DNA of 54,594 nucleotides from contig JASHRC010000152.1 in assembly GCA_030037525.1 (NCBI GenBank), positions 1-54,594 of the forward strand, written 5' to 3'. The notes beneath the pieces are model-generated. The model was not told the DNA's origin. It did no database searches and saw only the letters and a program-made list of their open reading frames with translations. Positions 1-54,594 of the stretch are shown here, in pieces; within the stretch, counting starts at the first letter, position 1, and each line of letters starts with the position of its first letter. The stretch is from Candidatus Acidiferrales bacterium (GTDB taxonomy: Bacteria > Acidobacteriota > Terriglobia > Acidiferrales > UBA7541). Position numbers and translations under genes: made by a program.

Positions 1-22
1 CAAGTCGCACGGAGCAATGAAG

Positions 23-59
23 AACGGCCGCCTGGCGGTGGGACTGCCGGGCGGCCGTT
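23..59. terminator. Strong hairpin, probable terminator
   Basis: Ten-base perfect arms AACGGCCGCC (23-32) and GGCGGCCGTT (50-59) enclose a loop that can pair further. On the plus strand the hairpin runs into a T-rich stretch (TGGTGTTTTT), as expected for a gene entering from the left edge. It may also stop the minus-strand porin gene that ends at 87, though the minus side lacks a clear T run. No gene is seen in bases 1-86. Confidence 0.55.
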
Positions 60-86
60 GGTGTTTTTGGGGGCAATCCGGTGTTC

Positions 87-1580
87 CTATTTGGGTGCGT
101 TTAGACTGCTGAACGTGTAGATGAAACCGAGATAAACAACCGGCTGCGTCTGGACGAAATTCGTGCCCTTCTCGAAAGCGTTCTTGTTCGAGTAATCGTC
201 GCGGAACTCGAAACGCGTCTGGAAAGCCCCCGTCCAGTTGTAGGCGTAGGTGAACGTCCCCTCAGCGAAGCGAACGTTGGGCACGAAGCTGAAGGTAGCG
301 GCCCCGTACGGATCGGAGAAGTACTCGTAACGGACCGCGGCGTAGGATTTGCTGTTGAGCGTGTACTTGGCGTATCCGGCCACTCCCCACCAGTTCACGG
401 CTGGAGAATTGGTCACGTCCAGCGCTGCATACTCGGCGGGGCTGAGCTTGTCTCCGAAGTCGTAGTCGCCGTTGAGTTGGAAGGCCCATTTGGCATTGGG
501 TGTGTACGCAATCGTCGCGTCTTCTAACTGCCGCCAGTTGTTATTGGGTTTGCCCAAGGCGCCGTAGAGAGCCACATCGTCTTCGGGTCCTGCCAAATAG
601 TTTTCCGTTACCGACCACTTGGCCGTTGGAGTCCAGGCCAGGCTCACGCCGTAGGTTTTGCCGGTGTTGAACTGTTGCGTGTCATTCCAATTGTTCACCA
701 GGTAGCCGGTGATAGACCACTTGGAGTTAAAGGCGTACTTCGCGTTTGCGCCAAAATGCTGGAACGGTATTGCGTAGTAGAACAGAATGCTGCGCGTATA
801 GTTCCAGTTTGCGTTGCTCTCAATGACTTCCGCGCCCGCCGGCGTGACAAACTTGCCGAAGGTAAGGGTCAGACCTTTTCCGATGGGTGCGATGTAGTCG
901 ATGTAGGCCTCCTTGAGCGCGATGTTCGAGGCATCAGTGGGGTTCTGAGGCGGCGTGAACGCGTTGAAGTTGCCATTGATAGTTTCCGCCGCCTGACCGT
1001 AGATCGTGCTCACATGAAATCCGGCGCGGCCGAATCCGCCGGACGTGGTGTCCGGTGCCTTGTCCACGACCAATTCAGCCGCATTGAGACTGAACTGCTG
1101 GGTGTTCTGGTCAAAGAATTGCAGCGTGTTTCCGCCGAAGCCGTCGGGAACCGTGGCGCTACCCAGCTGCGCTGGCTGATTGAAGTTGAATGCATAGTAA
1201 CCATCGAGTTCGCCGCTCAAGGTGATCGGTCCAAGCAAGCTGCCTACCGTTACCTTTTGCGGAGCATTATCGGCAGGGGCTGCAGCGCCAGGGGCGACGG
1301 CGCTCGATCCGGGACCCGGCTCGACCAGAGCAGCCGTTTTTACGCCGGGCGTGTTTTCCTGTTTGAGTGCGGCGATTTCCTGCCTAAGAGCGCTCACTTC
1401 TTTTTCGAGTTCCTGAAGACGCTCATCCGTCGTGGGCTGCGAACTCGGGGCCGGTTGTGTGGCTGAGGGCTGGGCTGCGCCGCCCCCCGATGGTTGATCC
1501 TCGGCCCGAGAAGCGGGCGACCATCCTGAGGCGAGCACGGCAGCCAATGCGGCCGTGGCGAGCAGATGAATACGATTCAT
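87..1580 (-). CDS. Outer-membrane beta-barrel (porin-like) protein
   Basis: A 497-residue secreted protein. I chose the ATG at 1580 because an AGAGGA ribosome site lies just before it and the next residues form a signal peptide (MNRIHLLATAALAAVLASG) ending near an Ala-x-Ala-like site. After a Pro/Ser/Thr-rich linker comes a short coiled coil (about residues 50-75, heptads of Leu/Glu/Lys) like the periplasmic stalk of coiled-coil porins. The rest alternates aromatic and polar residues (e.g. LDGYYAFNFNQPAQ, YEYFSDPYGA) and ends in a strand with aromatic residues (VYLGFIYTFSS), as in barrel proteins. The likely role is passive uptake of small solutes through the outer membrane. The substrate cannot be read from sequence. 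It stands alone, with an AT-rich promoter region at about 1690-1745. Confidence 0.8.
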   Translation of the reverse strand: MNRIHLLATAALAAVLASGWSPASRAEDQPSGGGAAQPSATQPAPSSQPTTDERLQELEKEVSALRQEIAALKQENTPGVKTAALVEPGPGSSAVAPGAAAPADNAPQKVTVGSLLGPITLSGELDGYYAFNFNQPAQLGSATVPDGFGGNTLQFFDQNTQQFSLNAAELVVDKAPDTTSGGFGRAGFHVSTIYGQAAETINGNFNAFTPPQNPTDASNIALKEAYIDYIAPIGKGLTLTFGKFVTPAGAEVIESNANWNYTRSILFYYAIPFQHFGANAKYAFNSKWSITGYLVNNWNDTQQFNTGKTYGVSLAWTPTAKWSVTENYLAGPEDDVALYGALGKPNNNWRQLEDATIAYTPNAKWAFQLNGDYDFGDKLSPAEYAALDVTNSPAVNWWGVAGYAKYTLNSKSYAAVRYEYFSDPYGAATFSFVPNVRFAEGTFTYAYNWTGAFQTRFEFRDDYSNKNAFEKGTNFVQTQPVVYLGFIYTFSSLNAPK

Positions 1581-1810
1581 GGTTCCTCTTTTCTCTCCCT
1601 GACGCGCCCACAATTTGGCTTGTGAGTTCGCGGCTTTGACCCTGAAATAACGGAGGTAAGGTACAGAGCGCCTGAGGGATGGTCCAACTCATTAAATCTA
1701 TGGATTATATTTGAATATCAACTGGAGATATTTATGTCGTCTTTACATCCGTGTTTGAGAATGAGCGACGGCCGAGATTGCTGCCCTTGCGGAAACGGGC
1801 TTTGGGGCAG

Positions 1811-2725
1811 CTAGTGCCTTACGAAAAGGAAGAGCAGGCCAAAGACCACGACGGGGATCAGTGCGAGCAGGACGTAGAAGAGCACCTGCCGGATCCAGGG
1901 GGTGCGCCGCTTTTTCCAGTCATGCAGCTCCGGGCGCTCGGCAATCCCGACTTTTTCCGGGTGCTCGAGATCGAGGGCCATCTCGTGGGCGTTGGCATAA
2001 CGGTTCTTGGGGTCGCGCTCGATGGCACGGTAGATGATTTCCTGCAGCTCCGGCGAAATCGAAGCGTCGATCTCGCGGGGCGGAACCGGATTGTTCAGCA
2101 GGCGGTCATTCATGATCGCGAAAGGATTCGGTCCCTCGAACGGCGGTTTGCCGGTGAGCATTTCGTAAAGCATCACACCCAAAGCGTAAATATCGCTGCG
2201 GCCGTCCCCGCGTTTCCCTTTCACTTGTTCGGGCGAAATGTACTCGGGAGTGCCCATCACCTGTGAGAGTTTGGCGAAAGTCAGCCGGCGCGCCCCCACT
2301 TGGCCGGCGATGCCGAAGTCAATCAGTTTAATTCGGTCTTCGCGATCGACCATGATGTTTTCGGGTTTGAGGTCACGATGGACAATGCCATGATTGTGGA
2401 TGTAGCTGAGCGCGTCGCAGATGCCAAGAGCAATCCTCACGGCGCGCGCGATGGGCAGCTTCTTCTGCTCGTTGAGGATCTGGCGGAGTAGTCTCCCGTC
2501 GACCCACTCCATCACCATGTAGATCTGGCTGCGATCGCCATCGTCAAAGACCTTCATCACGCCGGGATGGTCCAGGGCCTTGCCAATATCTTCCTCGCGC
2601 TTGAAGCGATCGAACAGAACCGGATCGGCCTCCATTTCCGGGTGAGGGATCTTGATGGCGACGGTGCGGCCAGTATGAAGATCGGTGGCTTTAAAGATGG
2701 AGGCCATGCCGCTGCGGGCAGCCAC
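1811..2725 (-). CDS. Ser/Thr protein kinase, membrane anchored; true N-terminus unclear
   Basis: This is a Hanks-type kinase domain followed by one C-terminal membrane helix (LFYVLLALIPVVVFGLLF). Visible motifs are the ATP lysine in VAIKIP, the catalytic loop HRDLKPEN, a DFG loop (LIDFGIAG) and the APE-like segment GTPEYISPEQ. The only conventional start, a GTG at 2725, falls inside the N-lobe: the same frame stays open upstream and encodes typical N-lobe sequence (PGEQLDHYRLES) back to about 2815, without ATG, GTG or TTG. The glycine loop is degenerate. The upstream PP2C gene ends at 2812 in the neighbouring frame, so a -1 shift at its stop would give one PP2C-kinase fusion. Such fusions, with the kinase C-terminal and membrane anchored, are a known bacterial family. 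Kinase identity is sure; the start is not. Confidence 0.88.
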   Translation of the reverse strand: MAARSGMASIFKATDLHTGRTVAIKIPHPEMEADPVLFDRFKREEDIGKALDHPGVMKVFDDGDRSQIYMVMEWVDGRLLRQILNEQKKLPIARAVRIALGICDALSYIHNHGIVHRDLKPENIMVDREDRIKLIDFGIAGQVGARRLTFAKLSQVMGTPEYISPEQVKGKRGDGRSDIYALGVMLYEMLTGKPPFEGPNPFAIMNDRLLNNPVPPREIDASISPELQEIIYRAIERDPKNRYANAHEMALDLEHPEKVGIAERPELHDWKKRRTPWIRQVLFYVLLALIPVVVFGLLFLFVRH

Positions 2726-2811
2726 GCTTTCCAGCCGGTAATGATCGAGTTGTTCGCCCGGGCGGACGGGAAACCTCGCAAGAGCGTCGGCGGAGTCGAT
2801 GCTGCGTGCCG

Positions 2812-3690
2812 TTAGCGCAGCCGGTAAGGCCGGCCTCGGTACATTCCGACGCGCTCGACGCCTCGGATGCGGATGATTTGCAGGGAGATATTATCACTGC
2901 CGTCCCGCTCGTTGGCAATATCCACCAGCCGCTTTGCGGCAGCCTCCAGGTCACTGCCAGGGCCGGTGAGCGCTGCGATCTCAGAGCCGCGCACCGAATG
3001 GTGCAGTCCGTCAGAACACAGCACCAAAACATCGCCTTGCAGAACCTGATGCTCCTGGACGTCCACGTTGACAAAAAGTTCGGCACCGAGGGAGCGGACC
3101 AGCAGGTGGCGCGTGCCCGATCCCGACGCCTCCGAGGCGGAGACAATGCCCAGGCGAATGTGTTCGTTTGCGGCACTGTGGTCTCGGGTGAGCAGATTGG
3201 CTTGGCCGCTGCGGATGAGATAACAGCGGGAGTCGCCAACGTGGGCGATCGTGGCCCGATCATAGCGCAGGGCGCAGGCGACCAAGGTGGTCGCCATGCG
3301 CACTCCGCCAGAAGCGGCCGCATGCCCGGCATCGATCACCGAAGTATTGGCCGCTTTGATCAGACGCTCAAGCAGTGTGGAGTGCGACTCGCCCGGCGAC
3401 GCTTCGCGGAAGCCCGCGAGCACACACTCAACTGCTGTATGCGACGCAACCTCCCCGCGATCGTGGCCGCCAACTCCATCGGCCAAGACGAAAAGCCAAC
3501 CGAGTGAGCGAGCCTGTTCCGGTGTGGCCGGTGCCGCGTGGCCGAAATAGTCTTCGTTCGCTTGGCGTACCCGACCGATATCGGAGAGCTGCGCGAACTC
3601 AACGTCCATGAAACTTGGAAGCGGACGATGGCCCCCCGAGATGCCGCCCGCACTTGGCGCCACCGCCGTCGCTTGAAGGCCCCTGTACAT
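2812..3690 (-). CDS. PP2C-family protein Ser/Thr phosphatase
   Basis: This 292-residue protein has the full PP2C/SpoIIE-type metal-dependent phosphatase signature: RVRQANED near the N-terminus, DGVGGH (metal Asp), GDSRCYL, LVLCSDGL and the closing GSDNISL. It would remove phosphates from Ser/Thr residues, probably reversing the kinase encoded directly downstream. An ATG at 3690 is preceded by AGGG; a second in-frame ATG at 3609 starts closer to the domain and could be the real start. The last residues overlap the open frame of the kinase, which lies one base back. This looks like a split or frameshifted version of a PP2C-kinase fusion. Confidence 0.88.
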   Translation of the reverse strand: MYRGLQATAVAPSAGGISGGHRPLPSFMDVEFAQLSDIGRVRQANEDYFGHAAPATPEQARSLGWLFVLADGVGGHDRGEVASHTAVECVLAGFREASPGESHSTLLERLIKAANTSVIDAGHAAASGGVRMATTLVACALRYDRATIAHVGDSRCYLIRSGQANLLTRDHSAANEHIRLGIVSASEASGSGTRHLLVRSLGAELFVNVDVQEHQVLQGDVLVLCSDGLHHSVRGSEIAALTGPGSDLEAAAKRLVDIANERDGSDNISLQIIRIRGVERVGMYRGRPYRLR

Positions 3691-3783
3691 TAGAACCCTA
3701 GTCTACTCAGCGGAAAGCCGAAATGCGCCTTGGCTGGAAGCTTCCACTAAAGCCCCTCGTTTCTGAGACTGCTCCGCTCCAGG

Positions 3784-5559
3784 CTATGCGCGGCTAGCGG
3801 CGAGTGTTGTCTTGCCTCTCTTTTTGCCCGCAGTCGTGAAGTAGATGGCTCCGTAGATAGCCCACACTGCGGCAATTCCCAGGGCGCCATAGGGTTCCAT
3901 CTTCGTGCCAATGTTGAAGAACGGCAAAACCAAATAAGCCGCCATGCACATCAGGTTCGCCAGCACACCGAAGGCCGGAATGGCCCAGTGCTTGACGAAG
4001 CTGAAGTTCGGGTGCTTGTGGTAGGCCACCATGCAAATCACGCAGCTCAGGCCGTAGAGCAGGAACGTTCCGAAGTTTGAGGCCAGCGTTACCAAAGTGA
4101 ACGTGTTTGGCAGAGCGGCCATCTTGTCGTGAGTGGAGTAGCCGAAGCTCGACCAGAACCCGTGAGGCAGGGCTTGAATCGCCGCGTCGGTCGGAGCGCC
4201 CGCATCGCCGAACACTACCGAGAGTCCGATGCATCCGAAGATGATGGAGACGATCGCCAGGACCCAGATGGCTTTGTGCGGGCTGAGGTTCTTCTCGTGG
4301 AGGATGCCGAAGTGTTCCGGCACTTCCTGGTCCTTGCCCATCGCGTAAGTAACGCGCGCCCCGGTGTTGATGCAGGCGAGGGTCGTACCGATCAGGGCCA
4401 GAAACACGGTGAACGCCTCGATCAGCATGAACGTGCGCCCGTGGCCCGGACCCAGGATGGCATCGCCGAACATCACCATGAGATCGCCGATGGGCGCCGC
4501 CGACCCAGAAGCGCTCTGCATCGAATAGCCGCTATTTAGCGAGTAGTTGGTGGCGAAATACTCGAACAGATAGCAGAAGCCTCCTTGTATCAACAACGAT
4601 GTGATAACGGCCTTGGGAAGGTGCCGTTTGGGGTCCCTGGCCTCACCGCCCAAGGCCGTGCAGGACTCAAATCCCACCAAGATGAGAATTGCCACCGTCG
4701 ACTGCACGAACAGCCAGCTCCATTTGTGAACTCCGATGGAGGAGACGGCGCCCGGATGACTTAGAAAATTGCCCGAGGAGTCACTCCAGGGATAGCTGAT
4801 GTGATAGGGCACGACCGCGCCGCTTGCGTCCTTCTTACACTGCGGGATCATGTTGGAGTCGCGCACAACATTGTTCTGCGCATCGGTTTGGAACTCGCAG
4901 TTGTAGGCATCGCTGGAGGTAGCGTCCCACTGCCACGCGACGCTGCCAGCCTGGTGGTTCAGCCGATAACCGATCGCCATTACGGAGAATACGAGCAGCG
5001 CCGAAATCTGGATCACGTTGATGACCAGGTTGGCTCCCGTCGAGGCGGTCACGCCACGGTGGGCGATGTAACAAACCAGAAGGCAAAACAGGGCTGCCAC
5101 AACCATCATGAAAGCCGGCCCGGGATTCGACGCGTTCATGAAGTTGGGCCAGAGTGTTCCGGTAATATAGCCGATGAATAGCCCGGTGGCCACCAGCATC
5201 ACACCCGGGTAGATCCAGTAATAGAGATGCGAGCCCCAGCCCACGATAAACTTCATCAGCCGCGCATATCTCCACGCCCTCTCGTGGTTGAGGAAGGCTT
5301 GCTCGGCGAAGTAGTAGGAGCTCCCCGAACCCGGATAGAGCTTCGATAACTCCGCGTAGGACACCGCAGTCGCCAAGCACAGCAAGAGCGCGAAGAATAT
5401 TCCGGCCCACATCGATGGCGATGTCGTGCCTTCTGTGGCCTGCTCGTAGAAGGTGAGCCAAAGGAAGGCACCGGGCGCGATCAAAGCCATCGCGTTAACC
5501 GTCAGCCCGGTTAAACCTAAGGTAGTCTTCATCTCACCCGTTGTTTTCTGTTCGGCCAT
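3784..5559 (-). CDS. APC-superfamily amino acid/amine permease
   Basis: A 591-residue integral membrane protein with about twelve hydrophobic helices. The first helix region (LGLTGLTVNAMALIAPGAF) carries the small-residue break typical of amino acid-polyamine-organocation transporters. The start ATG at 5559 has a strong AGGAGAG site before it. A large polar loop sits near residues 215-275, holds two cysteines (NCEF and PQCKK) and could be disulfide-bonded outside the membrane; this is longer than in most APC members. The C-terminus is Lys/Arg-rich and cytoplasmic. The substrate cannot be assigned. The gene is monocistronic, with non-coding sequence on both sides. Confidence 0.85.
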   Translation of the reverse strand: MAEQKTTGEMKTTLGLTGLTVNAMALIAPGAFLWLTFYEQATEGTTSPSMWAGIFFALLLCLATAVSYAELSKLYPGSGSSYYFAEQAFLNHERAWRYARLMKFIVGWGSHLYYWIYPGVMLVATGLFIGYITGTLWPNFMNASNPGPAFMMVVAALFCLLVCYIAHRGVTASTGANLVINVIQISALLVFSVMAIGYRLNHQAGSVAWQWDATSSDAYNCEFQTDAQNNVVRDSNMIPQCKKDASGAVVPYHISYPWSDSSGNFLSHPGAVSSIGVHKWSWLFVQSTVAILILVGFESCTALGGEARDPKRHLPKAVITSLLIQGGFCYLFEYFATNYSLNSGYSMQSASGSAAPIGDLMVMFGDAILGPGHGRTFMLIEAFTVFLALIGTTLACINTGARVTYAMGKDQEVPEHFGILHEKNLSPHKAIWVLAIVSIIFGCIGLSVVFGDAGAPTDAAIQALPHGFWSSFGYSTHDKMAALPNTFTLVTLASNFGTFLLYGLSCVICMVAYHKHPNFSFVKHWAIPAFGVLANLMCMAAYLVLPFFNIGTKMEPYGALGIAAVWAIYGAIYFTTAGKKRGKTTLAASRA

Positions 5560-5796
5560 GGACTCTCCTTTTTCTGAAATCCCGAGGTCCGGAGGTTATA
5601 CGGACATATGAATTTCGTAAAATGCAACGTTTTGATTGAGGGAATAGATGTTTCAAATGAAGTGAGACGGAGCTAACTTATCGAGAATCTGCTATTTATC
5701 GGAGGTTCTTGGCGAACACTGAGGGGCGCTGCGCGAGTGGGGACGATATACTTTAGGAGTATTGGCCTGACATCTCGTTCGACACGGGAGAGAAAA

Positions 5797-6315
5797 ATGA
5801 TTCGCAGTTTTCAGAAGCACACGCCTCAAATTGCCTCAAGCGCATATGTCGATCCGCAGGCGGTGGTGATTGGCGAAGTGAGCGTCGGTGAAGATTCCAG
5901 CATCTGGCCCGGCGCCGTTTTGCGCGGAGATTACCACCGAATCCGCATCGGCGCGCGGACGAGCATTCAGGACAATTGCGTGCTGCACGTCGAGGGCGAA
6001 AGTCACCCCATTCTCGTCGGCGACGGGGTGACTGTTGGTCATGGCGTCATCCTGCACGGTTGTACGATCGAATCGAACTGTCTCGTGGGAATGGGTGCCA
6101 TTCTGCTGAACGGGTCAAAGATCGGGACATACAGCATGGTTGCCGCGGGCACGCTCGTTCCCGAAGGGATCCAAGTCCCGCCGGGCAGCCTCGTCATGGG
6201 CGTGCCCGGACGGGTTCGCCGCGCGCTTACGGAGGCTGAACGAGCGCACATCCGAACCTCGGCCGAGCATTACGTCAAATTCAAGAACGCCTTCCAGGCC
6301 GAGAGCCATGAGTGA
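5797..6315 (+). CDS. Gamma-carbonic anhydrase-like hexapeptide protein
   Basis: This 172-residue protein is a left-handed beta-helix of hexapeptide repeats (V-I-G-E-V-S, A-V-L-R-G-D and so on) with a C-terminal helix. The histidines that bind zinc or iron in gamma-class carbonic anhydrases have counterparts in VLHVEG and in VGHGVILHGC. Family members (YrdA, PaaY, CaiE-like) form trimers with metal sites between subunits and may hydrate CO2 or act on CoA-linked substrates. I chose the ATG at 5797, preceded by GGGAGAG, over an upstream in-frame TTG or ATG-like codon. It stands just before hisS but is separated by about 145 bases, so it may be transcribed alone. Confidence 0.87.
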   Translation: MIRSFQKHTPQIASSAYVDPQAVVIGEVSVGEDSSIWPGAVLRGDYHRIRIGARTSIQDNCVLHVEGESHPILVGDGVTVGHGVILHGCTIESNCLVGMGAILLNGSKIGTYSMVAAGTLVPEGIQVPPGSLVMGVPGRVRRALTEAERAHIRTSAEHYVKFKNAFQAESHE

Positions 6316-6461
6316 ACAGGGACTCGTGGAGAGCGCGACTCGCCCTAGGTACAGCGCCCCTTCCGATGTATTCTTGATGGCTTTCGGAATCTCAAAATGG
6401 TTGGACTCCTTCGGAAGGCTTGTCACAACCCTTTTGAGATTTGCAAAGGTACGCCTAATCG

Positions 6462-8018
6462 ATGCCCTCGCACAGACAATTCAGGGCTATTAAAGGCACG
6501 CGAGACATCCTGCCGCCCGACTCCGCGCTATGGAACTGGTTCGAACAGACCGCGCGGGAAACCCTGGAGTCTTACAACTTCCGCGAGATTCGCCTGCCGA
6601 TTTTCGAGGATACCGAGCTGTTCGCACGCTCGATCGGGGCGGAGACCGACGTCGTCGGAAAGCAGATGTACACGTTTGAAGATCGTGAGGCGTCGATAGA
6701 CCGGTTCACCGGCGATCTCTCGAGTTTTCTCGAGGCACTCGAGGCTGGGATCAAGAAGGGCGTGATCCCTGCCGTTCCCTCCAACCTGGCATTTTTGCGG
6801 GCGTTCGAAGACGACGTCGTTTCCCAATTCGAATCGCTCACCCAGATCGCGCGGCGAAGTGACCTCCAAAAGCCTCACGAGCTCGAGGGGAAACTCAGAA
6901 GCCTCGAGGAGGCCATTCCGCGATCCTTGCTGGCAGCGCGACAGCAACTTCGTCTGGGCGCGGAACTCTCCTTGCGGCCCGAAGCGACGGCCAGTGTGGC
7001 ACGGGCCTACATCGAGCACGGGATGCAGACGCTGCCCGGAAACCAAAAGCTCTATTACCTCGGACCGATGTTTCGCCGCGAACGCCCCCAGAAAGGACGT
7101 TACCGCCAGTTCTACCAAATCGGTGCCGAGGTGCTCGGCCAATCCGATGCGCCCGCCATTGACGCCGAGGTGCTCGAGATGCTCTTGGTGCTTTTCAACA
7201 AGGCGGGACTTGGCGATACGAAGCTCTACATCAATTCGATCGGCTGTAAGGACTGCCGCTCCCAATATGTCGAGTTGCTGCGCGAAGAGCTGCGCAAGAA
7301 AAAAGACAAGCTCGGGCCGGACAGCCAGCGCCGCATCGAGACCAACCCCCTGCGCGTTCTCGACTCAAAGCTCCCCGAAGAGCAGCCGGTGATCGAGAAG
7401 CTGCCGCGCATCTCGGATCATCTCTGTGGTGCCTGCCGACAGCACTTTTCCGAGCTCGAGGACGAGCTTCGTCTGCGCGAAATCTGTTATGAGAAGAATT
7501 GGCGCCTGGTACGCGGGCTCGACTACTATACGCGTACTACCTTTGAGGTCGCGGCAACCGGCCTCGGCTCGCAAAACGCCGTATGCGGCGGCGGGCGATA
7601 CGATGGACTGGTGGAGTTGCTGGGCGGGCCGCCTGGCGTGAAGGGAATGGGGTTTGCCATTGGCACCGATCGCACCATCCTTTCGATCGAGCACAGCGGC
7701 AGGGCTCCGCACCTCCCTGGATTGAGCGTACTCGTGGCCCGAATGGGCGCAGCGGCGTATCCGCTGGCAGTGAACATCGCCAAAAAACTCCGCGCTCGCG
7801 GTTTGGCGGTGGAGCTGCTCCCCCAGGAAATGAAGTTTGGGAAGGCGCTCGGTCTTGCCGACAAGCTTGGCGCGCGCTATGCCTTGCTCATTGGCGAGGA
7901 CGAAGTTGCGTCCGGCAGGTTCACTCTCAAGCGCCTGGCCGACGCCGACCAGAGAAAATTGAGCGAGAACGAACTGCTCGAATATCTTGAATCGGAGAGA
8001 AGGGGCTCGGGTGCTTGA
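6462..8018 (+). CDS. hisS: Histidyl-tRNA synthetase with a large insertion
   Basis: Class II histidyl-tRNA synthetase, which charges tRNA-His. Motif 1 region (REIRLPIFE), motif 2 (PMFRRERPQKGRYRQF), the two histidine-site signatures (LVRGLDYYTRTTFE and CGGGRYDGLVE) and motif 3 (GFAIGTDRT, with Asp where Glu is usual) are all present, followed by the anticodon-binding domain. The protein has 518 residues against about 420-430 in typical bacterial enzymes. The excess is one block, residues about 76-168 (6687-6966), inserted between YTFEDR and LSLRPEATA, which are normally nearly adjacent. The insert is rich in Leu/Glu/Arg/Ala and looks helical. The frame is open throughout. The 3' end overlaps aspS by 8 bases, implying coupled translation. 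Confidence 0.95.
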   Translation: MPSHRQFRAIKGTRDILPPDSALWNWFEQTARETLESYNFREIRLPIFEDTELFARSIGAETDVVGKQMYTFEDREASIDRFTGDLSSFLEALEAGIKKGVIPAVPSNLAFLRAFEDDVVSQFESLTQIARRSDLQKPHELEGKLRSLEEAIPRSLLAARQQLRLGAELSLRPEATASVARAYIEHGMQTLPGNQKLYYLGPMFRRERPQKGRYRQFYQIGAEVLGQSDAPAIDAEVLEMLLVLFNKAGLGDTKLYINSIGCKDCRSQYVELLREELRKKKDKLGPDSQRRIETNPLRVLDSKLPEEQPVIEKLPRISDHLCGACRQHFSELEDELRLREICYEKNWRLVRGLDYYTRTTFEVAATGLGSQNAVCGGGRYDGLVELLGGPPGVKGMGFAIGTDRTILSIEHSGRAPHLPGLSVLVARMGAAAYPLAVNIAKKLRARGLAVELLPQEMKFGKALGLADKLGARYALLIGEDEVASGRFTLKRLADADQRKLSENELLEYLESERRGSGA

Positions 8019-9789
8019 TACTCTGGGAAATCTGAAACGCACCCACTACTGCGGTGAGCTCAGGGCGGCCGACAGCGACAAAGACGTCGTGCTGATGGGC
8101 TGGGTGCAGCGTCGCCGCGACCTGGGCCAGTTGATCTTCATCGACGTGCGCGATCGTGCCGGCATCGCGCAGATTGTGTTCAACAAGGAGCGGTCTCCCG
8201 AGGCCCATGCGAGGGCCGAAGAGTTGCGCTCGGAGTTTGTCGTGGCACTGGAGGGTCGCGTCGTTCGGCGGCAAAAACCAAACCCTGAAATTCCGACCGG
8301 CGAAGTGGAAGTACTGGCCACGCGCTTGCGCATCCTGAACAACTCCAAGACCCCGCCGTTTACAATTGAGGACGACGTCACGGCCAGCGAGGAGACGCGC
8401 CTGCGCTACCGTTATCTCGACCTGCGCCGGCCGCGCCCGCACCGCAACATCGAGCTGCGACACCGCATCGTTTTCGAAATTCGCAAGACGCTTGACGAGC
8501 TGGGCTTCTTCGAGATCGAAACGCCCCTGCTTACGCGCTCGACCCCGGAAGGCGCGCGGGACTGCCTGGTCCCGAGCCGCATCCATCAAGGCCACTTTTA
8601 CGCGCTGCCGCAATCGCCGCAAATCTTCAAGCAGATTCTGATGATCTCCGGCATGGACAAGTATTTCCAGATCTGCAAGTGCATTCGCGACGAGGATTTT
8701 CGGGCCGACCGCCAGCTGGAGTTCACGCAGCTCGACCTGGAGATGTCTTTCCCGCACCAGCAGGATATTTTCGACGCAATCGAGCGCGTGATGGAGCGGG
8801 TGTGCGCGCTCGTGGGCGTGAAGGTGGCGCGCCCGTTTCGCCACATGGAGTACAAGGAAGCTCTGCGCCTCTACGGTTCCGACAAACCCGATTTGCGCTT
8901 CGGAATGGAGTTGCATAACGTCACGGAGTTTTTTGAGCCCGCGCGCGCGGCGCTCAATTTCCGGGGAAACATGCAGGCCGTCCTCGCGCCGGGGGCGGCC
9001 TCCTGGTCGCGAAAACATCTCGATGAGCTCGCCGAGTTTGCGAAAGCAGCCGGCGCGCGCGGAATCTACACGGCAAAAGTGACGGCAGCAGGAATTTCGT
9101 CAGCGCTCGAAAAATACCTCGGCGCCGAGGGGCTCGGCAAACTCAGCGAAGCAGTCGGTGCAAAACCGGGGGATTTACTGGTCGCTGCGGCAGCGCAAGA
9201 TCAAATTTCGCACAGCGATCTGTCGCTGAACGTAGCCGGTCAGATTCGCTTGTATCTGGGCGACAAGCTCGATTTAATCGATCGAAGCAAATGGGAATTT
9301 CTTTGGATCACCGGCTTTGCGCTTTTTGAATGGAGCGAGACCGAAAAGCGCTGGGTGAGCGCGCAGCACCCGTTCACCGGCATCGTCGAAGAAGACATCG
9401 AAAAACTCGAAACTGCCCCCTGGGAATGCCGCTCGAAGGGCTACGATCTGGTGCTGAACGGAAACGAGCTCGGCTCAGGCAGCATTCGAATCCATCGGCA
9501 GGATGTGCAGGCGCGAATGTTCAAAGCGCTGGGCCTCAGTGACGAACAGGCGCGGCACCGTTTTGGATTTTTTCTGGATGCCCTCACTTACGGCACACCT
9601 CCGCATGGCGGTATCGCATTGGGAATCGATCGTGTGGTCATGCTTTTGGCGGGGGAAAAATCGCTGCGCGACGTGATCGCGTTTCCGAAGACAGCCAAAG
9701 CTCAGGATCTTATGTCGGAAGCACCATCGACAGTGGATGAGGCCCAGCTCGATGAACTGGGGATTTCGATCAAACCGAAGGCGAAGTGA
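8011..9789 (+). CDS. aspS: Aspartyl-tRNA synthetase, bacterial type
   Basis: This 592-residue class II enzyme charges tRNA-Asp. An N-terminal OB-fold binds the anticodon (VVLMGWVQRRRDLGQLIF). The catalytic core shows PEGARDCLVPSR, motif 2 (RDEDFRADRQLEFTQLD) and motif 3 (GGIALGIDRVVMLLAG), with the bacterial GAD insertion domain between them. I chose the GTG at 8011 because GGAGAGAAGGGG lies directly upstream inside hisS; an in-frame TTG at 7987 would add eight residues. It overlaps hisS by 8 bases. Whether it also charges tRNA-Asn cannot be decided here. Confidence 0.96.
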   Translation: MLDTLGNLKRTHYCGELRAADSDKDVVLMGWVQRRRDLGQLIFIDVRDRAGIAQIVFNKERSPEAHARAEELRSEFVVALEGRVVRRQKPNPEIPTGEVEVLATRLRILNNSKTPPFTIEDDVTASEETRLRYRYLDLRRPRPHRNIELRHRIVFEIRKTLDELGFFEIETPLLTRSTPEGARDCLVPSRIHQGHFYALPQSPQIFKQILMISGMDKYFQICKCIRDEDFRADRQLEFTQLDLEMSFPHQQDIFDAIERVMERVCALVGVKVARPFRHMEYKEALRLYGSDKPDLRFGMELHNVTEFFEPARAALNFRGNMQAVLAPGAASWSRKHLDELAEFAKAAGARGIYTAKVTAAGISSALEKYLGAEGLGKLSEAVGAKPGDLLVAAAAQDQISHSDLSLNVAGQIRLYLGDKLDLIDRSKWEFLWITGFALFEWSETEKRWVSAQHPFTGIVEEDIEKLETAPWECRSKGYDLVLNGNELGSGSIRIHRQDVQARMFKALGLSDEQARHRFGFFLDALTYGTPPHGGIALGIDRVVMLLAGEKSLRDVIAFPKTAKAQDLMSEAPSTVDEAQLDELGISIKPKAK

Positions 9790-10122
9790 GTGAGAACGGT
9801 TTCCGGCAGAACGGTCGAAACCCCGTTTGTCCCCGGGCTGCCCGAAGGCGGCACGAACCTCGGAGTTTCCGGAAGAATGATCCCGATTCCGATGGTCCTC
9901 GCGATGATCAGCGTGACTTGGTTCTGCCTTTGGGCAGTTGATTTGCTGCGCTGGTGGATTTCCCTGCCTGCCGGGCTGGTGGCAGGGGCGATCGCACTAC
10001 TTGTTTCCGTCCATTTTGCGAACCGAGCCATGCGCAAAGCTGGCGCCGAGGTATCTACCGCTCCAAGCGGCCGAGACACTTGCAACGCGCCGCTCAGGGG
10101 TCCCCAAGACCGTACACCATGA
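9790..10122 (+). CDS. Small membrane protein, unknown function
   Basis: A 110-residue protein with two adjacent membrane segments (around residues 33-52 and 58-76) and a polar, Arg/Pro-rich tail. It begins with GTG immediately after the aspS stop and ends in an ATGA overlap with the mutL start, so translation could pass from one gene to the next. This tight packing is the main reason to believe it is real. I recognise no family. Confidence 0.55.
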   Translation: MRTVSGRTVETPFVPGLPEGGTNLGVSGRMIPIPMVLAMISVTWFCLWAVDLLRWWISLPAGLVAGAIALLVSVHFANRAMRKAGAEVSTAPSGRDTCNAPLRGPQDRTP

Positions 10123-12056
10123 GCCGAATTCGCATTCTTGCCGAAAATGTCGCGAACAAGATCGCCGCGGGTGAGGTGATTGAGCGTCCGGCATCGGTGG
10201 TGAAGGAACTGGTCGAAAACGCGCTGGACGCCGGTGCGCGATCGATCCGCATCGAAGCGGAATCGGGCGGTAAGCGCATGATCCGCGTCACCGATGACGG
10301 GTCCGGCATGAATCACGACGACGCGCTGCTGGCCTTCGAACGCCACGCGACCTCGAAATTGCAGACTGCCGACGACCTGCTTTCGATCGCTACCCTCGGC
10401 TTCCGCGGTGAGGCGCTGCCGTCCATCGCGGCGGTCTCGAGGCTGGTGCTCGAAACGCGCACGGCAGACCAAGAGCGGGGAACTCGCGTTGAATTCGCGG
10501 GCGGAAAACTGGTCAGCGTGAAGCCCGCCGGCGTGCCGGCAGGAACGTCGATTAGCGTAGCGGAGGTTTTCTACTGCATGCCGGCGCGCCGAAAATTTCT
10601 CAAATCAGAGACGACCGAACTCGGACACATCGCCTCGCTCGTCACGCACTACGCACTTGCGCATCCAGAGGTGCGGGTTCTCCTGAAGACGCCCGCGCAG
10701 GTGATCCTGGATTGTGCGCCCGTCGAAAAGCATTCCGATCGCGTATATCAGGTTTTCGGCCGCCAGGCCCTCGACGAATTGGTCGAAATCCCGATGGGTG
10801 AGGGATCGGTGCGCTCGGCGACCAGAGAACCGGAACTTGAATCCGAGGAGGAGGCGGCAACCCTTCGCGTGAGTGGCTTCGCGTCGCGTCCTGAGGTGCA
10901 GCGCACGAATCGCAACGGAATTTATATCTTTGTGAACCGGAGGCTGGTGCGCGATCGGCTGCTGCTCCACGCAATCGGCGAAGCATATCGCCATGTAACT
11001 CCACCGGGCTCTTTTCCCGTTGTGCTTCTGTTTCTCGATCTGCCTTACCGAGAAGTCGACGTCAACGTGCATCCGGCGAAAATCGAGGTGCGCTTTCGCC
11101 ATCCGCAGTTTGTCCATGATTTCACGCGCGACACTCTGCGCCACGCCCTGTCGACGGCGCGGCCGATCGCGGGATTCCCTGCGGCGCGCGCCGCGGCCGC
11201 AACCGGGAATACCCAAGACCCGCGGCGCGGCTATGCGGCTTCGGAAGCCGGCGCGTTTCCTGCGCCCCCTGGCGCGGAAATTCCGACGTCACTTGGGTCC
11301 AGCGCCGCCGCTCCCGGTCGGTTCGAGCTCGCGAGCGCGCCGGAGGGTTCCTTCGCTCAACGTCTGGGCTTTGGCTCCGATGGCGTAATAAATCTTCCGA
11401 TCGGATCACAGGCAGTCGCGCCGCCGTTCTCCGAGGCTCCTTCCACCGAAGCTGGATCGCTACCAAGCCCGGAAGCAATTGCCGACTTGAAGCCGCTCGG
11501 CCAGGTGAATGCGAGCTTCATCGTCGCGGTAAATGGAGAAGGATTGTGGATTATCGACCAGCACGTGGCACATGAACGCGTGCTCTTCGAGCAACACCTC
11601 CGGGCGCGCCGCGAAGGTGAACTCGGCGGCCAGCGCTTGCTTGTGCCCATCCTGGTCGAACTGAATCCCCGCCAGTTGGCCACCTTCGAGCAGATCAGCG
11701 AGGAATTGCGCGCGAATGGATTCGAGGCGGGCTTGATGGGGCCGCGCAGCATCGCAATTCATGCGACGCCTGCGGGAATCTCTGGTGGCGACGCGGAAAA
11801 GCTGCTCTTCGAAATCCTCGACGAGGTTGCGCGCGAAAATCAGGCTATTTCGATCGATTCGTTGCAGGCCAAAATCGCAGCCTCAACCGCATGCCACGCG
11901 GCAATCAAAGTGAATACGCCTCTGGACACGACGAAAATGGAATGGCTGCTCGGCGAGCTGGCGAAAACGGAATATCCGATGAGCTGTCCGCACGGGCGTC
12001 CCGTCGTGCTGCGCTACTCGGTTCGCGAGATCGAGCGTGCATTCAAACGGATTTGA
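10119..12056 (+). CDS. mutL: DNA mismatch repair protein MutL
   Basis: A 645-residue MutL. It has the GHKL ATPase N-terminus (IAAGEVIERPASVVKELVENALDAG, shortened motif: the Glu of ELVEN is the catalytic residue), DGSGM, and the GFRGEALPSI motif, followed by the transducer domain with VDVNVHPAK. A Pro/Ala-rich linker of about 110 residues leads to a C-terminal dimerisation domain beginning near LGQVNASFIVAV. MutL couples mismatch recognition by MutS to strand removal. The DQHVAHERV segment resembles the DQHA(x)2E(x)4E endonuclease motif found in species without MutH, so nicking activity is likely. The start ATG overlaps the previous stop codon. Confidence 0.95.
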   Translation: MSRIRILAENVANKIAAGEVIERPASVVKELVENALDAGARSIRIEAESGGKRMIRVTDDGSGMNHDDALLAFERHATSKLQTADDLLSIATLGFRGEALPSIAAVSRLVLETRTADQERGTRVEFAGGKLVSVKPAGVPAGTSISVAEVFYCMPARRKFLKSETTELGHIASLVTHYALAHPEVRVLLKTPAQVILDCAPVEKHSDRVYQVFGRQALDELVEIPMGEGSVRSATREPELESEEEAATLRVSGFASRPEVQRTNRNGIYIFVNRRLVRDRLLLHAIGEAYRHVTPPGSFPVVLLFLDLPYREVDVNVHPAKIEVRFRHPQFVHDFTRDTLRHALSTARPIAGFPAARAAAATGNTQDPRRGYAASEAGAFPAPPGAEIPTSLGSSAAAPGRFELASAPEGSFAQRLGFGSDGVINLPIGSQAVAPPFSEAPSTEAGSLPSPEAIADLKPLGQVNASFIVAVNGEGLWIIDQHVAHERVLFEQHLRARREGELGGQRLLVPILVELNPRQLATFEQISEELRANGFEAGLMGPRSIAIHATPAGISGGDAEKLLFEILDEVARENQAISIDSLQAKIAASTACHAAIKVNTPLDTTKMEWLLGELAKTEYPMSCPHGRPVVLRYSVREIERAFKRI

Positions 12057-12132
12057 CGATGCGACCAGCATGGTCATCTGAAGGGGAGCGACGGAAGAAT
12101 CTCATGAAGGCGGTGCTGACTTTCCGGTAAAG

Positions 12133-12807
12133 TTGTTGCGCAATCTCATCGTCGCAATTGATGGCCCGGTCGGCTCAGGCAAGAGCACGCTCGCGCGCCG
12201 TGTCGCTGAGCTGCTGGGCTACCTCTACATCGATACCGGAGCGATGTATCGGTCGGTGGCGCTGAAGGCTTTGCGGCGCGGCATTTCGCTCGAGGCGCAG
12301 GAGCACTTAACTTCTCTTGCGGCCGAAACGCGGATTGATCTTCGTGCACAGGACGGGACGCAACAAGTCTTCCTCGATGGCGAGGACGTAACGGCCGCAA
12401 TCCGCACGCCGGAGGTCGCCCAGGCCGCGTCCAAAGTTGCGGTTGTTCCGGGGGTCCGCAGGGTGCTGGTGGCCGAACAGCGCCGCGCCGGGGAGCGCGG
12501 CGGAGTCGTGATGGAAGGCCGCGATATTGGAAGCGTGGTTTTCCCGGACGCCCAACTGAAGATATTCCTCACGGCTTCTCCCGAAATCAGGGCCGAGCGG
12601 CGCTGGCACGAGCATCAGCAGAAGGGCGATGGAATCGACCTCACGCGCACGCTCGAGGAAATCCACGAGCGTGATCGCCGCGATCGCGAGCGCAGCGCGT
12701 CGCCCTTAGTTCGCGCCCACGATGCGATCGTCGTCGACAGCACGGCGATGGAGCCGGAAGAGGTGGCGCGTCTTGTCCTTCTGTTGGTGAACGAGCGAGG
12801 CGGCTGA
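12133..12807 (+). CDS. cmk: Cytidylate kinase
   Basis: This 224-residue protein phosphorylates CMP and dCMP to the diphosphates. It shows the P-loop GPVGSGKST, the substrate-site sequence DTGAMYRS and the LID region MEGRDIGSVVFPDA. The start is TTG at 12133 (or the next codon, also TTG); no ATG is available near the P-loop. It follows mutL by about 75 bases and precedes a tRNA gene. Confidence 0.94.
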   Translation: MLRNLIVAIDGPVGSGKSTLARRVAELLGYLYIDTGAMYRSVALKALRRGISLEAQEHLTSLAAETRIDLRAQDGTQQVFLDGEDVTAAIRTPEVAQAASKVAVVPGVRRVLVAEQRRAGERGGVVMEGRDIGSVVFPDAQLKIFLTASPEIRAERRWHEHQQKGDGIDLTRTLEEIHERDRRDRERSASPLVRAHDAIVVDSTAMEPEEVARLVLLLVNERGG

Positions 12808-12811
12808 GCGA

Positions 12812-12820
12812 TGTTATACT
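12812..12820 (+). promoter_or_regulatory. Extended -10 promoter of tRNA-Leu
   Basis: TGTTATACT is a perfect extended -10 element (TG-n-TATACT) beginning just after the cmk stop codon and about 17 bases before the first tRNA base. No good -35 hexamer sits at the right distance, which fits an extended -10 promoter. Inferred from sequence only. Confidence 0.5.
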
Positions 12821-12836
12821 CGAGTTCCCTGGCAGC

Positions 12837-12923
12837 GCGGAAGTGGCGGAATTGGCAGACGCGCCAGCCTTAGGAGCTGGTGGCCGCAAGGCCGTAGGGG
12901 TTCGAGTCCCTTCTTCCGCACCA
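12837..12923 (+). tRNA. tRNA-Leu(UAG), CCA encoded
   Basis: The acceptor arms GCGGAAG and CTTCCGC pair perfectly, followed by A and an encoded CCA at 12921-12923. The anticodon stem CCAGC/GCTGG encloses the loop CTTAGGA, so the anticodon is UAG (12871-12873), reading CUA and likely other CUN leucine codons. A long variable arm (around GGCCGCAAGGCC) and a T arm with GGTTCGAGTCC identify it as a class II tRNA, as expected for leucine. Confidence 0.95.
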
Positions 12924-13052
12924 CGTCTTCTCGACATTTGCGATCTTCGCGGCGTCGCCGCCCAGGCGGGAGCGCGCCTTTGCGGATTTTCTTGCATCGA
13001 TGACCGAGCGAGTCGTACGGCGCGCGAGAAAACGAGTCAAACGGAGATTCGA

Positions 13053-14009
13053 ATGAGGCTCTCTGTAGTTCTTCTGATCGTTATTCTTTGGGAGCCTGCC
13101 CAAAGCCAAGAGTCGTACTTGCAGGCTGTCAAGCATTTCGAATACAACGCTGACGTTCCTCTGGACATCAAGGAAATCTCGGCCCAGGATCGGCCGGGAG
13201 TGAAGGTGCATGACATTACGTACGCCAGCCCGAAAGGCGGAGTGGTGCCCGCCTATCTGGTTGTGCCAAGCCGAGAAGGGAGGTTCGCCGCAATTCTGTG
13301 GGGTCACTGGATGATGCCCAAGTCTCCTACGGCCAATCGCAGCGAATTCCTCGACGAGGCCGTCGCCCTGGCCTCCGCAGGCGTAGTCTCGCTTCTGATC
13401 GACGCTCCGCCCGTTCGTCCTGGTTTCAAAGAGGACCCCGATCCTCTTAGTTCTCAAGGGTCGGATATCGCCGCGCAGGAAGTGATCGATCTCCGGCGCG
13501 GTCTCGACCTGCTCGTGTCACGCAAGGACGTGGACGGGAAGCGAATTGCATACATCGGCCACAGTTACGGTGCTCAGTGCGGTAGCATTCTGGATGCAGT
13601 GGACAAGCGCCCGGCTGCGTTCGTGTTCATGGGGAACCCCGTATCGGTTCGAGAATTCATTCTTTCTAGTGACTCACCGGAGGCTATCGAGTTCCGCAAA
13701 TCGCTGCCCATCGACAAAATCAAGCAATATCTCAACGCCAACAGCTGGGCCGATCCGGGCACCTATGTGTCCCACCTCGGTCCTGCGCCTGCCTTGTTCG
13801 AGTACGCTACACAGGACGAGTTTGTACCAGTTGCGCAGGCACAGCATTATTTCGAAATGAGTTCAGGTCCAAAGGAAATTAGGTTCTACGACGCGACCCA
13901 TGCACTCAACTTCGAGGCCCGCTACGACCGCTATCAGTTCTTACGAAAGCGCCTCGGCCTCGAGGCGCTCGCTTCGAACACACTGGAAAAGATTCCGGCG
14001 ACGAGATAG
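13053..14009 (+). CDS. Secreted alpha/beta hydrolase, dienelactone-hydrolase type
   Basis: A 318-residue protein starting at an ATG preceded by GGAG, with a signal peptide (MRLSVVLLIVILWEPAQSQ). The fold shows a nucleophile elbow GHSYG (residue about 170), a likely acid residue in ATQDEFVP and a likely catalytic His in YDATHALN, the order Ser-Asp-His expected for the family. An HGHW/GHWMMP-like stretch (LWGHWMMP) may form the oxyanion site. It probably hydrolyses an ester or related bond in the periplasm; the substrate is unknown. It stands alone behind the tRNA. Confidence 0.82.
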   Translation: MRLSVVLLIVILWEPAQSQESYLQAVKHFEYNADVPLDIKEISAQDRPGVKVHDITYASPKGGVVPAYLVVPSREGRFAAILWGHWMMPKSPTANRSEFLDEAVALASAGVVSLLIDAPPVRPGFKEDPDPLSSQGSDIAAQEVIDLRRGLDLLVSRKDVDGKRIAYIGHSYGAQCGSILDAVDKRPAAFVFMGNPVSVREFILSSDSPEAIEFRKSLPIDKIKQYLNANSWADPGTYVSHLGPAPALFEYATQDEFVPVAQAQHYFEMSSGPKEIRFYDATHALNFEARYDRYQFLRKRLGLEALASNTLEKIPATR

Positions 14010-14119
14010 TGAGCCGGGATGCTCTCGAAAACCACGATCGCCATCTCCTGAGCCGAGATGAGGCGCAACAAATTCGACATCTACGTCGATGCCCCCGTGC
14101 TCCGGTCGCGAGACAGAAT

Positions 14120-15859
14120 TCAGAGGCTGCGTTTGAGGACCAATCGACGGGCGATGCTAAGAATCTCGCCGACATTGAAATTCACGAGGCGGGCGGGCCA
14201 GAACAGCTCGGCCTTGTCGCACACAGTGGATTCGCTGTATTTCACGATTTCGCCTTCCAAGCCGGCGGGCAGGGCCGGCTGATTTTCATTTGCCGCACTT
14301 TCCGCTGCAGCGAGACGCGCGCGAAGGTCGCGCGCCTCGCAAATGTGCTGCGCGACGGTCGCAGCGCGTTTTTTCGAGATGCGTCGGTAACGTAGCTTAA
14401 GGGAGTTGAGCTGCTCGGCGGCATCGTAGGTGGCGTCGACGAGCTGGGCGCGAGTCATCCATTTCGTTTCGTAGTTGAGCGTGCGCTCCCAGGTGGGCTG
14501 AGTGAGAAGCTGGCGATGCTCCTCAAGCGTGCGGGCGAACAGGCGATAGCCAAAGCGCTCGGGGTCTTCGAAAATGCGGCTGCCGGGATCGAGGAATGGC
14601 CCCATGGGTGAGAGGAAGCAGGACAAACGCCCATCGCTGATTTGGAACAGATGCTCGCAGTACGCGACGGTATCGAGCGCAGATTGATAGGTCTGGCCTG
14701 GAAGGCCAATCATGAAGAAGAGGTCCAGGCGTGAGCACCGCAGACGCAAAGCTTGCAGCAAAATCCGCTCGAGTTTTTCATTGTCATAAGAGGGCTCGCC
14801 TTCCTGCGCTTGGCGGAGCGCGTGGTCGTGGCTTTCCGGACTGATCTCCATGCTCCAGTGAGGCACGGCGGCGTCGATCTGGTGCAGGAATTCCTTCGGC
14901 GGCAGGTCAAAAAACTCGAATACGATTTCGTTGGAGAGATTCGCTTTGCGCACGTTCGCGAGAACCGATTCCGCGTAGGCAGTTCCCGCCTGCAATAAAT
15001 CGCCAACCAGAAAAATCGGCGCGCGGCTGACGCGAGACAGCGAGGCCATATTGGCCGCCAGGCTTTCGGGGCTGCGAAAAACGGGCCAATTGCGTTTCGT
15101 CAGCTGGCCGCAGGCGGTTTTGGAGCTGCCGCATGTGGCGCACTCGCAGGAGCAGCCTTTGACGGTGAAGACGGCGGTGATGGGATTGCCCCACCAGGCG
15201 TTGTAAGGCAAGACGCTGCGAAGATCGCGATGGCGCAGGACCATTTCGACCATGAGATCGGGCCGCAGGTCGGCGTAATCGAGCGCGGACGGTAAAAAGG
15301 TCATGGGATTGATTTGCGTCGCGCCATCCCGCTTCCAGGTCAGATTGGGAACTTTGGCGAGCGCTTCGCTGTTTTCGAGCGACTGAAGCAGCGCGTGAAG
15401 CGGAGGCTCGGTGCTGTCGCCGCGGAGAACGAAATCGACGTGCGGATAGCGGATCAGCTCCTCGTGAAAATACGTGGAGGAAAGTCCGCCCATGATGACG
15501 GGCACGCCGGGAAGATTCGCTTTCACGAGTTTGGCGATTTCCAGCGCGCCGTGCGCGTGTGGCAGCCAGTGGAGATCGATGCCCACGGCCCTGGGGCGCG
15601 GCAGAGACGCCAGAAAGCGGGGGACGGAGAAGCGGCGGTCGACAATCATTCTGAAAGCGAGATTTACGATGCGCACTCTCATGCCGCGCTGCTGGAGGTA
15701 GCTGGCGATGGTGAGAAATCCGAGCGGGTACATCTCGAAAACGGTGGAGGACGGGATTAGGTCGCTAACGGGACCGTAGAAAATGGATTTTTCGCGAAAG
15801 TCGTAAACGCTGGGAGGATGCAGGAGCAGCAGATCCAGTCGTTTTGATTTTTGGGTCAT
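14120..15859 (-). CDS. B12-binding-domain radical SAM protein
   Basis: A 579-residue protein. The N-terminal third is a cobalamin-binding-like Rossmann domain (LLLLHPPSVYD, then GIDLHWLPHA and VIMGGLSSTYF), though no classical DxHxxG is clear. The radical SAM cluster motif is CSCECATC (Cys-x3-Cys-x2-Cys) near residue 235 within VKGCSCECATCGSS. Further core features include MEISPESHD and DLFFMIGLPGQT. The C-terminal 150 residues are helical and charged. Proteins of this group methylate or rearrange lipids, cofactors or antibiotics; the substrate here cannot be named. It is the last minus-strand gene of the respiratory block, 250 bases after a cytochrome b gene, with no gene seen between. Whether it belongs to that block is unclear. 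Confidence 0.85.
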   Translation of the reverse strand: MTQKSKRLDLLLLHPPSVYDFREKSIFYGPVSDLIPSSTVFEMYPLGFLTIASYLQQRGMRVRIVNLAFRMIVDRRFSVPRFLASLPRPRAVGIDLHWLPHAHGALEIAKLVKANLPGVPVIMGGLSSTYFHEELIRYPHVDFVLRGDSTEPPLHALLQSLENSEALAKVPNLTWKRDGATQINPMTFLPSALDYADLRPDLMVEMVLRHRDLRSVLPYNAWWGNPITAVFTVKGCSCECATCGSSKTACGQLTKRNWPVFRSPESLAANMASLSRVSRAPIFLVGDLLQAGTAYAESVLANVRKANLSNEIVFEFFDLPPKEFLHQIDAAVPHWSMEISPESHDHALRQAQEGEPSYDNEKLERILLQALRLRCSRLDLFFMIGLPGQTYQSALDTVAYCEHLFQISDGRLSCFLSPMGPFLDPGSRIFEDPERFGYRLFARTLEEHRQLLTQPTWERTLNYETKWMTRAQLVDATYDAAEQLNSLKLRYRRISKKRAATVAQHICEARDLRARLAAAESAANENQPALPAGLEGEIVKYSESTVCDKAELFWPARLVNFNVGEILSIARRLVLKRSL

Positions 15860-16111
15860 AGGAAGGCTTGCCTAAAGACTCGGGCGGAGGTCGGTTGCGG
15901 GGCTGGAGGAGGAAGATTCACCGCAGGTCGAGGTCGGTCCCAAAGCACCGGGAGCGATGCGTAGGATTGCGGATTGGGACGCAGTGCGGCGCTGTGAAGC
16001 GGACGGAGATGTCGCGAGCGATCGATGACGTGATGTACACCACGGCTGAGGCGCACGTCAAGCACGGCGGCAAACACTGGTCGGAATCTGTGCCACCTGC
16101 GAGCGGAGGGG

Positions 16112-16993
16112 TCACCTGCCACGGAAAAACGTGACGAGCGTCAGAACCAGCAAGACGAACCCGCTCAGGACGACGACCACCCCAACAGTGCGGCCGAAGT
16201 TTTTCAACCAGAGCTGCGGCGAGCTGGCGAGCACCGACTGCAACTGACCGGTTTCGACCAGGCGCTGATACTCCTCGGGATGCTTTTCCTTCAGCTCTTC
16301 TTCCGTCATGCGGCCGGTGAAAATGACCAAGTCCATCGGGAAACTGCCGGGGCGCAGATGCGTGTTAAAGAAGTGGATGGCGAAGATGAACCAAACGGCG
16401 AGGAGAGCTTCTTCGCCGTGGATCAGAAGCGCGATATTGAGCCAGGAGCCAGGTACAAACCGGGCGAAGAACGGCGCGAACCACATCGCGTAGCCGGAAA
16501 TTCCGATGATGCCCATGCCCCAGAAGACAGCCCAATAGTCGAATTTTTCCCAATAAGCGAAGCGGTCAAATTTGGGGCGCGGGCCGAGCCAAACGAACCA
16601 GCGGAAATGACCGTAGAGATCCTGAAGATCCTTGAGGCGCGGGACCATCGAGTTTGGTCCCCAGAAGATGCCTCGCTGGCCCTGGAAGATGCCGCGATAG
16701 CCCATGTCGCCCAAGTGAATCAAAAATGCCACAGTCAGAATCACGGCGCAGAATTTGTGCCAAAAGAGGATGGCGGTGAAGCCGCCAACCCCGAGTGCGA
16801 CGGCGTGAGCCCAGCCGGAATGGCTGAAGCGGAGAACCATGCCGGTGAAGGCCAGGCCCATGAAAGTGGCCATGATGACGCCGTGGAGATAACGCTGGCC
16901 GAGCGTAAAGCGGCTGTAATAGGTCGGCTCAGCCGCAACCGCGGTGCCTTCCACTCGCCGCCGCGCGCGATCACTGGTACCGTTCGGACTCAT
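16112..16993 (-). CDS. Membrane cytochrome b (formate dehydrogenase gamma / b561 type)
   Basis: A 293-residue protein with about five membrane helices and several histidines placed for two b-type hemes (YLHGVIM, FWHKF, FLIHLGD, IHGEEALL, AIHFFNTH). The arrangement matches the cytochrome b subunits of formate dehydrogenases and thiosulfate or tetrathionate reductases, which pass electrons between a periplasmic partner and the quinone pool. Its ATG has GGAGAG upstream. No molybdoenzyme gene is nearby; the neighbours are 11-heme and 6-heme cytochromes 30 and 1,250 bases upstream, so it likely exchanges electrons with those. Confidence 0.85.
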   Translation of the reverse strand: MSPNGTSDRARRRVEGTAVAAEPTYYSRFTLGQRYLHGVIMATFMGLAFTGMVLRFSHSGWAHAVALGVGGFTAILFWHKFCAVILTVAFLIHLGDMGYRGIFQGQRGIFWGPNSMVPRLKDLQDLYGHFRWFVWLGPRPKFDRFAYWEKFDYWAVFWGMGIIGISGYAMWFAPFFARFVPGSWLNIALLIHGEEALLAVWFIFAIHFFNTHLRPGSFPMDLVIFTGRMTEEELKEKHPEEYQRLVETGQLQSVLASSPQLWLKNFGRTVGVVVVLSGFVLLVLTLVTFFRGR

Positions 16994-17025
16994 GACTCTC
17001 TCCTAAAACGTCCATGTCCTGAAAC

Positions 17026-18195
17026 TTATGCGCCGCCGGACGGCCCGCCGCCCTCACGACGGTCGAAGGCGGAGCGAATAAACCACAAAATCGTGTGCAG
17101 TCCGAAAAATCCGAACACGCCGAGCAGCAGAAGATTCATGAAAATTGCGGCGAAGTGCAACGCCGGAAACGACTGGGCGTCCATCGGATCGGCATGCGGA
17201 TGGAAGGTAACGAAACTAGCGTTGGCGCCCTGGTGGCACTGGCCGCACGTAGCGATCAGATTGGCAGGCGCGACTGAGGAATGCGGGTCAGAAGCCAGCA
17301 AGATGTCGTGGTGGCGGTGACAGTTCCAGCAATGCGCGGTTTCCACGTAGCTGAGCGCAGAGATCTGCGCGTGGAACGTATCCAGATAGGTGGCGTAGTT
17401 TTGCTTATGGCAGCTGCCGCAGGTGGAGGAGGTTTGCTCCTGCCAGGAAGCCGTTTCGACGCGAGCGATCTGGTGCGCGGTGTGGCAATTGCTGCAGACG
17501 GGCGCGTCGGTATCGCCAGCCTTCAGCAGTTGCCCATGAATGCCTGCGAAGTATGAGGCTTTCGGACCGGCATGGCATGTGCCGCAGGTATCGGGGATAT
17601 TTGCGCGATAGGTCCTGCTATCCGCATTGGTGTGGCTCAAGATTCTGTGCGTGCCATGGCAACTGGTACAGGAGGCGGCGACGAGCAGGCCGTCTTTGGT
17701 GAGCGCGAGACCGTGGATCGAGTCCATATACATGGAGTAAACATTTGGCAAGCCAAACTTGCGCGCCATTTGGGGATTGGCATGGCACGATCCGCAGGTC
17801 CTCGGGATATTCAGTGCGTACACTGGAGATTGCGGATCTTTCACCGGAACGATCGCGTGCGGATCTCCGTGGCAGGCCGTGCATACATTTGCCGCTGCTT
17901 GGGCATGGATGCTCGCGGACACGTCTTTGGCTTCGTCGGAGTGGCAAACAGAGCAATTAACGGTGGCAACGCGTGTGGGATGCGGATAGCCCTTAATATC
18001 CGTGTGACAACCAGTGCAGGGCAGGCTGCCATGCACGCTGGTCTTCTGCCTCTGAGCATCGATCGAGACGCTGTGGCCGGCCGTGTCTGTAAGCCCTTGC
18101 TGACCGTGACAGACCAAACAGTCGGAGTTTCGCTGTGCGCAAACTGAAGGAACGGCGAAAGCGAAGAACAACAACGTTGCTGGGGTCCAACGCAT
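17026..18195 (-). CDS. Undecaheme c-type cytochrome, membrane anchored
   Basis: A 389-residue secreted cytochrome with eleven CxxCH sites (CLVCH, CTGCH, CSVCH, CTACH, CGSCH, CTSCH, CGTCH, CSNCH, CGSCH, CWNCH, CGQCH). I chose the ATG at 18195, which has GGAGGG before it and opens a signal peptide ending at VCAQ; a longer frame would run into the neighbouring gene. A C-terminal helix (FMNLLLLGVFGFFGL) would hold the heme domain on the outer face of the inner membrane. With the cytochrome b gene 32 bases downstream it probably forms a quinone-linked electron transfer module. Known families: multiheme cytochromes resembling c3/c554 modules; I cannot assign a named member. Confidence 0.92.
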   Translation of the reverse strand: MRWTPATLLFFAFAVPSVCAQRNSDCLVCHGQQGLTDTAGHSVSIDAQRQKTSVHGSLPCTGCHTDIKGYPHPTRVATVNCSVCHSDEAKDVSASIHAQAAANVCTACHGDPHAIVPVKDPQSPVYALNIPRTCGSCHANPQMARKFGLPNVYSMYMDSIHGLALTKDGLLVAASCTSCHGTHRILSHTNADSRTYRANIPDTCGTCHAGPKASYFAGIHGQLLKAGDTDAPVCSNCHTAHQIARVETASWQEQTSSTCGSCHKQNYATYLDTFHAQISALSYVETAHCWNCHRHHDILLASDPHSSVAPANLIATCGQCHQGANASFVTFHPHADPMDAQSFPALHFAAIFMNLLLLGVFGFFGLHTILWFIRSAFDRREGGGPSGGA

Positions 18196-18247
18196 TGGCC
18201 CTCCCGTCGGAGCGGCGCAGCTAGAGTGTAAATTTCCGAATCCCGCC

Positions 18248-19702
18248 TTACTGTATGCCCAAGTCCGAGAGAACCTTGGGATTGTGTTCGTCCATGGCCA
18301 GAATATGATGGCAGCTGTCGCAGTCGTTGGGAATCGTCTTGCCGTCCTTGGAAACGTGGCTGCCATCATGACAGCGGAAGCAGCCCGGCCAGTCCATGTG
18401 TCCGAGGTCGTTGATGTACGTGCCCCAGGTGACATTCATGTCCGGGAAAACGTTGCGAGAGTAGATCGCCTGGACCTCCCCAATCGCGGTGTCCAGTTGT
18501 GAGCGCTGGGATGAGACGACGTTCGGATAACTGGCGGCGTAGAAATTTTGGAGCGCTTCCGCGATGCGCCGCCGCGCCGTCTGGCCGTCCGGATAATTCA
18601 CTTCGAGAGCAGCGAGCGCCTGTTTTTTGAAGAACGGCAAATTGGTGCTGACCAGGCCGCGGAACATGGCTTGGTCGAGCGCCTGGCTGGGGAGCTGGAA
18701 CGTGTGGGTCGGACGATTGTGGCAATCCATGCAGTCCATCAAACGGTGTTCGCCGGCAGCGAGTTGTGCGGGCGTCGCTTTGATGTCGGTCGATATGTAC
18801 ACGGTCGTTTTGCCGGAGGGATCGGTGCGGGTGACCTCCGGAATTACCTGGCGCTTTGCGTCCGTCGCGGTGTAGGTGATCTCTACTCCCGGACTCACAT
18901 GGTGCCCGTGAATCCCCTCCGTCTGGTTGCCCGTCGGCCCACCGACTTTCATCATCAGCACGGTCGTGGAGGAAGTGTTGTCCTGGTCGGGGGCGTAGTG
19001 GTCGATCACCACGATGGGATTGCCCAGGAACCGCTGTGGCCAGTGGCACTGCTCGCAAGTCGCGCGTGCCGGACGCAGACTTTCGACTGGCGAAGGGATC
19101 GGTTCCGGGTAGTCGTGGAACAGAACGGCGAAAACCTGCTTCACGCCGGAGACTTTGGAGCGGACGAACCACGAGGCGCCCGGGCCAATGTGACACTGCA
19201 CACACTCGACGCGGGAATGCGGCGAACCGAGATAGGCGGTGTACTCGGGCTGCATCACCGTGTGGCAAGTGTTTCCGCAGAAACGCACCGAGTCGGTGTA
19301 TTGCGCACCGCGGTAGGATGCGACCGTGAAGATCACGATGTTGATGAGCGTGAGGTATCCGACCAGAGCCGTCGCCCTACGATAGCCGGGATCATTGAAA
19401 TCGAGTTCAGGGTATTTTTTCGGAAGTTCACCGCGAGCCCAGAGGCGGTGATGCCTCCACCCAGCGCCGATCGGTATAAGGAGCAGACCGATCACGAAAA
19501 CGGCGGGGAGTGCCAGGAACAGGATAATTCCGGCATACGGATAGGTTAGGGCGCCGCCGCCCACCACGATTTCGAACACCCAGAAGGCAATCATGCTGAT
19601 TGCCGAGGTGGTGGTGAGGACGGCTCCTAGAAGCGTCACCCAGTTTTGACTTAGAAATGCGGCGGACCGGACCCAAGGGACAACGCGGCTCGATAGGGAC
19701 AA
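18248..19702 (-). CDS. NapC/NirT-like hexaheme cytochrome c
   Basis: A 484-residue protein with two N-terminal membrane helices (WVTLLGAVLTTTSAISMI and ILFLALPAVFVIGLLLI) and a third near residue 115, followed by six c-heme sites. The first is CGNTCH, with three rather than two residues between the cysteines; the others are CVQCH, CEQCH, CMDCH, CFRCH and CDSCH. The region CGNTCHTVMQPEYTAY and SPHSRVECVQCHIGPGA matches the quinol-oxidising NapC/NirT/NrfH family, with a Met after the first heme as likely axial ligand. The start is TTG at 19702 with GGAGG nine bases upstream. It would take electrons from, or return them to, the quinone pool and hand them to periplasmic cytochromes. Confidence 0.88.
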   Translation of the reverse strand: MSLSSRVVPWVRSAAFLSQNWVTLLGAVLTTTSAISMIAFWVFEIVVGGGALTYPYAGIILFLALPAVFVIGLLLIPIGAGWRHHRLWARGELPKKYPELDFNDPGYRRATALVGYLTLINIVIFTVASYRGAQYTDSVRFCGNTCHTVMQPEYTAYLGSPHSRVECVQCHIGPGASWFVRSKVSGVKQVFAVLFHDYPEPIPSPVESLRPARATCEQCHWPQRFLGNPIVVIDHYAPDQDNTSSTTVLMMKVGGPTGNQTEGIHGHHVSPGVEITYTATDAKRQVIPEVTRTDPSGKTTVYISTDIKATPAQLAAGEHRLMDCMDCHNRPTHTFQLPSQALDQAMFRGLVSTNLPFFKKQALAALEVNYPDGQTARRRIAEALQNFYAASYPNVVSSQRSQLDTAIGEVQAIYSRNVFPDMNVTWGTYINDLGHMDWPGCFRCHDGSHVSKDGKTIPNDCDSCHHILAMDEHNPKVLSDLGIQ

Positions 19703-19845
19703 TCCTTATTTCCTCCGGTTCATTTCCATCCGCGACGCTCGAAAGAGTTGCCTGATCCATTCGGTGTGTCAAGGGAAAAGGAGTCCTGGCCACGCGGAAG
19801 CTGCACACGGGGAGCCACGCCCCCCACAAGCCTGGCGTGGCCAAA

Positions 19846-20181
19846 CTACTTCTTGCCGAGCTCGCGGATATAGCCCACGAGATCTTTGACCTGCTCGGCG
19901 GAAAGCTTGTCTTTGTACCCAGGCATAGCTCCTTTGCCATCGGCGATGATGCCGGTCAATTCCTGATCCGATTCCTTCTGCACCTCCGGCGAAGCGAGCG
20001 AACGAAGATGCATGCTTTTTCCGACGGCCGTATCGCCCTTGCCGTCCGCACCGTGGCAGCTAGCACAGCGAGATTTGTAGAGGCTGGCCCCGGTTTGTCC
20101 GAAAACTGGCGCGGCAAAAAGTACTGAGCCTACAGCGATCTTGAGGGCCCTGCCAGAGAACTGAGTCATGAGAGTTTTCAT
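19846..20181 (-). CDS. Monoheme class I cytochrome c, copy 1
   Basis: A 111-residue secreted cytochrome: signal peptide, one heme site CASCHG, and the axial methionine in GAMPGYKDKL. The ATG at 20181 has GGGAGG before it. It is a tandem paralogue of the gene at 20439-20774; both are 111 residues and about 60% identical by hand alignment (48 of 79 mature positions). It is probably a soluble periplasmic carrier between membrane cytochromes and the outer-membrane conduit. Confidence 0.92.
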   Translation of the reverse strand: MKTLMTQFSGRALKIAVGSVLFAAPVFGQTGASLYKSRCASCHGADGKGDTAVGKSMHLRSLASPEVQKESDQELTGIIADGKGAMPGYKDKLSAEQVKDLVGYIRELGKK

Positions 20182-20438
20182 ACCGTTCCTCCCGGTAGAT
20201 GTACATGCGGGTCGGTCATGAAGTCTACTCCAAGGGATGCATAAGGCTGGCAGGAAAAAACAGGGCGGTGACGTTGGGAAGCGCCCGCCATCGCCCCAGT
20301 AGACGACAAAGAAGACCGCCGACAGGTCGTGAGATCGGCCAGCGTAATTGGAACTCCCGTGGGCCCGAACATTCCCGCTCGCTTCGGGCCGCGCCATTGG
20401 CGAGGGACCCGAATCGGCTCGGTCCATTCGTCGAGCCA

Positions 20439-20774
20439 CTACTTCTTGGCGAGCGTGCGAATGTACGCCACCATCCCTTTGATCTGGTCCGCGGTGAGCT
20501 TGTCTTTGTAGGCGGGCATGGCTCCCTTTCCGCTGGTAATCATCGCAGTCAGTTCAGCATCACTCTGCTTCTGGACGTCCGCCGATGTCAGGTCGCGGAT
20601 ATGCAAGGACTTTCCCACTGATGTATTGCCGGTAGCGTCGGCGCCATGGCAGGCGGCGCACTTGGCCTTAAAGGTCGCAGCCGCGTCGTCGGCTCTCAGT
20701 GGCGCCGAAAGCCACAGACCGAGCGCACTCGCTAGCACGAACGCACTCGCCTGTCGGGTTCTCCGCTCATTCAT
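20439..20774 (-). CDS. Monoheme class I cytochrome c, copy 2
   Basis: A 111-residue secreted cytochrome with heme site CAACHG and axial methionine in GAMPAYKDKL. The ATG at 20774 follows a strong GGAGG site. It lies directly downstream of the outer-membrane barrel gene and upstream of its near twin, separated by 257 bases with no gene seen. The duplication and position suggest a periplasmic shuttle for the conduit. Confidence 0.92.
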   Translation of the reverse strand: MNERRTRQASAFVLASALGLWLSAPLRADDAAATFKAKCAACHGADATGNTSVGKSLHIRDLTSADVQKQSDAELTAMITSGKGAMPAYKDKLTADQIKGMVAYIRTLAKK

Positions 20775-20812
20775 GGTGCCTCCTTGAACCACTGCGTTGT
20801 TTCCTACCCCCG

Positions 20813-20833
20813 GGGACCGGGGACCGGGGACTC
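20813..20833. repeat. Short GGGGACC tandem repeat
   Basis: Three GGGGACC-like units in tandem just upstream of the second monoheme cytochrome gene. This may be a slipped-strand repeat or part of an untranslated leader. No function can be claimed. Confidence 0.5.
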
Positions 20834-20892
20834 AAACCTGAATAACGTCAAAAGGCATATCGGAACGAGAAGGTGTAGTTGCTGCCCATACA

Positions 20893-23745
20893 TCAGAAGG
20901 CATAGACAACCGAGAAGGTCGCTACACTACCGTTGAAATCTGGCGCCCCGATCGGTTCAAGCGCGTAAGTCCCGCCGGCGATGGGAACACTGGTATTGGT
21001 CGGTGTTTTGGAGTTGTACCCGTAATAACTCCACTCCGTCTTGTAAGTCAGGCGCTTGTAAAGGTCGACTTGGATCAAAGCAAAAGGCTTCTGGTAATTG
21101 AATGCCAAGGTGCCGCCAGGTTCCAGCGGGTTCAAGGGTAGGACCCCGGGACCCACCACCGGATTGAGTACCCCCGTGCTGCCGGTAGCAAATGTCGCTG
21201 AATATCCGAGGCTCATTGTGACTCGCTTCACCGGTTTGAACATCACGTCGCTGTAGGCGTAATGCTGCTTGTCGGAATAGAGCTCTGTTCCACCCTGAAG
21301 GTTATCCGGCGTAGTATTGGCGAGGGCGCACGACCCCGCTCCCGCCGATGGGAACATTGGCAGCCCGATTCCAGTATTAAGGTTGACCATCGACCCGAAA
21401 CCGTCATTGAAGCAGACGTAGTTCTGCAAATAAAGATCGGTGTAGTTATATCCGAGAGTGAAGGTAAATTTGGAATCCGGCTTCGCCAGCACCATGGAAA
21501 TACTGTACGTCCGGCCGTGCTCGATGTCGTTGACTAGAATGATGTTATCGTTGTTCTGGTGAATATCGACCGCACCGTCGATGGTCGCCCATGTCCGTGG
21601 TCTGTAACTTACGTGGACCTTGTAGCTCTGGAAATGCCGCGGCCAGGTTCGCGTGTAGGAGTAATCGTTATATCCGTATTGGAAATCGCTATCGATTCGC
21701 AGCGTATCCATCGGCCGCAGCTCCAGGCCGAAGAGACCTACCTGCTCGTTGGTCGTGAATATCTGGCGAGACACAGTAAGAGCCGAACTTATGGTAGCAG
21801 CACTAGCGGCCCATGTAACTGAGCCGTCCGCATTTTGGGTGCACGTACCACCAGCAGCGGGGTTAAAGATGGTCGTACCCTTGGTGTATGGGCAATTCCC
21901 GCGGGCGGCCCAAAAGTCATTTGCCGCCGTGCCGCCGACCCCGCCGGGATAATAGATGTCATCCAGCGTTTGACTGGCAAAGGATTGGCCGATTCGGTCA
22001 TCCTCATACATATAACCGATTCGAGCGGTGATGCGGTTTGTCAAATCGGCTTCGAGTTGGAGGGTGTTCGATAGCCGTTTTTGTCCCAGGAAGTTCTCCG
22101 TCAAGGTGGTTGCAGCGTCAGCAGCCGCGGTCGAGGTTGCACTGACGCTACCGGAGGCAGCGTAGCTCTGGTGCTGCGGGCAGGTCGGCGAAAGGTAGCT
22201 GGGTGCCGCCGCCGTGCCGGTGTTCGGGCAGATACTGGCAAATGTCGGCACGGTCACCCCGCTGGCAACCCCCGGGAGCTGAAACAGTGCTATTGGCAGC
22301 AGTATGCCAGTCTGGCCAACCACCGAGGGTTGCGTGGCGAATAGGTCGGTCGTCGTCTGGGGATTGGCTCCGGGATTTTGCCATTGGTCATAGTGAACGG
22401 AATCGAGAAGCCGAAGTTTTTGGGTGAACGAGTAAATGCCAGACCAATTCGCGTGCACAAAGATTTCGTTGGCGTGTGCCGGACCTGAAACGATGGAGTC
22501 GCGAACCTCACTTGTCGTGGAGGCCGTCCATTCGTTTATGGAATCGTAGAGGTTCACGGCTCTATTGGCGGCGTTGCTGTAGCTGGCCGAAGCCGACATC
22601 TCAAGCTTTGGGATATATGTGGACTGAAAGCTCAGCCGCTCCGTGGGCATGAAATTCCGCGTGGGGGAAGTCCTCGTATACGACTCGACCATCTTGCAAC
22701 CCACGTTTGCCGCTGTGAGACCGCCCGCGGCGACTGCGTTGCTCCCGGTTGCGATGTTTACGAAACCTGTGGGCTGGAACGGCGTGGCGCAAGGGACGGT
22801 CGCGGCGGTAAAGGCACCAGGAGCGCCCGTACTAGTTAGAGTCGTGCCAGCCGCGGTGCCGTTAGGGGCATACAACCAGTTGACTCCCATATTCACGGGC
22901 AGTGTGCCCGGGAACTGACTTGTTTGGACCAGAAATGGCGTGTTGGCAAGCGAGTCGCTGGTATCGTACCTGTTCCATTCAAGGAACTGATCATAGGAGA
23001 TTGTGGTCTTTGGCAGGACTTTGAAATCCACGCCCGTACGAAACGCGTTCGTGTTCTCTTCGAAATGCTGTGCCATCGGGATCTCGACGGTGGCATCTTC
23101 GGTAGTGAGCGCAGGTCCCTCCTCCCTATGGCCCGAATATCCGAGCCGGAAGCGTACGCGGGATTGCGGCAGCAGCGTCAAATCGTAATCCCCCATGCGA
23201 TGCGCGAGATCGAGTGAATGCGGCGAATTCGTAGAGGCGAACGAGGGATTGGTGATCGCGAACGCGGCAAGCTGCGCTGCAGTGAGGCCCGCCGGGGGGA
23301 TCGGCACCGGGTTGAATGGATTCGCCAGCAGGTTGTAATCCCAGAAATACTTGTCGCGGCGGAACAGCGCCGAAAACTCATACCACTTATCCTTTTCGAT
23401 CCGCAGGCGCGAGACGTCGTTGGGATCGCCGCCATAGCCGAAGCTACTGAAATTGAGATTGTCGAAGAAGAGCCCTTGATGGTTGAGGGACCTCATGTCC
23501 AGGGTGTAGTCGAGCAAACGCGGACCGGAACGTAGATCGACGAACGTGTCATACGTATTCTGGTTTCCAGTGATCCAGTTCACGCGACCGCCAAACTCAA
23601 CCGTTTGCTGCACGTTATAGTTGCCATAGTCGACTCCCTTGGTTTCCTCGGAGTTGTCCTGGGCGAAGGAAGCAGGGGAGAAGAAGAGAAACACTGCCAC
23701 CACGGACAGCAAACTTAGCGGTTTGATGCCTGTACGCGGGCTCAT
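20893..23745 (-). CDS. MtrB/PioB-like outer-membrane beta-barrel of an electron conduit
   Basis: A 950-residue secreted protein. The ATG at 23745 gives a clean signal peptide ending PASFAQ, with GGAG upstream. The remainder is a long series of amphipathic strands with Tyr/Trp/Phe at alternate positions (for example KWYEFSALFRRDKYFWDYN, WSYYGYNSKT) and ends in Phe (SVVYAF), as barrel proteins do for insertion by BAM. Large size, position 102 bases downstream of a decaheme cytochrome of DmsE/MtrA type, and the strand style match the MtrB/PioB family, which forms a sleeve around the decaheme protein. I do not see the N-terminal Cys-x2-Cys of Shewanella MtrB. A Geobacter-type porin of a porin-cytochrome complex is the alternative. 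Confidence 0.78.
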   Translation of the reverse strand: MSPRTGIKPLSLLSVVAVFLFFSPASFAQDNSEETKGVDYGNYNVQQTVEFGGRVNWITGNQNTYDTFVDLRSGPRLLDYTLDMRSLNHQGLFFDNLNFSSFGYGGDPNDVSRLRIEKDKWYEFSALFRRDKYFWDYNLLANPFNPVPIPPAGLTAAQLAAFAITNPSFASTNSPHSLDLAHRMGDYDLTLLPQSRVRFRLGYSGHREEGPALTTEDATVEIPMAQHFEENTNAFRTGVDFKVLPKTTISYDQFLEWNRYDTSDSLANTPFLVQTSQFPGTLPVNMGVNWLYAPNGTAAGTTLTSTGAPGAFTAATVPCATPFQPTGFVNIATGSNAVAAGGLTAANVGCKMVESYTRTSPTRNFMPTERLSFQSTYIPKLEMSASASYSNAANRAVNLYDSINEWTASTTSEVRDSIVSGPAHANEIFVHANWSGIYSFTQKLRLLDSVHYDQWQNPGANPQTTTDLFATQPSVVGQTGILLPIALFQLPGVASGVTVPTFASICPNTGTAAAPSYLSPTCPQHQSYAASGSVSATSTAAADAATTLTENFLGQKRLSNTLQLEADLTNRITARIGYMYEDDRIGQSFASQTLDDIYYPGGVGGTAANDFWAARGNCPYTKGTTIFNPAAGGTCTQNADGSVTWAASAATISSALTVSRQIFTTNEQVGLFGLELRPMDTLRIDSDFQYGYNDYSYTRTWPRHFQSYKVHVSYRPRTWATIDGAVDIHQNNDNIILVNDIEHGRTYSISMVLAKPDSKFTFTLGYNYTDLYLQNYVCFNDGFGSMVNLNTGIGLPMFPSAGAGSCALANTTPDNLQGGTELYSDKQHYAYSDVMFKPVKRVTMSLGYSATFATGSTGVLNPVVGPGVLPLNPLEPGGTLAFNYQKPFALIQVDLYKRLTYKTEWSYYGYNSKTPTNTSVPIAGGTYALEPIGAPDFNGSVATFSVVYAF

Positions 23746-23846
23746 GATTTTGTACTCCAACGTGTAAAAGTTGCGATTTCCGCCACTCGGTTCCATGACT
23801 TGACTTGCTGCGCCTCCCGCATCGCCAAATATTCGTCCCGTTTAAC

Positions 23847-24845
23847 CTATCGGAAATATATGTCGCTAAAGTTGGATCCGTGAATTTGCGTGTGGCACAT
23901 TGTGCATGCCTGTATGTAGATAGCGTTGTTCGGAACCGGACCATTCATCACCGCAAAACCAGTTGGCTGGCCGTTGTTGCCGGCTGTCGTGATGGGTCCG
24001 AAGTGGGCTGCAGTGTGGCATTGCAGGCAGAGCAGGTTGACCTGGCTGTACCTCAACATGTGAACATTTGCCCCACCGTGTGGGATATGGCAGGTCGCGC
24101 ATCCTTGCAACTTCACAGAACAGTGTGGGAACACGAAGGGCCCCTGTTTGTCCTTGTGGCACTTGAAACAGACGGTATCGCCGTTATCTGAAGTTCGGAC
24201 TTGCCGCACCAAATGGTCTGACTCCCAAACTCCAGCCGTTCCGTGCTGGTTGTGGCAGTCGCTGCACTTGATGAGGCCTTCATTCACACGATGGTGAAAT
24301 GGCATATTAAATTGAGATTTCTGCTGCTGATGGCAGCCGTAGCAAAGTGCTGGCTCCCCCTTGACCAGTAAATTTTCTTTCGTTGTCGCGTGGTGCGGCG
24401 AGTGGCAATCGATGCAGCTCACCTGGTTCTGCCGGTGGAACGAATTCGCGCTATTGAGGTGAGTTTGCCCGGAAGCATGGCAGGTGAGGCAGCGCGCATT
24501 GATTTCTTCCGGTGAATGTTCCGCGAAGACAAAAATCTTGGTCTTGTCACCGCCGCCGGCGACGTGAGCTGCCCCGGGACCATGGCACCCCTCGCATCCC
24601 TGATGGGACGGGCCACCCCTGGTATCGAGAGTCGTCTTCCAATGTGGAGTCTTCTCCCAGTTGTTATAGAGGTCTTCGTGACAGGTCTTGCAGACTTCAG
24701 CGCCCAGGTACTCGGCAGCTTGCGACGAGGCTGCCGGGGACTGGGAAGCGCCCGCCTGAGCACGAACGGGGCCACCGCTTAGCAGGAACAAAGCGATAAC
24801 GACTATTGGGAAGCGGCTGAGAGCGAACCGGTATAGTAGGCGCAT
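23847..24845 (-). CDS. DmsE/MtrA-like decaheme c-type cytochrome
   Basis: A 332-residue secreted cytochrome with ten CxxCH sites (CKTCH, CEGCH, CLTCH, CIDCH, CYGCH, CSDCH, CFKCH, CATCH, CLQCH, CTMCH). Length, count and even spacing fit the DmsE/MtrA/PioA family, whose members thread through an outer-membrane barrel and carry electrons across the outer membrane. I chose the ATG at 24845, with AGGGGG upstream at fair spacing; an in-frame GTG at 24857 is possible. The signal peptide ends near GGPVRAQ. The barrel gene follows directly. A CRP/FNR-type palindrome lies about 80 bases before the start. Confidence 0.92.
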   Translation of the reverse strand: MRLLYRFALSRFPIVVIALFLLSGGPVRAQAGASQSPAASSQAAEYLGAEVCKTCHEDLYNNWEKTPHWKTTLDTRGGPSHQGCEGCHGPGAAHVAGGGDKTKIFVFAEHSPEEINARCLTCHASGQTHLNSANSFHRQNQVSCIDCHSPHHATTKENLLVKGEPALCYGCHQQQKSQFNMPFHHRVNEGLIKCSDCHNQHGTAGVWESDHLVRQVRTSDNGDTVCFKCHKDKQGPFVFPHCSVKLQGCATCHIPHGGANVHMLRYSQVNLLCLQCHTAAHFGPITTAGNNGQPTGFAVMNGPVPNNAIYIQACTMCHTQIHGSNFSDIYFR

Positions 24846-24888
24846 CGTTCTGGACACCCCCTGCCCGCAACAAACACGAACTGGCCCG

Positions 24889-24894
24889 GATGCT
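24889..24894 (-). promoter_or_regulatory. Possible -10 element of the decaheme gene
   Basis: TAGCAT read on the minus strand. A start about seven bases on would put the palindrome at 24917-24932 centred near -42, the normal class II activator position. The hexamer itself is a weak match to TATAAT, so this is inference. Confidence 0.3.
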
Positions 24895-24916
24895 AGAGCG
24901 AAACATCTGGTTCGTC

Positions 24917-24932
24917 TGTGATACTTGTCACA
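24917..24932. promoter_or_regulatory. CRP/FNR-superfamily palindrome TGTGA-N6-TCACA
   Basis: TGTGATACTTGTCACA is a perfect TGTGA-N6-TCACA palindrome in the non-coding region before the decaheme cytochrome gene, with a run of nine T (A on the coding strand) next to it at 24944-24952. This is the consensus of CRP-type regulators and close to that of HcpR-type ones. Which regulator binds is unknown. Confidence 0.5.
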
Positions 24933-25107
24933 CGGGCGAAATCTTTTTTTTTAGCAACGCGCTGGTTTTGTCGGCCAATCGAACCGAGAGGATTTCCCGA
25001 CTTCGAGCATCAAACAGTCTTCTTGGGATCTGCTTTCGGCCGGCGCGGTTGGAAGCAATCAGACGTCCCGTCGGGAGCGAGCTTACGGGCGAGAATTCTA
25101 CGGCGAG

Positions 25108-25390
25108 CTATTTCTTCATGGTGCGAACGGAAGTGGTATTGTGAAGAACGCCTTTCTTGCTGGCGTTTTGCGCCGGCCTCATTTTGTTCTTGCCCTCGGC
25201 GATGACTTTGGAATGCCCAGAGTCGGAGAGTAACTGAACTTCTTTGCCGGAGAGCGGAGGAAAGGTGATGTTCTACAGCGGCGCGATCATAGGCTTGCCG
25301 TTTCCTTCGGCGGCCTGGCACGTGGCGCAATGCTGCAGGTAGGATTGCTTGCCATCTCCCTTTCGATTGAGCGGAGGCGGCGCGGTGGGG
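25108..25390 (-). pseudogene. Decayed monoheme cytochrome c
   Basis: Translating the minus strand between the decaheme and nonaheme genes gives one frame that reads GDGKQSYLQHCATCQAAEG, then GNGKPMIAPL, a TAG at 25273-25275, then in the same frame NITFPPLSGKEVQLL and, further on, EGKNKMRPA before a final stop at 25108. This matches a class I cytochrome c (heme site, small-residue Gly-rich turn, Met near the C-terminus) with two lesions: the heme histidine codon is now CAG (CATCQ) and there is one internal stop. No normal start or signal peptide remains. It explains most of the 25.0-25.4 kb gap. The rest of the gap (24.95-25.1 kb) shows nothing. Confidence 0.6.
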
Positions 25391-25443
25391 CAGTCACGAG
25401 CACCAATCGTAGTTTCCTTGGCGCACCTCCGGATTCGTGACTC

Positions 25444-26733
25444 CTACTGTTTCGATTCGACTTTGCGAATCATCAGTGCTATTCCGACCAACACCAATAG
25501 CGAAATGGCGAGCGAAATAACGAGCCCCTTACGTCGATACGAGGCTTCCGCAAGAGCGCTCTCACCGGCCTTGTAGGTTACGTCGGTGACTTTGAGGCCG
25601 GCGTTGATATCTTCATCCACGGACTCGAGTTCCACGGTGTGAATCGCGACGCGCGCCTTGGTGAGAGCGTCCTGCGCCTGATTGAGATCGAGTTGCGCCG
25701 GGCCGACTTCCACGCCAGCTTGGCCGGCCCTGTCCAAAATTTCTCGGGAACGAGCGATCGATGTATCCAGCTGGACCAGCCGTGCGTGAATCTTCGCTGC
25801 AGTTTCATAACCGGGGTCGCCGGCGGAATGGCACTGAAGGCAAACGGCGCCTTTGTCGGCGCCGATAAGCGCGTCGGTTGGATGCTGGATTCCGTGATTT
25901 GAGTGGCAGGTCACGCAGCCCGGAAGGTTCAGAGACTTGAAAACATCCTTATGCGGGCCGGAGTCAAACAACTGCGCCTGGAAGACGTGGCATGTGGAGC
26001 AGACGTTGACGACAGAAGCGACTCCGGGCGGCGCAGCGCCATGGCTGCCGTGGCATGTGGAGCACGTGGGCGCGCTCAGATCGCCTCTGTCGACCAATGC
26101 GGCGCGATGCACGCTGGTGCTGTAAAGCGCGAGCTGATTGGTGGGAATGTTATAGGGCTTCATGTACTCGGCATTGGCGTGGCATCGGCCGCAGGTCTCG
26201 GCCACGTTGGTCGGATAGACCCTCGCGCGCGAATCGTTGGGCGGGAGAATGTCGTGAACCCCGTGGCAATCCACGCAGACAGCGACTTGGTGATCCCCTT
26301 TCGCAAGCCTCTGACCATGAATGCTGGTGAGATACTGCGAATACTGGTCGGTTCGCAGCGAAGGATTGAAGCTTCGCATGTAGGCGGCGTCGGCGTGGCA
26401 TTTGGCGCAGAAGGTGGGAACCTGCTCCCGAGCCGGAAAATCCTTGAAGCCTTTCGCCGGGCTCATGGCGACGGACATGTCGTCGGACGTCGAATCACCA
26501 CCGTGGCAAGTGACGCAGCTAACGCCCTTTTGCGCATGAATGCTCTGCGCAAACGCAGCCAGATCGACCCGGAAGGGCGCATCGAGCTGGGAATGGCAAT
26601 CCAGGCAAGTATTTTTTGTCTGCGCGGAAAGCGACGAGGGGGAAGCGAGGAAGAGCGCGCCACAGAGCAAGAACGCAGGTGGGAATAGCCCGCGCGGCGC
26701 GCGTCCGTTCCTGCAAAATCCGCCCAAATTCAT
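25444..26733 (-). CDS. Nonaheme c-type cytochrome of a bc-type complex
   Basis: A 429-residue protein with a signal peptide (ending near SLSAQ), nine CxxCH sites (CLDCH, CVTCH, CAKCH, CVDCH, CGRCH, CSTCH, CSTCH, CVTCH, CLQCH), a helical region of about 90 residues and a C-terminal membrane helix ([17 protein letters not shown]). Its ATG overlaps the cytochrome b stop (ATGA), so it is translated with the Rieske/cytochrome b pair and takes the place that cytochrome c1 or f has in ordinary complexes. It should accept electrons from the Rieske centre and pass them on in the periplasm. Confidence 0.92.
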
Positions 26734-27815
26734 TTCCCCAGATACGCGTACACGGTCATGCCCACAAAGTAAGCCAGCGCGAAAATGCCCACTCCGGTAA
26801 ACCAGCGCGTGCTGCGCCCTCGCCTGTCGTTGTCAAAAAAAGGCAAGCACGTCCACACGACGGCGGCCACGCCGAACACCAGCACGCCGATGAAATCGCC
26901 GGCGAACGGCCCGACATTCGCGGGTAGGAAGCGCAGAGTCTGAAACATGAACATGAAATACCACTCTGGCCGGATACCGGCCGGGGCAGAGGCGAACAGA
27001 TCCGCCTTTTGTCCCAGCTCCCAGGGCTTGAACGCCGCCAAGCATCCCAGCACAGCCAGAGCGACGTACCAGGCCATCAGTTCGCGAAGGAAAAAGTTCG
27101 GGAAAAAACGGAGCTCGCGCGCTTTTTCGGGGTGAGCTTTCGTTTCATCTTCCACGCTGGGTGGAACGCTCATGCCGAAGCGCTGCACCAGCAGCAGATG
27201 CAAACCGATGAGCAGGGTTGCCAGGCCCGGCAAAACGGCGACGTGAATGCCGAAAAAGCGGGTGAGTGTGGCGCCGGTGACGTCCTCGCCTCCGCGCAAA
27301 AAGACCAGAATCCAGTGGCCGATGAGAGGGACCTGCGCGGTCATGTTCGTGCCGACTTTCGTAGCAAAAAGCGAAAGCATGTTCCATGGCAGCAGGTATC
27401 CGCTGAAACCAAAGCCCAGAACCAGAAACAGCAAGATCATGCCGCTCAGCCACGTGAGTTCGCGGGGCTTGCGATAGGACTTGAGAAAAAAGACGCTGAA
27501 CATGTGCGCGATGGCGGTCAGGATCATGACGTTTGCGCCCCAAGAATGAATCGAGCGAATCAGCCAGCCAAACGGCACGCGGGTCATGATGTACTGCACG
27601 CTTTCGAAGGCTCCATCCGGCACGGGCCGGTAGTACATCAACAAAAGAATTCCCGTAACCACTTGAATGCCGAACAAAAACAGAGTCATGCCACCGAGAA
27701 AATAAAAATAGGAAAACCGGTGAATGGGAACGGTTTTGTGACGCAGAAACGCCATCAGCTCGTCCCATCCAAAGCGCTGGTCGAGCCAGTTGCGAATGTT
27801 GCCAGGCGCGCTCAT
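26730..27815 (-). CDS. Cytochrome b subunit of a bc/b6f-type complex
   Basis: A 361-residue membrane protein with about eight helices, so the b6 and subunit-IV parts are in one chain. Heme histidines are in [11 protein letters not shown] and IAHMFSVF (helix B) and in GIHVAVLPG and LIGLHLLLV (helix D). The quinol-site PEWY motif is intact ([10 protein letters not shown]). It starts two bases before position 27815's upstream neighbour: the Rieske stop is at 27816-27818, so the genes abut. It oxidises quinol (or reduces quinone in reverse) together with the Rieske protein. Confidence 0.94.
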
Positions 27816-28313
27816 TTACGTGTTTTGCGGTCTTTGCACGTAGAGATCGTTCCCTTTCACAATCACGTCGAACGCCTCGAGGGGATGTGGCGGAGGGCCG
27901 CTGATGTTGGCACCGTCGATCGAATAAACGCCGTTGTGGCACGGGCACCAAACCTCATGCAGGTCAGGGCGATACTGAACCGTGCAGCCGAGATGCGTGC
28001 AAATGGCCGAAAGCGCGTGGTATTTGCCGTCGGCCGTGAGAATGAGGAGGGCGGGGCGACCTCCGAACGGAAAAATCTTCCCAGAGTTCGGTCGCAATTC
28101 GCCAATCTTGGCGGCCACCACCAAATCGGGGCCCAGCTCTGCTTGCGCTGGGGGAATAAGATATCGGATCACCGGGTACAGGTAGGAGATGAGGGAAGCG
28201 ACGATACTGCTCCCCAGAAGGAGTTCAAGAAAAGGCCTACGTGCCGGTTCTGCGGGCTCTCGTGAGCCCGAATTCTGCAAGCTTCGACTGTTTTCTTGAG
28301 AGTCGATGCGCAT
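27816..28313 (-). CDS. Rieske iron-sulfur protein
   Basis: A 165-residue protein with an N-terminal membrane anchor (LLLGSSIVASLISYLYPVI) and the two cluster-binding motifs CTHLGC and CPCHNG, which hold a 2Fe-2S cluster by two Cys and two His. The end of the domain has the Pro-rich loop (GPPPHPL). I chose the ATG at 28313; a GTG six bases earlier is possible. It begins the Rieske-cytochrome b-nonaheme operon. A frameshifted paralogue lies at 35474-35929. The 280 bases upstream, to the hpnR stop, hold no gene that I can see. Confidence 0.94.
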   Translation of the reverse strand: MRIDSQENSRSLQNSGSREPAEPARRPFLELLLGSSIVASLISYLYPVIRYLIPPAQAELGPDLVVAAKIGELRPNSGKIFPFGGRPALLILTADGKYHALSAICTHLGCTVQYRPDLHEVWCPCHNGVYSIDGANISGPPPHPLEAFDVIVKGNDLYVQRPQNT

Positions 28314-28592
28314 AAGCACTTGCCCGAAAGCATCGGCAGGCTCGGCGTCGGCGGATCAAAATCTAAAAGGCCGTATGATCGCTCACCCGTTGCTCCCGCG
28401 GGCTACGCTCGAGTTGGCAAATTCTATACTGAAGACAGGACGGAAAGTCAAATCCGCAATGCCGACTGTCGCTGCGAAGTGCAGCGGCGGTTCGGAGAAT
28501 CAAATGAAATATGGCAGGAAGAAGCAGGAACTCCTCCGCCCCGCGTGCTCCCACGGCAGCCAACGCTGCCTTTCCAGCTGCGGTGAAACTTG

Positions 28593-30080
28593 TCAGGCGG
28601 CGCCGGCGACCGTTTGTGGCTTGTGAATGAAGAGAAGCTTCTGATCGGTCACTCGGACCGGCGCCGCTGGAAGGGTCATCTGGTATTTCACATCGCGACG
28701 ATGATCGGCGATCTGCCTTTCGGGGTTATAGATCTTGGAGAACTTCCAGAGCATCTTCACAAAATTGGTCTGCCCGTGTGCCAGAAAGCCTGCCGCTAAA
28801 AAGAAGGTGTCTTTAAGCGCACTCAGTCCCAAGTGTTTCTGGTTCAATACCTGTTGGGTGCGGACGAGCTCCCGGTAAAAGCGATCCAGCGGCAGCGCCG
28901 TCGGCAGCACGGCGTGCTGGACATCAAACAGGCGGTAGTCGCGCGTCGTGAACCTGCGCGACTCGGTCATCCAGGTTTCCGTGCCCGGATAGGGAGTGTT
29001 GACGGTGATGTGCACGATTTCCGGTACGCTCATGGCCCAGTTGCGAACCGCCTCGAAGTGGCGCTCGTCCCAGCTGGGATCGGCGATGATGTTGACGGCA
29101 GCATGAATGCGCAGAGATCGCGCGCATTCCAGTGCCTCGATGTTTTTCTTGACACTGACCCGTTTCCGGTGACTCTTCAGCCCTTCATCATCGATCGCCT
29201 CGATGCCCAGGAACATGTACTTCAGGCCGAGGCGCTTCCAGTAGCGGAAGACCTCTTTGTTGCGCAGAAGAACGTCGCCGCGCGTTTCCAGGTAATACTG
29301 CTTTCGAATCGTGCGGCGTTCGACCTCTCTGGCAAGCGCCAGCCCATGCTCGGGCTGAACGAAGGCGACATCATCGACGATGAACACGCCTGGCTCCCGG
29401 ATGCTCGCGAGATCGTCGGCAGCGACTTTTGGATCGAGCTTGCGATAGTTGCGGCCGTAGAACGTCCAGGCGCTGCAAAACGCGCAATCCCAGGGGCAGC
29501 CTCGGGTGAACTCGATCGAGGCGCAAGGATCCAGAACGCCGATGAAGTACTTGCGGCGGCGTGCCGCGAGATCGCGCGCGGGGTGGATCGCATTTAAATC
29601 GCGAACCAGTTGCGGGGCGGGGCCCTCGCCATCGACTGTGGTGACTCCCGGCACGCTCTGCAAGCGTACCGGATCGGAGGCTGCCTCCAGCACCAGCGGC
29701 GTGACACCTTCGCCTTCTCCGCGTACGACGCAGCGAATGGCGCCCCGGGCGTGTGCGAGGATTTCTCGCGCCGTAAACGAAGCGCTATGGCCGCCAGCGA
29801 ACAGGAAGCACTCGGGCGCGCGCTCACGGGTTTGCTTGGCTAGGTCCACCACCTCGGGAATATTCGCCAAATAGTTGAGAGAAAAACCGATGGCGTGGGG
29901 CTTCCAGTACTCGACGGTGCGGAAGTAGTCTCGATGGCGGAAAATCTGAAGGTCCAGCAATTTTACTTCGTGTCCGGCTCTGCGCGCCGATTCCGCAACC
30001 AGTTCCAGCCCCAACGGCTCCAAACGCAGATAGATTTCCGAGTACATCAGGGGACTGGGATGTACGAACAGGACCCGCAC
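28593..30080 (-). CDS. hpnR: Hopanoid C-3 methylase
   Basis: A 495-residue B12-binding radical SAM protein. The N-terminal domain (MRVLFVHPSPLMYSEIY, then LRLEPLGLE) and the radical SAM cluster motif CPWDCAFC in EFTRGCPWDCAFCSAW, followed by FIVDDVAF and NTPYPGTETWMTESRR, match what I know of HpnR, which adds a methyl at C-3 of hopanoids using S-adenosylmethionine and cobalamin. The start is GTG at 30080 with GGAGG upstream. No other hopanoid gene is in the window. It lies just before the Rieske operon on the same strand, 280 bases away. The product would alter membrane hopanoids. Confidence 0.85.
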   Translation of the reverse strand: MRVLFVHPSPLMYSEIYLRLEPLGLELVAESARRAGHEVKLLDLQIFRHRDYFRTVEYWKPHAIGFSLNYLANIPEVVDLAKQTRERAPECFLFAGGHSASFTAREILAHARGAIRCVVRGEGEGVTPLVLEAASDPVRLQSVPGVTTVDGEGPAPQLVRDLNAIHPARDLAARRRKYFIGVLDPCASIEFTRGCPWDCAFCSAWTFYGRNYRKLDPKVAADDLASIREPGVFIVDDVAFVQPEHGLALAREVERRTIRKQYYLETRGDVLLRNKEVFRYWKRLGLKYMFLGIEAIDDEGLKSHRKRVSVKKNIEALECARSLRIHAAVNIIADPSWDERHFEAVRNWAMSVPEIVHITVNTPYPGTETWMTESRRFTTRDYRLFDVQHAVLPTALPLDRFYRELVRTQQVLNQKHLGLSALKDTFFLAAGFLAHGQTNFVKMLWKFSKIYNPERQIADHRRDVKYQMTLPAAPVRVTDQKLLFIHKPQTVAGAA

Positions 30081-30289
30081 ATGGCCCTCCTGCCGCTACC
30101 TCGGTCAGCAGGTCAACAATACCCAAATAGACGGCGGAACTTGAGGTGGGGTTGTATTCGTGGCCTCCGGCCAGGGCGGCTTCACTACGACTCGCCGCTT
30201 CGCACCGCGAACACCTAACATACGGTTCGGAATACTATTCAGGTACAGGTCGCCGAGGGAATATCCCACGGTCTGAGAAGAAAATCAGA

Positions 30290-30620
30290 TCAACACGTCA
30301 AGAATGCAAGGTTGATTTGGAGCTTTCTGAGTGGCTGCTCAACGCATGGCCATAGTTCGACAGCCTTCTCCACGACGATCTCGTGCCTGAGGCTGCCGAG
30401 ACTAAGATTGACTGGTTCCATCGCGGTCTCAACCGATTTTTCTGTTCTTGACTCGAAAGGGAACAGATTCCCGCGTCTTGAAGATGCGAGTGGGCATCAA
30501 CACATGCAGCGCACAGATTCTCGCGTCGCACGTACGGGCGGCCCTGATCGCCAAGGAAAGCGCTGCCTCCGAGAACGGCGAGAAATCCGTGGAGTAAAGA
30601 ATAGATGCCGGCAAGTAGCG
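30290..30620 (-). pseudogene. Decayed universal stress protein (UspA family)
   Basis: The first part reads ILYSTDFSPFSEAALSLAIR and ends in ALHVL, the standard UspA opening, in one frame (about 30614 to 30455). The second part continues one frame away with SLRHEIVVEKAVELWP and ends at a stop at 30290, where UspA proteins normally go on to the ATP-binding Gly-rich segment. A single-base shift near 30458 would join them; the Gly-x2-Gly-x9-Gly segment is missing, so the 3' end is lost too. The rest of the 30.1-31.0 kb interval holds no gene that I can see. Confidence 0.6.
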
Positions 30621-30996
30621 CCCGCTCGCTGTGACTTGAGTCACGGAAACCGGTGACCTCGGCCAAGTTTGCTGTGACCTGCGTCGTAGCATGCAGGCCT
30701 CCCCACCTAAACAAGCCTTGCCGCGCAAGGGCACCGAGGACTGGTGTCCGTGTACCTGCTCAGTCCCGACGCCATTCTGAACGCCAAGTGCTGGTGAACG
30801 GTGTGCGCATCGCGCGGAACCTCATGCTCGGGGCATAGTTCGAGGTGACGCGACCGCCGTCTCTTGCCGATTCTGGCGAACCCTGAAGGGGCAACGTGCG
30901 CGCGTTCAGCGAACCGAACGGTTGGATCCAAGAAGTGTGAAGGAAGTCTGCGATTGATGCTGGCGAAGCGAGCAAGTTTTTCGCAGCACGGCGAGC

Positions 30997-32358
30997 TTAG
31001 GACAGCAGACCGTGCTCGTGAAGTTTGCGATAGAGATTCCGTTCACTGATCCCGAGAATTTTGGCAGCGTTTCCACGGTGGCCGTGGCTGGCTTCGAGGG
31101 CCCTTCGGATATGTTCCCGTTCCGCTTGTTCCAATGTCGGTAGCGAAATGCCATCTGACACAGAGCCGGAAACGGGCGCCGGGGGCGAACTTTGGATATT
31201 GGCGGGAAAGTGCTCACGGAGCACGCAAGCTCCTTCGCATAACACCATCGCTGCTTCGACTGCGTGAAGAAGTTCGCGCACATTCCCCGGCCAGCTGTGG
31301 CGCCGAAGCAGCTCTAAAGCCTCCTCGCTGATCCGCTTCTTGGAACCGAACCGTTCGTTGAGCATGGACACAAAGTGTTGCGCCAGCAATTCGACGTCTG
31401 CGCCTCTGGCCCGCAGCGGAGGAACTTCCACCGTGATGGTGCTGAGCCGGTAGAAAAGATCCTCACGGAACAGGCCCTGTCGGACCATGGCGGGAAGGTT
31501 GCGGTTGGTTGCTGTCAATACCCGAACATCAGCGCGAATCTCCGCAGTCCCACCAACGTGCCGAAAGGTGGAAGTGTCCAACACGCGCAGCAGTTTCGTC
31601 TGGGTGGCGGGGCTGACCTCGCCGATTTCGTCCAGAAAAATCGTGCCGCCATTGGCGACTTCGAACAAACCAGGTTTTCCGCGATCCGCGCCGGTAAACG
31701 CGCCGCGCTCGTGGCCGAACAGTTCGCTTTCGAGCAGGTTTTCCTGCAATGTGGCGCATTCCACCACCACAAACGGCCGGAATCGGCGCGGACTGCGCGC
31801 ATGAAGGAGCTTTGCAACACGTTCCTTTCCCGCGCCGGTCTCTCCCGTAATGAGCACTGTCCCATCGCTGGGCGCCACAAGTTCGATCAATTTGAGCAAC
31901 CGCCGGAATTCAGGGCTTTCGCCCACAAAGGAACTCCCCAGATCCGGAGGGGTCAGCCCGCGCTCGAGAAGATTCGCCCGCTGCCGCAAGCAGCGACGTT
32001 CGATTGCTCTTTGAATACGAATGTGAAGTTCATCGAGAGGGCAAGGCTTCACCACATAGTCGAAGGCGCCGTTGCGAATCGATTCAATCGCAGTATCGAT
32101 CGAACCGTGGCCGGTCATGATGACGACTTCGGTAGCCGGTGCGTTGGTGTGAACGGATTTCAGCACTTCTAGCCCATTCATCCCTGGCAAGCGCAGATCG
32201 AGCAGAACGACGTCAGGTTCTAAAGCGGCAATTCGGCGAACCGCTTCTTCGCCGGACCCGACCGCTTCGGTCTGGTAACCAAGACGAGACAGTTCGCTGC
32301 TCATTACCTGCCGAAAGGTTGGGTCGTCATCGACGAGCAGAACTGAGGCCGGCTTCAT
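30997..32358 (-). CDS. Sigma-54-dependent response regulator (NtrC family)
   Basis: A 453-residue regulator: receiver domain with DDD near the start and phosphorylated Asp in VVLLDLRLPG; an AAA+ domain with Walker A GETGAGKE, the sigma-54 contact loop GAFTGA and FLDEIGE; then a Fis-type helix-turn-helix (HRGNAAKILGISERNLYRKL). It should activate transcription from -24/-12 promoters when phosphorylated by the sensor kinase encoded directly upstream, whose stop overlaps its ATG (ATGA). Targets are not certain; the neighbouring cytochrome genes are the obvious candidates, yet I found no clear -24/-12 promoter before them. Confidence 0.94.
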   Translation of the reverse strand: MKPASVLLVDDDPTFRQVMSSELSRLGYQTEAVGSGEEAVRRIAALEPDVVLLDLRLPGMNGLEVLKSVHTNAPATEVVIMTGHGSIDTAIESIRNGAFDYVVKPCPLDELHIRIQRAIERRCLRQRANLLERGLTPPDLGSSFVGESPEFRRLLKLIELVAPSDGTVLITGETGAGKERVAKLLHARSPRRFRPFVVVECATLQENLLESELFGHERGAFTGADRGKPGLFEVANGGTIFLDEIGEVSPATQTKLLRVLDTSTFRHVGGTAEIRADVRVLTATNRNLPAMVRQGLFREDLFYRLSTITVEVPPLRARGADVELLAQHFVSMLNERFGSKKRISEEALELLRRHSWPGNVRELLHAVEAAMVLCEGACVLREHFPANIQSSPPAPVSGSVSDGISLPTLEQAEREHIRRALEASHGHRGNAAKILGISERNLYRKLHEHGLLS

Positions 32359-34268
32359 GCTCTGGCTTCCTTTGGCAGATCGGTCGGGATAGCTGGTAAC
32401 ACGACTTCGAAGACAGACCCCTTTCCGGGGGTGCTCTCAACGTGTATGTCCCCGCCCCAACTGCGCACAGCATTCAGCGAAAGAAACAGCCCAAGGCCGG
32501 TGCCACCGGAGCGAAGGCTGAAGAAGGGCTCAAAAATCTTCTTTTGGTATTCTGCCGGAATGCCGCATCCCTGGTCAGAGATGCGTATCCGCACGGCATC
32601 TCCGCCCGTGGCCCCTATGATGATTTTGCCTCCAGGCTTGGAGGCCTGAATGGCGTTGAGGATCAGGTTTACCAAGAGGTTCTGTAGTTCTGCCTCATCG
32701 GCACGCACGCGCAAGGCCGGCGGAAACGGGCGCACACGAATGCTCACCGAGTGGGCGACAGCCGTGGGATCGATGAGCCCACTTACTGCCTCCACGGCAA
32801 CCCCAAGCTCCACGATATCCCCCGATGAACGCTGCCCCCGAGACAATCGTAGGAAGTGCTGCGTGATGCTGCGGCAGCGCATGATTTGTTCACGGGCGAT
32901 CGTAGCGCTGGTCCGGATCCTTTCCGGGTCGCTCTTCGCGTCCCGGTTGTCCCCGGCAGGAGTGTCGCGCAGGATTCCCTCGACGCACGTCAGCACAGTT
33001 GCCAGCGGTGTGTTCAATTCGTGCGAAAAGCCGGACGCCAGCACTCCCAGCGAGGCCAGGCGGTGCGACTCCGCAAGGTTGGCTTCCGCTGCCCTGCGCT
33101 CAGAGATATCTCGCCAGACCTCCACAACCTGGCTCAGGCGGCCTGAGGCGTCGAGAATCGGACAGGCGTGAATCTCTTCCCAGGCCTGCGTACCGTCGGT
33201 GTTTTTGCGCACGCAGAGACGCACCTGGCGCACACCCGACTCCAGACAAGCCAGCGTGGGACAATCGCTCACACTGCAGGGGCCCGAGCAAACCTCCTCA
33301 CAGGAGCAGCCCAGGACGTGGTCACGGGCGCTTCCTGTGCGCCGCAGGAAGGCATCGTTGGCTGCCATGATTCTTCGTCCTGGGTCAAGGACGACGATTC
33401 CGTCATCGATGCTGTTGATCACGGTCTCGAGGCGTTCCCGCTGTGTGCGAACTTCACCGACCAGACCGGCGACGGAATCAGCCATGGCGTTGAACTCGCG
33501 GCCCATCCAGGCCAGCGTGTCCGAACCTTCCGCCGGCAGGCGACGTTCCAGGTCGCCCTGCGAAATCAGGCGCGCGGTGGTTTCGAAACGGCGCAGACGT
33601 TGCAGAATGGAAAAACGGAGGAGCAGCAAGATGGTTCCCACGATTACGAAGGTCAATGTGCCAGCGCCAGCCACCATCCAGCGCAGGTCCCGCGTCATCG
33701 CGGCACGAACTTCTCCGGCGTTGTAATCGACAATAAGGATGCCATTGATCTTTTGCTGCGGGTTGTGACACCTGTGGCATTCATCGCGGTTGTGAATCGG
33801 CACCACGGTTCGGAGTATCTGACCACCTTGGGTTTCGATGACCCGGCTGGTGGCCCGACGGTCGGGCGGATCACGATGGCAGGCTTGGCAGGTGGGAGAA
33901 TCGATCCGGAAATTATTTCCAACCGTTTCGGGCTTACTCGAATATCGTTCCACACCGTTGCGGTCCAACAGAATGAGTTGTTCAACGCGTTCCTGCTTTC
34001 CAAAACTTTCAATCATGCTCGCAATCAGCGTCCGGTCGTTCTCCAACATCTGGTGCTCGAGGGCGACGCGGATCAGGTTGCCTTCCGTCAGTGCTGTGTT
34101 GCGCTCAGATTGCAGAAGGCTCTGGAAGTGGTGAACAGAATAGAGGTAAGAAGCTGCAGAACAAGCAATGACCACAGCCACCGTAATTCCGAGGGCAAGG
34201 ACGACCGTCACGCTGGCGGAACGTAGTTTCACGCGGTTCGATACCCGATTCGACGAGGAGCATGGCAT
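32355..34268 (-). CDS. Sensor histidine kinase with two periplasmic c-heme motifs
   Basis: A 637-residue sensor kinase. From the ATG at 34268 it has a membrane helix (VVLALGITVAVVIACSAAS), a periplasmic domain of about 150 residues with two c-heme sites (CQACH and CHRCH, about 60 residues apart), a second helix (LTFVIVGTILLLLRF), HAMP, a PAS domain with six cysteines, the phosphoacceptor helix (FSHELNTPLA) and a GHKL ATPase end (NLILNAIQA, DQGCGIP, GGTGLGLFLS). Periplasmic c-hemes in a sensor suggest it reads redox state, NO, CO or O2; the PAS cysteines could bind a metal cluster. A GTG at 34367 would add 33 residues. It is co-translated with the sigma-54 regulator. Confidence 0.93.
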   Translation of the reverse strand: MPCSSSNRVSNRVKLRSASVTVVLALGITVAVVIACSAASYLYSVHHFQSLLQSERNTALTEGNLIRVALEHQMLENDRTLIASMIESFGKQERVEQLILLDRNGVERYSSKPETVGNNFRIDSPTCQACHRDPPDRRATSRVIETQGGQILRTVVPIHNRDECHRCHNPQQKINGILIVDYNAGEVRAAMTRDLRWMVAGAGTLTFVIVGTILLLLRFSILQRLRRFETTARLISQGDLERRLPAEGSDTLAWMGREFNAMADSVAGLVGEVRTQRERLETVINSIDDGIVVLDPGRRIMAANDAFLRRTGSARDHVLGCSCEEVCSGPCSVSDCPTLACLESGVRQVRLCVRKNTDGTQAWEEIHACPILDASGRLSQVVEVWRDISERRAAEANLAESHRLASLGVLASGFSHELNTPLATVLTCVEGILRDTPAGDNRDAKSDPERIRTSATIAREQIMRCRSITQHFLRLSRGQRSSGDIVELGVAVEAVSGLIDPTAVAHSVSIRVRPFPPALRVRADEAELQNLLVNLILNAIQASKPGGKIIIGATGGDAVRIRISDQGCGIPAEYQKKIFEPFFSLRSGGTGLGLFLSLNAVRSWGGDIHVESTPGKGSVFEVVLPAIPTDLPKEARA

Positions 34269-34477
34269 ACGCGGCTTCAGCCGGTCAATGACTGTTGACT
34301 GAGCCGGTACTGTTCTCGATGTGGCAGACTTTGCCAGCCGCGCAGCGCCTTGCTTGCCAAGGTGCACACCTACTAACTGGATTTCAATCTATCTCGACCC
34401 ACAAAGGCAATCTGAACCCTTGGCAAATCATTGGGCGGCTCCGCTCAAATTCCACTTCCTTCCTTCGGCTGCATAGA

Positions 34478-34516
34478 CTGACAGTTTGTCAGCCATCTGT
34501 CCTGACAAATTGTCAC
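34478..34516. promoter_or_regulatory. Two TGACA-N3-TGTCA palindromes
   Basis: CTGACAGTTTGTCAG (34478-34492) and CTGACAAATTGTCAC (34502-34516) share perfect TGACA-N3-TGTCA arms and lie 24 bases apart centre to centre, between the divergent sensor kinase and the small membrane protein at 34622. Such twin sites look like operators for a dimeric regulator acting on one or both directions. The remainder of the 350-base gap shows no gene. Confidence 0.5.
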
Positions 34517-34621
34517 TTCATTTCTTCTCGGGGATTTGTCCCGTCTGAAAGCAAAGAAGTTAGAACCTATGCTTCCTTGGCGAGCGACGTGCCTACGAAC
34601 AGGCAACGGAGGTGATCGACT

Positions 34622-34945
34622 ATGGAAATGTTCTTGATGGTTTCGTGCATGAGTATGTTAGCTCTCGCTGTAACAGCCATCGCATTTGGGGCGGCAACAC
34701 GTCCGGAGAAATCCTCTTCTGCTGATCAACTTGAGCTTCGACCAGCAGCCAAGGCAGTGGCCCCCGGACGGTTCTTTGTCGATCAGGTCTTGCCTTCTCA
34801 ACCGCAGACTTATGTCCCAACCGAAGTGCTGCTGGCACAAATTGACCACCACGTTCGATTGGAGCAGGCGGCTGCACAGTCCTTTCTCGAGGCTCCCTCG
34901 CACACTCAGTTGCACACAAAGACGACCACCCCATTCGTAAATTGA
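34622..34945 (+). CDS. Small membrane-anchored protein, unknown function
   Basis: A 107-residue protein with one N-terminal membrane segment (SCMSMLALAVTAIAFGAA) and a soluble tail containing a short helix (TEVLLAQIDHHVRLEQAA). The ATG follows a near-perfect Shine-Dalgarno GGAGGTGAT seven bases upstream, good evidence that it is translated. It is 10 bases before the cyclic-nucleotide-binding gene and so forms an operon with it. I recognise no family. Confidence 0.65.
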   Translation: MEMFLMVSCMSMLALAVTAIAFGAATRPEKSSSADQLELRPAAKAVAPGRFFVDQVLPSQPQTYVPTEVLLAQIDHHVRLEQAAAQSFLEAPSHTQLHTKTTTPFVN

Positions 34946-34955
34946 GGCTCCGGCC

Positions 34956-35459
34956 ATGATCTACGAGCGACCGGAGCTGCTGAAGGATCTCACGGCAGAG
35001 GAAACTCAAGAGGTTCTAGCGCTGGGAACCAAGATGACCGTGCCGAGCGGAGGTTCCCTGTTTCGGCTTGGAGATCCTGCCGACCGCCTTTATCTGATTG
35101 AGCGGGGGCAGATTACGCTCACGCTTCCCATGCGCGTGCGAGGGAAAGACCAAGATGTGATCGTCGAGGAGACGACCTCGGGTCAGGCCGTCGGCTGGTC
35201 CGCCCTGATTCCGCCGTATAAATTCACGCTAGCCGCCACCGCTCCGCTCGAAACGGTGATCATCGCTCTGCCGCGGGAGGCGTTGCGCAAGTACTTCGCT
35301 GCGAATCCGGCAGTCGGCTACAAAGTCACTTTGAATTTGGCTGTTGTCGTCGGCCATCGCCTGCAGCTGTTCCAGGCCATGTGGTTGCGAGAGATGCAAC
35401 GCACCGTCGAAAAGCACGCCACGCAGATCGCGGGTCCTGGCCACAACGATTACGGTTAG
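34956..35459 (+). CDS. Cyclic-nucleotide-binding-domain protein lacking a DNA-binding domain
   Basis: A 167-residue protein with a CRP-type effector domain: the beta-roll (GSLFRLGDPADRLYLIERGQ), the PBC-like region (GQAVGWSALIPP) and a long C-terminal helix (VTLNLAVVVGHRLQLFQAM). No helix-turn-helix follows, so it cannot act as CRP does; it may be a sensor subunit that binds partner proteins. Neither the Arg-Ala nor Glu expected for cAMP binding (RSA-like) is obvious at ALIPPYKF, so the ligand is unclear. It sits between the small membrane protein and a decayed Rieske gene. Confidence 0.8.
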   Translation: MIYERPELLKDLTAEETQEVLALGTKMTVPSGGSLFRLGDPADRLYLIERGQITLTLPMRVRGKDQDVIVEETTSGQAVGWSALIPPYKFTLAATAPLETVIIALPREALRKYFAANPAVGYKVTLNLAVVVGHRLQLFQAMWLREMQRTVEKHATQIAGPGHNDYG

Positions 35460-35473
35460 ACGGAGCTCAGCCC

Positions 35474-35929
35474 ATGGCCGCTGAACCGAAACCCCAGGCC
35501 AAGCCGCCGCGTCGGCGAGTGGTCGAAACGCACCTCGGCAGCCGCCTACTTGCTTCGCTTGGGTCTTTCCTTATCCCGTATTTCGGCACCTAATCCCGCC
35601 GCCCGTTGCGGAATTGGGAGGCCACCAGGTCGTTGCCGCCAAGAAGGACGAACTGAACTCAGCCAAGATCTTTCGCTTCGGCAGCCGCCCAGGCCTGCTG
35701 ATCAGGAACAGCGACGGAAGTTATCGAGCACTTTCGGCCACCTGCACGCACCTGGGCTGCATTGTGCAATACCGAAGTGACTTGCAGCAGGTCTGGTGTG
35801 CCTGCCACAACGGACTCTATGATCTCAACGGCCGCAACATTTCAGGCGCCCCCACGGCCGCTCGAACAATATGAAGTCCACTTGCAGGAAGACGATGTGC
35901 TGGTCTCCCGGAGGCGGGCGCGAGCGTGA
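35474..35929 (+). pseudogene. Frameshifted Rieske iron-sulfur protein
   Basis: An N-terminal segment with basic residues and RLLASLGSFL runs into a stop at 35590. One frame over, VFRHLIPPPVAELGG continues it, followed by intact cluster motifs CTHLGC and CACHNG. A second shift after ISGAP is needed to reach RPLEQYEVHLQEDDVLVSRR and a stop at 35927. So two single-base-scale lesions break what would be about 150 residues. The order of motifs follows the intact Rieske at 27816-28313 (compare LYPVIRYLIPP and VQYRPDL with VFRHLIPPP and VQYRSDL). No cytochrome b gene follows. Confidence 0.82.
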
Positions 35930-36266
35930 AATCCAGCTTCCGGTGTTCATCCACTTGCAACACGATATTCTTGTTCTCGGCAGGCTGAAAACCCTGGAAG
36001 GAGACGCGGATGGTGTAGGTTTCCCGCGGCATCAGCGTAATCAGGTGGTAGCTGCCCTGATCGGTTTTGGCGTCGCGAACAGCGCCTGTGTCCTGGGAAA
36101 TCGCCTGCACCAACGCTCCCGATACGGCTGCGCCTGATTTATCCACAACTGCGCCGGAGAGGCTCGCCGTCGCCTGACCGTAGGCTTTTGGAACGATCGC
36201 CCATAGGAGAGTACACACCAGCAGAAAGAAAAATTCTCCTGCTTTTCTTCCACACCCCTTTCGCAG
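35922..36266 (-). pseudogene. 5' remnant of a TonB-type receptor (CarbopepD N-terminal domain)
   Basis: Minus-strand translation gives a signal peptide-like stretch (EFFFLLVCTLLWAIVPKAYG), then ATASLSGAVVDKSGAAVSGA, and a Gly-rich beta-sandwich of carboxypeptidase regulatory type with YTIRVSFQGFQ and ending VLQVDEHRKLDFTL. This is the usual N-terminus of the large Oar-like receptors of Acidobacteriota and relatives. The plug and barrel are absent: the homology stops at LDFTL (35922), within eight bases of the end of the decayed Rieske gene on the other strand. No good start codon is present. Confidence 0.65.
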
Positions 36267-36473
36267 AACCAGCGGTTTAGCGGTTTGCGGACACCCTTCT
36301 GTGATCGGCCTGATGTCCAGGGCGGGAACCGGATTGACGGGCCCCAGACGCTTTCCTATACTCAACCATTGTTGCGGCCCTGCCGCTCTCCCCCTGCGCT
36401 TTTCCTGCCAGATTCCGAAAAGGCGAAAGGCGGACTGAACCCGGGGCCATTTTCGCTTTCGAGAACCGTTGCG

Positions 36474-37784
36474 ATGACTGAAGTGACTTGCAGGCGCGAA
36501 ATCGATCTGGAAATTCCCGCCGAAAACGTACAGAAGGAGACCGAAAAGGTCGCCCGCGACATTGCGCGAATCGCCCGGATTCCCGGCTTCCGTCCCGGCA
36601 AGGCACCGGTAGCTCTGGTGCGGCGTCGATTTGCAGACGATATTCAGGGCGAAGTGGTGCAGTCGCTGGTTCCCGAGTATCTCGAGAAAGCTCTCGGCGA
36701 AAAGAAACTCGTGCCCATCACGCGACCCGAGGTCGACAAAATTGATTTCAAGGACGGCGAGCCGCTCAGGGTTCACGCGATTTTCGAAGTTCTGCCTGAA
36801 TTTGAGCTCGGCGATTACAAGAATCTGGAAATACAAATCGACGAGATCGAAATCGGCGACGCGCAGGTGGGCAAAACGCTCGAGGAAATGCGCGAGCGCG
36901 CCGCGACGTTCGTCCCCGTGGAGGGGCGTCCGGCCCAGGACGGCGATTCTGTCCTGGTGAAATTGACCGGCACGCCTCGGGGCGGCGGCGAGGTGGTTCA
37001 TGTCGATAACGTTCTCGTTCCGCTCGGTGCGGAAGAGACGCTCCGAGCCTTCACGGAAAATCTCCGAGGCGCCTCGGTAGGGGAGAAAAAGCAGTTCGAA
37101 GTCGCCTACCCGGCCGATTATCCGGACGCGAAGCTGGCCGGCAAAACGTTGGATTACACAGCCGAGGTCGAAGCAATTAAAGAGAAGAAGTTGCCCGAGC
37201 TCAACGACGAATTCGCCAAGGACGTCGTCGGAGCACCTTCTGCGGAAGGAGGCGCTCCCAGCGGCGTGACCACTCTCGCCCAATTGCGCGGCAAGATTCG
37301 CGAGGGGCTCGACCTGGCCAAGGAGGAACGGCAGAAATCGCAGGCCGCGGAGCGGATTTTGGGACAGCTGGTCAAGCAGCACGATTTCCCGGTGCCGGAA
37401 GCGCTGGTGGAGAGCCAGATGGACACGCGACTGGAACGTACGGTGCGGTCGCTGGCGGCTCAGGGTGTGGATCCGCGGGCGGTCAATGTCGATTGGACTG
37501 CACTGCGGCGCCAGCAGCGGGACCGCGCCGTCGCCGACGTGAAGGCCGAGCTGATTCTCGATCGGATTGCCACGGCCGAGAAGATCGACGTGACGGATCA
37601 AGATGTCGACCAGGAGATCGCGGTGCTGGCCGAGCGTAGCGGTGAGTCCGCAACCGCGTTGCGCGCTCGCTTGACAAAGCAGGGAGCGCTCGCTAGGATG
37701 AAATCGAAGCTGCGAAGCGATAGAACGATCGAGTGGCTCTACCGCACGTCCCGAATCGAAAAGACAGCCAAGGGTGAAAAGTAA
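36474..37784 (+). CDS. tig: Trigger factor
   Basis: A 436-residue ribosome-associated chaperone and peptidyl-prolyl isomerase. The N-terminal ribosome-binding signature GFRPGKAP is at residues 43-50, the FKBP-type isomerase domain covers about residues 155-240, and the helical chaperone C-terminus follows. The ATG at 36474 fits the family start ([15 protein letters not shown]); its ribosome site is weak. It leads the tig-clpP-clpX-lon order common in bacteria. Confidence 0.95.
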
Positions 37785-37827
37785 CTTCGATCCGGGATTC
37801 CTCAGCGCGCAAGATATTTTTTTCCAC

Positions 37828-38448
37828 ATGAGACAAACTGACGACGCGAGTCCGCGTGCCACGACCCTGGTTCCCATGGTCGTCGAACAGACGAACCGCG
37901 GTGAACGGGCCTACGACATCTATTCACGTCTGCTGAAGGACCACATCATCTTCATCGGCACGCCGATTGACGATCATGTAGCCAACCTGGTCACCGCCCA
38001 ATTGCTCTTTCTCGAGTCCGAGGACCCGGAAAAAGACATTTCCCTGTACATCAACTCCCCGGGCGGCTCCATCTCGGCCGGGATGGCCATCTACGACACG
38101 ATGCAGTTTGTTCGGCCCGATGTGGTAACTTATTGCATAGGCCAATGTGCTTCGATTGCTGCCGTTCTGCTTGCGGCCGGCAGCGCCAAGAAGCGTTACG
38201 CTCTGCCCAATTCCCGCGTGCTCATCCACCAGCCATGGATGTCGGGCCTTTCCGGCCAGGCCACCGACATCGACATTCACGCCAAAGAAATTCTCCGCAC
38301 CCGCGCGGCGCTCAATCGCCTGCTGGCACATCACACGGGACAGCCGCTCGAGAAGATCGAAAGGGACGTGGAGCGCGATTTCATCATGACGCCAGAGCAG
38401 GCCAAGGCCTACGGCATTGTGGATGAGATCATCACCAAGCACCGATAA
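37828..38448 (+). CDS. clpP: ATP-dependent Clp protease proteolytic subunit
   Basis: A 206-residue serine protease subunit that forms the Clp chamber. The catalytic Ser lies in [11 protein letters not shown], His in RVLIHQPW and Asp in [11 protein letters not shown]. The oxyanion-region Gly of the usual ASMGA motif is Ala here (ASIAA), and the preceding residue is Cys rather than Ala, which is a mild departure. I chose the ATG at 37828; a GTG at 37774 overlapping the end of tig would add 18 residues and cannot be excluded. Confidence 0.95.
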
Positions 38449-38566
38449 TGGCGTTCCAATCGGTTAGTAGCGGAGGCGATGAATCGCGGGACGGAGAGCG
38501 ATTTCTGTCCTACAATGGGCAGCAGGTTCATCGCTGGGCTGGCTTCAAGCGAAAGGGGCTTTGCCG

Positions 38567-39817
38567 GTGAAACGGTTCACCCCAGAAGAGCCGTTGCGTT
38601 GTTCCTTCTGCCATAAAACGCAGGAGCAAGTGGAGAAGCTGATCAGCTCTCCCTCCGAGTATCCGCGTTCCTACATCTGCAACGAGTGCGTGGGCGTTTG
38701 CCAGCAGATCCTCGAGGACGAAAAGCGCGAGCAGGCGTCTCCGGCGAATCGGCGCCTTCCGCGCCCGCCGGAGATCAAAGGCTTCTTGGACGGATACGTC
38801 ATCGGGCAGGACAAGACCAAGAAAAAGCTGGCGGTGGCGGTTTACAACCACTACAAACGAATCTTTCTCAACCGCCAGCCGGGCGAGGTGGAACTGACCA
38901 AATCGAATATTTTGCTGATCGGGCCCACCGGCACAGGGAAGACCCTTCTGGCACAAACGCTTTCGCGAATGCTCGACGTGCCGTTCGCCATCGTGGACGC
39001 CACCACCTTGACGGAAGCGGGCTACGTCGGCGAGGATGTCGAGAACATCATCCTGAAACTCCTGCAGGCTGCCGATGGCGACGTCCAAAAGGCCCAGCAA
39101 GGCATCATATATATTGACGAGATCGATAAGATTTCAAAAAAGGACGAGAACCCCTCGATTACGCGGGACGTTTCCGGGGAAGGCGTACAGCAGGCGCTGC
39201 TCAAGATTCTCGAGGGCACGGTGGCGAATGTTCCGCCACAGGGCGGGCGCAAGCACCCCCATCAGGAGTTCACGCCCGTCGACACTACGAATATCTTGTT
39301 CGTTTGTGGGGGAGCCTTTGTGGGGCTGGAAAAGATCATTGAACGGCGGGTGGGACAGAAATCGCTGGGGTTCCACGCCGACGCGCAGCCGGCGACACCG
39401 TCGCGCCGCAACATCGAGATATTGGAACAGGTGCAGCCGACCGACCTGATTCGCTACGGGTTGATACCCGAGTTTGTAGGGCGGCTGCCGGTGGTGGGAG
39501 TGTTGAGCGATCTCGACAAAGGCGCGCTGGTGAGGATTCTGACGGAACCCAAGAATGCTTTGGTGCGTCAATATCAAAGACTCTTCGAGTTTGAAAACGT
39601 CCGCCTCCGCTTCACCGACGACGCTCTCGAGACCGTGGCCGATCTGGCGCTTCAGCGCAAAGTGGGCGCGCGCGGCCTGCGCATGATCCTGGAGGATCTG
39701 ATGCTGGAGATGATGTATCACATGCCGGCGCAGCGGAAGCTCCGCGACTTCGTTGTGACTGCAGACATGGTGAAGGGCCACGAGATCAATTGGAGCCTGC
39801 TGGAAAAGGCGGGCTAA
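38567..39817 (+). CDS. clpX: ATP-dependent Clp protease ATPase subunit
   Basis: A 416-residue AAA+ unfoldase that feeds substrates to ClpP. The N-terminal zinc-binding domain has CSFCHK and CNECVGVC. Walker A is GPTGTGKT, Walker [11 protein letters not shown], and the GYVGEDVE loop and sensor regions are present. I chose the GTG at 38567, with AAGGGG eight bases upstream; a TTG at 38561 is closer to that site than normal. It follows clpP by 118 bases. Confidence 0.96.
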
Positions 39818-39886
39818 CGCTCGAGGGCCCTTGCGATCCACCGATCGTTTGAGATGTCCGTGATTTGCTGTGAGCAAAGGATTTGA

Positions 39887-42295
39887 ATGTTCAATAGGGA
39901 AAAAGTCGAGGTAAAGCGCGTACCGATGATGCCGGTGCGGGATATGGTCATCTTCCCGGAGATGATGCACCCGTTCATCGTCGGGCGGGAGGCGTCGGTG
40001 CGCGCCCTGGAAGAGGCGCTGGCGGGCGACAAGAAGATCTTTCTGGCCACCCAACACGATGCCTCGGTCGATGATCCGAAGCCGGAAGAGATCTACCAGG
40101 TAGGGACGCTCGCCAATATCGTCCAGAGCGTAAAGCTTCCCGACGGCAACATCAAAGTTCTGGTCGAAGGCACCGAACGAGCGCGGATCGTGCAGGTGGC
40201 CAACGACGAAGGCTTTTTCCGCGCCACGATTCGTCTGGCGCCGGTGCGAGCCGAATCGTCGCCGGAAACCAAGCAAGCTGCCGAGCGGGTCACCAATCTT
40301 TTCGAACAATATGTGAAGCTTTCGCAAAGTCTGAACTATGACACGATGATTGCCGCAGTTCGCGTGGAGGATCCCGGCAAGTTGACCGACGCGATCGCCG
40401 CCAACCTCCAGATCCCCGTCGAGCAGAAGCAGGAATTGCTGGAGATTTTCGAGCCTCTGGAGCGCCTGCATCGCATCGCCGATATTCTGGAAGTCGAAAC
40501 CGAGAAGCTCAACGTCGACCGCTCCATCAACTCGCGCGTCAAGCGTCAGATGGAGCGCGCCCAGAAAGAGTACTACCTCAACGAGAAGCTCAAGGCCATT
40601 CAGAAGGAGCTGGGTCGCGGCGAAGCCAGCGAAATCGAGCAGCTCAAGAAGAAAATCGAAACATCCGGCATGCCCGAGGGGCCCACCGAAAAGGCCATGC
40701 AGGAGCTGAAGCGGCTCGAAATGATGCCGCCGATGTCGGCCGAATCGACCGTCTCCCGCAATTATCTCGATTGGCTGCTGGCGGTCCCCTGGAAAAAGCG
40801 ATCGAAGGAGATCCGCGACATCAAGCGTGCCGAGCAGATTTTGAGCGAAGATCACTATGGGCTTGAAAAGATCAAAGAGCGCATTTTGGAGTATCTCGCC
40901 GTGCGCCAGTTGGTGAAGAACCCCAAGGGCTCCATCCTGTGCTTCCTCGGGCCTCCCGGCGTGGGCAAGACTTCGCTCGCCATGTCGATCGGCCGTGCCA
41001 CCGGTAGAAAATTCGTGCGCGTGTCGCTGGGCGGCGTCCGCGATGAGGCCGAAATTCGAGGCCATCGCCGCACCTACATCGGCGCCCTGCCCGGGCAGAT
41101 CATTCAGATGATGCGCAAGGCCGGAACCATCAATCCAGTTTTCGTGCTGGACGAAGTCGACAAGATGTCGATGGATTTCCGGGGCGACCCGTCGGCTGCT
41201 TTGATGGAAGTGCTCGATCCGGAACTCAACCACAGCTTCACCGACCACTACCTGGACGTCGAATACGATCTGTCCAAGGTGATGTTCATCTGTACGGCCA
41301 ATGTGCTGCACACCGTCCCGCAGCCTCTCCAGGATCGTATGGAGGTTCTGCGGCTGCCGGGCTACACCGAACTGGAAAAGCACCAGATCGCCCAGCGCTT
41401 CCTGGTGCCCAAGCAGCTGGCCGCGACCGGCGTGCGCAAACAGAACGTGCAGTTCACCGACGAGGCCATCACGCACATCATCCGCCACTACACGCACGAG
41501 GCGGGGGTTCGCAATCTCGACCGAGAAATTGCCAACATTTGCCGCAAGGTCGCCCGCAAGGTGGTGGCCGAGGGTCCCAGCTTCAGCAGCGAAATCACGG
41601 TGGCCAATGTGAATGAGTTCCTGGGCGTCTTGAAATACCGCGACCTATTCGCCGAGAAGAAAAACGAGGTCGGCCTGGCCACGGGCTTGGCTTGGACGGA
41701 AATAGGCGGACAGGTTTTGACGACCGAAGCCACCCTGATGCAGGGCAAAGGCCGCTTGACGCTTACCGGTAAACTCGGTGACGTGATGCAGGAGTCCGCG
41801 CAAGCGGGCATGAGTTACGTCCGCTCGCGCAGCCATCTGTTCGGCTTGTCGCACGACTTTTATCGCCACCTCGACATTCACGTCCATGTGCCCGAAGGGG
41901 CCATCCCCAAGGACGGCCCTTCGGCCGGCATCACGATTTGTACCTCGATCGTCAGCGCCCTCACTCGCATCCCGGCCCGCTGCGACGTCGCCATGACGGG
42001 AGAAATCACGCTTCGCGGCAAGGTACTGCCGATCGGTGGCGTGAAAGAAAAACTGCTGGCGGCGCACCGACTGGGGTTGCGCACGATCATTCTCCCGAAA
42101 GACAACGAAAAGGATCTGGCGGATATTCCGCCGGAGATTCAGGCGCAAATGTCCATCCGTTTCGTGGAGTCGATGGACGAGGTCCTCGAGTTCGCGCTGG
42201 AGCAGCCGCTGCCCATCGCTGGCCGCCCCCCGGTGGCCGGAGTGGAGCCCAAGTTCGGCGCGGATGTTGCACAGGATAATGAACTGACGAATTAG
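39887..42295 (+). CDS. lon: ATP-dependent protease Lon
   Basis: An 802-residue LonA. The N-terminal substrate domain begins [15 protein letters not shown], the AAA+ core has GPPGVGKTS and FVLDEVDKM, and the C-terminal protease domain shows the catalytic Ser in PKDGPSAG and Lys in [11 protein letters not shown]. Lon degrades damaged and regulatory proteins in the cytoplasm. The ATG follows AAAGGA at suitable spacing. Confidence 0.96.
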
Positions 42296-42479
42296 AATCT
42301 TCGGCCCTCCGACACCCTGCTTGGCGGGTTCGGCCCGCGACCGAAGTCTAGGAATTTCGGGAAGTAAACCCGTTTCAAAATCTGGGATAGAGTGCCTCAA
42401 ACGAACGCGCCCGCCCCGGATCGATCTCACAGAAACCGCTGCGCCTGACGAAAGTCAGGCTTGCGAAGGAAAGAATCGA

Positions 42480-43739
42480 ATGAGTGTTAGCCTTGCAGAA
42501 CTAAAAGATAAGAACATCACCGATCTGGCAAAAATTGCCAAGGAGTTGAACATCCCCGGCTCCTCGGGCATGCGCAAGCAGGAGCTGATCTTCCAGATCC
42601 TTCGCGCCCAGACGGAAAAAAACGGCCTCATTTTTTCCGAGGGCGTTCTGGAGTGCCTGCCCGACGGCTTTGGTTTCCTCCGCGCGCCGGAATACAACTA
42701 TCTGCCTGGACCGGACGACATCTATGTCTCGCCTTCGCAGATTCGCAAATTCGACCTGCGCACCGGCGACACCGTCTCCGGCCAGGTCCGTCCGCCGAAG
42801 GACGGGGAGCGCTACTTCGCCCTCATCAAGGTGGAAGCGGTCAATTTCGAAGACCCCGAAGTAGCCCGCAACAAAATCTTCTTCGACAACCTGACACCGC
42901 TTTATCCGCAGGAGCGCATTCGCCTGGAGACCGCCAAAGAGAATCTCACCGGGCGCGTGCTGGACATGCTTTGTCCCATCGGTAAAGGTCAGCGTGGTTT
43001 GATCGTGGCGCCTCCGCGCACCGGGAAGACCATGATGCTGCAGTCCGTCGCCAATTCCATCACGGCCAATCATCCGGAAATCGCGCTGATCGTGCTGCTG
43101 ATCGACGAGAGGCCCGAAGAAGTCACCGACATGCAGCGCACGGTGAAAGGAGAAGTCATCAGCTCGACATTCGACGAGCCGCCGCAGCGTCACATTCAGG
43201 TCGCGGAAATGGTGCTGGAAAAGGCCAAGCGCCTGGTCGAGCACAAGCGCGACGTGGTCATCCTGCTCGACTCGCTCACGCGCCTGGGCCGCGCCTACAA
43301 CGCCGTGACCCCGCCTTCGGGCAAGGTCCTGTCCGGCGGGATCGACGCGAATGCCCTGCAGCGCCCGCGCCGCTTCTTCGCCGCCGCGCGAAACGTGGAA
43401 GAAGGCGGATCGCTCACGATTATCGCCACGGCCCTGATCGATACCGGCAGCCGCATGGATGATGTCATCTTCGAAGAGTTCAAGGGTACCGGCAACATGG
43501 AGATTAACCTCGATCGCCGTTTGGTCGACAAACGCGTCTTCCCCACGATCGACATCAATCGTTCCGGGACGCGAAAGGACGAACTGCTTCTGCCGGCCGA
43601 GGAGCTAAACCGCATCTGGGTGCTGCGCAAGGTGCTCAGCCCGCTTTCGACCGTTGAGGCCATGGAGCTTCTTCTCGGCCGCCTGGCCAAGACCAAGACC
43701 AACGGGGAATTCCTTGCCTCGATGTCGAGCCCGTCCTAG
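42480..43739 (+). CDS. rho: Transcription termination factor Rho
   Basis: A 419-residue RNA-dependent ATPase helicase that ends transcription at Rho-dependent sites. The N-terminal RNA-binding domain begins [20 protein letters not shown]; the cold-shock-like fold follows. The ATPase core has Walker [18 protein letters not shown] and [12 protein letters not shown]. The ATG at 42480 has AAGGAAAG upstream, so I ignore the longer open frame before it. It is of ordinary length, without the large insertion seen in some phyla. Confidence 0.96.
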
Positions 43740-43842
43740 GCTGCTCGCAACGCGCTCCCTGGCCCGGCGCACCCGATTGCGCTTGCCCCGCCCTACGGCT
43801 TTTGATAGTCTCCGGCGCAACACACGTGCTGGGGAGATTGCC

Positions 43843-44328
43843 ATGCCACATTGCACGAAATGCGGTGCCACCATTGCAGACAACGCCGCCTTTTGCGGCA
43901 GCTGCGGTGCACCGGTGTCGGCACCAGCGGTCCCTCCAACCGCCCCGTCGCCGGCGGCCTCTGCCAACGCCCCATCCCAGCCGATGGCCGAGAATACGGC
44001 GGGCTTGCTCTGCTACATCGTCGGCTGGATCACCGGCATCATCTTCCTTGTGATCGACAAGCGTCCCTATGTGCGCTTTCACGCCGCGCAGTCGATTGTG
44101 GTCTTCGGCGGCCTTCACATCGTATCGATTGTTCTCAGCATGTTTTTCGGCGTCAGCATGTTTGCAACGGGTTTCGCCGGATTTTCAGCGACCTGGGCCA
44201 TCCTCGGCCTCATCAACATCGTCGCGCTGGTTCTGTGGATTCTGCTGATGATCAAGGCCTATCAGGGCGAGCGATTCCGCGTACCGGTTGCTGCGGACCT
44301 TGCCGAAAAGATCTTCGGCAAGCTTTAA
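43843..44328 (+). CDS. Zinc-ribbon membrane protein, DUF4870 type
   Basis: A 161-residue protein. A zinc ribbon with CTKCG and CGSCG (residues 4-22), a Pro/Ala-rich linker, then three membrane helices with the polar KRPYVRFHAAQS segment of the DUF4870 family. Function unknown; such proteins are widespread small inner-membrane proteins. ATG preceded by GGGGAG. It lies between rho and purA. Confidence 0.78.
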   Translation: MPHCTKCGATIADNAAFCGSCGAPVSAPAVPPTAPSPAASANAPSQPMAENTAGLLCYIVGWITGIIFLVIDKRPYVRFHAAQSIVVFGGLHIVSIVLSMFFGVSMFATGFAGFSATWAILGLINIVALVLWILLMIKAYQGERFRVPVAADLAEKIFGKL

Positions 44329-44446
44329 GCTCCTCGCGCGATTTGCTTTCCCTGTGCGTGCAGCGTAGGATTGGGAACGGGTGCCTATCGCCTCTGCCCT
44401 CCTGTAATGTTTCTCGTGTGAGCTGGAACGGGAAGGTACGAGTTGT

Positions 44447-45784
44447 GTGGGTTGCCGGGTGGCAGCATTGGTAGAGAACGTCCGAGCGAAAGCGGTCGCG
44501 GTGGTCGGTGCCCAGTGGGGCGATGAAGGAAAGGGCAAAGTTGTCGACTATCTCGCCTCCTCCTTTGATTTCACCGCGCGCTACGCCGGCGGCCACAATG
44601 CCGGCCACACCGTCATCTTCAACAATCATCGCTACATCCTTCAGCTCGTTCCGAGCGGAATCCTGCGCCCGGGGAAAAAGGCCGTGATCGGTGCCGGAGC
44701 GGTGGTCGACCCAGCCGCTTTGGTCGGCGAGCTCGAAAATCTCAAACGCTCGGGCGTGGATGTCCGCGGCCGGCTGTTTCTGAGCAACCGCGCTCACGTC
44801 ATTTTCCCCTACCACCGCGAAGTCGATCAGGCAGCCGAAGCGGCGCGTGGCGAAGCAAAGATCGGTACCACCTCTCGCGGCATTGGTCCCGCTTATGAGG
44901 ACAAAATGGCCCGCCGCGGAATCCGGATCTGCGATCTACTGGAACCGGAATGCTTCCGGCTGAAGCTCGAGCGGATGATTTCCGAGAAGAACGCCATTTG
45001 CACGGCTGCCTACGGCCACCCTCTTGAAACCGCAGGATTATTCGAGCAGTATCTCGAACTTGCCGCGCACATTCGCGGGCTGGTGGCCGATACGGCGGTC
45101 CTACTGAATCACGCGCTAGACCGCGGCGAGTCTGTGCTCTTCGAGGGCGCGCAGGGAACGATGCTCGATATCGACCACGGCACCTATCCTTACGTTACTT
45201 CCTCGAATGCGATTTCGGGCGGCGCCGCGAGCGGACTGGGCGTCCCTCCCACGCGTCTGACCGGCGTGGTGGGCGTCACGAAAGCCTACACCACGCGCGT
45301 CGGAAGCGGCCCGTTTCCGACCGAGATGCCGGATCTGGACGCCCAGGCGGTCCGGGCGCGCGGTAAGGAATTTGGCGCGGTCACGGGCCGTCCTCGCCGC
45401 TGCGGATGGCTTGATCTCGTCGTTCTTCGCTACGCGAAGATGCTCAACGGCATCGATTCGCTCGTGGTCACCAAGCTGGATGTCTTCGATGAGCAGCCGG
45501 AAATCAAGGTCTGCCTAGGATACCGGCACAAGGGCCAAACGATTTCCGAAATGCCGCCTGATGTGGAGACTCTCGCCCAGATCGAACCTGAGTACAAAAC
45601 TCTTCCCGGCTGGAAAAAGCCTACTCCGGGAATCCGCGATGTGCGCGATCTGCCGGTTGCGGCTCGCGATTATCTGAGTTTCATCTCGGATCGACTGCAG
45701 GTCGAAGTCGGAATGATCTCGACGGGCCCGGAGCGCGACTCGACCATCATCCCGCGCGGCAGCAAACTCGCCGCTTGGCTATAG
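44447..45784 (+). CDS. purA: Adenylosuccinate synthetase
   Basis: A 445-residue GTP-dependent enzyme that joins IMP and aspartate on the way to AMP. The N-terminal P-loop signature QWGDEGKGK is intact, as are GGHNAGHT, GTTSRGIGPAYEDK and the closing FISDRLQVEV. The start is GTG at 44447, with GGGAAGG eight bases upstream; GTG at 44459 or TTG at 44468 would also suit. Six bases separate it from moeA. Confidence 0.96.
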   Translation: MGCRVAALVENVRAKAVAVVGAQWGDEGKGKVVDYLASSFDFTARYAGGHNAGHTVIFNNHRYILQLVPSGILRPGKKAVIGAGAVVDPAALVGELENLKRSGVDVRGRLFLSNRAHVIFPYHREVDQAAEAARGEAKIGTTSRGIGPAYEDKMARRGIRICDLLEPECFRLKLERMISEKNAICTAAYGHPLETAGLFEQYLELAAHIRGLVADTAVLLNHALDRGESVLFEGAQGTMLDIDHGTYPYVTSSNAISGGAASGLGVPPTRLTGVVGVTKAYTTRVGSGPFPTEMPDLDAQAVRARGKEFGAVTGRPRRCGWLDLVVLRYAKMLNGIDSLVVTKLDVFDEQPEIKVCLGYRHKGQTISEMPPDVETLAQIEPEYKTLPGWKKPTPGIRDVRDLPVAARDYLSFISDRLQVEVGMISTGPERDSTIIPRGSKLAAWL

Positions 45785-45790
45785 CTCGCC

Positions 45791-47041
45791 ATGTTTTCCT
45801 TCGAAGAGGCCCGGGCCAAGGTAATCGAAGTAATCGCCGCGCACACCGCGGCTCGCGGCAAAATGGCAGCGACGGAAACGATCGACATCAGCCGCGATCC
45901 TGCCGAAGCGCTCGGGCGTGTTCTGGCCGAGGATATTCTGGCGGACCGCAACTATCCCCCCTTCAATCGTTCGATCCGCGATGGCTTTGCCCTTCGCGCC
46001 GCGGACGCCGGGTCGGCCGGGGCTCGTTTGCGTCTGATCGGTGAGAGCCGAGCCGGCGTGGCCTTTGCTGGCACCGTCGGCCAAGGCGAGTGCGTTCGGA
46101 TCCTGACGGGCGCGCCGGTGCCAAAGGGTGCCAACGCAGTTCTGACGCAAGAACACGCTCGCATGGAAGGCGATTTTGTCGTGCTCGAACGGCCGGCTCA
46201 CCCTGGCCAGCACTACGTCCTCGCCGGTGCCGAGGCGCGCGTCGGAGAAATCGTCGTTCCGCGCGGCACGCGCTTGAGTTATGCCGAGCTCGCCATGGCT
46301 GCGGAGGTGGGTCGCGCCCGCTTTCAGGTGAGCCGCCGGCCGCGGGTGGCCATCCTTTCCACGGGCGACGAACTGATTTCGCTCGACGATAAACCCGGCC
46401 CTTTTCAGATCCGCAATAGCAACAACATCTCACTGGCAGCTCAGGTCGCCCTGGCCGGAGGCCAACCCGTTCTGGCGGGCAATGCACGCGATGAAGTCTC
46501 TGAGCTCCGCGCGCGCATGGAACGCGCCCTCGAGGCAGACCTGCTCATCCTGAGCGGTGGCGTCTCTGCAGGGAAATACGATCTTGTTGAAAAGGTTCTC
46601 GAGGATCTCGGCGCGCAAATCTTTTTCGATGCAGTAGCAATTCGCCCCGGAAAACCAGCCGTTTTCGGCTGGTGCTGCGGCAAACCCGTTTTCGGCCTTC
46701 CCGGCAATCCGGTTTCGACGATGGTCACGTTCGAGCTCTTTGTCGTGCCCGCCATCGAATCTCTTAGCGGTTATGCGCCCAAGTCTCTGCCGTTGTTCAA
46801 AGCGAAACTTGCCCATCCGGTTGCCGAAAAGGGGCCGGTGGCTCATTTCCTTCCGGCGCGCGTCAGCTGGCCTTCCGGAGAAACGGGCGGCGACCCGAAG
46901 GTCGAGGTCCTCCTTTGGGAAGGGTCGGGGGATGTCGGCGCAGTCGTGCGCGCAAACTGTTTTCTGGTCATTCATACCTCGCGATTTCAATTGGAAGCCG
47001 GCGAATGGGTGGACGTATTTCCTCGTCGCGGTAAACTCTGA
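45791..47041 (+). CDS. moeA: Molybdopterin molybdenumtransferase
   Basis: A 416-residue enzyme that inserts molybdenum into adenylylated molybdopterin. It has the family opening (PPFNRSIRDGFALRA), the central STGDEL loop, NNISLAAQV and GGVSAGKYD, and LPGNPVSTM; domain IV closes the chain. It begins six bases after purA. The partner genes moaC and mogA lie 2 and 3.3 kb downstream. Confidence 0.94.
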   Translation: MFSFEEARAKVIEVIAAHTAARGKMAATETIDISRDPAEALGRVLAEDILADRNYPPFNRSIRDGFALRAADAGSAGARLRLIGESRAGVAFAGTVGQGECVRILTGAPVPKGANAVLTQEHARMEGDFVVLERPAHPGQHYVLAGAEARVGEIVVPRGTRLSYAELAMAAEVGRARFQVSRRPRVAILSTGDELISLDDKPGPFQIRNSNNISLAAQVALAGGQPVLAGNARDEVSELRARMERALEADLLILSGGVSAGKYDLVEKVLEDLGAQIFFDAVAIRPGKPAVFGWCCGKPVFGLPGNPVSTMVTFELFVVPAIESLSGYAPKSLPLFKAKLAHPVAEKGPVAHFLPARVSWPSGETGGDPKVEVLLWEGSGDVGAVVRANCFLVIHTSRFQLEAGEWVDVFPRRGKL

Positions 47042-47160
47042 TTCCGAAGTTGGCCGGGTAACCCTGGGATTGCGCCAAGCGTCCTAATTCCGGCGCGCCG
47101 CCACCGGCCAACGGCGCGCCACCGCCTCAGCCGGACGCGGTAATCAGAATAGGAGGGCAC

Positions 47161-47700
47161 ATGCGAAAGCTCATTGGGCTCGGTACTGCCGCTTTTCTTT
47201 TCTTGTTCTTGCTGTCAACTCACGCGATCGCGCAGGAGAAGGGGGGCGGACACCCCGAAGTCGGTGGAGGCCACATTCCAGCTCATGGCCCCGCTCCTTA
47301 CAAAGGTACGCCGCATCCAGCGACTCCTGATCGCCGCTACGATCAGAAGCCGGGCCACCCCAACGCGCCGCACGTGGAGGCGAAAGGAGATCACTGGGTC
47401 GGACATGATACAGGTCCTAACGATCCTCACTATCACCTCGATCATCCCTGGGAACATGGTCATTTTCCGGGAGGCATCGGGCGCGCCCATGTGTGGCACC
47501 TCGCGGGTGGCGGACCGAGCCGCTTCTGGTTTGGAGGCTTCTATTTCAGCGTGGCCCCCTACGACGTTATCTTCTGCAGTGACTGGCTTTGGGGTTCCGA
47601 CGAGATCATCATTTACGACGATCCGGACCACATCGGCTGGTACCTGGCCTACAACGTGCGTCTGGGAACCTACGTCCACGTGATGTATCTCGGGGCGTAA
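47161..47700 (+). CDS. Secreted His-rich protein, unknown function
   Basis: A 179-residue protein with a signal peptide ending HAIAQ and a strong GGAGG ribosome site. The first 100 mature residues hold many His, Pro and Gly (for example [18 protein letters not shown]), which suggests metal binding; the last 60 are aromatic and beta-rich with two acidic pairs (DDPDH). One Cys occurs near the C-terminus. I recognise no family. Confidence 0.72.
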
Positions 47701-47727
47701 ATCGCGCGAAATTTTGTGGCACGATCA

Positions 47728-47761
47728 ACGCTCCTGCCGTCTCCCAAGGTGGCAGGAGCGT
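47728..47761 (+). terminator. Hairpin with perfect 11-base arms
   Basis: ACGCTCCTGCC (47728-47738) pairs with GGCAGGAGCGT (47751-47761) around a 12-base loop, followed by TTCCCTT. It lies 28 bases after the His-rich gene and just before the cupin gene, so it likely ends the upstream transcript, though the T run is short. Confidence 0.6.
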
Positions 47762-47781
47762 TTCCCTTCGAGGAGGAGAAT

Positions 47782-48285
47782 ATGCCTGCCTTTTTGAATT
47801 CCCTTCGTCGGTGGCCGGTCGCCGCAGCAGTCGTCCTTTTGCTTGTGCTTGCTCTGGCCCGGTCGCTTGATTCGGCTCCCCCGGCCCGCCCACCCGCACA
47901 CGCCGATCTCAATCCCGCGATGGTCACCTATTTGCATCCGGATCAAATTAAATGGACCGGCAGGCCTGGCGTTGCCGAGCAGGCCGTCCTGATGGGCGAT
48001 CCGACCAAGCCGGGTCTGTATATCGTTCTCATCAAATGGTACCCGCACAATTTTAGCCACCCGCACACGCATCCGAACGACCGCTACGCAATGGTGCTCT
48101 CGGGCACTTGGTGGGTCGGCAGCGGGACAAAATTCGATCCCGATTCGACCATGCCGATGCCTGCCGGCAGCTATGTCGTGGATCTGGCCAAGCAACCGCA
48201 CTTTGACGGTGCCAAGGACGAGCCCGCGGTCATCGAGATTGTCGGGGAAGGCCCCGCTACTACGACCCCTGCGGAACAGAAATGA
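47782..48285 (+). CDS. Secreted or membrane-anchored cupin-domain protein
   Basis: A 167-residue protein with an N-terminal hydrophobic segment (VAAAVVLLLVLALA) and a cupin barrel. The metal-binding cluster is SHPHTHPNDRYA with a second Gly-rich strand (PAGSYVVDLAKQPHFDG). Cupins of this kind act as small metal-dependent enzymes or binding proteins; the activity is unknown. ATG preceded by GAGGAGG. Confidence 0.8.
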   Translation: MPAFLNSLRRWPVAAAVVLLLVLALARSLDSAPPARPPAHADLNPAMVTYLHPDQIKWTGRPGVAEQAVLMGDPTKPGLYIVLIKWYPHNFSHPHTHPNDRYAMVLSGTWWVGSGTKFDPDSTMPMPAGSYVVDLAKQPHFDGAKDEPAVIEIVGEGPATTTPAEQK

Positions 48286-48376
48286 CTGCCTGCTCGGTCG
48301 AGGCTGGGCCATCGGGCGACGCTCTCCTGGGTCCGGGGCCGCTTGAAAGGAGTCCCAGATTCAAGAGACACTTTTC

Positions 48377-48406
48377 TTGACACGCTTTGCGAAACGGATG
48401 TATTTA
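48377..48406 (+). promoter_or_regulatory. Promoter TTGACA-N18-TATTTA, possibly leaderless
   Basis: A perfect TTGACA (48377-48382) and TATTTA (48401-48406) are 18 bases apart. The ATG of the next gene is at 48414, only seven bases after the -10 element, so a transcript would start at or next to the start codon. Confidence 0.5.
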
Positions 48407-48413
48407 GGCAATC

Positions 48414-48929
48414 ATGAAAACACAATTTCGTCTGCTGATTCCGCTCGCGACTTTGTTTGTCTGTGTGTCCGCCGTGGCTCAGGAGCCGGTCGTCGGCGTT
48501 GCCGGTGCCGAGGCTGATGCCTTGTTCACCAGCAAAAATCCCCAACTGAACACGAACAAGCAGGCCGCCTATCACATCATGAAAGACCTGCTCGAAGCGA
48601 ATCACTGGGAGCTGGCGGACAAGTGGCTGACGGCGGAATACCATCAGCACAACCCCAACGTCGCTTCCGGGCGCGATCCCGTCGTGAAATTCTTCGAGTC
48701 GATTCGGAAGCCGACTCCGATTCCCGAACACCTCGGGACGAAAATCGTCGCGGTCGTTGCCGAAGGCGACCTGGTGATTGTCGTTACGCCGCGCGAGTTC
48801 ACCGACCCGCGCGACCCCTCGAAGAAATACAGCACCTCGTGGTTTGACATGTGGCGCTTCAAGGACGGCAAAGCCGACGAGCACTGGGACGGCGCCACGA
48901 TTACTCCGCCTCCACCCAAGAGCAACTAG
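48414..48929 (+). CDS. Secreted SnoaL/NTF2-like protein
   Basis: A 171-residue protein with a signal peptide (ending VSAVAQ) and a SnoaL/NTF2-type fold: helix (AAYHIMKDLLEANHWELADKW cut short here), then YHQHNPNV, a sheet ending GDLVIVVTPREF and the closing strand with FDMWRFKDGKADEHWD. Family members are small secreted enzymes or binding proteins; no catalytic residues are certain. It has no Shine-Dalgarno beyond a weak AGG. Confidence 0.78.
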   Translation: MKTQFRLLIPLATLFVCVSAVAQEPVVGVAGAEADALFTSKNPQLNTNKQAAYHIMKDLLEANHWELADKWLTAEYHQHNPNVASGRDPVVKFFESIRKPTPIPEHLGTKIVAVVAEGDLVIVVTPREFTDPRDPSKKYSTSWFDMWRFKDGKADEHWDGATITPPPPKSN

Positions 48930-49026
48930 CGAGGTCTCTGCGAGGGCGTGGACAGAGGAGTGCCGCTCGAGTTGCGGTCTCTCTGGCTTTGTCTCTGGCG
49001 GCTGATTTTCTTGGGGAGCTGAAACA

Positions 49027-49521
49027 ATGAAGCGTGGCCAGACGCTCTCGCACTATGACCGATCCGGCCGCGTGCGCATGGTCGATGTCTCAGAAAAGCC
49101 CTCGACCGCTCGCCGGGCTGTGGCGCACGCCTTCGTGCGCATGAAGCCCGCCACGGTTCGGAGCCTCCAGCGCTGGGAATCGCCCAAGGGCGACCCGCTG
49201 GAAGTGGCTCGAATCGCTGGAATCTCGGCTGCCAAGCGCACCTCCGAGCTGATTCCACTTTGTCACCCCCTCGCCTTGACGCACGTGGATGTGCGCGCGA
49301 AGCTGTGCAAGAATGGAATCGGGATTCGCTCGGAAGCAACGACCACCGGCCCAACGGGAGTCGAAATGGAAGCGCTCACAGGCGCCGCAGTCGCTGCTCT
49401 GACGATCTATGACATGTGCAAGGCCCTCGAGCGCGGCATGGAAATCACCGGATTGCATCTGGTAGAAAAATCAGGCGGCCGGAGCGGCACCTACGTGCGC
49501 GACCGAGTGAGCGATCGGTGA
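49027..49521 (+). CDS. moaC: Cyclic pyranopterin monophosphate synthase
   Basis: A 164-residue enzyme of the first step of molybdopterin synthesis, working after MoaA. Family motifs are RTSELIPLCHPL and GVEMEALTGAAVAALTIYDM; the catalytic Lys is expected in VEKSGGRSG. GGGGAG precedes the ATG. Its TGA overlaps the ATG of the next gene by one base (TGATG). Confidence 0.95.
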   Translation: MKRGQTLSHYDRSGRVRMVDVSEKPSTARRAVAHAFVRMKPATVRSLQRWESPKGDPLEVARIAGISAAKRTSELIPLCHPLALTHVDVRAKLCKNGIGIRSEATTTGPTGVEMEALTGAAVAALTIYDMCKALERGMEITGLHLVEKSGGRSGTYVRDRVSDR

Positions 49522-50285
49522 TGGCTCCGGCAAAAGATGTCCGCGTGCTGGTCGTGGACGATAATGCGTTGATCCTCGACCTGCTGATGAAAGGGCTGGC
49601 GCCGCATTGCCAGACCTCCGCGGCCGCTGACGGCGCCGACGCGCTGCTGAAGATCGTCGACGATCCGCCCGACCTGATTCTTTGCGATTACCGCATGCCG
49701 GGACTCGACGGTCGTCAGCTCTACGAAAAACTGCGTGCGCGTCAGCAAACGCGCCATATTCCGTTCATCTTCCTTGCCAGCCGAAGCGATATGGAAGAGA
49801 GACTCCGGCCCATCGTGGAAGGTGTCGAAGAATTCGTGGTCAAACCGTTTTTCCTCAAGGACGTCGTTCGCCGCACCAAAAAAGTGATCGACCGCCTCCA
49901 GCTGGAAAAGCTGCAAAATCGTGCCGTTCGGCCGGGCGTGATTCAGGGCCGGCTTGAGGAAATGAGCATTTTGGACTTGATGCAGTCGCTCGAGATGGGT
50001 CAGAAGTCCTGCCGGTTGACTGTCCGTCGCGACGGTGAAGCCTGCCAGATGTTTTTTGCTTCCGGGCAATGCGCGGACGCAACGCTGGGCTCAGTGGAGG
50101 GCGAAGAGGCTGTTTTCCAGGTGGTACGTTGGCCCGCTGGTGAATTTGAGATCGACTTCAATTCCACCGCGTCTCGCTCCACCATCTCTCGGACCACGAC
50201 CGGCCTGTTGATGGAGGCGTTGCGTTTGGTCGACGAAAGCCAGCGCGACTCGACTTCCGTCGAAGGCGTCGAGACCGCCGGCTAG
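49521..50285 (+). CDS. Response regulator with DUF4388/PatA-like output
   Basis: A 254-residue protein. Receiver domain: VVDDNALI, phosphoacceptor Asp in LILCDYRMPG and Lys in FVVKPFF. The second half (from about residue 130) resembles the DUF4388 domain common in PatA-like regulators of myxobacteria and others (SILDLMQSLEMGQKSCRLTV, then EGEEAVFQVVRWPAGEFEID, each cut to short form here). The ATG overlaps moaC, and mogA starts 12 bases later, so it is inside a molybdopterin operon. No histidine kinase is near. Confidence 0.85.
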   Translation: MAPAKDVRVLVVDDNALILDLLMKGLAPHCQTSAAADGADALLKIVDDPPDLILCDYRMPGLDGRQLYEKLRARQQTRHIPFIFLASRSDMEERLRPIVEGVEEFVVKPFFLKDVVRRTKKVIDRLQLEKLQNRAVRPGVIQGRLEEMSILDLMQSLEMGQKSCRLTVRRDGEACQMFFASGQCADATLGSVEGEEAVFQVVRWPAGEFEIDFNSTASRSTISRTTTGLLMEALRLVDESQRDSTSVEGVETAG

Positions 50286-50297
50286 CTCACGCTGTCC

Positions 50298-50774
50298 ATG
50301 CGCGTTTCCATTCTGACGATCAGCGACTCGGTTTCGTCGGGCAAGTCCGAGGATCGCTCCGGGCCGGCCGTCGCCCAGCGCTGCCGGGACCTTGGTTGGC
50401 AAGTTGTGTCGACGGCCCAGCATGCCGACGACCGCGGCTCGATCGAGTCGTTTCTCAAGCAGACCGCCGACTCCCGTTCCGTGGATCTCATTTTGACCAC
50501 CGGCGGAACGGGCCTCGGTCCTCGCGATGTGACGCCAGAAGCGACCGCCGCCGTGATCGAGCGCACCATCCCAGGTTTTCCGGAGCGGATGCGTGCGGCA
50601 GGCGCGGCCAAAACTCCGCGGGCGATTCTTTCTCGTGGCGCAGCTGGCATCCGCGGCACAACCATCATCATCAATCTGCCAGGCAGTCCCGCCGGTGCAG
50701 TCGAATCCCTCGATGTGATCGCGAACCTTCTTCCGCACTCTGTCGACGTTCTCCACGGCCACCACCACAGCTAG
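50298..50774 (+). CDS. mogA: Molybdopterin adenylyltransferase
   Basis: A 158-residue MogA/MoaB-type protein that activates molybdopterin with AMP before metal insertion by MoeA. The signature TTGGTGLGPRDVTPEAT and NLPGSPAGAVESL identify the family. It is the last gene of the moaC-regulator-mogA unit. Confidence 0.94.
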   Translation: MRVSILTISDSVSSGKSEDRSGPAVAQRCRDLGWQVVSTAQHADDRGSIESFLKQTADSRSVDLILTTGGTGLGPRDVTPEATAAVIERTIPGFPERMRAAGAAKTPRAILSRGAAGIRGTTIIINLPGSPAGAVESLDVIANLLPHSVDVLHGHHHS

Positions 50775-50993
50775 CTGCCCATAAGCCTTTCGGTGGAAGG
50801 GCGGGTCTTCAGGCCGTAAGCGGCCCGTTATGAGAGGGGCTCGAGCCCCAGAGGCCTCCTGAACCGCTCTGAATTCGGACCCACCCCTCGAGCGAAGTGG
50901 CACAACGTGCAAGCCGAACCGTTCTGCGCTAGACTCCGGGTCGGTTTGTGAGCATTCTGGTCATAAGATTTTATGGGAATCTTGGGGGTGGAA

Positions 50994-52073
50994 ATGAGCC
51001 CGCAAAGGAACCCGCGCGCCAGCAAATCCAAAGCGAGCCCGAAACGAAAACATTATCGCCGCATCGCAACCGAAGAAGCCTGGTCAATTCCCGAACAGAT
51101 GGACGCGCAGCGCGAACTGGTCGCCACGACCAAGGAATACGATCCCGATCTCTTCCTTTGGCGCATTCAGACGGACCCGAACGGGCCCGTCCACCACAAA
51201 CTGCTTGATCTGGAGAACATGCGCCTGAAGGAAATGGACAAATATGATGTCGAGATGCATCTGCTCGCTCTGACTTCGACCGGCGTGCAAATGATGGCGC
51301 CGGATCGAGCTGCCGCCGTCGCCGAAACCGCTAACGACCGCCTCGCCCAAGCGATCCAGCACCAGCCCGACCGCTTCTCGGGCCTCGCGACGATTCCCGT
51401 GCAAGATCCTCCGCGAGCGATCCAGGAAGCCGAGCGCGCCATCAGCAAGCTCCAGCTCAATGGCATCATGATCAATTCGCATACCAACGGCGAATATCTC
51501 AGCGAACGCAAATACTGGCCGATTCTGGAAGCCATCGAAGGCTTGAACGTGCCGCTCTACATCCACCCACGTGCGCCGATCCCGTTGATGGCCAAGGCGT
51601 ATCGTACCGATCATCTGGAGCACGCGATTTGGGGCTATCAGGCCGAGACCGGCCTTCACGGGTTGCGAATCATTACCGGCGGGGTGCTGGACCAGTTTCC
51701 GAAGCTGCAGATCGTTCTCGGGCACATGGGCGAGGGCCTGCCCTACTGGCTCTACCGCCTCGATTTCATGCACGGGCGCGTCCGCATCGGCTTCGATCGC
51801 CCGAAACTCAAGCTCACTCCCAGCGAATACATCAAGCGCAATTACTTCATCACCACCAGCGGCATGAACTGGGAGCCGACACTGAAATTCTGCATCGAGG
51901 TTCTTGGCGCGGACCGCATCATGTTTGCCATCGACTACCCATATCAGGATCACGAGGACGCGGTCGAGTTCCTGGATGCCGCCCGCATCCCGGAAAAAGA
52001 CAAGCAGAAGATCTATCACGAGAACGCCGAGCGCGTTTTCAGAATCAAGAAAGCGAAATCAACGGGCCAGTGA
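50994..52073 (+). CDS. LigW-like amidohydrolase (aromatic acid decarboxylase family)
   Basis: A 359-residue TIM-barrel protein of the amidohydrolase 2 family. I chose the ATG at 50994, with GGGGGTGG before it, rather than the one at 50973. Metal-site features: Glu in RIATEEAW, His in LYIHPRAP, Asp in FAIDYPYQ; the proton-relay segment GHMGEGLPYWLYRLD is intact. These and ALTSTGVQ and INSHTNGEYL match 5-carboxyvanillate decarboxylase (LigW) and gamma-resorcylate decarboxylase as I know them. The enzyme probably removes CO2 from an aromatic acid; the exact substrate is unknown. It runs directly into the ATP synthase genes with a 4-base overlap. Confidence 0.82.
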   Translation: MSPQRNPRASKSKASPKRKHYRRIATEEAWSIPEQMDAQRELVATTKEYDPDLFLWRIQTDPNGPVHHKLLDLENMRLKEMDKYDVEMHLLALTSTGVQMMAPDRAAAVAETANDRLAQAIQHQPDRFSGLATIPVQDPPRAIQEAERAISKLQLNGIMINSHTNGEYLSERKYWPILEAIEGLNVPLYIHPRAPIPLMAKAYRTDHLEHAIWGYQAETGLHGLRIITGGVLDQFPKLQIVLGHMGEGLPYWLYRLDFMHGRVRIGFDRPKLKLTPSEYIKRNYFITTSGMNWEPTLKFCIEVLGADRIMFAIDYPYQDHEDAVEFLDAARIPEKDKQKIYHENAERVFRIKKAKSTGQ

Positions 52074-52339
52074 GTTCAGAGAATCCCGGACCGGACAAGC
52101 GGAACGCTTCCTTTCTCCGCCAGCTCTCGATGGCCATGGAGCTTCCATTCGTCATGGTGGGCGGGATTCTCGTCGGCGGTGCAGTCGGCTATTTTTTCGA
52201 TCGCTGGCTGCGCACGTCGCCGGCCCTCACGCTTCTCTGCGGCGCGTTTGGATTCGGAATCGCGCTCCGGGACATCCTTCGCCGCCTCTCTCACGAGACC
52301 AAACGGCGGAATCAAGGAAGCGGCCGTGGTGGAAGCTAA
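52070..52339 (+). CDS. AtpZ-like F0F1 assembly protein
   Basis: An 89-residue protein with two membrane helices (LPFVMVGGILVGGAVGYFFDRWL region and PALTLLCGAFGFGIAL). It matches AtpZ, the small protein placed before atpB in many ATP synthase operons. GTG start at 52070 overlaps the previous stop by four bases. Confidence 0.8.
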   Translation: MSSENPGPDKRNASFLRQLSMAMELPFVMVGGILVGGAVGYFFDRWLRTSPALTLLCGAFGFGIALRDILRRLSHETKRRNQGSGRGGS

Positions 52340-52742
52340 CAGCTACTACGCCGCCGCGGAGCGCCGCATCGAGTACATCACACTCGGAATCGGCACTGCT
52401 GCGACCATCGCCGCCGTCGTTCGCTGGGGTATTCGCTTCGGGGCAGGAGTTGCAGCCGGCTCGATTCTCGCCTGGCTGAATTACCGCTGGCTGAAGCAGG
52501 GAGTCGGCGCGCTGGCGGGCCTCGTCAAAGCGCAGGAAGGCGCCGAGCGAGTACGCGTGCCACGCAGCGTCTACTTCAAATTCATGGGCCGCTACGTTTT
52601 GTTGATCGCGGCGGCGTATGTTATCCTGACTCGTTTTAACGTACCCGCGGCAAGCCTTCTGGTAGGGTTCGGCACGCTGGTGGTGGCCGTGCTCGGGGAA
52701 ATTGTCTGGCAGCTTTTCGGCACCCATAAACCAAGTCTCTGA
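52326..52742 (+). CDS. AtpI-like ATP synthase subunit I
   Basis: A 138-residue membrane protein with four hydrophobic segments, starting at GTG 52326 with AAGGA upstream and overlapping atpZ by 14 bases. Position and helix pattern fit AtpI, which helps assemble the c-ring. GTG at 52329 is an alternative start. Confidence 0.75.
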   Translation: MVEANSYYAAAERRIEYITLGIGTAATIAAVVRWGIRFGAGVAAGSILAWLNYRWLKQGVGALAGLVKAQEGAERVRVPRSVYFKFMGRYVLLIAAAYVILTRFNVPAASLLVGFGTLVVAVLGEIVWQLFGTHKPSL

Positions 52743-52750
52743 AAGGGACG

Positions 52751-53557
52751 ATGGAACAGCCAATCTGGGTCGCGGTGGTGGTAAATAAGCTGCTCGGCAA
52801 ACCTGTCGCGGTGCTTCTCCACGCCCTGCATGTTCGGTCCGCCAATCCCGACTACCCTATTTCAAATTCGGTCTCGATGGAGATCCTCGTCTTCGTCGTG
52901 GCCGTGCTTTTCTTCCTCTGGCTGAAGGCGCGCATTTCGGTCGACCGTCCTGGCGCAACGCAACAGGTGATGGAAACGATCATCACCAATCCCATGGGCG
53001 TCGGCATTCGCGACTTGATTCACGACAACATTCATCACGGCGGTGAGGAATATCTTCCGCTGATCGGAACCATCGGCATATTTATTCTGTTCTGCAATCT
53101 GATCAACGTGATTCCCACGCTGGACGCCCCGACGGCGACGGTCACCGTCCCGCTCGGTTGCGCTGTAATCGTCTTCGTTTATTACAACCTGATGGGCATC
53201 GTGAAGCGCGGCTTCGGCGGCCATGGAAAGCACTTTGTCGGTCCGATTCCCGTGATGGCCCCGCTGATGCTGCCCATCGAAATCTTCAGCCATCTGTTCC
53301 GCATGCTTTCGCTGACCGTTCGGCTTTGGGTCAATATGCTTGTCAGCGAAATGCTGTACGTGATCTTCCTCGGCATGATGCTCTCGATTTACGTGGCGCT
53401 GGCGAAACTCGGTGCCGCCGGGCAAGCGGCGGCAATTTTCCCCCTGCTGATTCCGCTGGCTTTCATCTTGCTTCATATCGGCGTGGCGATTTTGCAGGCA
53501 TTTGTTTTCACGATTCTTCCGATCATTTACGTGGCAGGCGCCGTCGAAGAGCACTAA
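52751..53557 (+). CDS. atpB: ATP synthase F0 subunit a
   Basis: A 268-residue membrane protein with five to six helices. The essential Arg of the proton path lies in LSLTVRLWVNML, within the conserved fourth helix, and the last helix ends in FTILPIIYVAGAVEEH. It forms the stator channel of F0. It starts nine bases after the AtpI-like gene. Confidence 0.95.
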   Translation: MEQPIWVAVVVNKLLGKPVAVLLHALHVRSANPDYPISNSVSMEILVFVVAVLFFLWLKARISVDRPGATQQVMETIITNPMGVGIRDLIHDNIHHGGEEYLPLIGTIGIFILFCNLINVIPTLDAPTATVTVPLGCAVIVFVYYNLMGIVKRGFGGHGKHFVGPIPVMAPLMLPIEIFSHLFRMLSLTVRLWVNMLVSEMLYVIFLGMMLSIYVALAKLGAAGQAAAIFPLLIPLAFILLHIGVAILQAFVFTILPIIYVAGAVEEH

Positions 53558-53650
53558 TCCGGCATTGTCGTCGCTTCAGTGTGAGACCGGCTCCCCCCAA
53601 GGCTGCCGGGAACCACCTCCTGGCGGCAAATTCATAACGAGGAGAACACC

Positions 53651-53965
53651 ATGAGAAGGTACGCGTTGTTGCTGCTGGCGGCGATGGTGATCGTGCTGTT
53701 CGCGCCGGCCGCATTCGCACAAGGAGCGGGCGGCGGAGCAGAAGCGATTCCGAACTGGGTCGCGCTCGCAGCAGGATTCGGCATGGCGATCGCGTCTGCA
53801 GGCGGAGCGATCGGCCAAGGCATTGCCACGGCTCACGCTTGCGAAGGCCTCGCGCGCAATCCCGGCGCGGAAGCCGCGATTCGCTTCGCGCTGATTTTGG
53901 GTCTCGTGTTGATCGAGTCGATGGCGCTCTATACATTCGCCATCATCTTCCTGAAGGTCAAGTAA
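53651..53965 (+). CDS. atpE: ATP synthase F0 subunit c with signal-like N-terminus
   Basis: A 104-residue c subunit. Ordinary c subunits have about 80 residues; here about 25 extra N-terminal residues form a signal peptide-like segment (MRRYALLLLAAMVIVLFAP, then AAFAQ). The two-helix hairpin has the polar loop ARNPGAE, and the ion-binding Glu lies in LIESMALY. The glycine motif of helix 1 is degenerate (ASAGGAIGQG). Gln in GQG and Glu-Ser in the second helix are features shared with sodium-binding c subunits. A strong terminator follows. Confidence 0.93.
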   Translation: MRRYALLLLAAMVIVLFAPAAFAQGAGGGAEAIPNWVALAAGFGMAIASAGGAIGQGIATAHACEGLARNPGAEAAIRFALILGLVLIESMALYTFAIIFLKVK

Positions 53966-53979
53966 CTGGAACGAACTTC

Positions 53980-54015
53980 AAGCCCCGGTTCGTCGCAAAC
54001 CTCCGGGCTTTTTTT
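53980..54015 (+). terminator. Rho-independent terminator after atpE
   Basis: AAGCCCCGG (53980-53988) pairs with CCGGGCTT (54003-54010), leading into seven T. It lies 15 bases after the atpE stop and shows that the F0 transcript ends here. Confidence 0.85.
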
Positions 54016-54180
54016 CGTCTCGCAGTTTCGCGCCTGAAATCGGAGACTCTTCTTTAAGAGGTCGGAGCCTTCGCTCTGACGTTAACACGCATTCTCGCGG
54101 GCTTCCGCCCCGGAAGCCGCGAACTCCTGCAGGGAGTCGTGTGCCGCGTTACTCGTAAAAGCAGTTGGAGATAAACGCTT

Positions 54181-54576
54181 ATGAGCGTCGAAGCAGGGGG
54201 GCTCGGAATCAGTCGCGTAGGCCAAGTCGCGATTAACGTAAAGGATGTCGCGCGTGCGACCGCGTTCTATGGCGACGTGCTCGGATTGAAATTCCTTTTC
54301 TCCGCCGGGCAGTTGGCCTTCTTTGATTGCGGCGGCGTTCGCCTCATGCTGGACAAGCCCGAAAACGCCGAATTCGATCATCCCAGCTCAATCCTCTATT
54401 TCAGCGTTCCCGATATTCAGGCCGCGCACCAGAAGCTTCGCGAGGCTGGCGTTTCCATCTTGGAAGCCCCGCGCATCGTCGCGCCGATGCCGGATCACGA
54501 CCTCTGGATGAGCTTCTTTCGCGACACCGAAGGAAACGTGATGGCGCTCATGAGCGAAGTGCCGCGGAAGCGATAG
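54181..54576 (+). CDS. VOC-superfamily (glyoxalase-like) protein
   Basis: A 131-residue protein with a vicinal-oxygen-chelate fold: opening (VGQVAINVKDVARATAFYGDV cut: NVKDVARATAFYGDVLGL), a central LAFFDCGGVRLML and the closing FRDTEGNVMALMSE with a metal Glu. Such proteins are glyoxalases, dioxygenases or resistance proteins; the substrate is unknown. It begins at ATG 54181, without clear operon partner. Confidence 0.82.
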   Translation: MSVEAGGLGISRVGQVAINVKDVARATAFYGDVLGLKFLFSAGQLAFFDCGGVRLMLDKPENAEFDHPSSILYFSVPDIQAAHQKLREAGVSILEAPRIVAPMPDHDLWMSFFRDTEGNVMALMSEVPRKR

Positions 54577-54594
54577 AGCCGCTCAGATTCAGGG

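Follow-up and report, generated by a model that had tools for sequence, protein, structure and literature searches.

A candidate quinol-fed, trans-envelope electron conduit of modular build in a Candidatus Acidiferrales bacterium

Introduction

How might electrons enter, cross and leave the envelope of a bacterium in which genes for multiheme cytochromes, a large outer-membrane barrel and a bc-type complex are packed into one block? This question is raised by a locus of Candidatus Acidiferrales bacterium (GTDB lineage Bacteria; Acidobacteriota; Terriglobia; Acidiferrales; UBA7541). The sequence studied, referred to as the window, comprises the 54,594 nt of contig JASHRC010000152.1 in assembly GCA_030037525.1. 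An earlier note, written from the sequence alone, had proposed an outer-membrane electron wire together with its supply chain. Computed here were the parts of the block, a predicted fold, gene adjacency, the reuse of modules and the exchange of the outer pair. For comparison, 80 of the 111 relatives found among 146 candidates were examined as named loci, each taking in at most 10 kb on either side. Published work is cited from excerpts, by PMC number.

Results

The block extends from 16112 to 28313 (~12 kb) and contains ten genes, all on the minus strand, plus one decayed cytochrome gene; all coordinates below likewise refer to the minus strand. The order in the sense of transcription is Rieske protein, cytochrome b, nonaheme cytochrome, (decayed cytochrome c), decaheme cytochrome, barrel, two monoheme cytochromes (mono1 and mono2), NapC-like cytochrome, undecaheme cytochrome and a second cytochrome b, exactly the gene set, strand and order given in the earlier note. 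Its estimate of about 38 c-heme sites was also borne out by a motif count of 38, with nine in the nonaheme, ten in the decaheme, one in each monoheme, six in the NapC-like protein and 11 in the undecaheme. Outside the block, among open reading frames of at least 60 aa in the window, CxxCH occurs twice in a kinase reading frame (32355-34367) and once in each of three others. Given this scarcity, the clustering of heme motifs is not a matter of chance. The intergenic gaps range from -4 to 257 bp, with the exception of one of 586 bp that spans the decayed gene. Within the block, terminator-like sites are about as frequent as chance predicts and promoter-like sites are rarer than that; a single transcript is a candidate arrangement rather than an established one.

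The kinase, whose sensor part carries the two CxxCH motifs, and an NtrC-type sigma-54 response regulator (together 30997..34367) are possible regulators of the block. A sigma-54 promoter for the block was rejected, in that the 27 sites resembling a -24/-12 element at up to two mismatches equal the chance mean of 27. Likewise rejected as part of the system were the flanking B12-binding genes, which found no match in the 80 named loci (at most 10 kb each side).

The decaheme cytochrome (23847..24857) is of the DmsE/MtrA type. It scores 241 bits against the DmsE model TIGR03508 (cut-off 192), the only match in the genome above that cut-off, and in the PDB it matches MtrA of entry 6r2q (6r2q_A) with E 4.3e-30. 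Its gene lies directly upstream of the barrel gene in 79 of the 80 named loci, the 80th (L084) starting at a contig edge. Spread by plasmids was rejected; the one plasmid record that matches the decaheme does so with 31% identity over 64%.

The neighboring barrel (20893..23745) contains 950 residues. Searches against Pfam and NCBIfam at E 0.01 gave no match, nor was PF11854 (MtrB_PioB) matched anywhere in the genome at E 0.1. Comparison of the barrel profile with five PF11854 barrels of kin yielded a probability of 9.6% and E 0.0034, which does not amount to a significant relation, and the profile's single match by sequence in the PDB had E 1.1. The structure model (pLDDT 82, pTM 0.76) displays 27 strands, each at least nine residues long. 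When it was submitted to Foldseek, the top match in the PDB was MtrB (6r2q_B), with E 1.5e-15 and a TM-score of 0.70 by target length and 0.49 by query length; for the next 49 matches (best 50 of 834) the TM-score by target length is at most 0.44. The barrel was thus rejected as a plain member of the MtrB/PioB family, for want of a Pfam or significant profile match, and also as an ordinary TonB-type receptor, since such receptors rank below MtrB, at 0.44 or less by target length among the best 50 of 834. It forms a sequence family of its own and resembles MtrB in predicted fold only. The MtrB/PioB barrel of the earlier note therefore survives as a predicted fold, with 6r2q_B as top match, and falls as a statement of sequence family, PF11854 being unmatched. 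The decaheme-barrel conduit proposed there is supported by the family match, the PDB match, the fold match and the adjacency in 79 of 80 loci.

That the decaheme exceeds the cut-off of a DmsE model favors a different function, in which the pair would serve a reductase acting on some soluble compound (DMSO-like, or a metalloid oxyanion), as do DmsEF and the Geobacter ext cluster. The latter also combines a porin with Rieske/b and multiheme proteins, its porin affects selenite and tellurite reduction (PMC5877670), and the first cytochrome b of the block matches ExtP, though below the cut-off. Against this, Pfam searches of 30 window proteins revealed neither a molybdopterin reductase nor any further catalytic subunit, and a soluble substrate is regarded as highly improbable.

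No MtrC-like surface cytochrome is encoded in the block. A search of the genome, which is 93% complete, with PF22113 at E 0.01 gave five matches, two in the nonaheme and one each in the decaheme, the kinase and a multiheme reading frame of a complex-III-like locus; an MtrC-like surface decaheme of the kind found in MtrCAB was not detected. A missing MtrC is said, in the excerpt of PMC4245776, to mark especially Fe(II)-oxidising clusters, and its absence from the block was counted against electron export.

Mono1 (20439..20774) is a monoheme class I cytochrome c (PF13442, 4e-16). Mono2 (19846..20181), assigned by Pfam and sequence comparison, is a second such cytochrome, 53% identical to the first. 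A monoheme homologue occurs in 48 of the 80 named loci, a count in which the label mono1 takes in both genes. The decayed cytochrome c gene (25180..25353), already recognized in the earlier note, was recovered with mono2 by tblastn (E 1.8e-7, match at 25353-25180); its motif reads CATCQ, the heme histidine having been lost, and it contains an internal stop.

The position of the monohemes beside the barrel, as in MtoABD, together with the missing MtrC, would suit an inward flow through the same conduit. As in PioAB/MtoAB, Fe(II) outside the cell, or some other donor, would supply electrons, which would pass via the decaheme-barrel pair and the monohemes to cytochrome c oxidases, which the genome does encode, and partly uphill via the inner modules to quinone. 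Eight named loci have a more distant Rieske and cytochrome b pair after the monoheme gene, and CbcL/MtrH/MtoC homologues are also reported from Fe(II) oxidisers (PMC6295460). On the other side, ImcH homologues are, in the excerpt of that paper, reported only from Fe(III) reducers. RuBisCO, the one carbon-fixation route sought, was not found in the genome (93% complete), which was counted against the inward direction and in favor of export. Inward flow is considered unlikely.

The Rieske 2Fe-2S protein (27816..28313; PF00355, 7.8e-12) is b6f-like, with one N-terminal TM-like segment, and its best NCBIfam models, below cut-off, are those of b6f PetC. The cytochrome b that follows (26730..27815; 361 aa) has seven TM-like segments and matches PF00033 (1.7e-51), PF00032 (1.6e-10) and cytochrome b6 chains (E 1e-53). 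Its match to the ExtP model has E 8e-63 and 211.9 bits, below the cut-off of 290. The Rieske protein and a full-length cytochrome b are thus present, in agreement with the bc-type complex claimed for this locus. The cytochrome c1/f subunit is absent and its place is occupied by the nonaheme cytochrome c (25444..26733; nine CxxCH), which has a C-terminal TM-like segment at residues 404-422. In eight of the nine named loci with a nonaheme match, it lies beside Rieske and cytochrome b homologues; the ninth (L101) is cut by a contig edge.

No PF00033 match other than this cytochrome b was found in the genome, such that the complex could have a general role, a point counted against a function specific to the conduit. 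Elsewhere the genome contains an alternative-complex-III locus with an ActD match, plus cytochrome c oxidases, and thus O2 respiration need not depend on the Rieske/b module. The genome has five NrfD-family matches; one belongs to the locus that matches ActD, another to a locus whose Qrc-like parts score below cut-off. A housekeeping complex III was dropped as an assignment: the PF00033 match is the only one, yet five NrfD-family matches exist.

The NapC-like protein (18248..19702) has a NapC/NirT core, designated NapC6 (PF03264, 1.9e-9), matches NrfH of 2j7a (E 2e-5) and carries one CX3CH and five CX2CH motifs. Its relatives of 507-512 aa contain seven heme motifs. Hydropathy indicates hydrophobic N-terminal stretches at residues 22-76 and 110-128, and the model, at pLDDT 59, has three long helices; the N-terminus is read as three TM segments. 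With pTM 0.35, this model was rejected as a structure for the protein. The anatomy of ImcH is described as an N-terminal TM part of three segments, a CX3CH beside it and five to nine CX2CH (PMC6295460). As the CX3CH here adjoins the TM part and five CX2CH are present, the hexaheme looks ImcH-like, and its long hydrophobic N-terminal part makes it resemble ImcH more than a one-TM NapC/CymA. The NapC/NirT core named in the earlier note was confirmed, whereas the protein as a whole lies nearer ImcH.

The undecaheme cytochrome c (17026..18195; 11 CxxCH) has a C-terminal TM-like segment at residues 348-366, and the last cytochrome b (16112..16993; PF01292, 5.5e-8) is FdnI/HydC-like, its NCBIfam matches being formate-DH gamma models below cut-off. 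Both genes were correctly listed as an anchored undecaheme and a cytochrome b, but from their fusion in seven named loci (L105, L106, L113, L127, L130, L141 and L152) they look like the heme half and the membrane half of one CbcL-type protein. In CbcL/MtrH/MtoC a CX2CH-rich domain and a six-TM FdnI/HydC-like domain share a single polypeptide; here they are split into two genes.

Barrel relatives in the named loci belong to Acidobacteriota according to 79 of the 80 record titles. The barrel finds a match at E 1e-5 or better in 67 of 101 genomes, the own included, many of the weak ones being short local matches; 40 reach E 1e-30 or better. PF11854, sought in 61 genomes of which 56 are common to the 101, exceeds its cut-off in none of the 38 barrel-matching genomes also searched with it. 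This exclusivity test and the grouping of trees by barrel type were devised post hoc, after the data had been seen. Co-occurrence in relatives, on which the earlier note had staked its reading, was observed, with the block or large parts of it present: near-complete blocks occur in L112, L050, L187 and L188, and almost all of it is retained in Ca. Angelobacter and a few others. With these blocks, and with the Geobacter ext cluster placing Rieske/b beside a porin and multiheme cytochromes (PMC5877670), the layout is not unique. In the open-licence PMC literature, as excerpted, no description of this layout was found.

Near the barrel, the Rieske/b/nonaheme module is present in eight of the 80 loci, NapC6 in 16, the undecaheme in ten and all three in three, these counts being lower bounds because of contig ends. 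That most barrel loci are without inner modules near by was counted against a conduit with feeders. The three modules might instead be respiratory enzymes of general periplasmic use whose place next to a conduit is incidental, with no single supply chain. They do come and go, and in several genomes lie on contigs other than any barrel's; a 586-bp gap with a decayed gene interrupts the block, and the terminator- and promoter-like sites, at and below chance, give no sign of one transcript. A barrel of either type was not found in four of 26 nonaheme genomes and three of 34 NapC6 genomes, PF11854 having been sought in only 56 of the 101. Set against this, even in fragmented assemblies a barrel occurs within 20 kb of NapC6 in 16 of 34 genomes and within that distance of the nonaheme in 11 of 26, and the inner set stays the same where another outer pair has come in. 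Mere proximity is considered distinctly unlikely.

The replacement is seen in three relatives, with L187 and L188 among the loci, where a PF11854 barrel with its own decaheme lies beside the same inner block. Barrel type must have changed at least twice on each of the trees for cytochrome b, the nonaheme and NapC6, whereas the decaheme tree shows a single split by barrel type with support of 100/100. These trees indicate that the outer decaheme-barrel pair was exchanged at least twice while the inner set was kept. The four trees (17, 18, 21 and 17 rows) contain chosen loci, not all those fetched; a long-branch warning attached to the nonaheme tree touches G020, and one of the G020 decahemes sits on a long branch. 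Set A1 comprised 25 relatives from 32 barrel rows that reached 700 aa or more, five without a clear start and L040 and L054 being left out; set A3 used 61 of 68 listed rows, and set A4 used 12 of 13, without L105.

Discussion

The closest precedents are MtrAB/PioAB/MtoAB for the wire, Geobacter ImcH/CbcL for the feeders and the ext cluster for Rieske/b beside a porin. The first share a DmsE/MtrA-type decaheme beside a large barrel, and the barrel model best fits MtrB of 6r2q; they differ in that the barrel here has no PF11854 match or significant profile relation, MtrC is missing and the inner partners are others. The NapC-type and monoheme partners had been likened to MtoABCD, but the inner-membrane partners fit the Geobacter type better. 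With ImcH the hexaheme shares a putative N-terminal TM part, the CX3CH and at least five CX2CH; with CbcL the undecaheme pair shares a heme half and an FdnI-like b half, in two genes here. A further difference from the Geobacter quinol oxidases ImcH, CbcL and CbcBA is the Rieske protein of the bc-type module. Zhong and Shi found no mtrAB or mtoAB next to imcH (PMC6295460, excerpt), whereas here all quinol-oxidase modules adjoin a conduit.

The Geobacter extHIJKLMNOPQS cluster likewise unites an outer-membrane porin, multihemes, a Rieske protein (ExtO) and a cytochrome b (ExtP) (PMC5877670). ExtI, however, is a 45-kDa porin with 12 (PMC5877670) or 21 (PMC6148476) predicted segments, and ExtK/L are pentaheme; the 10-heme ExtN and 12-heme ExtM were compared with the present cytochromes by NCBIfam only, below cut-off. 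The MtrCAB of Acidobacteriia (Group 5, Baker et al. 2022) comes from the same phylum and has a decaheme and a barrel, but it includes MtrC, a tetraheme after mtrB and, as far as the excerpt goes, no inner-membrane quinone oxidoreductase near by (PMC8805035).

The reading favored here, with a probability of about two in three, is that the block encodes a modular trans-envelope electron conduit, fed by quinol and probably exporting electrons from menaquinol to an external acceptor. For the complexes, the electron path, the quinone, the direction and the substrate we infer the following. In the outer half, the DmsE/MtrA-type decaheme would be threaded through the MtrB-fold barrel, and one or two monoheme cytochromes would carry electrons across the periplasm. 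The inner half would provide three alternative quinol-oxidising entry points, namely the Rieske/cytochrome b complex with its anchored nonaheme in the c1/f place, the ImcH-like hexaheme and the split CbcL-type undecaheme/cytochrome b. Most likely, menaquinol would give up its electrons to the module that matches the acceptor's redox potential, as with ImcH, CbcL and CbcBA in Geobacter, and the acceptor might be Fe(III) or humic matter.

A broader and more tentative proposal, put at somewhat less than even odds, is that of a widespread acidobacterial outer-membrane wire of plug-in build, with a barrel family that escapes PF11854. Two barrel families of no detectable sequence relation, paired each with a separate decaheme clade, would be interchangeable in one outer slot, and the inner set common to both would supply three quinol oxidases that differ stepwise in potential (ImcH-like, CbcL-like and Rieske/b/nonaheme). 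The locus would then be a complete external respiratory chain, adaptable to potential. The swap of the outer pair with retention of the inner set offers a natural experiment on the parts that have to match one another. Surveys that rely on the MtrB/PioB model would miss the barrel of this conduit. Acidobacteriota are common in soils, and thus, if the conduit works as proposed, soils may host more iron or humic respiration than has been counted.

Results

Ten genes on the minus strand, running from 28313 to 16112, encode in order of transcription a Rieske protein, a cytochrome b, a nonaheme cytochrome, a decaheme cytochrome, a 950-residue barrel, two monoheme cytochromes, a NapC-like hexaheme protein, an undecaheme cytochrome, and an FdnI-like cytochrome b, with 38 heme motifs in all. 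The genes abut or are separated by no more than 257 bp, except for a 586-bp gap between the nonaheme and decaheme genes that contains a decayed monoheme gene. An open reading frame with one CxxCH motif and monoheme similarity lies 3' of the nonaheme gene in the related loci L049, L050, L056, L117, L187, and L188.

Also encoded on the minus strand are a histidine kinase (32355-34367) and an NtrC-type sigma-54 response regulator (30997-32358), the latter ending ~2.7 kb upstream of the block. The sensor part of the kinase carries two CxxCH motifs and a weak match, below cut-off, to the heme-sensor domain PF21563. Homologues of the kinase and the regulator occur at 7 and 15, respectively, of the 80 named barrel loci, as raw counts. 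The block is flanked on the same strand by proteins with B12-binding domains (28593-30080, which also has a radical-SAM match, and 14120-15859), for which no homologues were found across the 80 named loci.

The decaheme cytochrome scores above the DmsE-family cut-off (241 versus 192 bits) and matches MtrA of the Mtr complex structure (6r2q_A, 4e-30). At E 0.01, neither Pfam nor NCBIfam contains a family that matches the barrel. When a profile built from 26 such barrels was compared with five PF11854 barrels of the same bacterial family, no significant similarity emerged (probability 9.6%, E 0.0034). The AlphaFold model of the window's barrel, built with 62 sequences, contains 27 strands that are each at least nine residues long (pLDDT 82, pTM 0.76). 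The best structural match among 350,542 PDB chains is MtrB of the Mtr complex (E 1.5e-15), with a TM score of 0.70 when normalized to target length, 0.49 when normalized to query length, and 10% identity; the remaining 49 of the best 50 of 834 matches are TonB-type receptors, with TM scores of 0.44 or less by target length. The wire would function like MtrAB, but its barrel, by the tested feature, lies outside the MtrB/PioB family. A search for MtrC-like proteins found none in the block. In the related locus L131, a 931-residue reading frame with eight heme motifs (L131:5709), possibly a surface cytochrome, lies just upstream of a decaheme-barrel pair.

The inner half is composed of three modules. 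In the first, formed by the Rieske protein, cytochrome b, and an anchored nonaheme cytochrome, the cytochrome b is b6-like with a subunit-IV-like end and seven TM-like segments, and the nonaheme protein occupies the position of cytochrome c1 or f. The second, the NapC-like protein, has a hydrophobic N-terminal part, which we read from its sequence as three transmembrane segments, followed by one CX3CH and five CX2CH motifs. In this anatomy it resembles the ImcH homologues described in PMC6295460 (available part). Eight relatives of 507-512 residues carry an additional C-terminal heme motif and thus seven in total, as does Geobacter ImcH. The third module pairs the undecaheme protein with the FdnI-like cytochrome b. 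The two are fused in seven named loci (L105, L106, L113, L127, L130, L141, and L152), with the heme part N-terminal to a part with several TM-like segments, the same build as in CbcL, MtrH, and MtoC. Two CbcL-type fusions of 955-1008 residues (L187:11158-14181 and L188:11271-14135) carry 19 heme motifs and adjoin a 13-heme copy of ~717 residues. In other relatives the barrel and monoheme genes are followed instead by a more distant Rieske/cytochrome b pair (eight named loci) or by a protein that combines two TM-like segments with three CxxCH motifs and one CX4CH motif (at least four examples) and that on its motifs appears NapC/CymA-like.

In 79 of the 80 named loci, the gene immediately 5' of the barrel gene encodes the decaheme cytochrome; the exception is L084, whose contig starts at the barrel. 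Seventy-nine loci are labelled Acidobacteriota, under the names Terriglobia, Acidiferrales, Acidobacteriales, Acidobacteriaceae, Ca. Angelobacter, Ca. Sulfotelmatobacter, Granulicella, and Acidipila. The remaining one, L123 (BOG_genome_mining.134), is labelled Betaproteobacteria; it has the acidobacterial decaheme-barrel-monoheme set with a three-CxxCH reading frame and is probably a mislabelled or mis-binned MAG. Barrel matches occur in 67 of 101 genomes, the window's own included, and reach E 1e-30 or better in 40. In a genome of the window's genus (G001), two decaheme-barrel pairs lie inside 9 kb (L031:10051-18671), the second ~30% identical to that of the window.

Near-window order is observed in L112 (Ca. 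Angelobacter), where the Rieske, cytochrome b, nonaheme, decaheme, barrel, monoheme, undecaheme, and cytochrome b genes are followed by a shortened gene for the NapC-like hexaheme protein, a second fragment of which is also there. L050 holds every module with a divergent conduit, and L113 and L141 have the Rieske/b/nonaheme genes on the opposite strand, the NapC-like protein, and a CbcL-type fusion. Owing to contig ends the module counts over the 80 loci are minima: at least 8 with Rieske/b/nonaheme, 16 with the NapC-like protein, 10 with the undecaheme protein, and 3 with all three. Across the 101 genomes, the NapC-like protein occurs in 34 (31 with a barrel of either type, within 20 kb in 16), the nonaheme protein in 26 (22 and 11, respectively), and the CbcL-type cytochrome b half in 31.

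Two further loci, L187 and L188 (genomes G023 and G035), contain, in this order, a decaheme cytochrome, a PF11854 barrel, a monoheme, Rieske, cytochrome b, nonaheme, a monoheme, the NapC-like protein, and two CbcL-type fusions; they are the window's block with a different, MtrB/PioB barrel. In genome G020 two PF11854 conduits adjoin the inner block, and its genus mate G032 has a window-type conduit there (L189, L191). In the decaheme tree, a split supported at 100/100 separates the barrel types (4 versus 14 rows), with one row from G020 placed on a long branch. The trees of cytochrome b, the nonaheme protein, and the NapC-like protein (17, 17, and 21 rows, respectively) each require the barrel type to have changed two or more times. 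A single clade of the three PF11854-linked rows, tested on the latter two trees, was rejected (p-AU 4e-5 for the nonaheme tree, with a long-branch warning affecting G020, and 2e-45 for the NapC-like tree). Among 56 genomes searched for both barrels, PF11854 exceeded the cut-off in five, none of which had the window type versus 38 of the 51 others (Fisher p 0.002, in a test chosen post hoc with the data already seen). On the basis of these trees and this exclusivity, the decaheme cytochrome seems to move together with its barrel, and both barrel kinds seem to occupy one slot.

Discussion

The combination in this block was not found described in the open-licence papers searched. According to the available part of a 2018 survey, imcH genes were not found adjoining mtrAB-type genes (PMC6295460). 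In Geobacter, a Rieske/b pair is known from a gene cluster that also encodes a porin and multiheme cytochromes (PMC5877670, available part), and MtrCAB of Acidobacteriia, as far as the available text of PMC8805035 goes, is known without nearby inner-membrane partners.

The window forms contig 240 of a draft genome that totals 4.2 Mb in 286 contigs and is 93% complete. This genome also contains two complex-III-like loci, L214 (G000:C26) and L216 (G000:C208): one is an alternative-complex-III locus, which has an ActD match, and the other is a second locus of the NrfD type, in which a 1097-residue reading frame carries Qrc-like molybdopterin and Fe-S parts. It further encodes three COX1-family oxidases, two of which adjoin genes for subunit II that score above the model cut-off; the block may well, therefore, be separate from O2 respiration. 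RuBisCO was not found in this 93% complete genome, which makes Fe(II)-driven autotrophy less likely.

In the most likely mechanism, menaquinol would be oxidized by any one of the three inner modules, and the electrons would pass to the monoheme cytochromes, then to the decaheme cytochrome inside the barrel, and finally to an external acceptor. MtrAB is reported to carry electrons across membranes without MtrC (PMC4245776, available part). In Geobacter, ImcH operates above about -0.1 V, CbcBA near -0.2 V, and CbcL at low potential (PMC12307469, available part). By analogy, a division of labor by potential among the three modules of the block is an attractive hypothesis.
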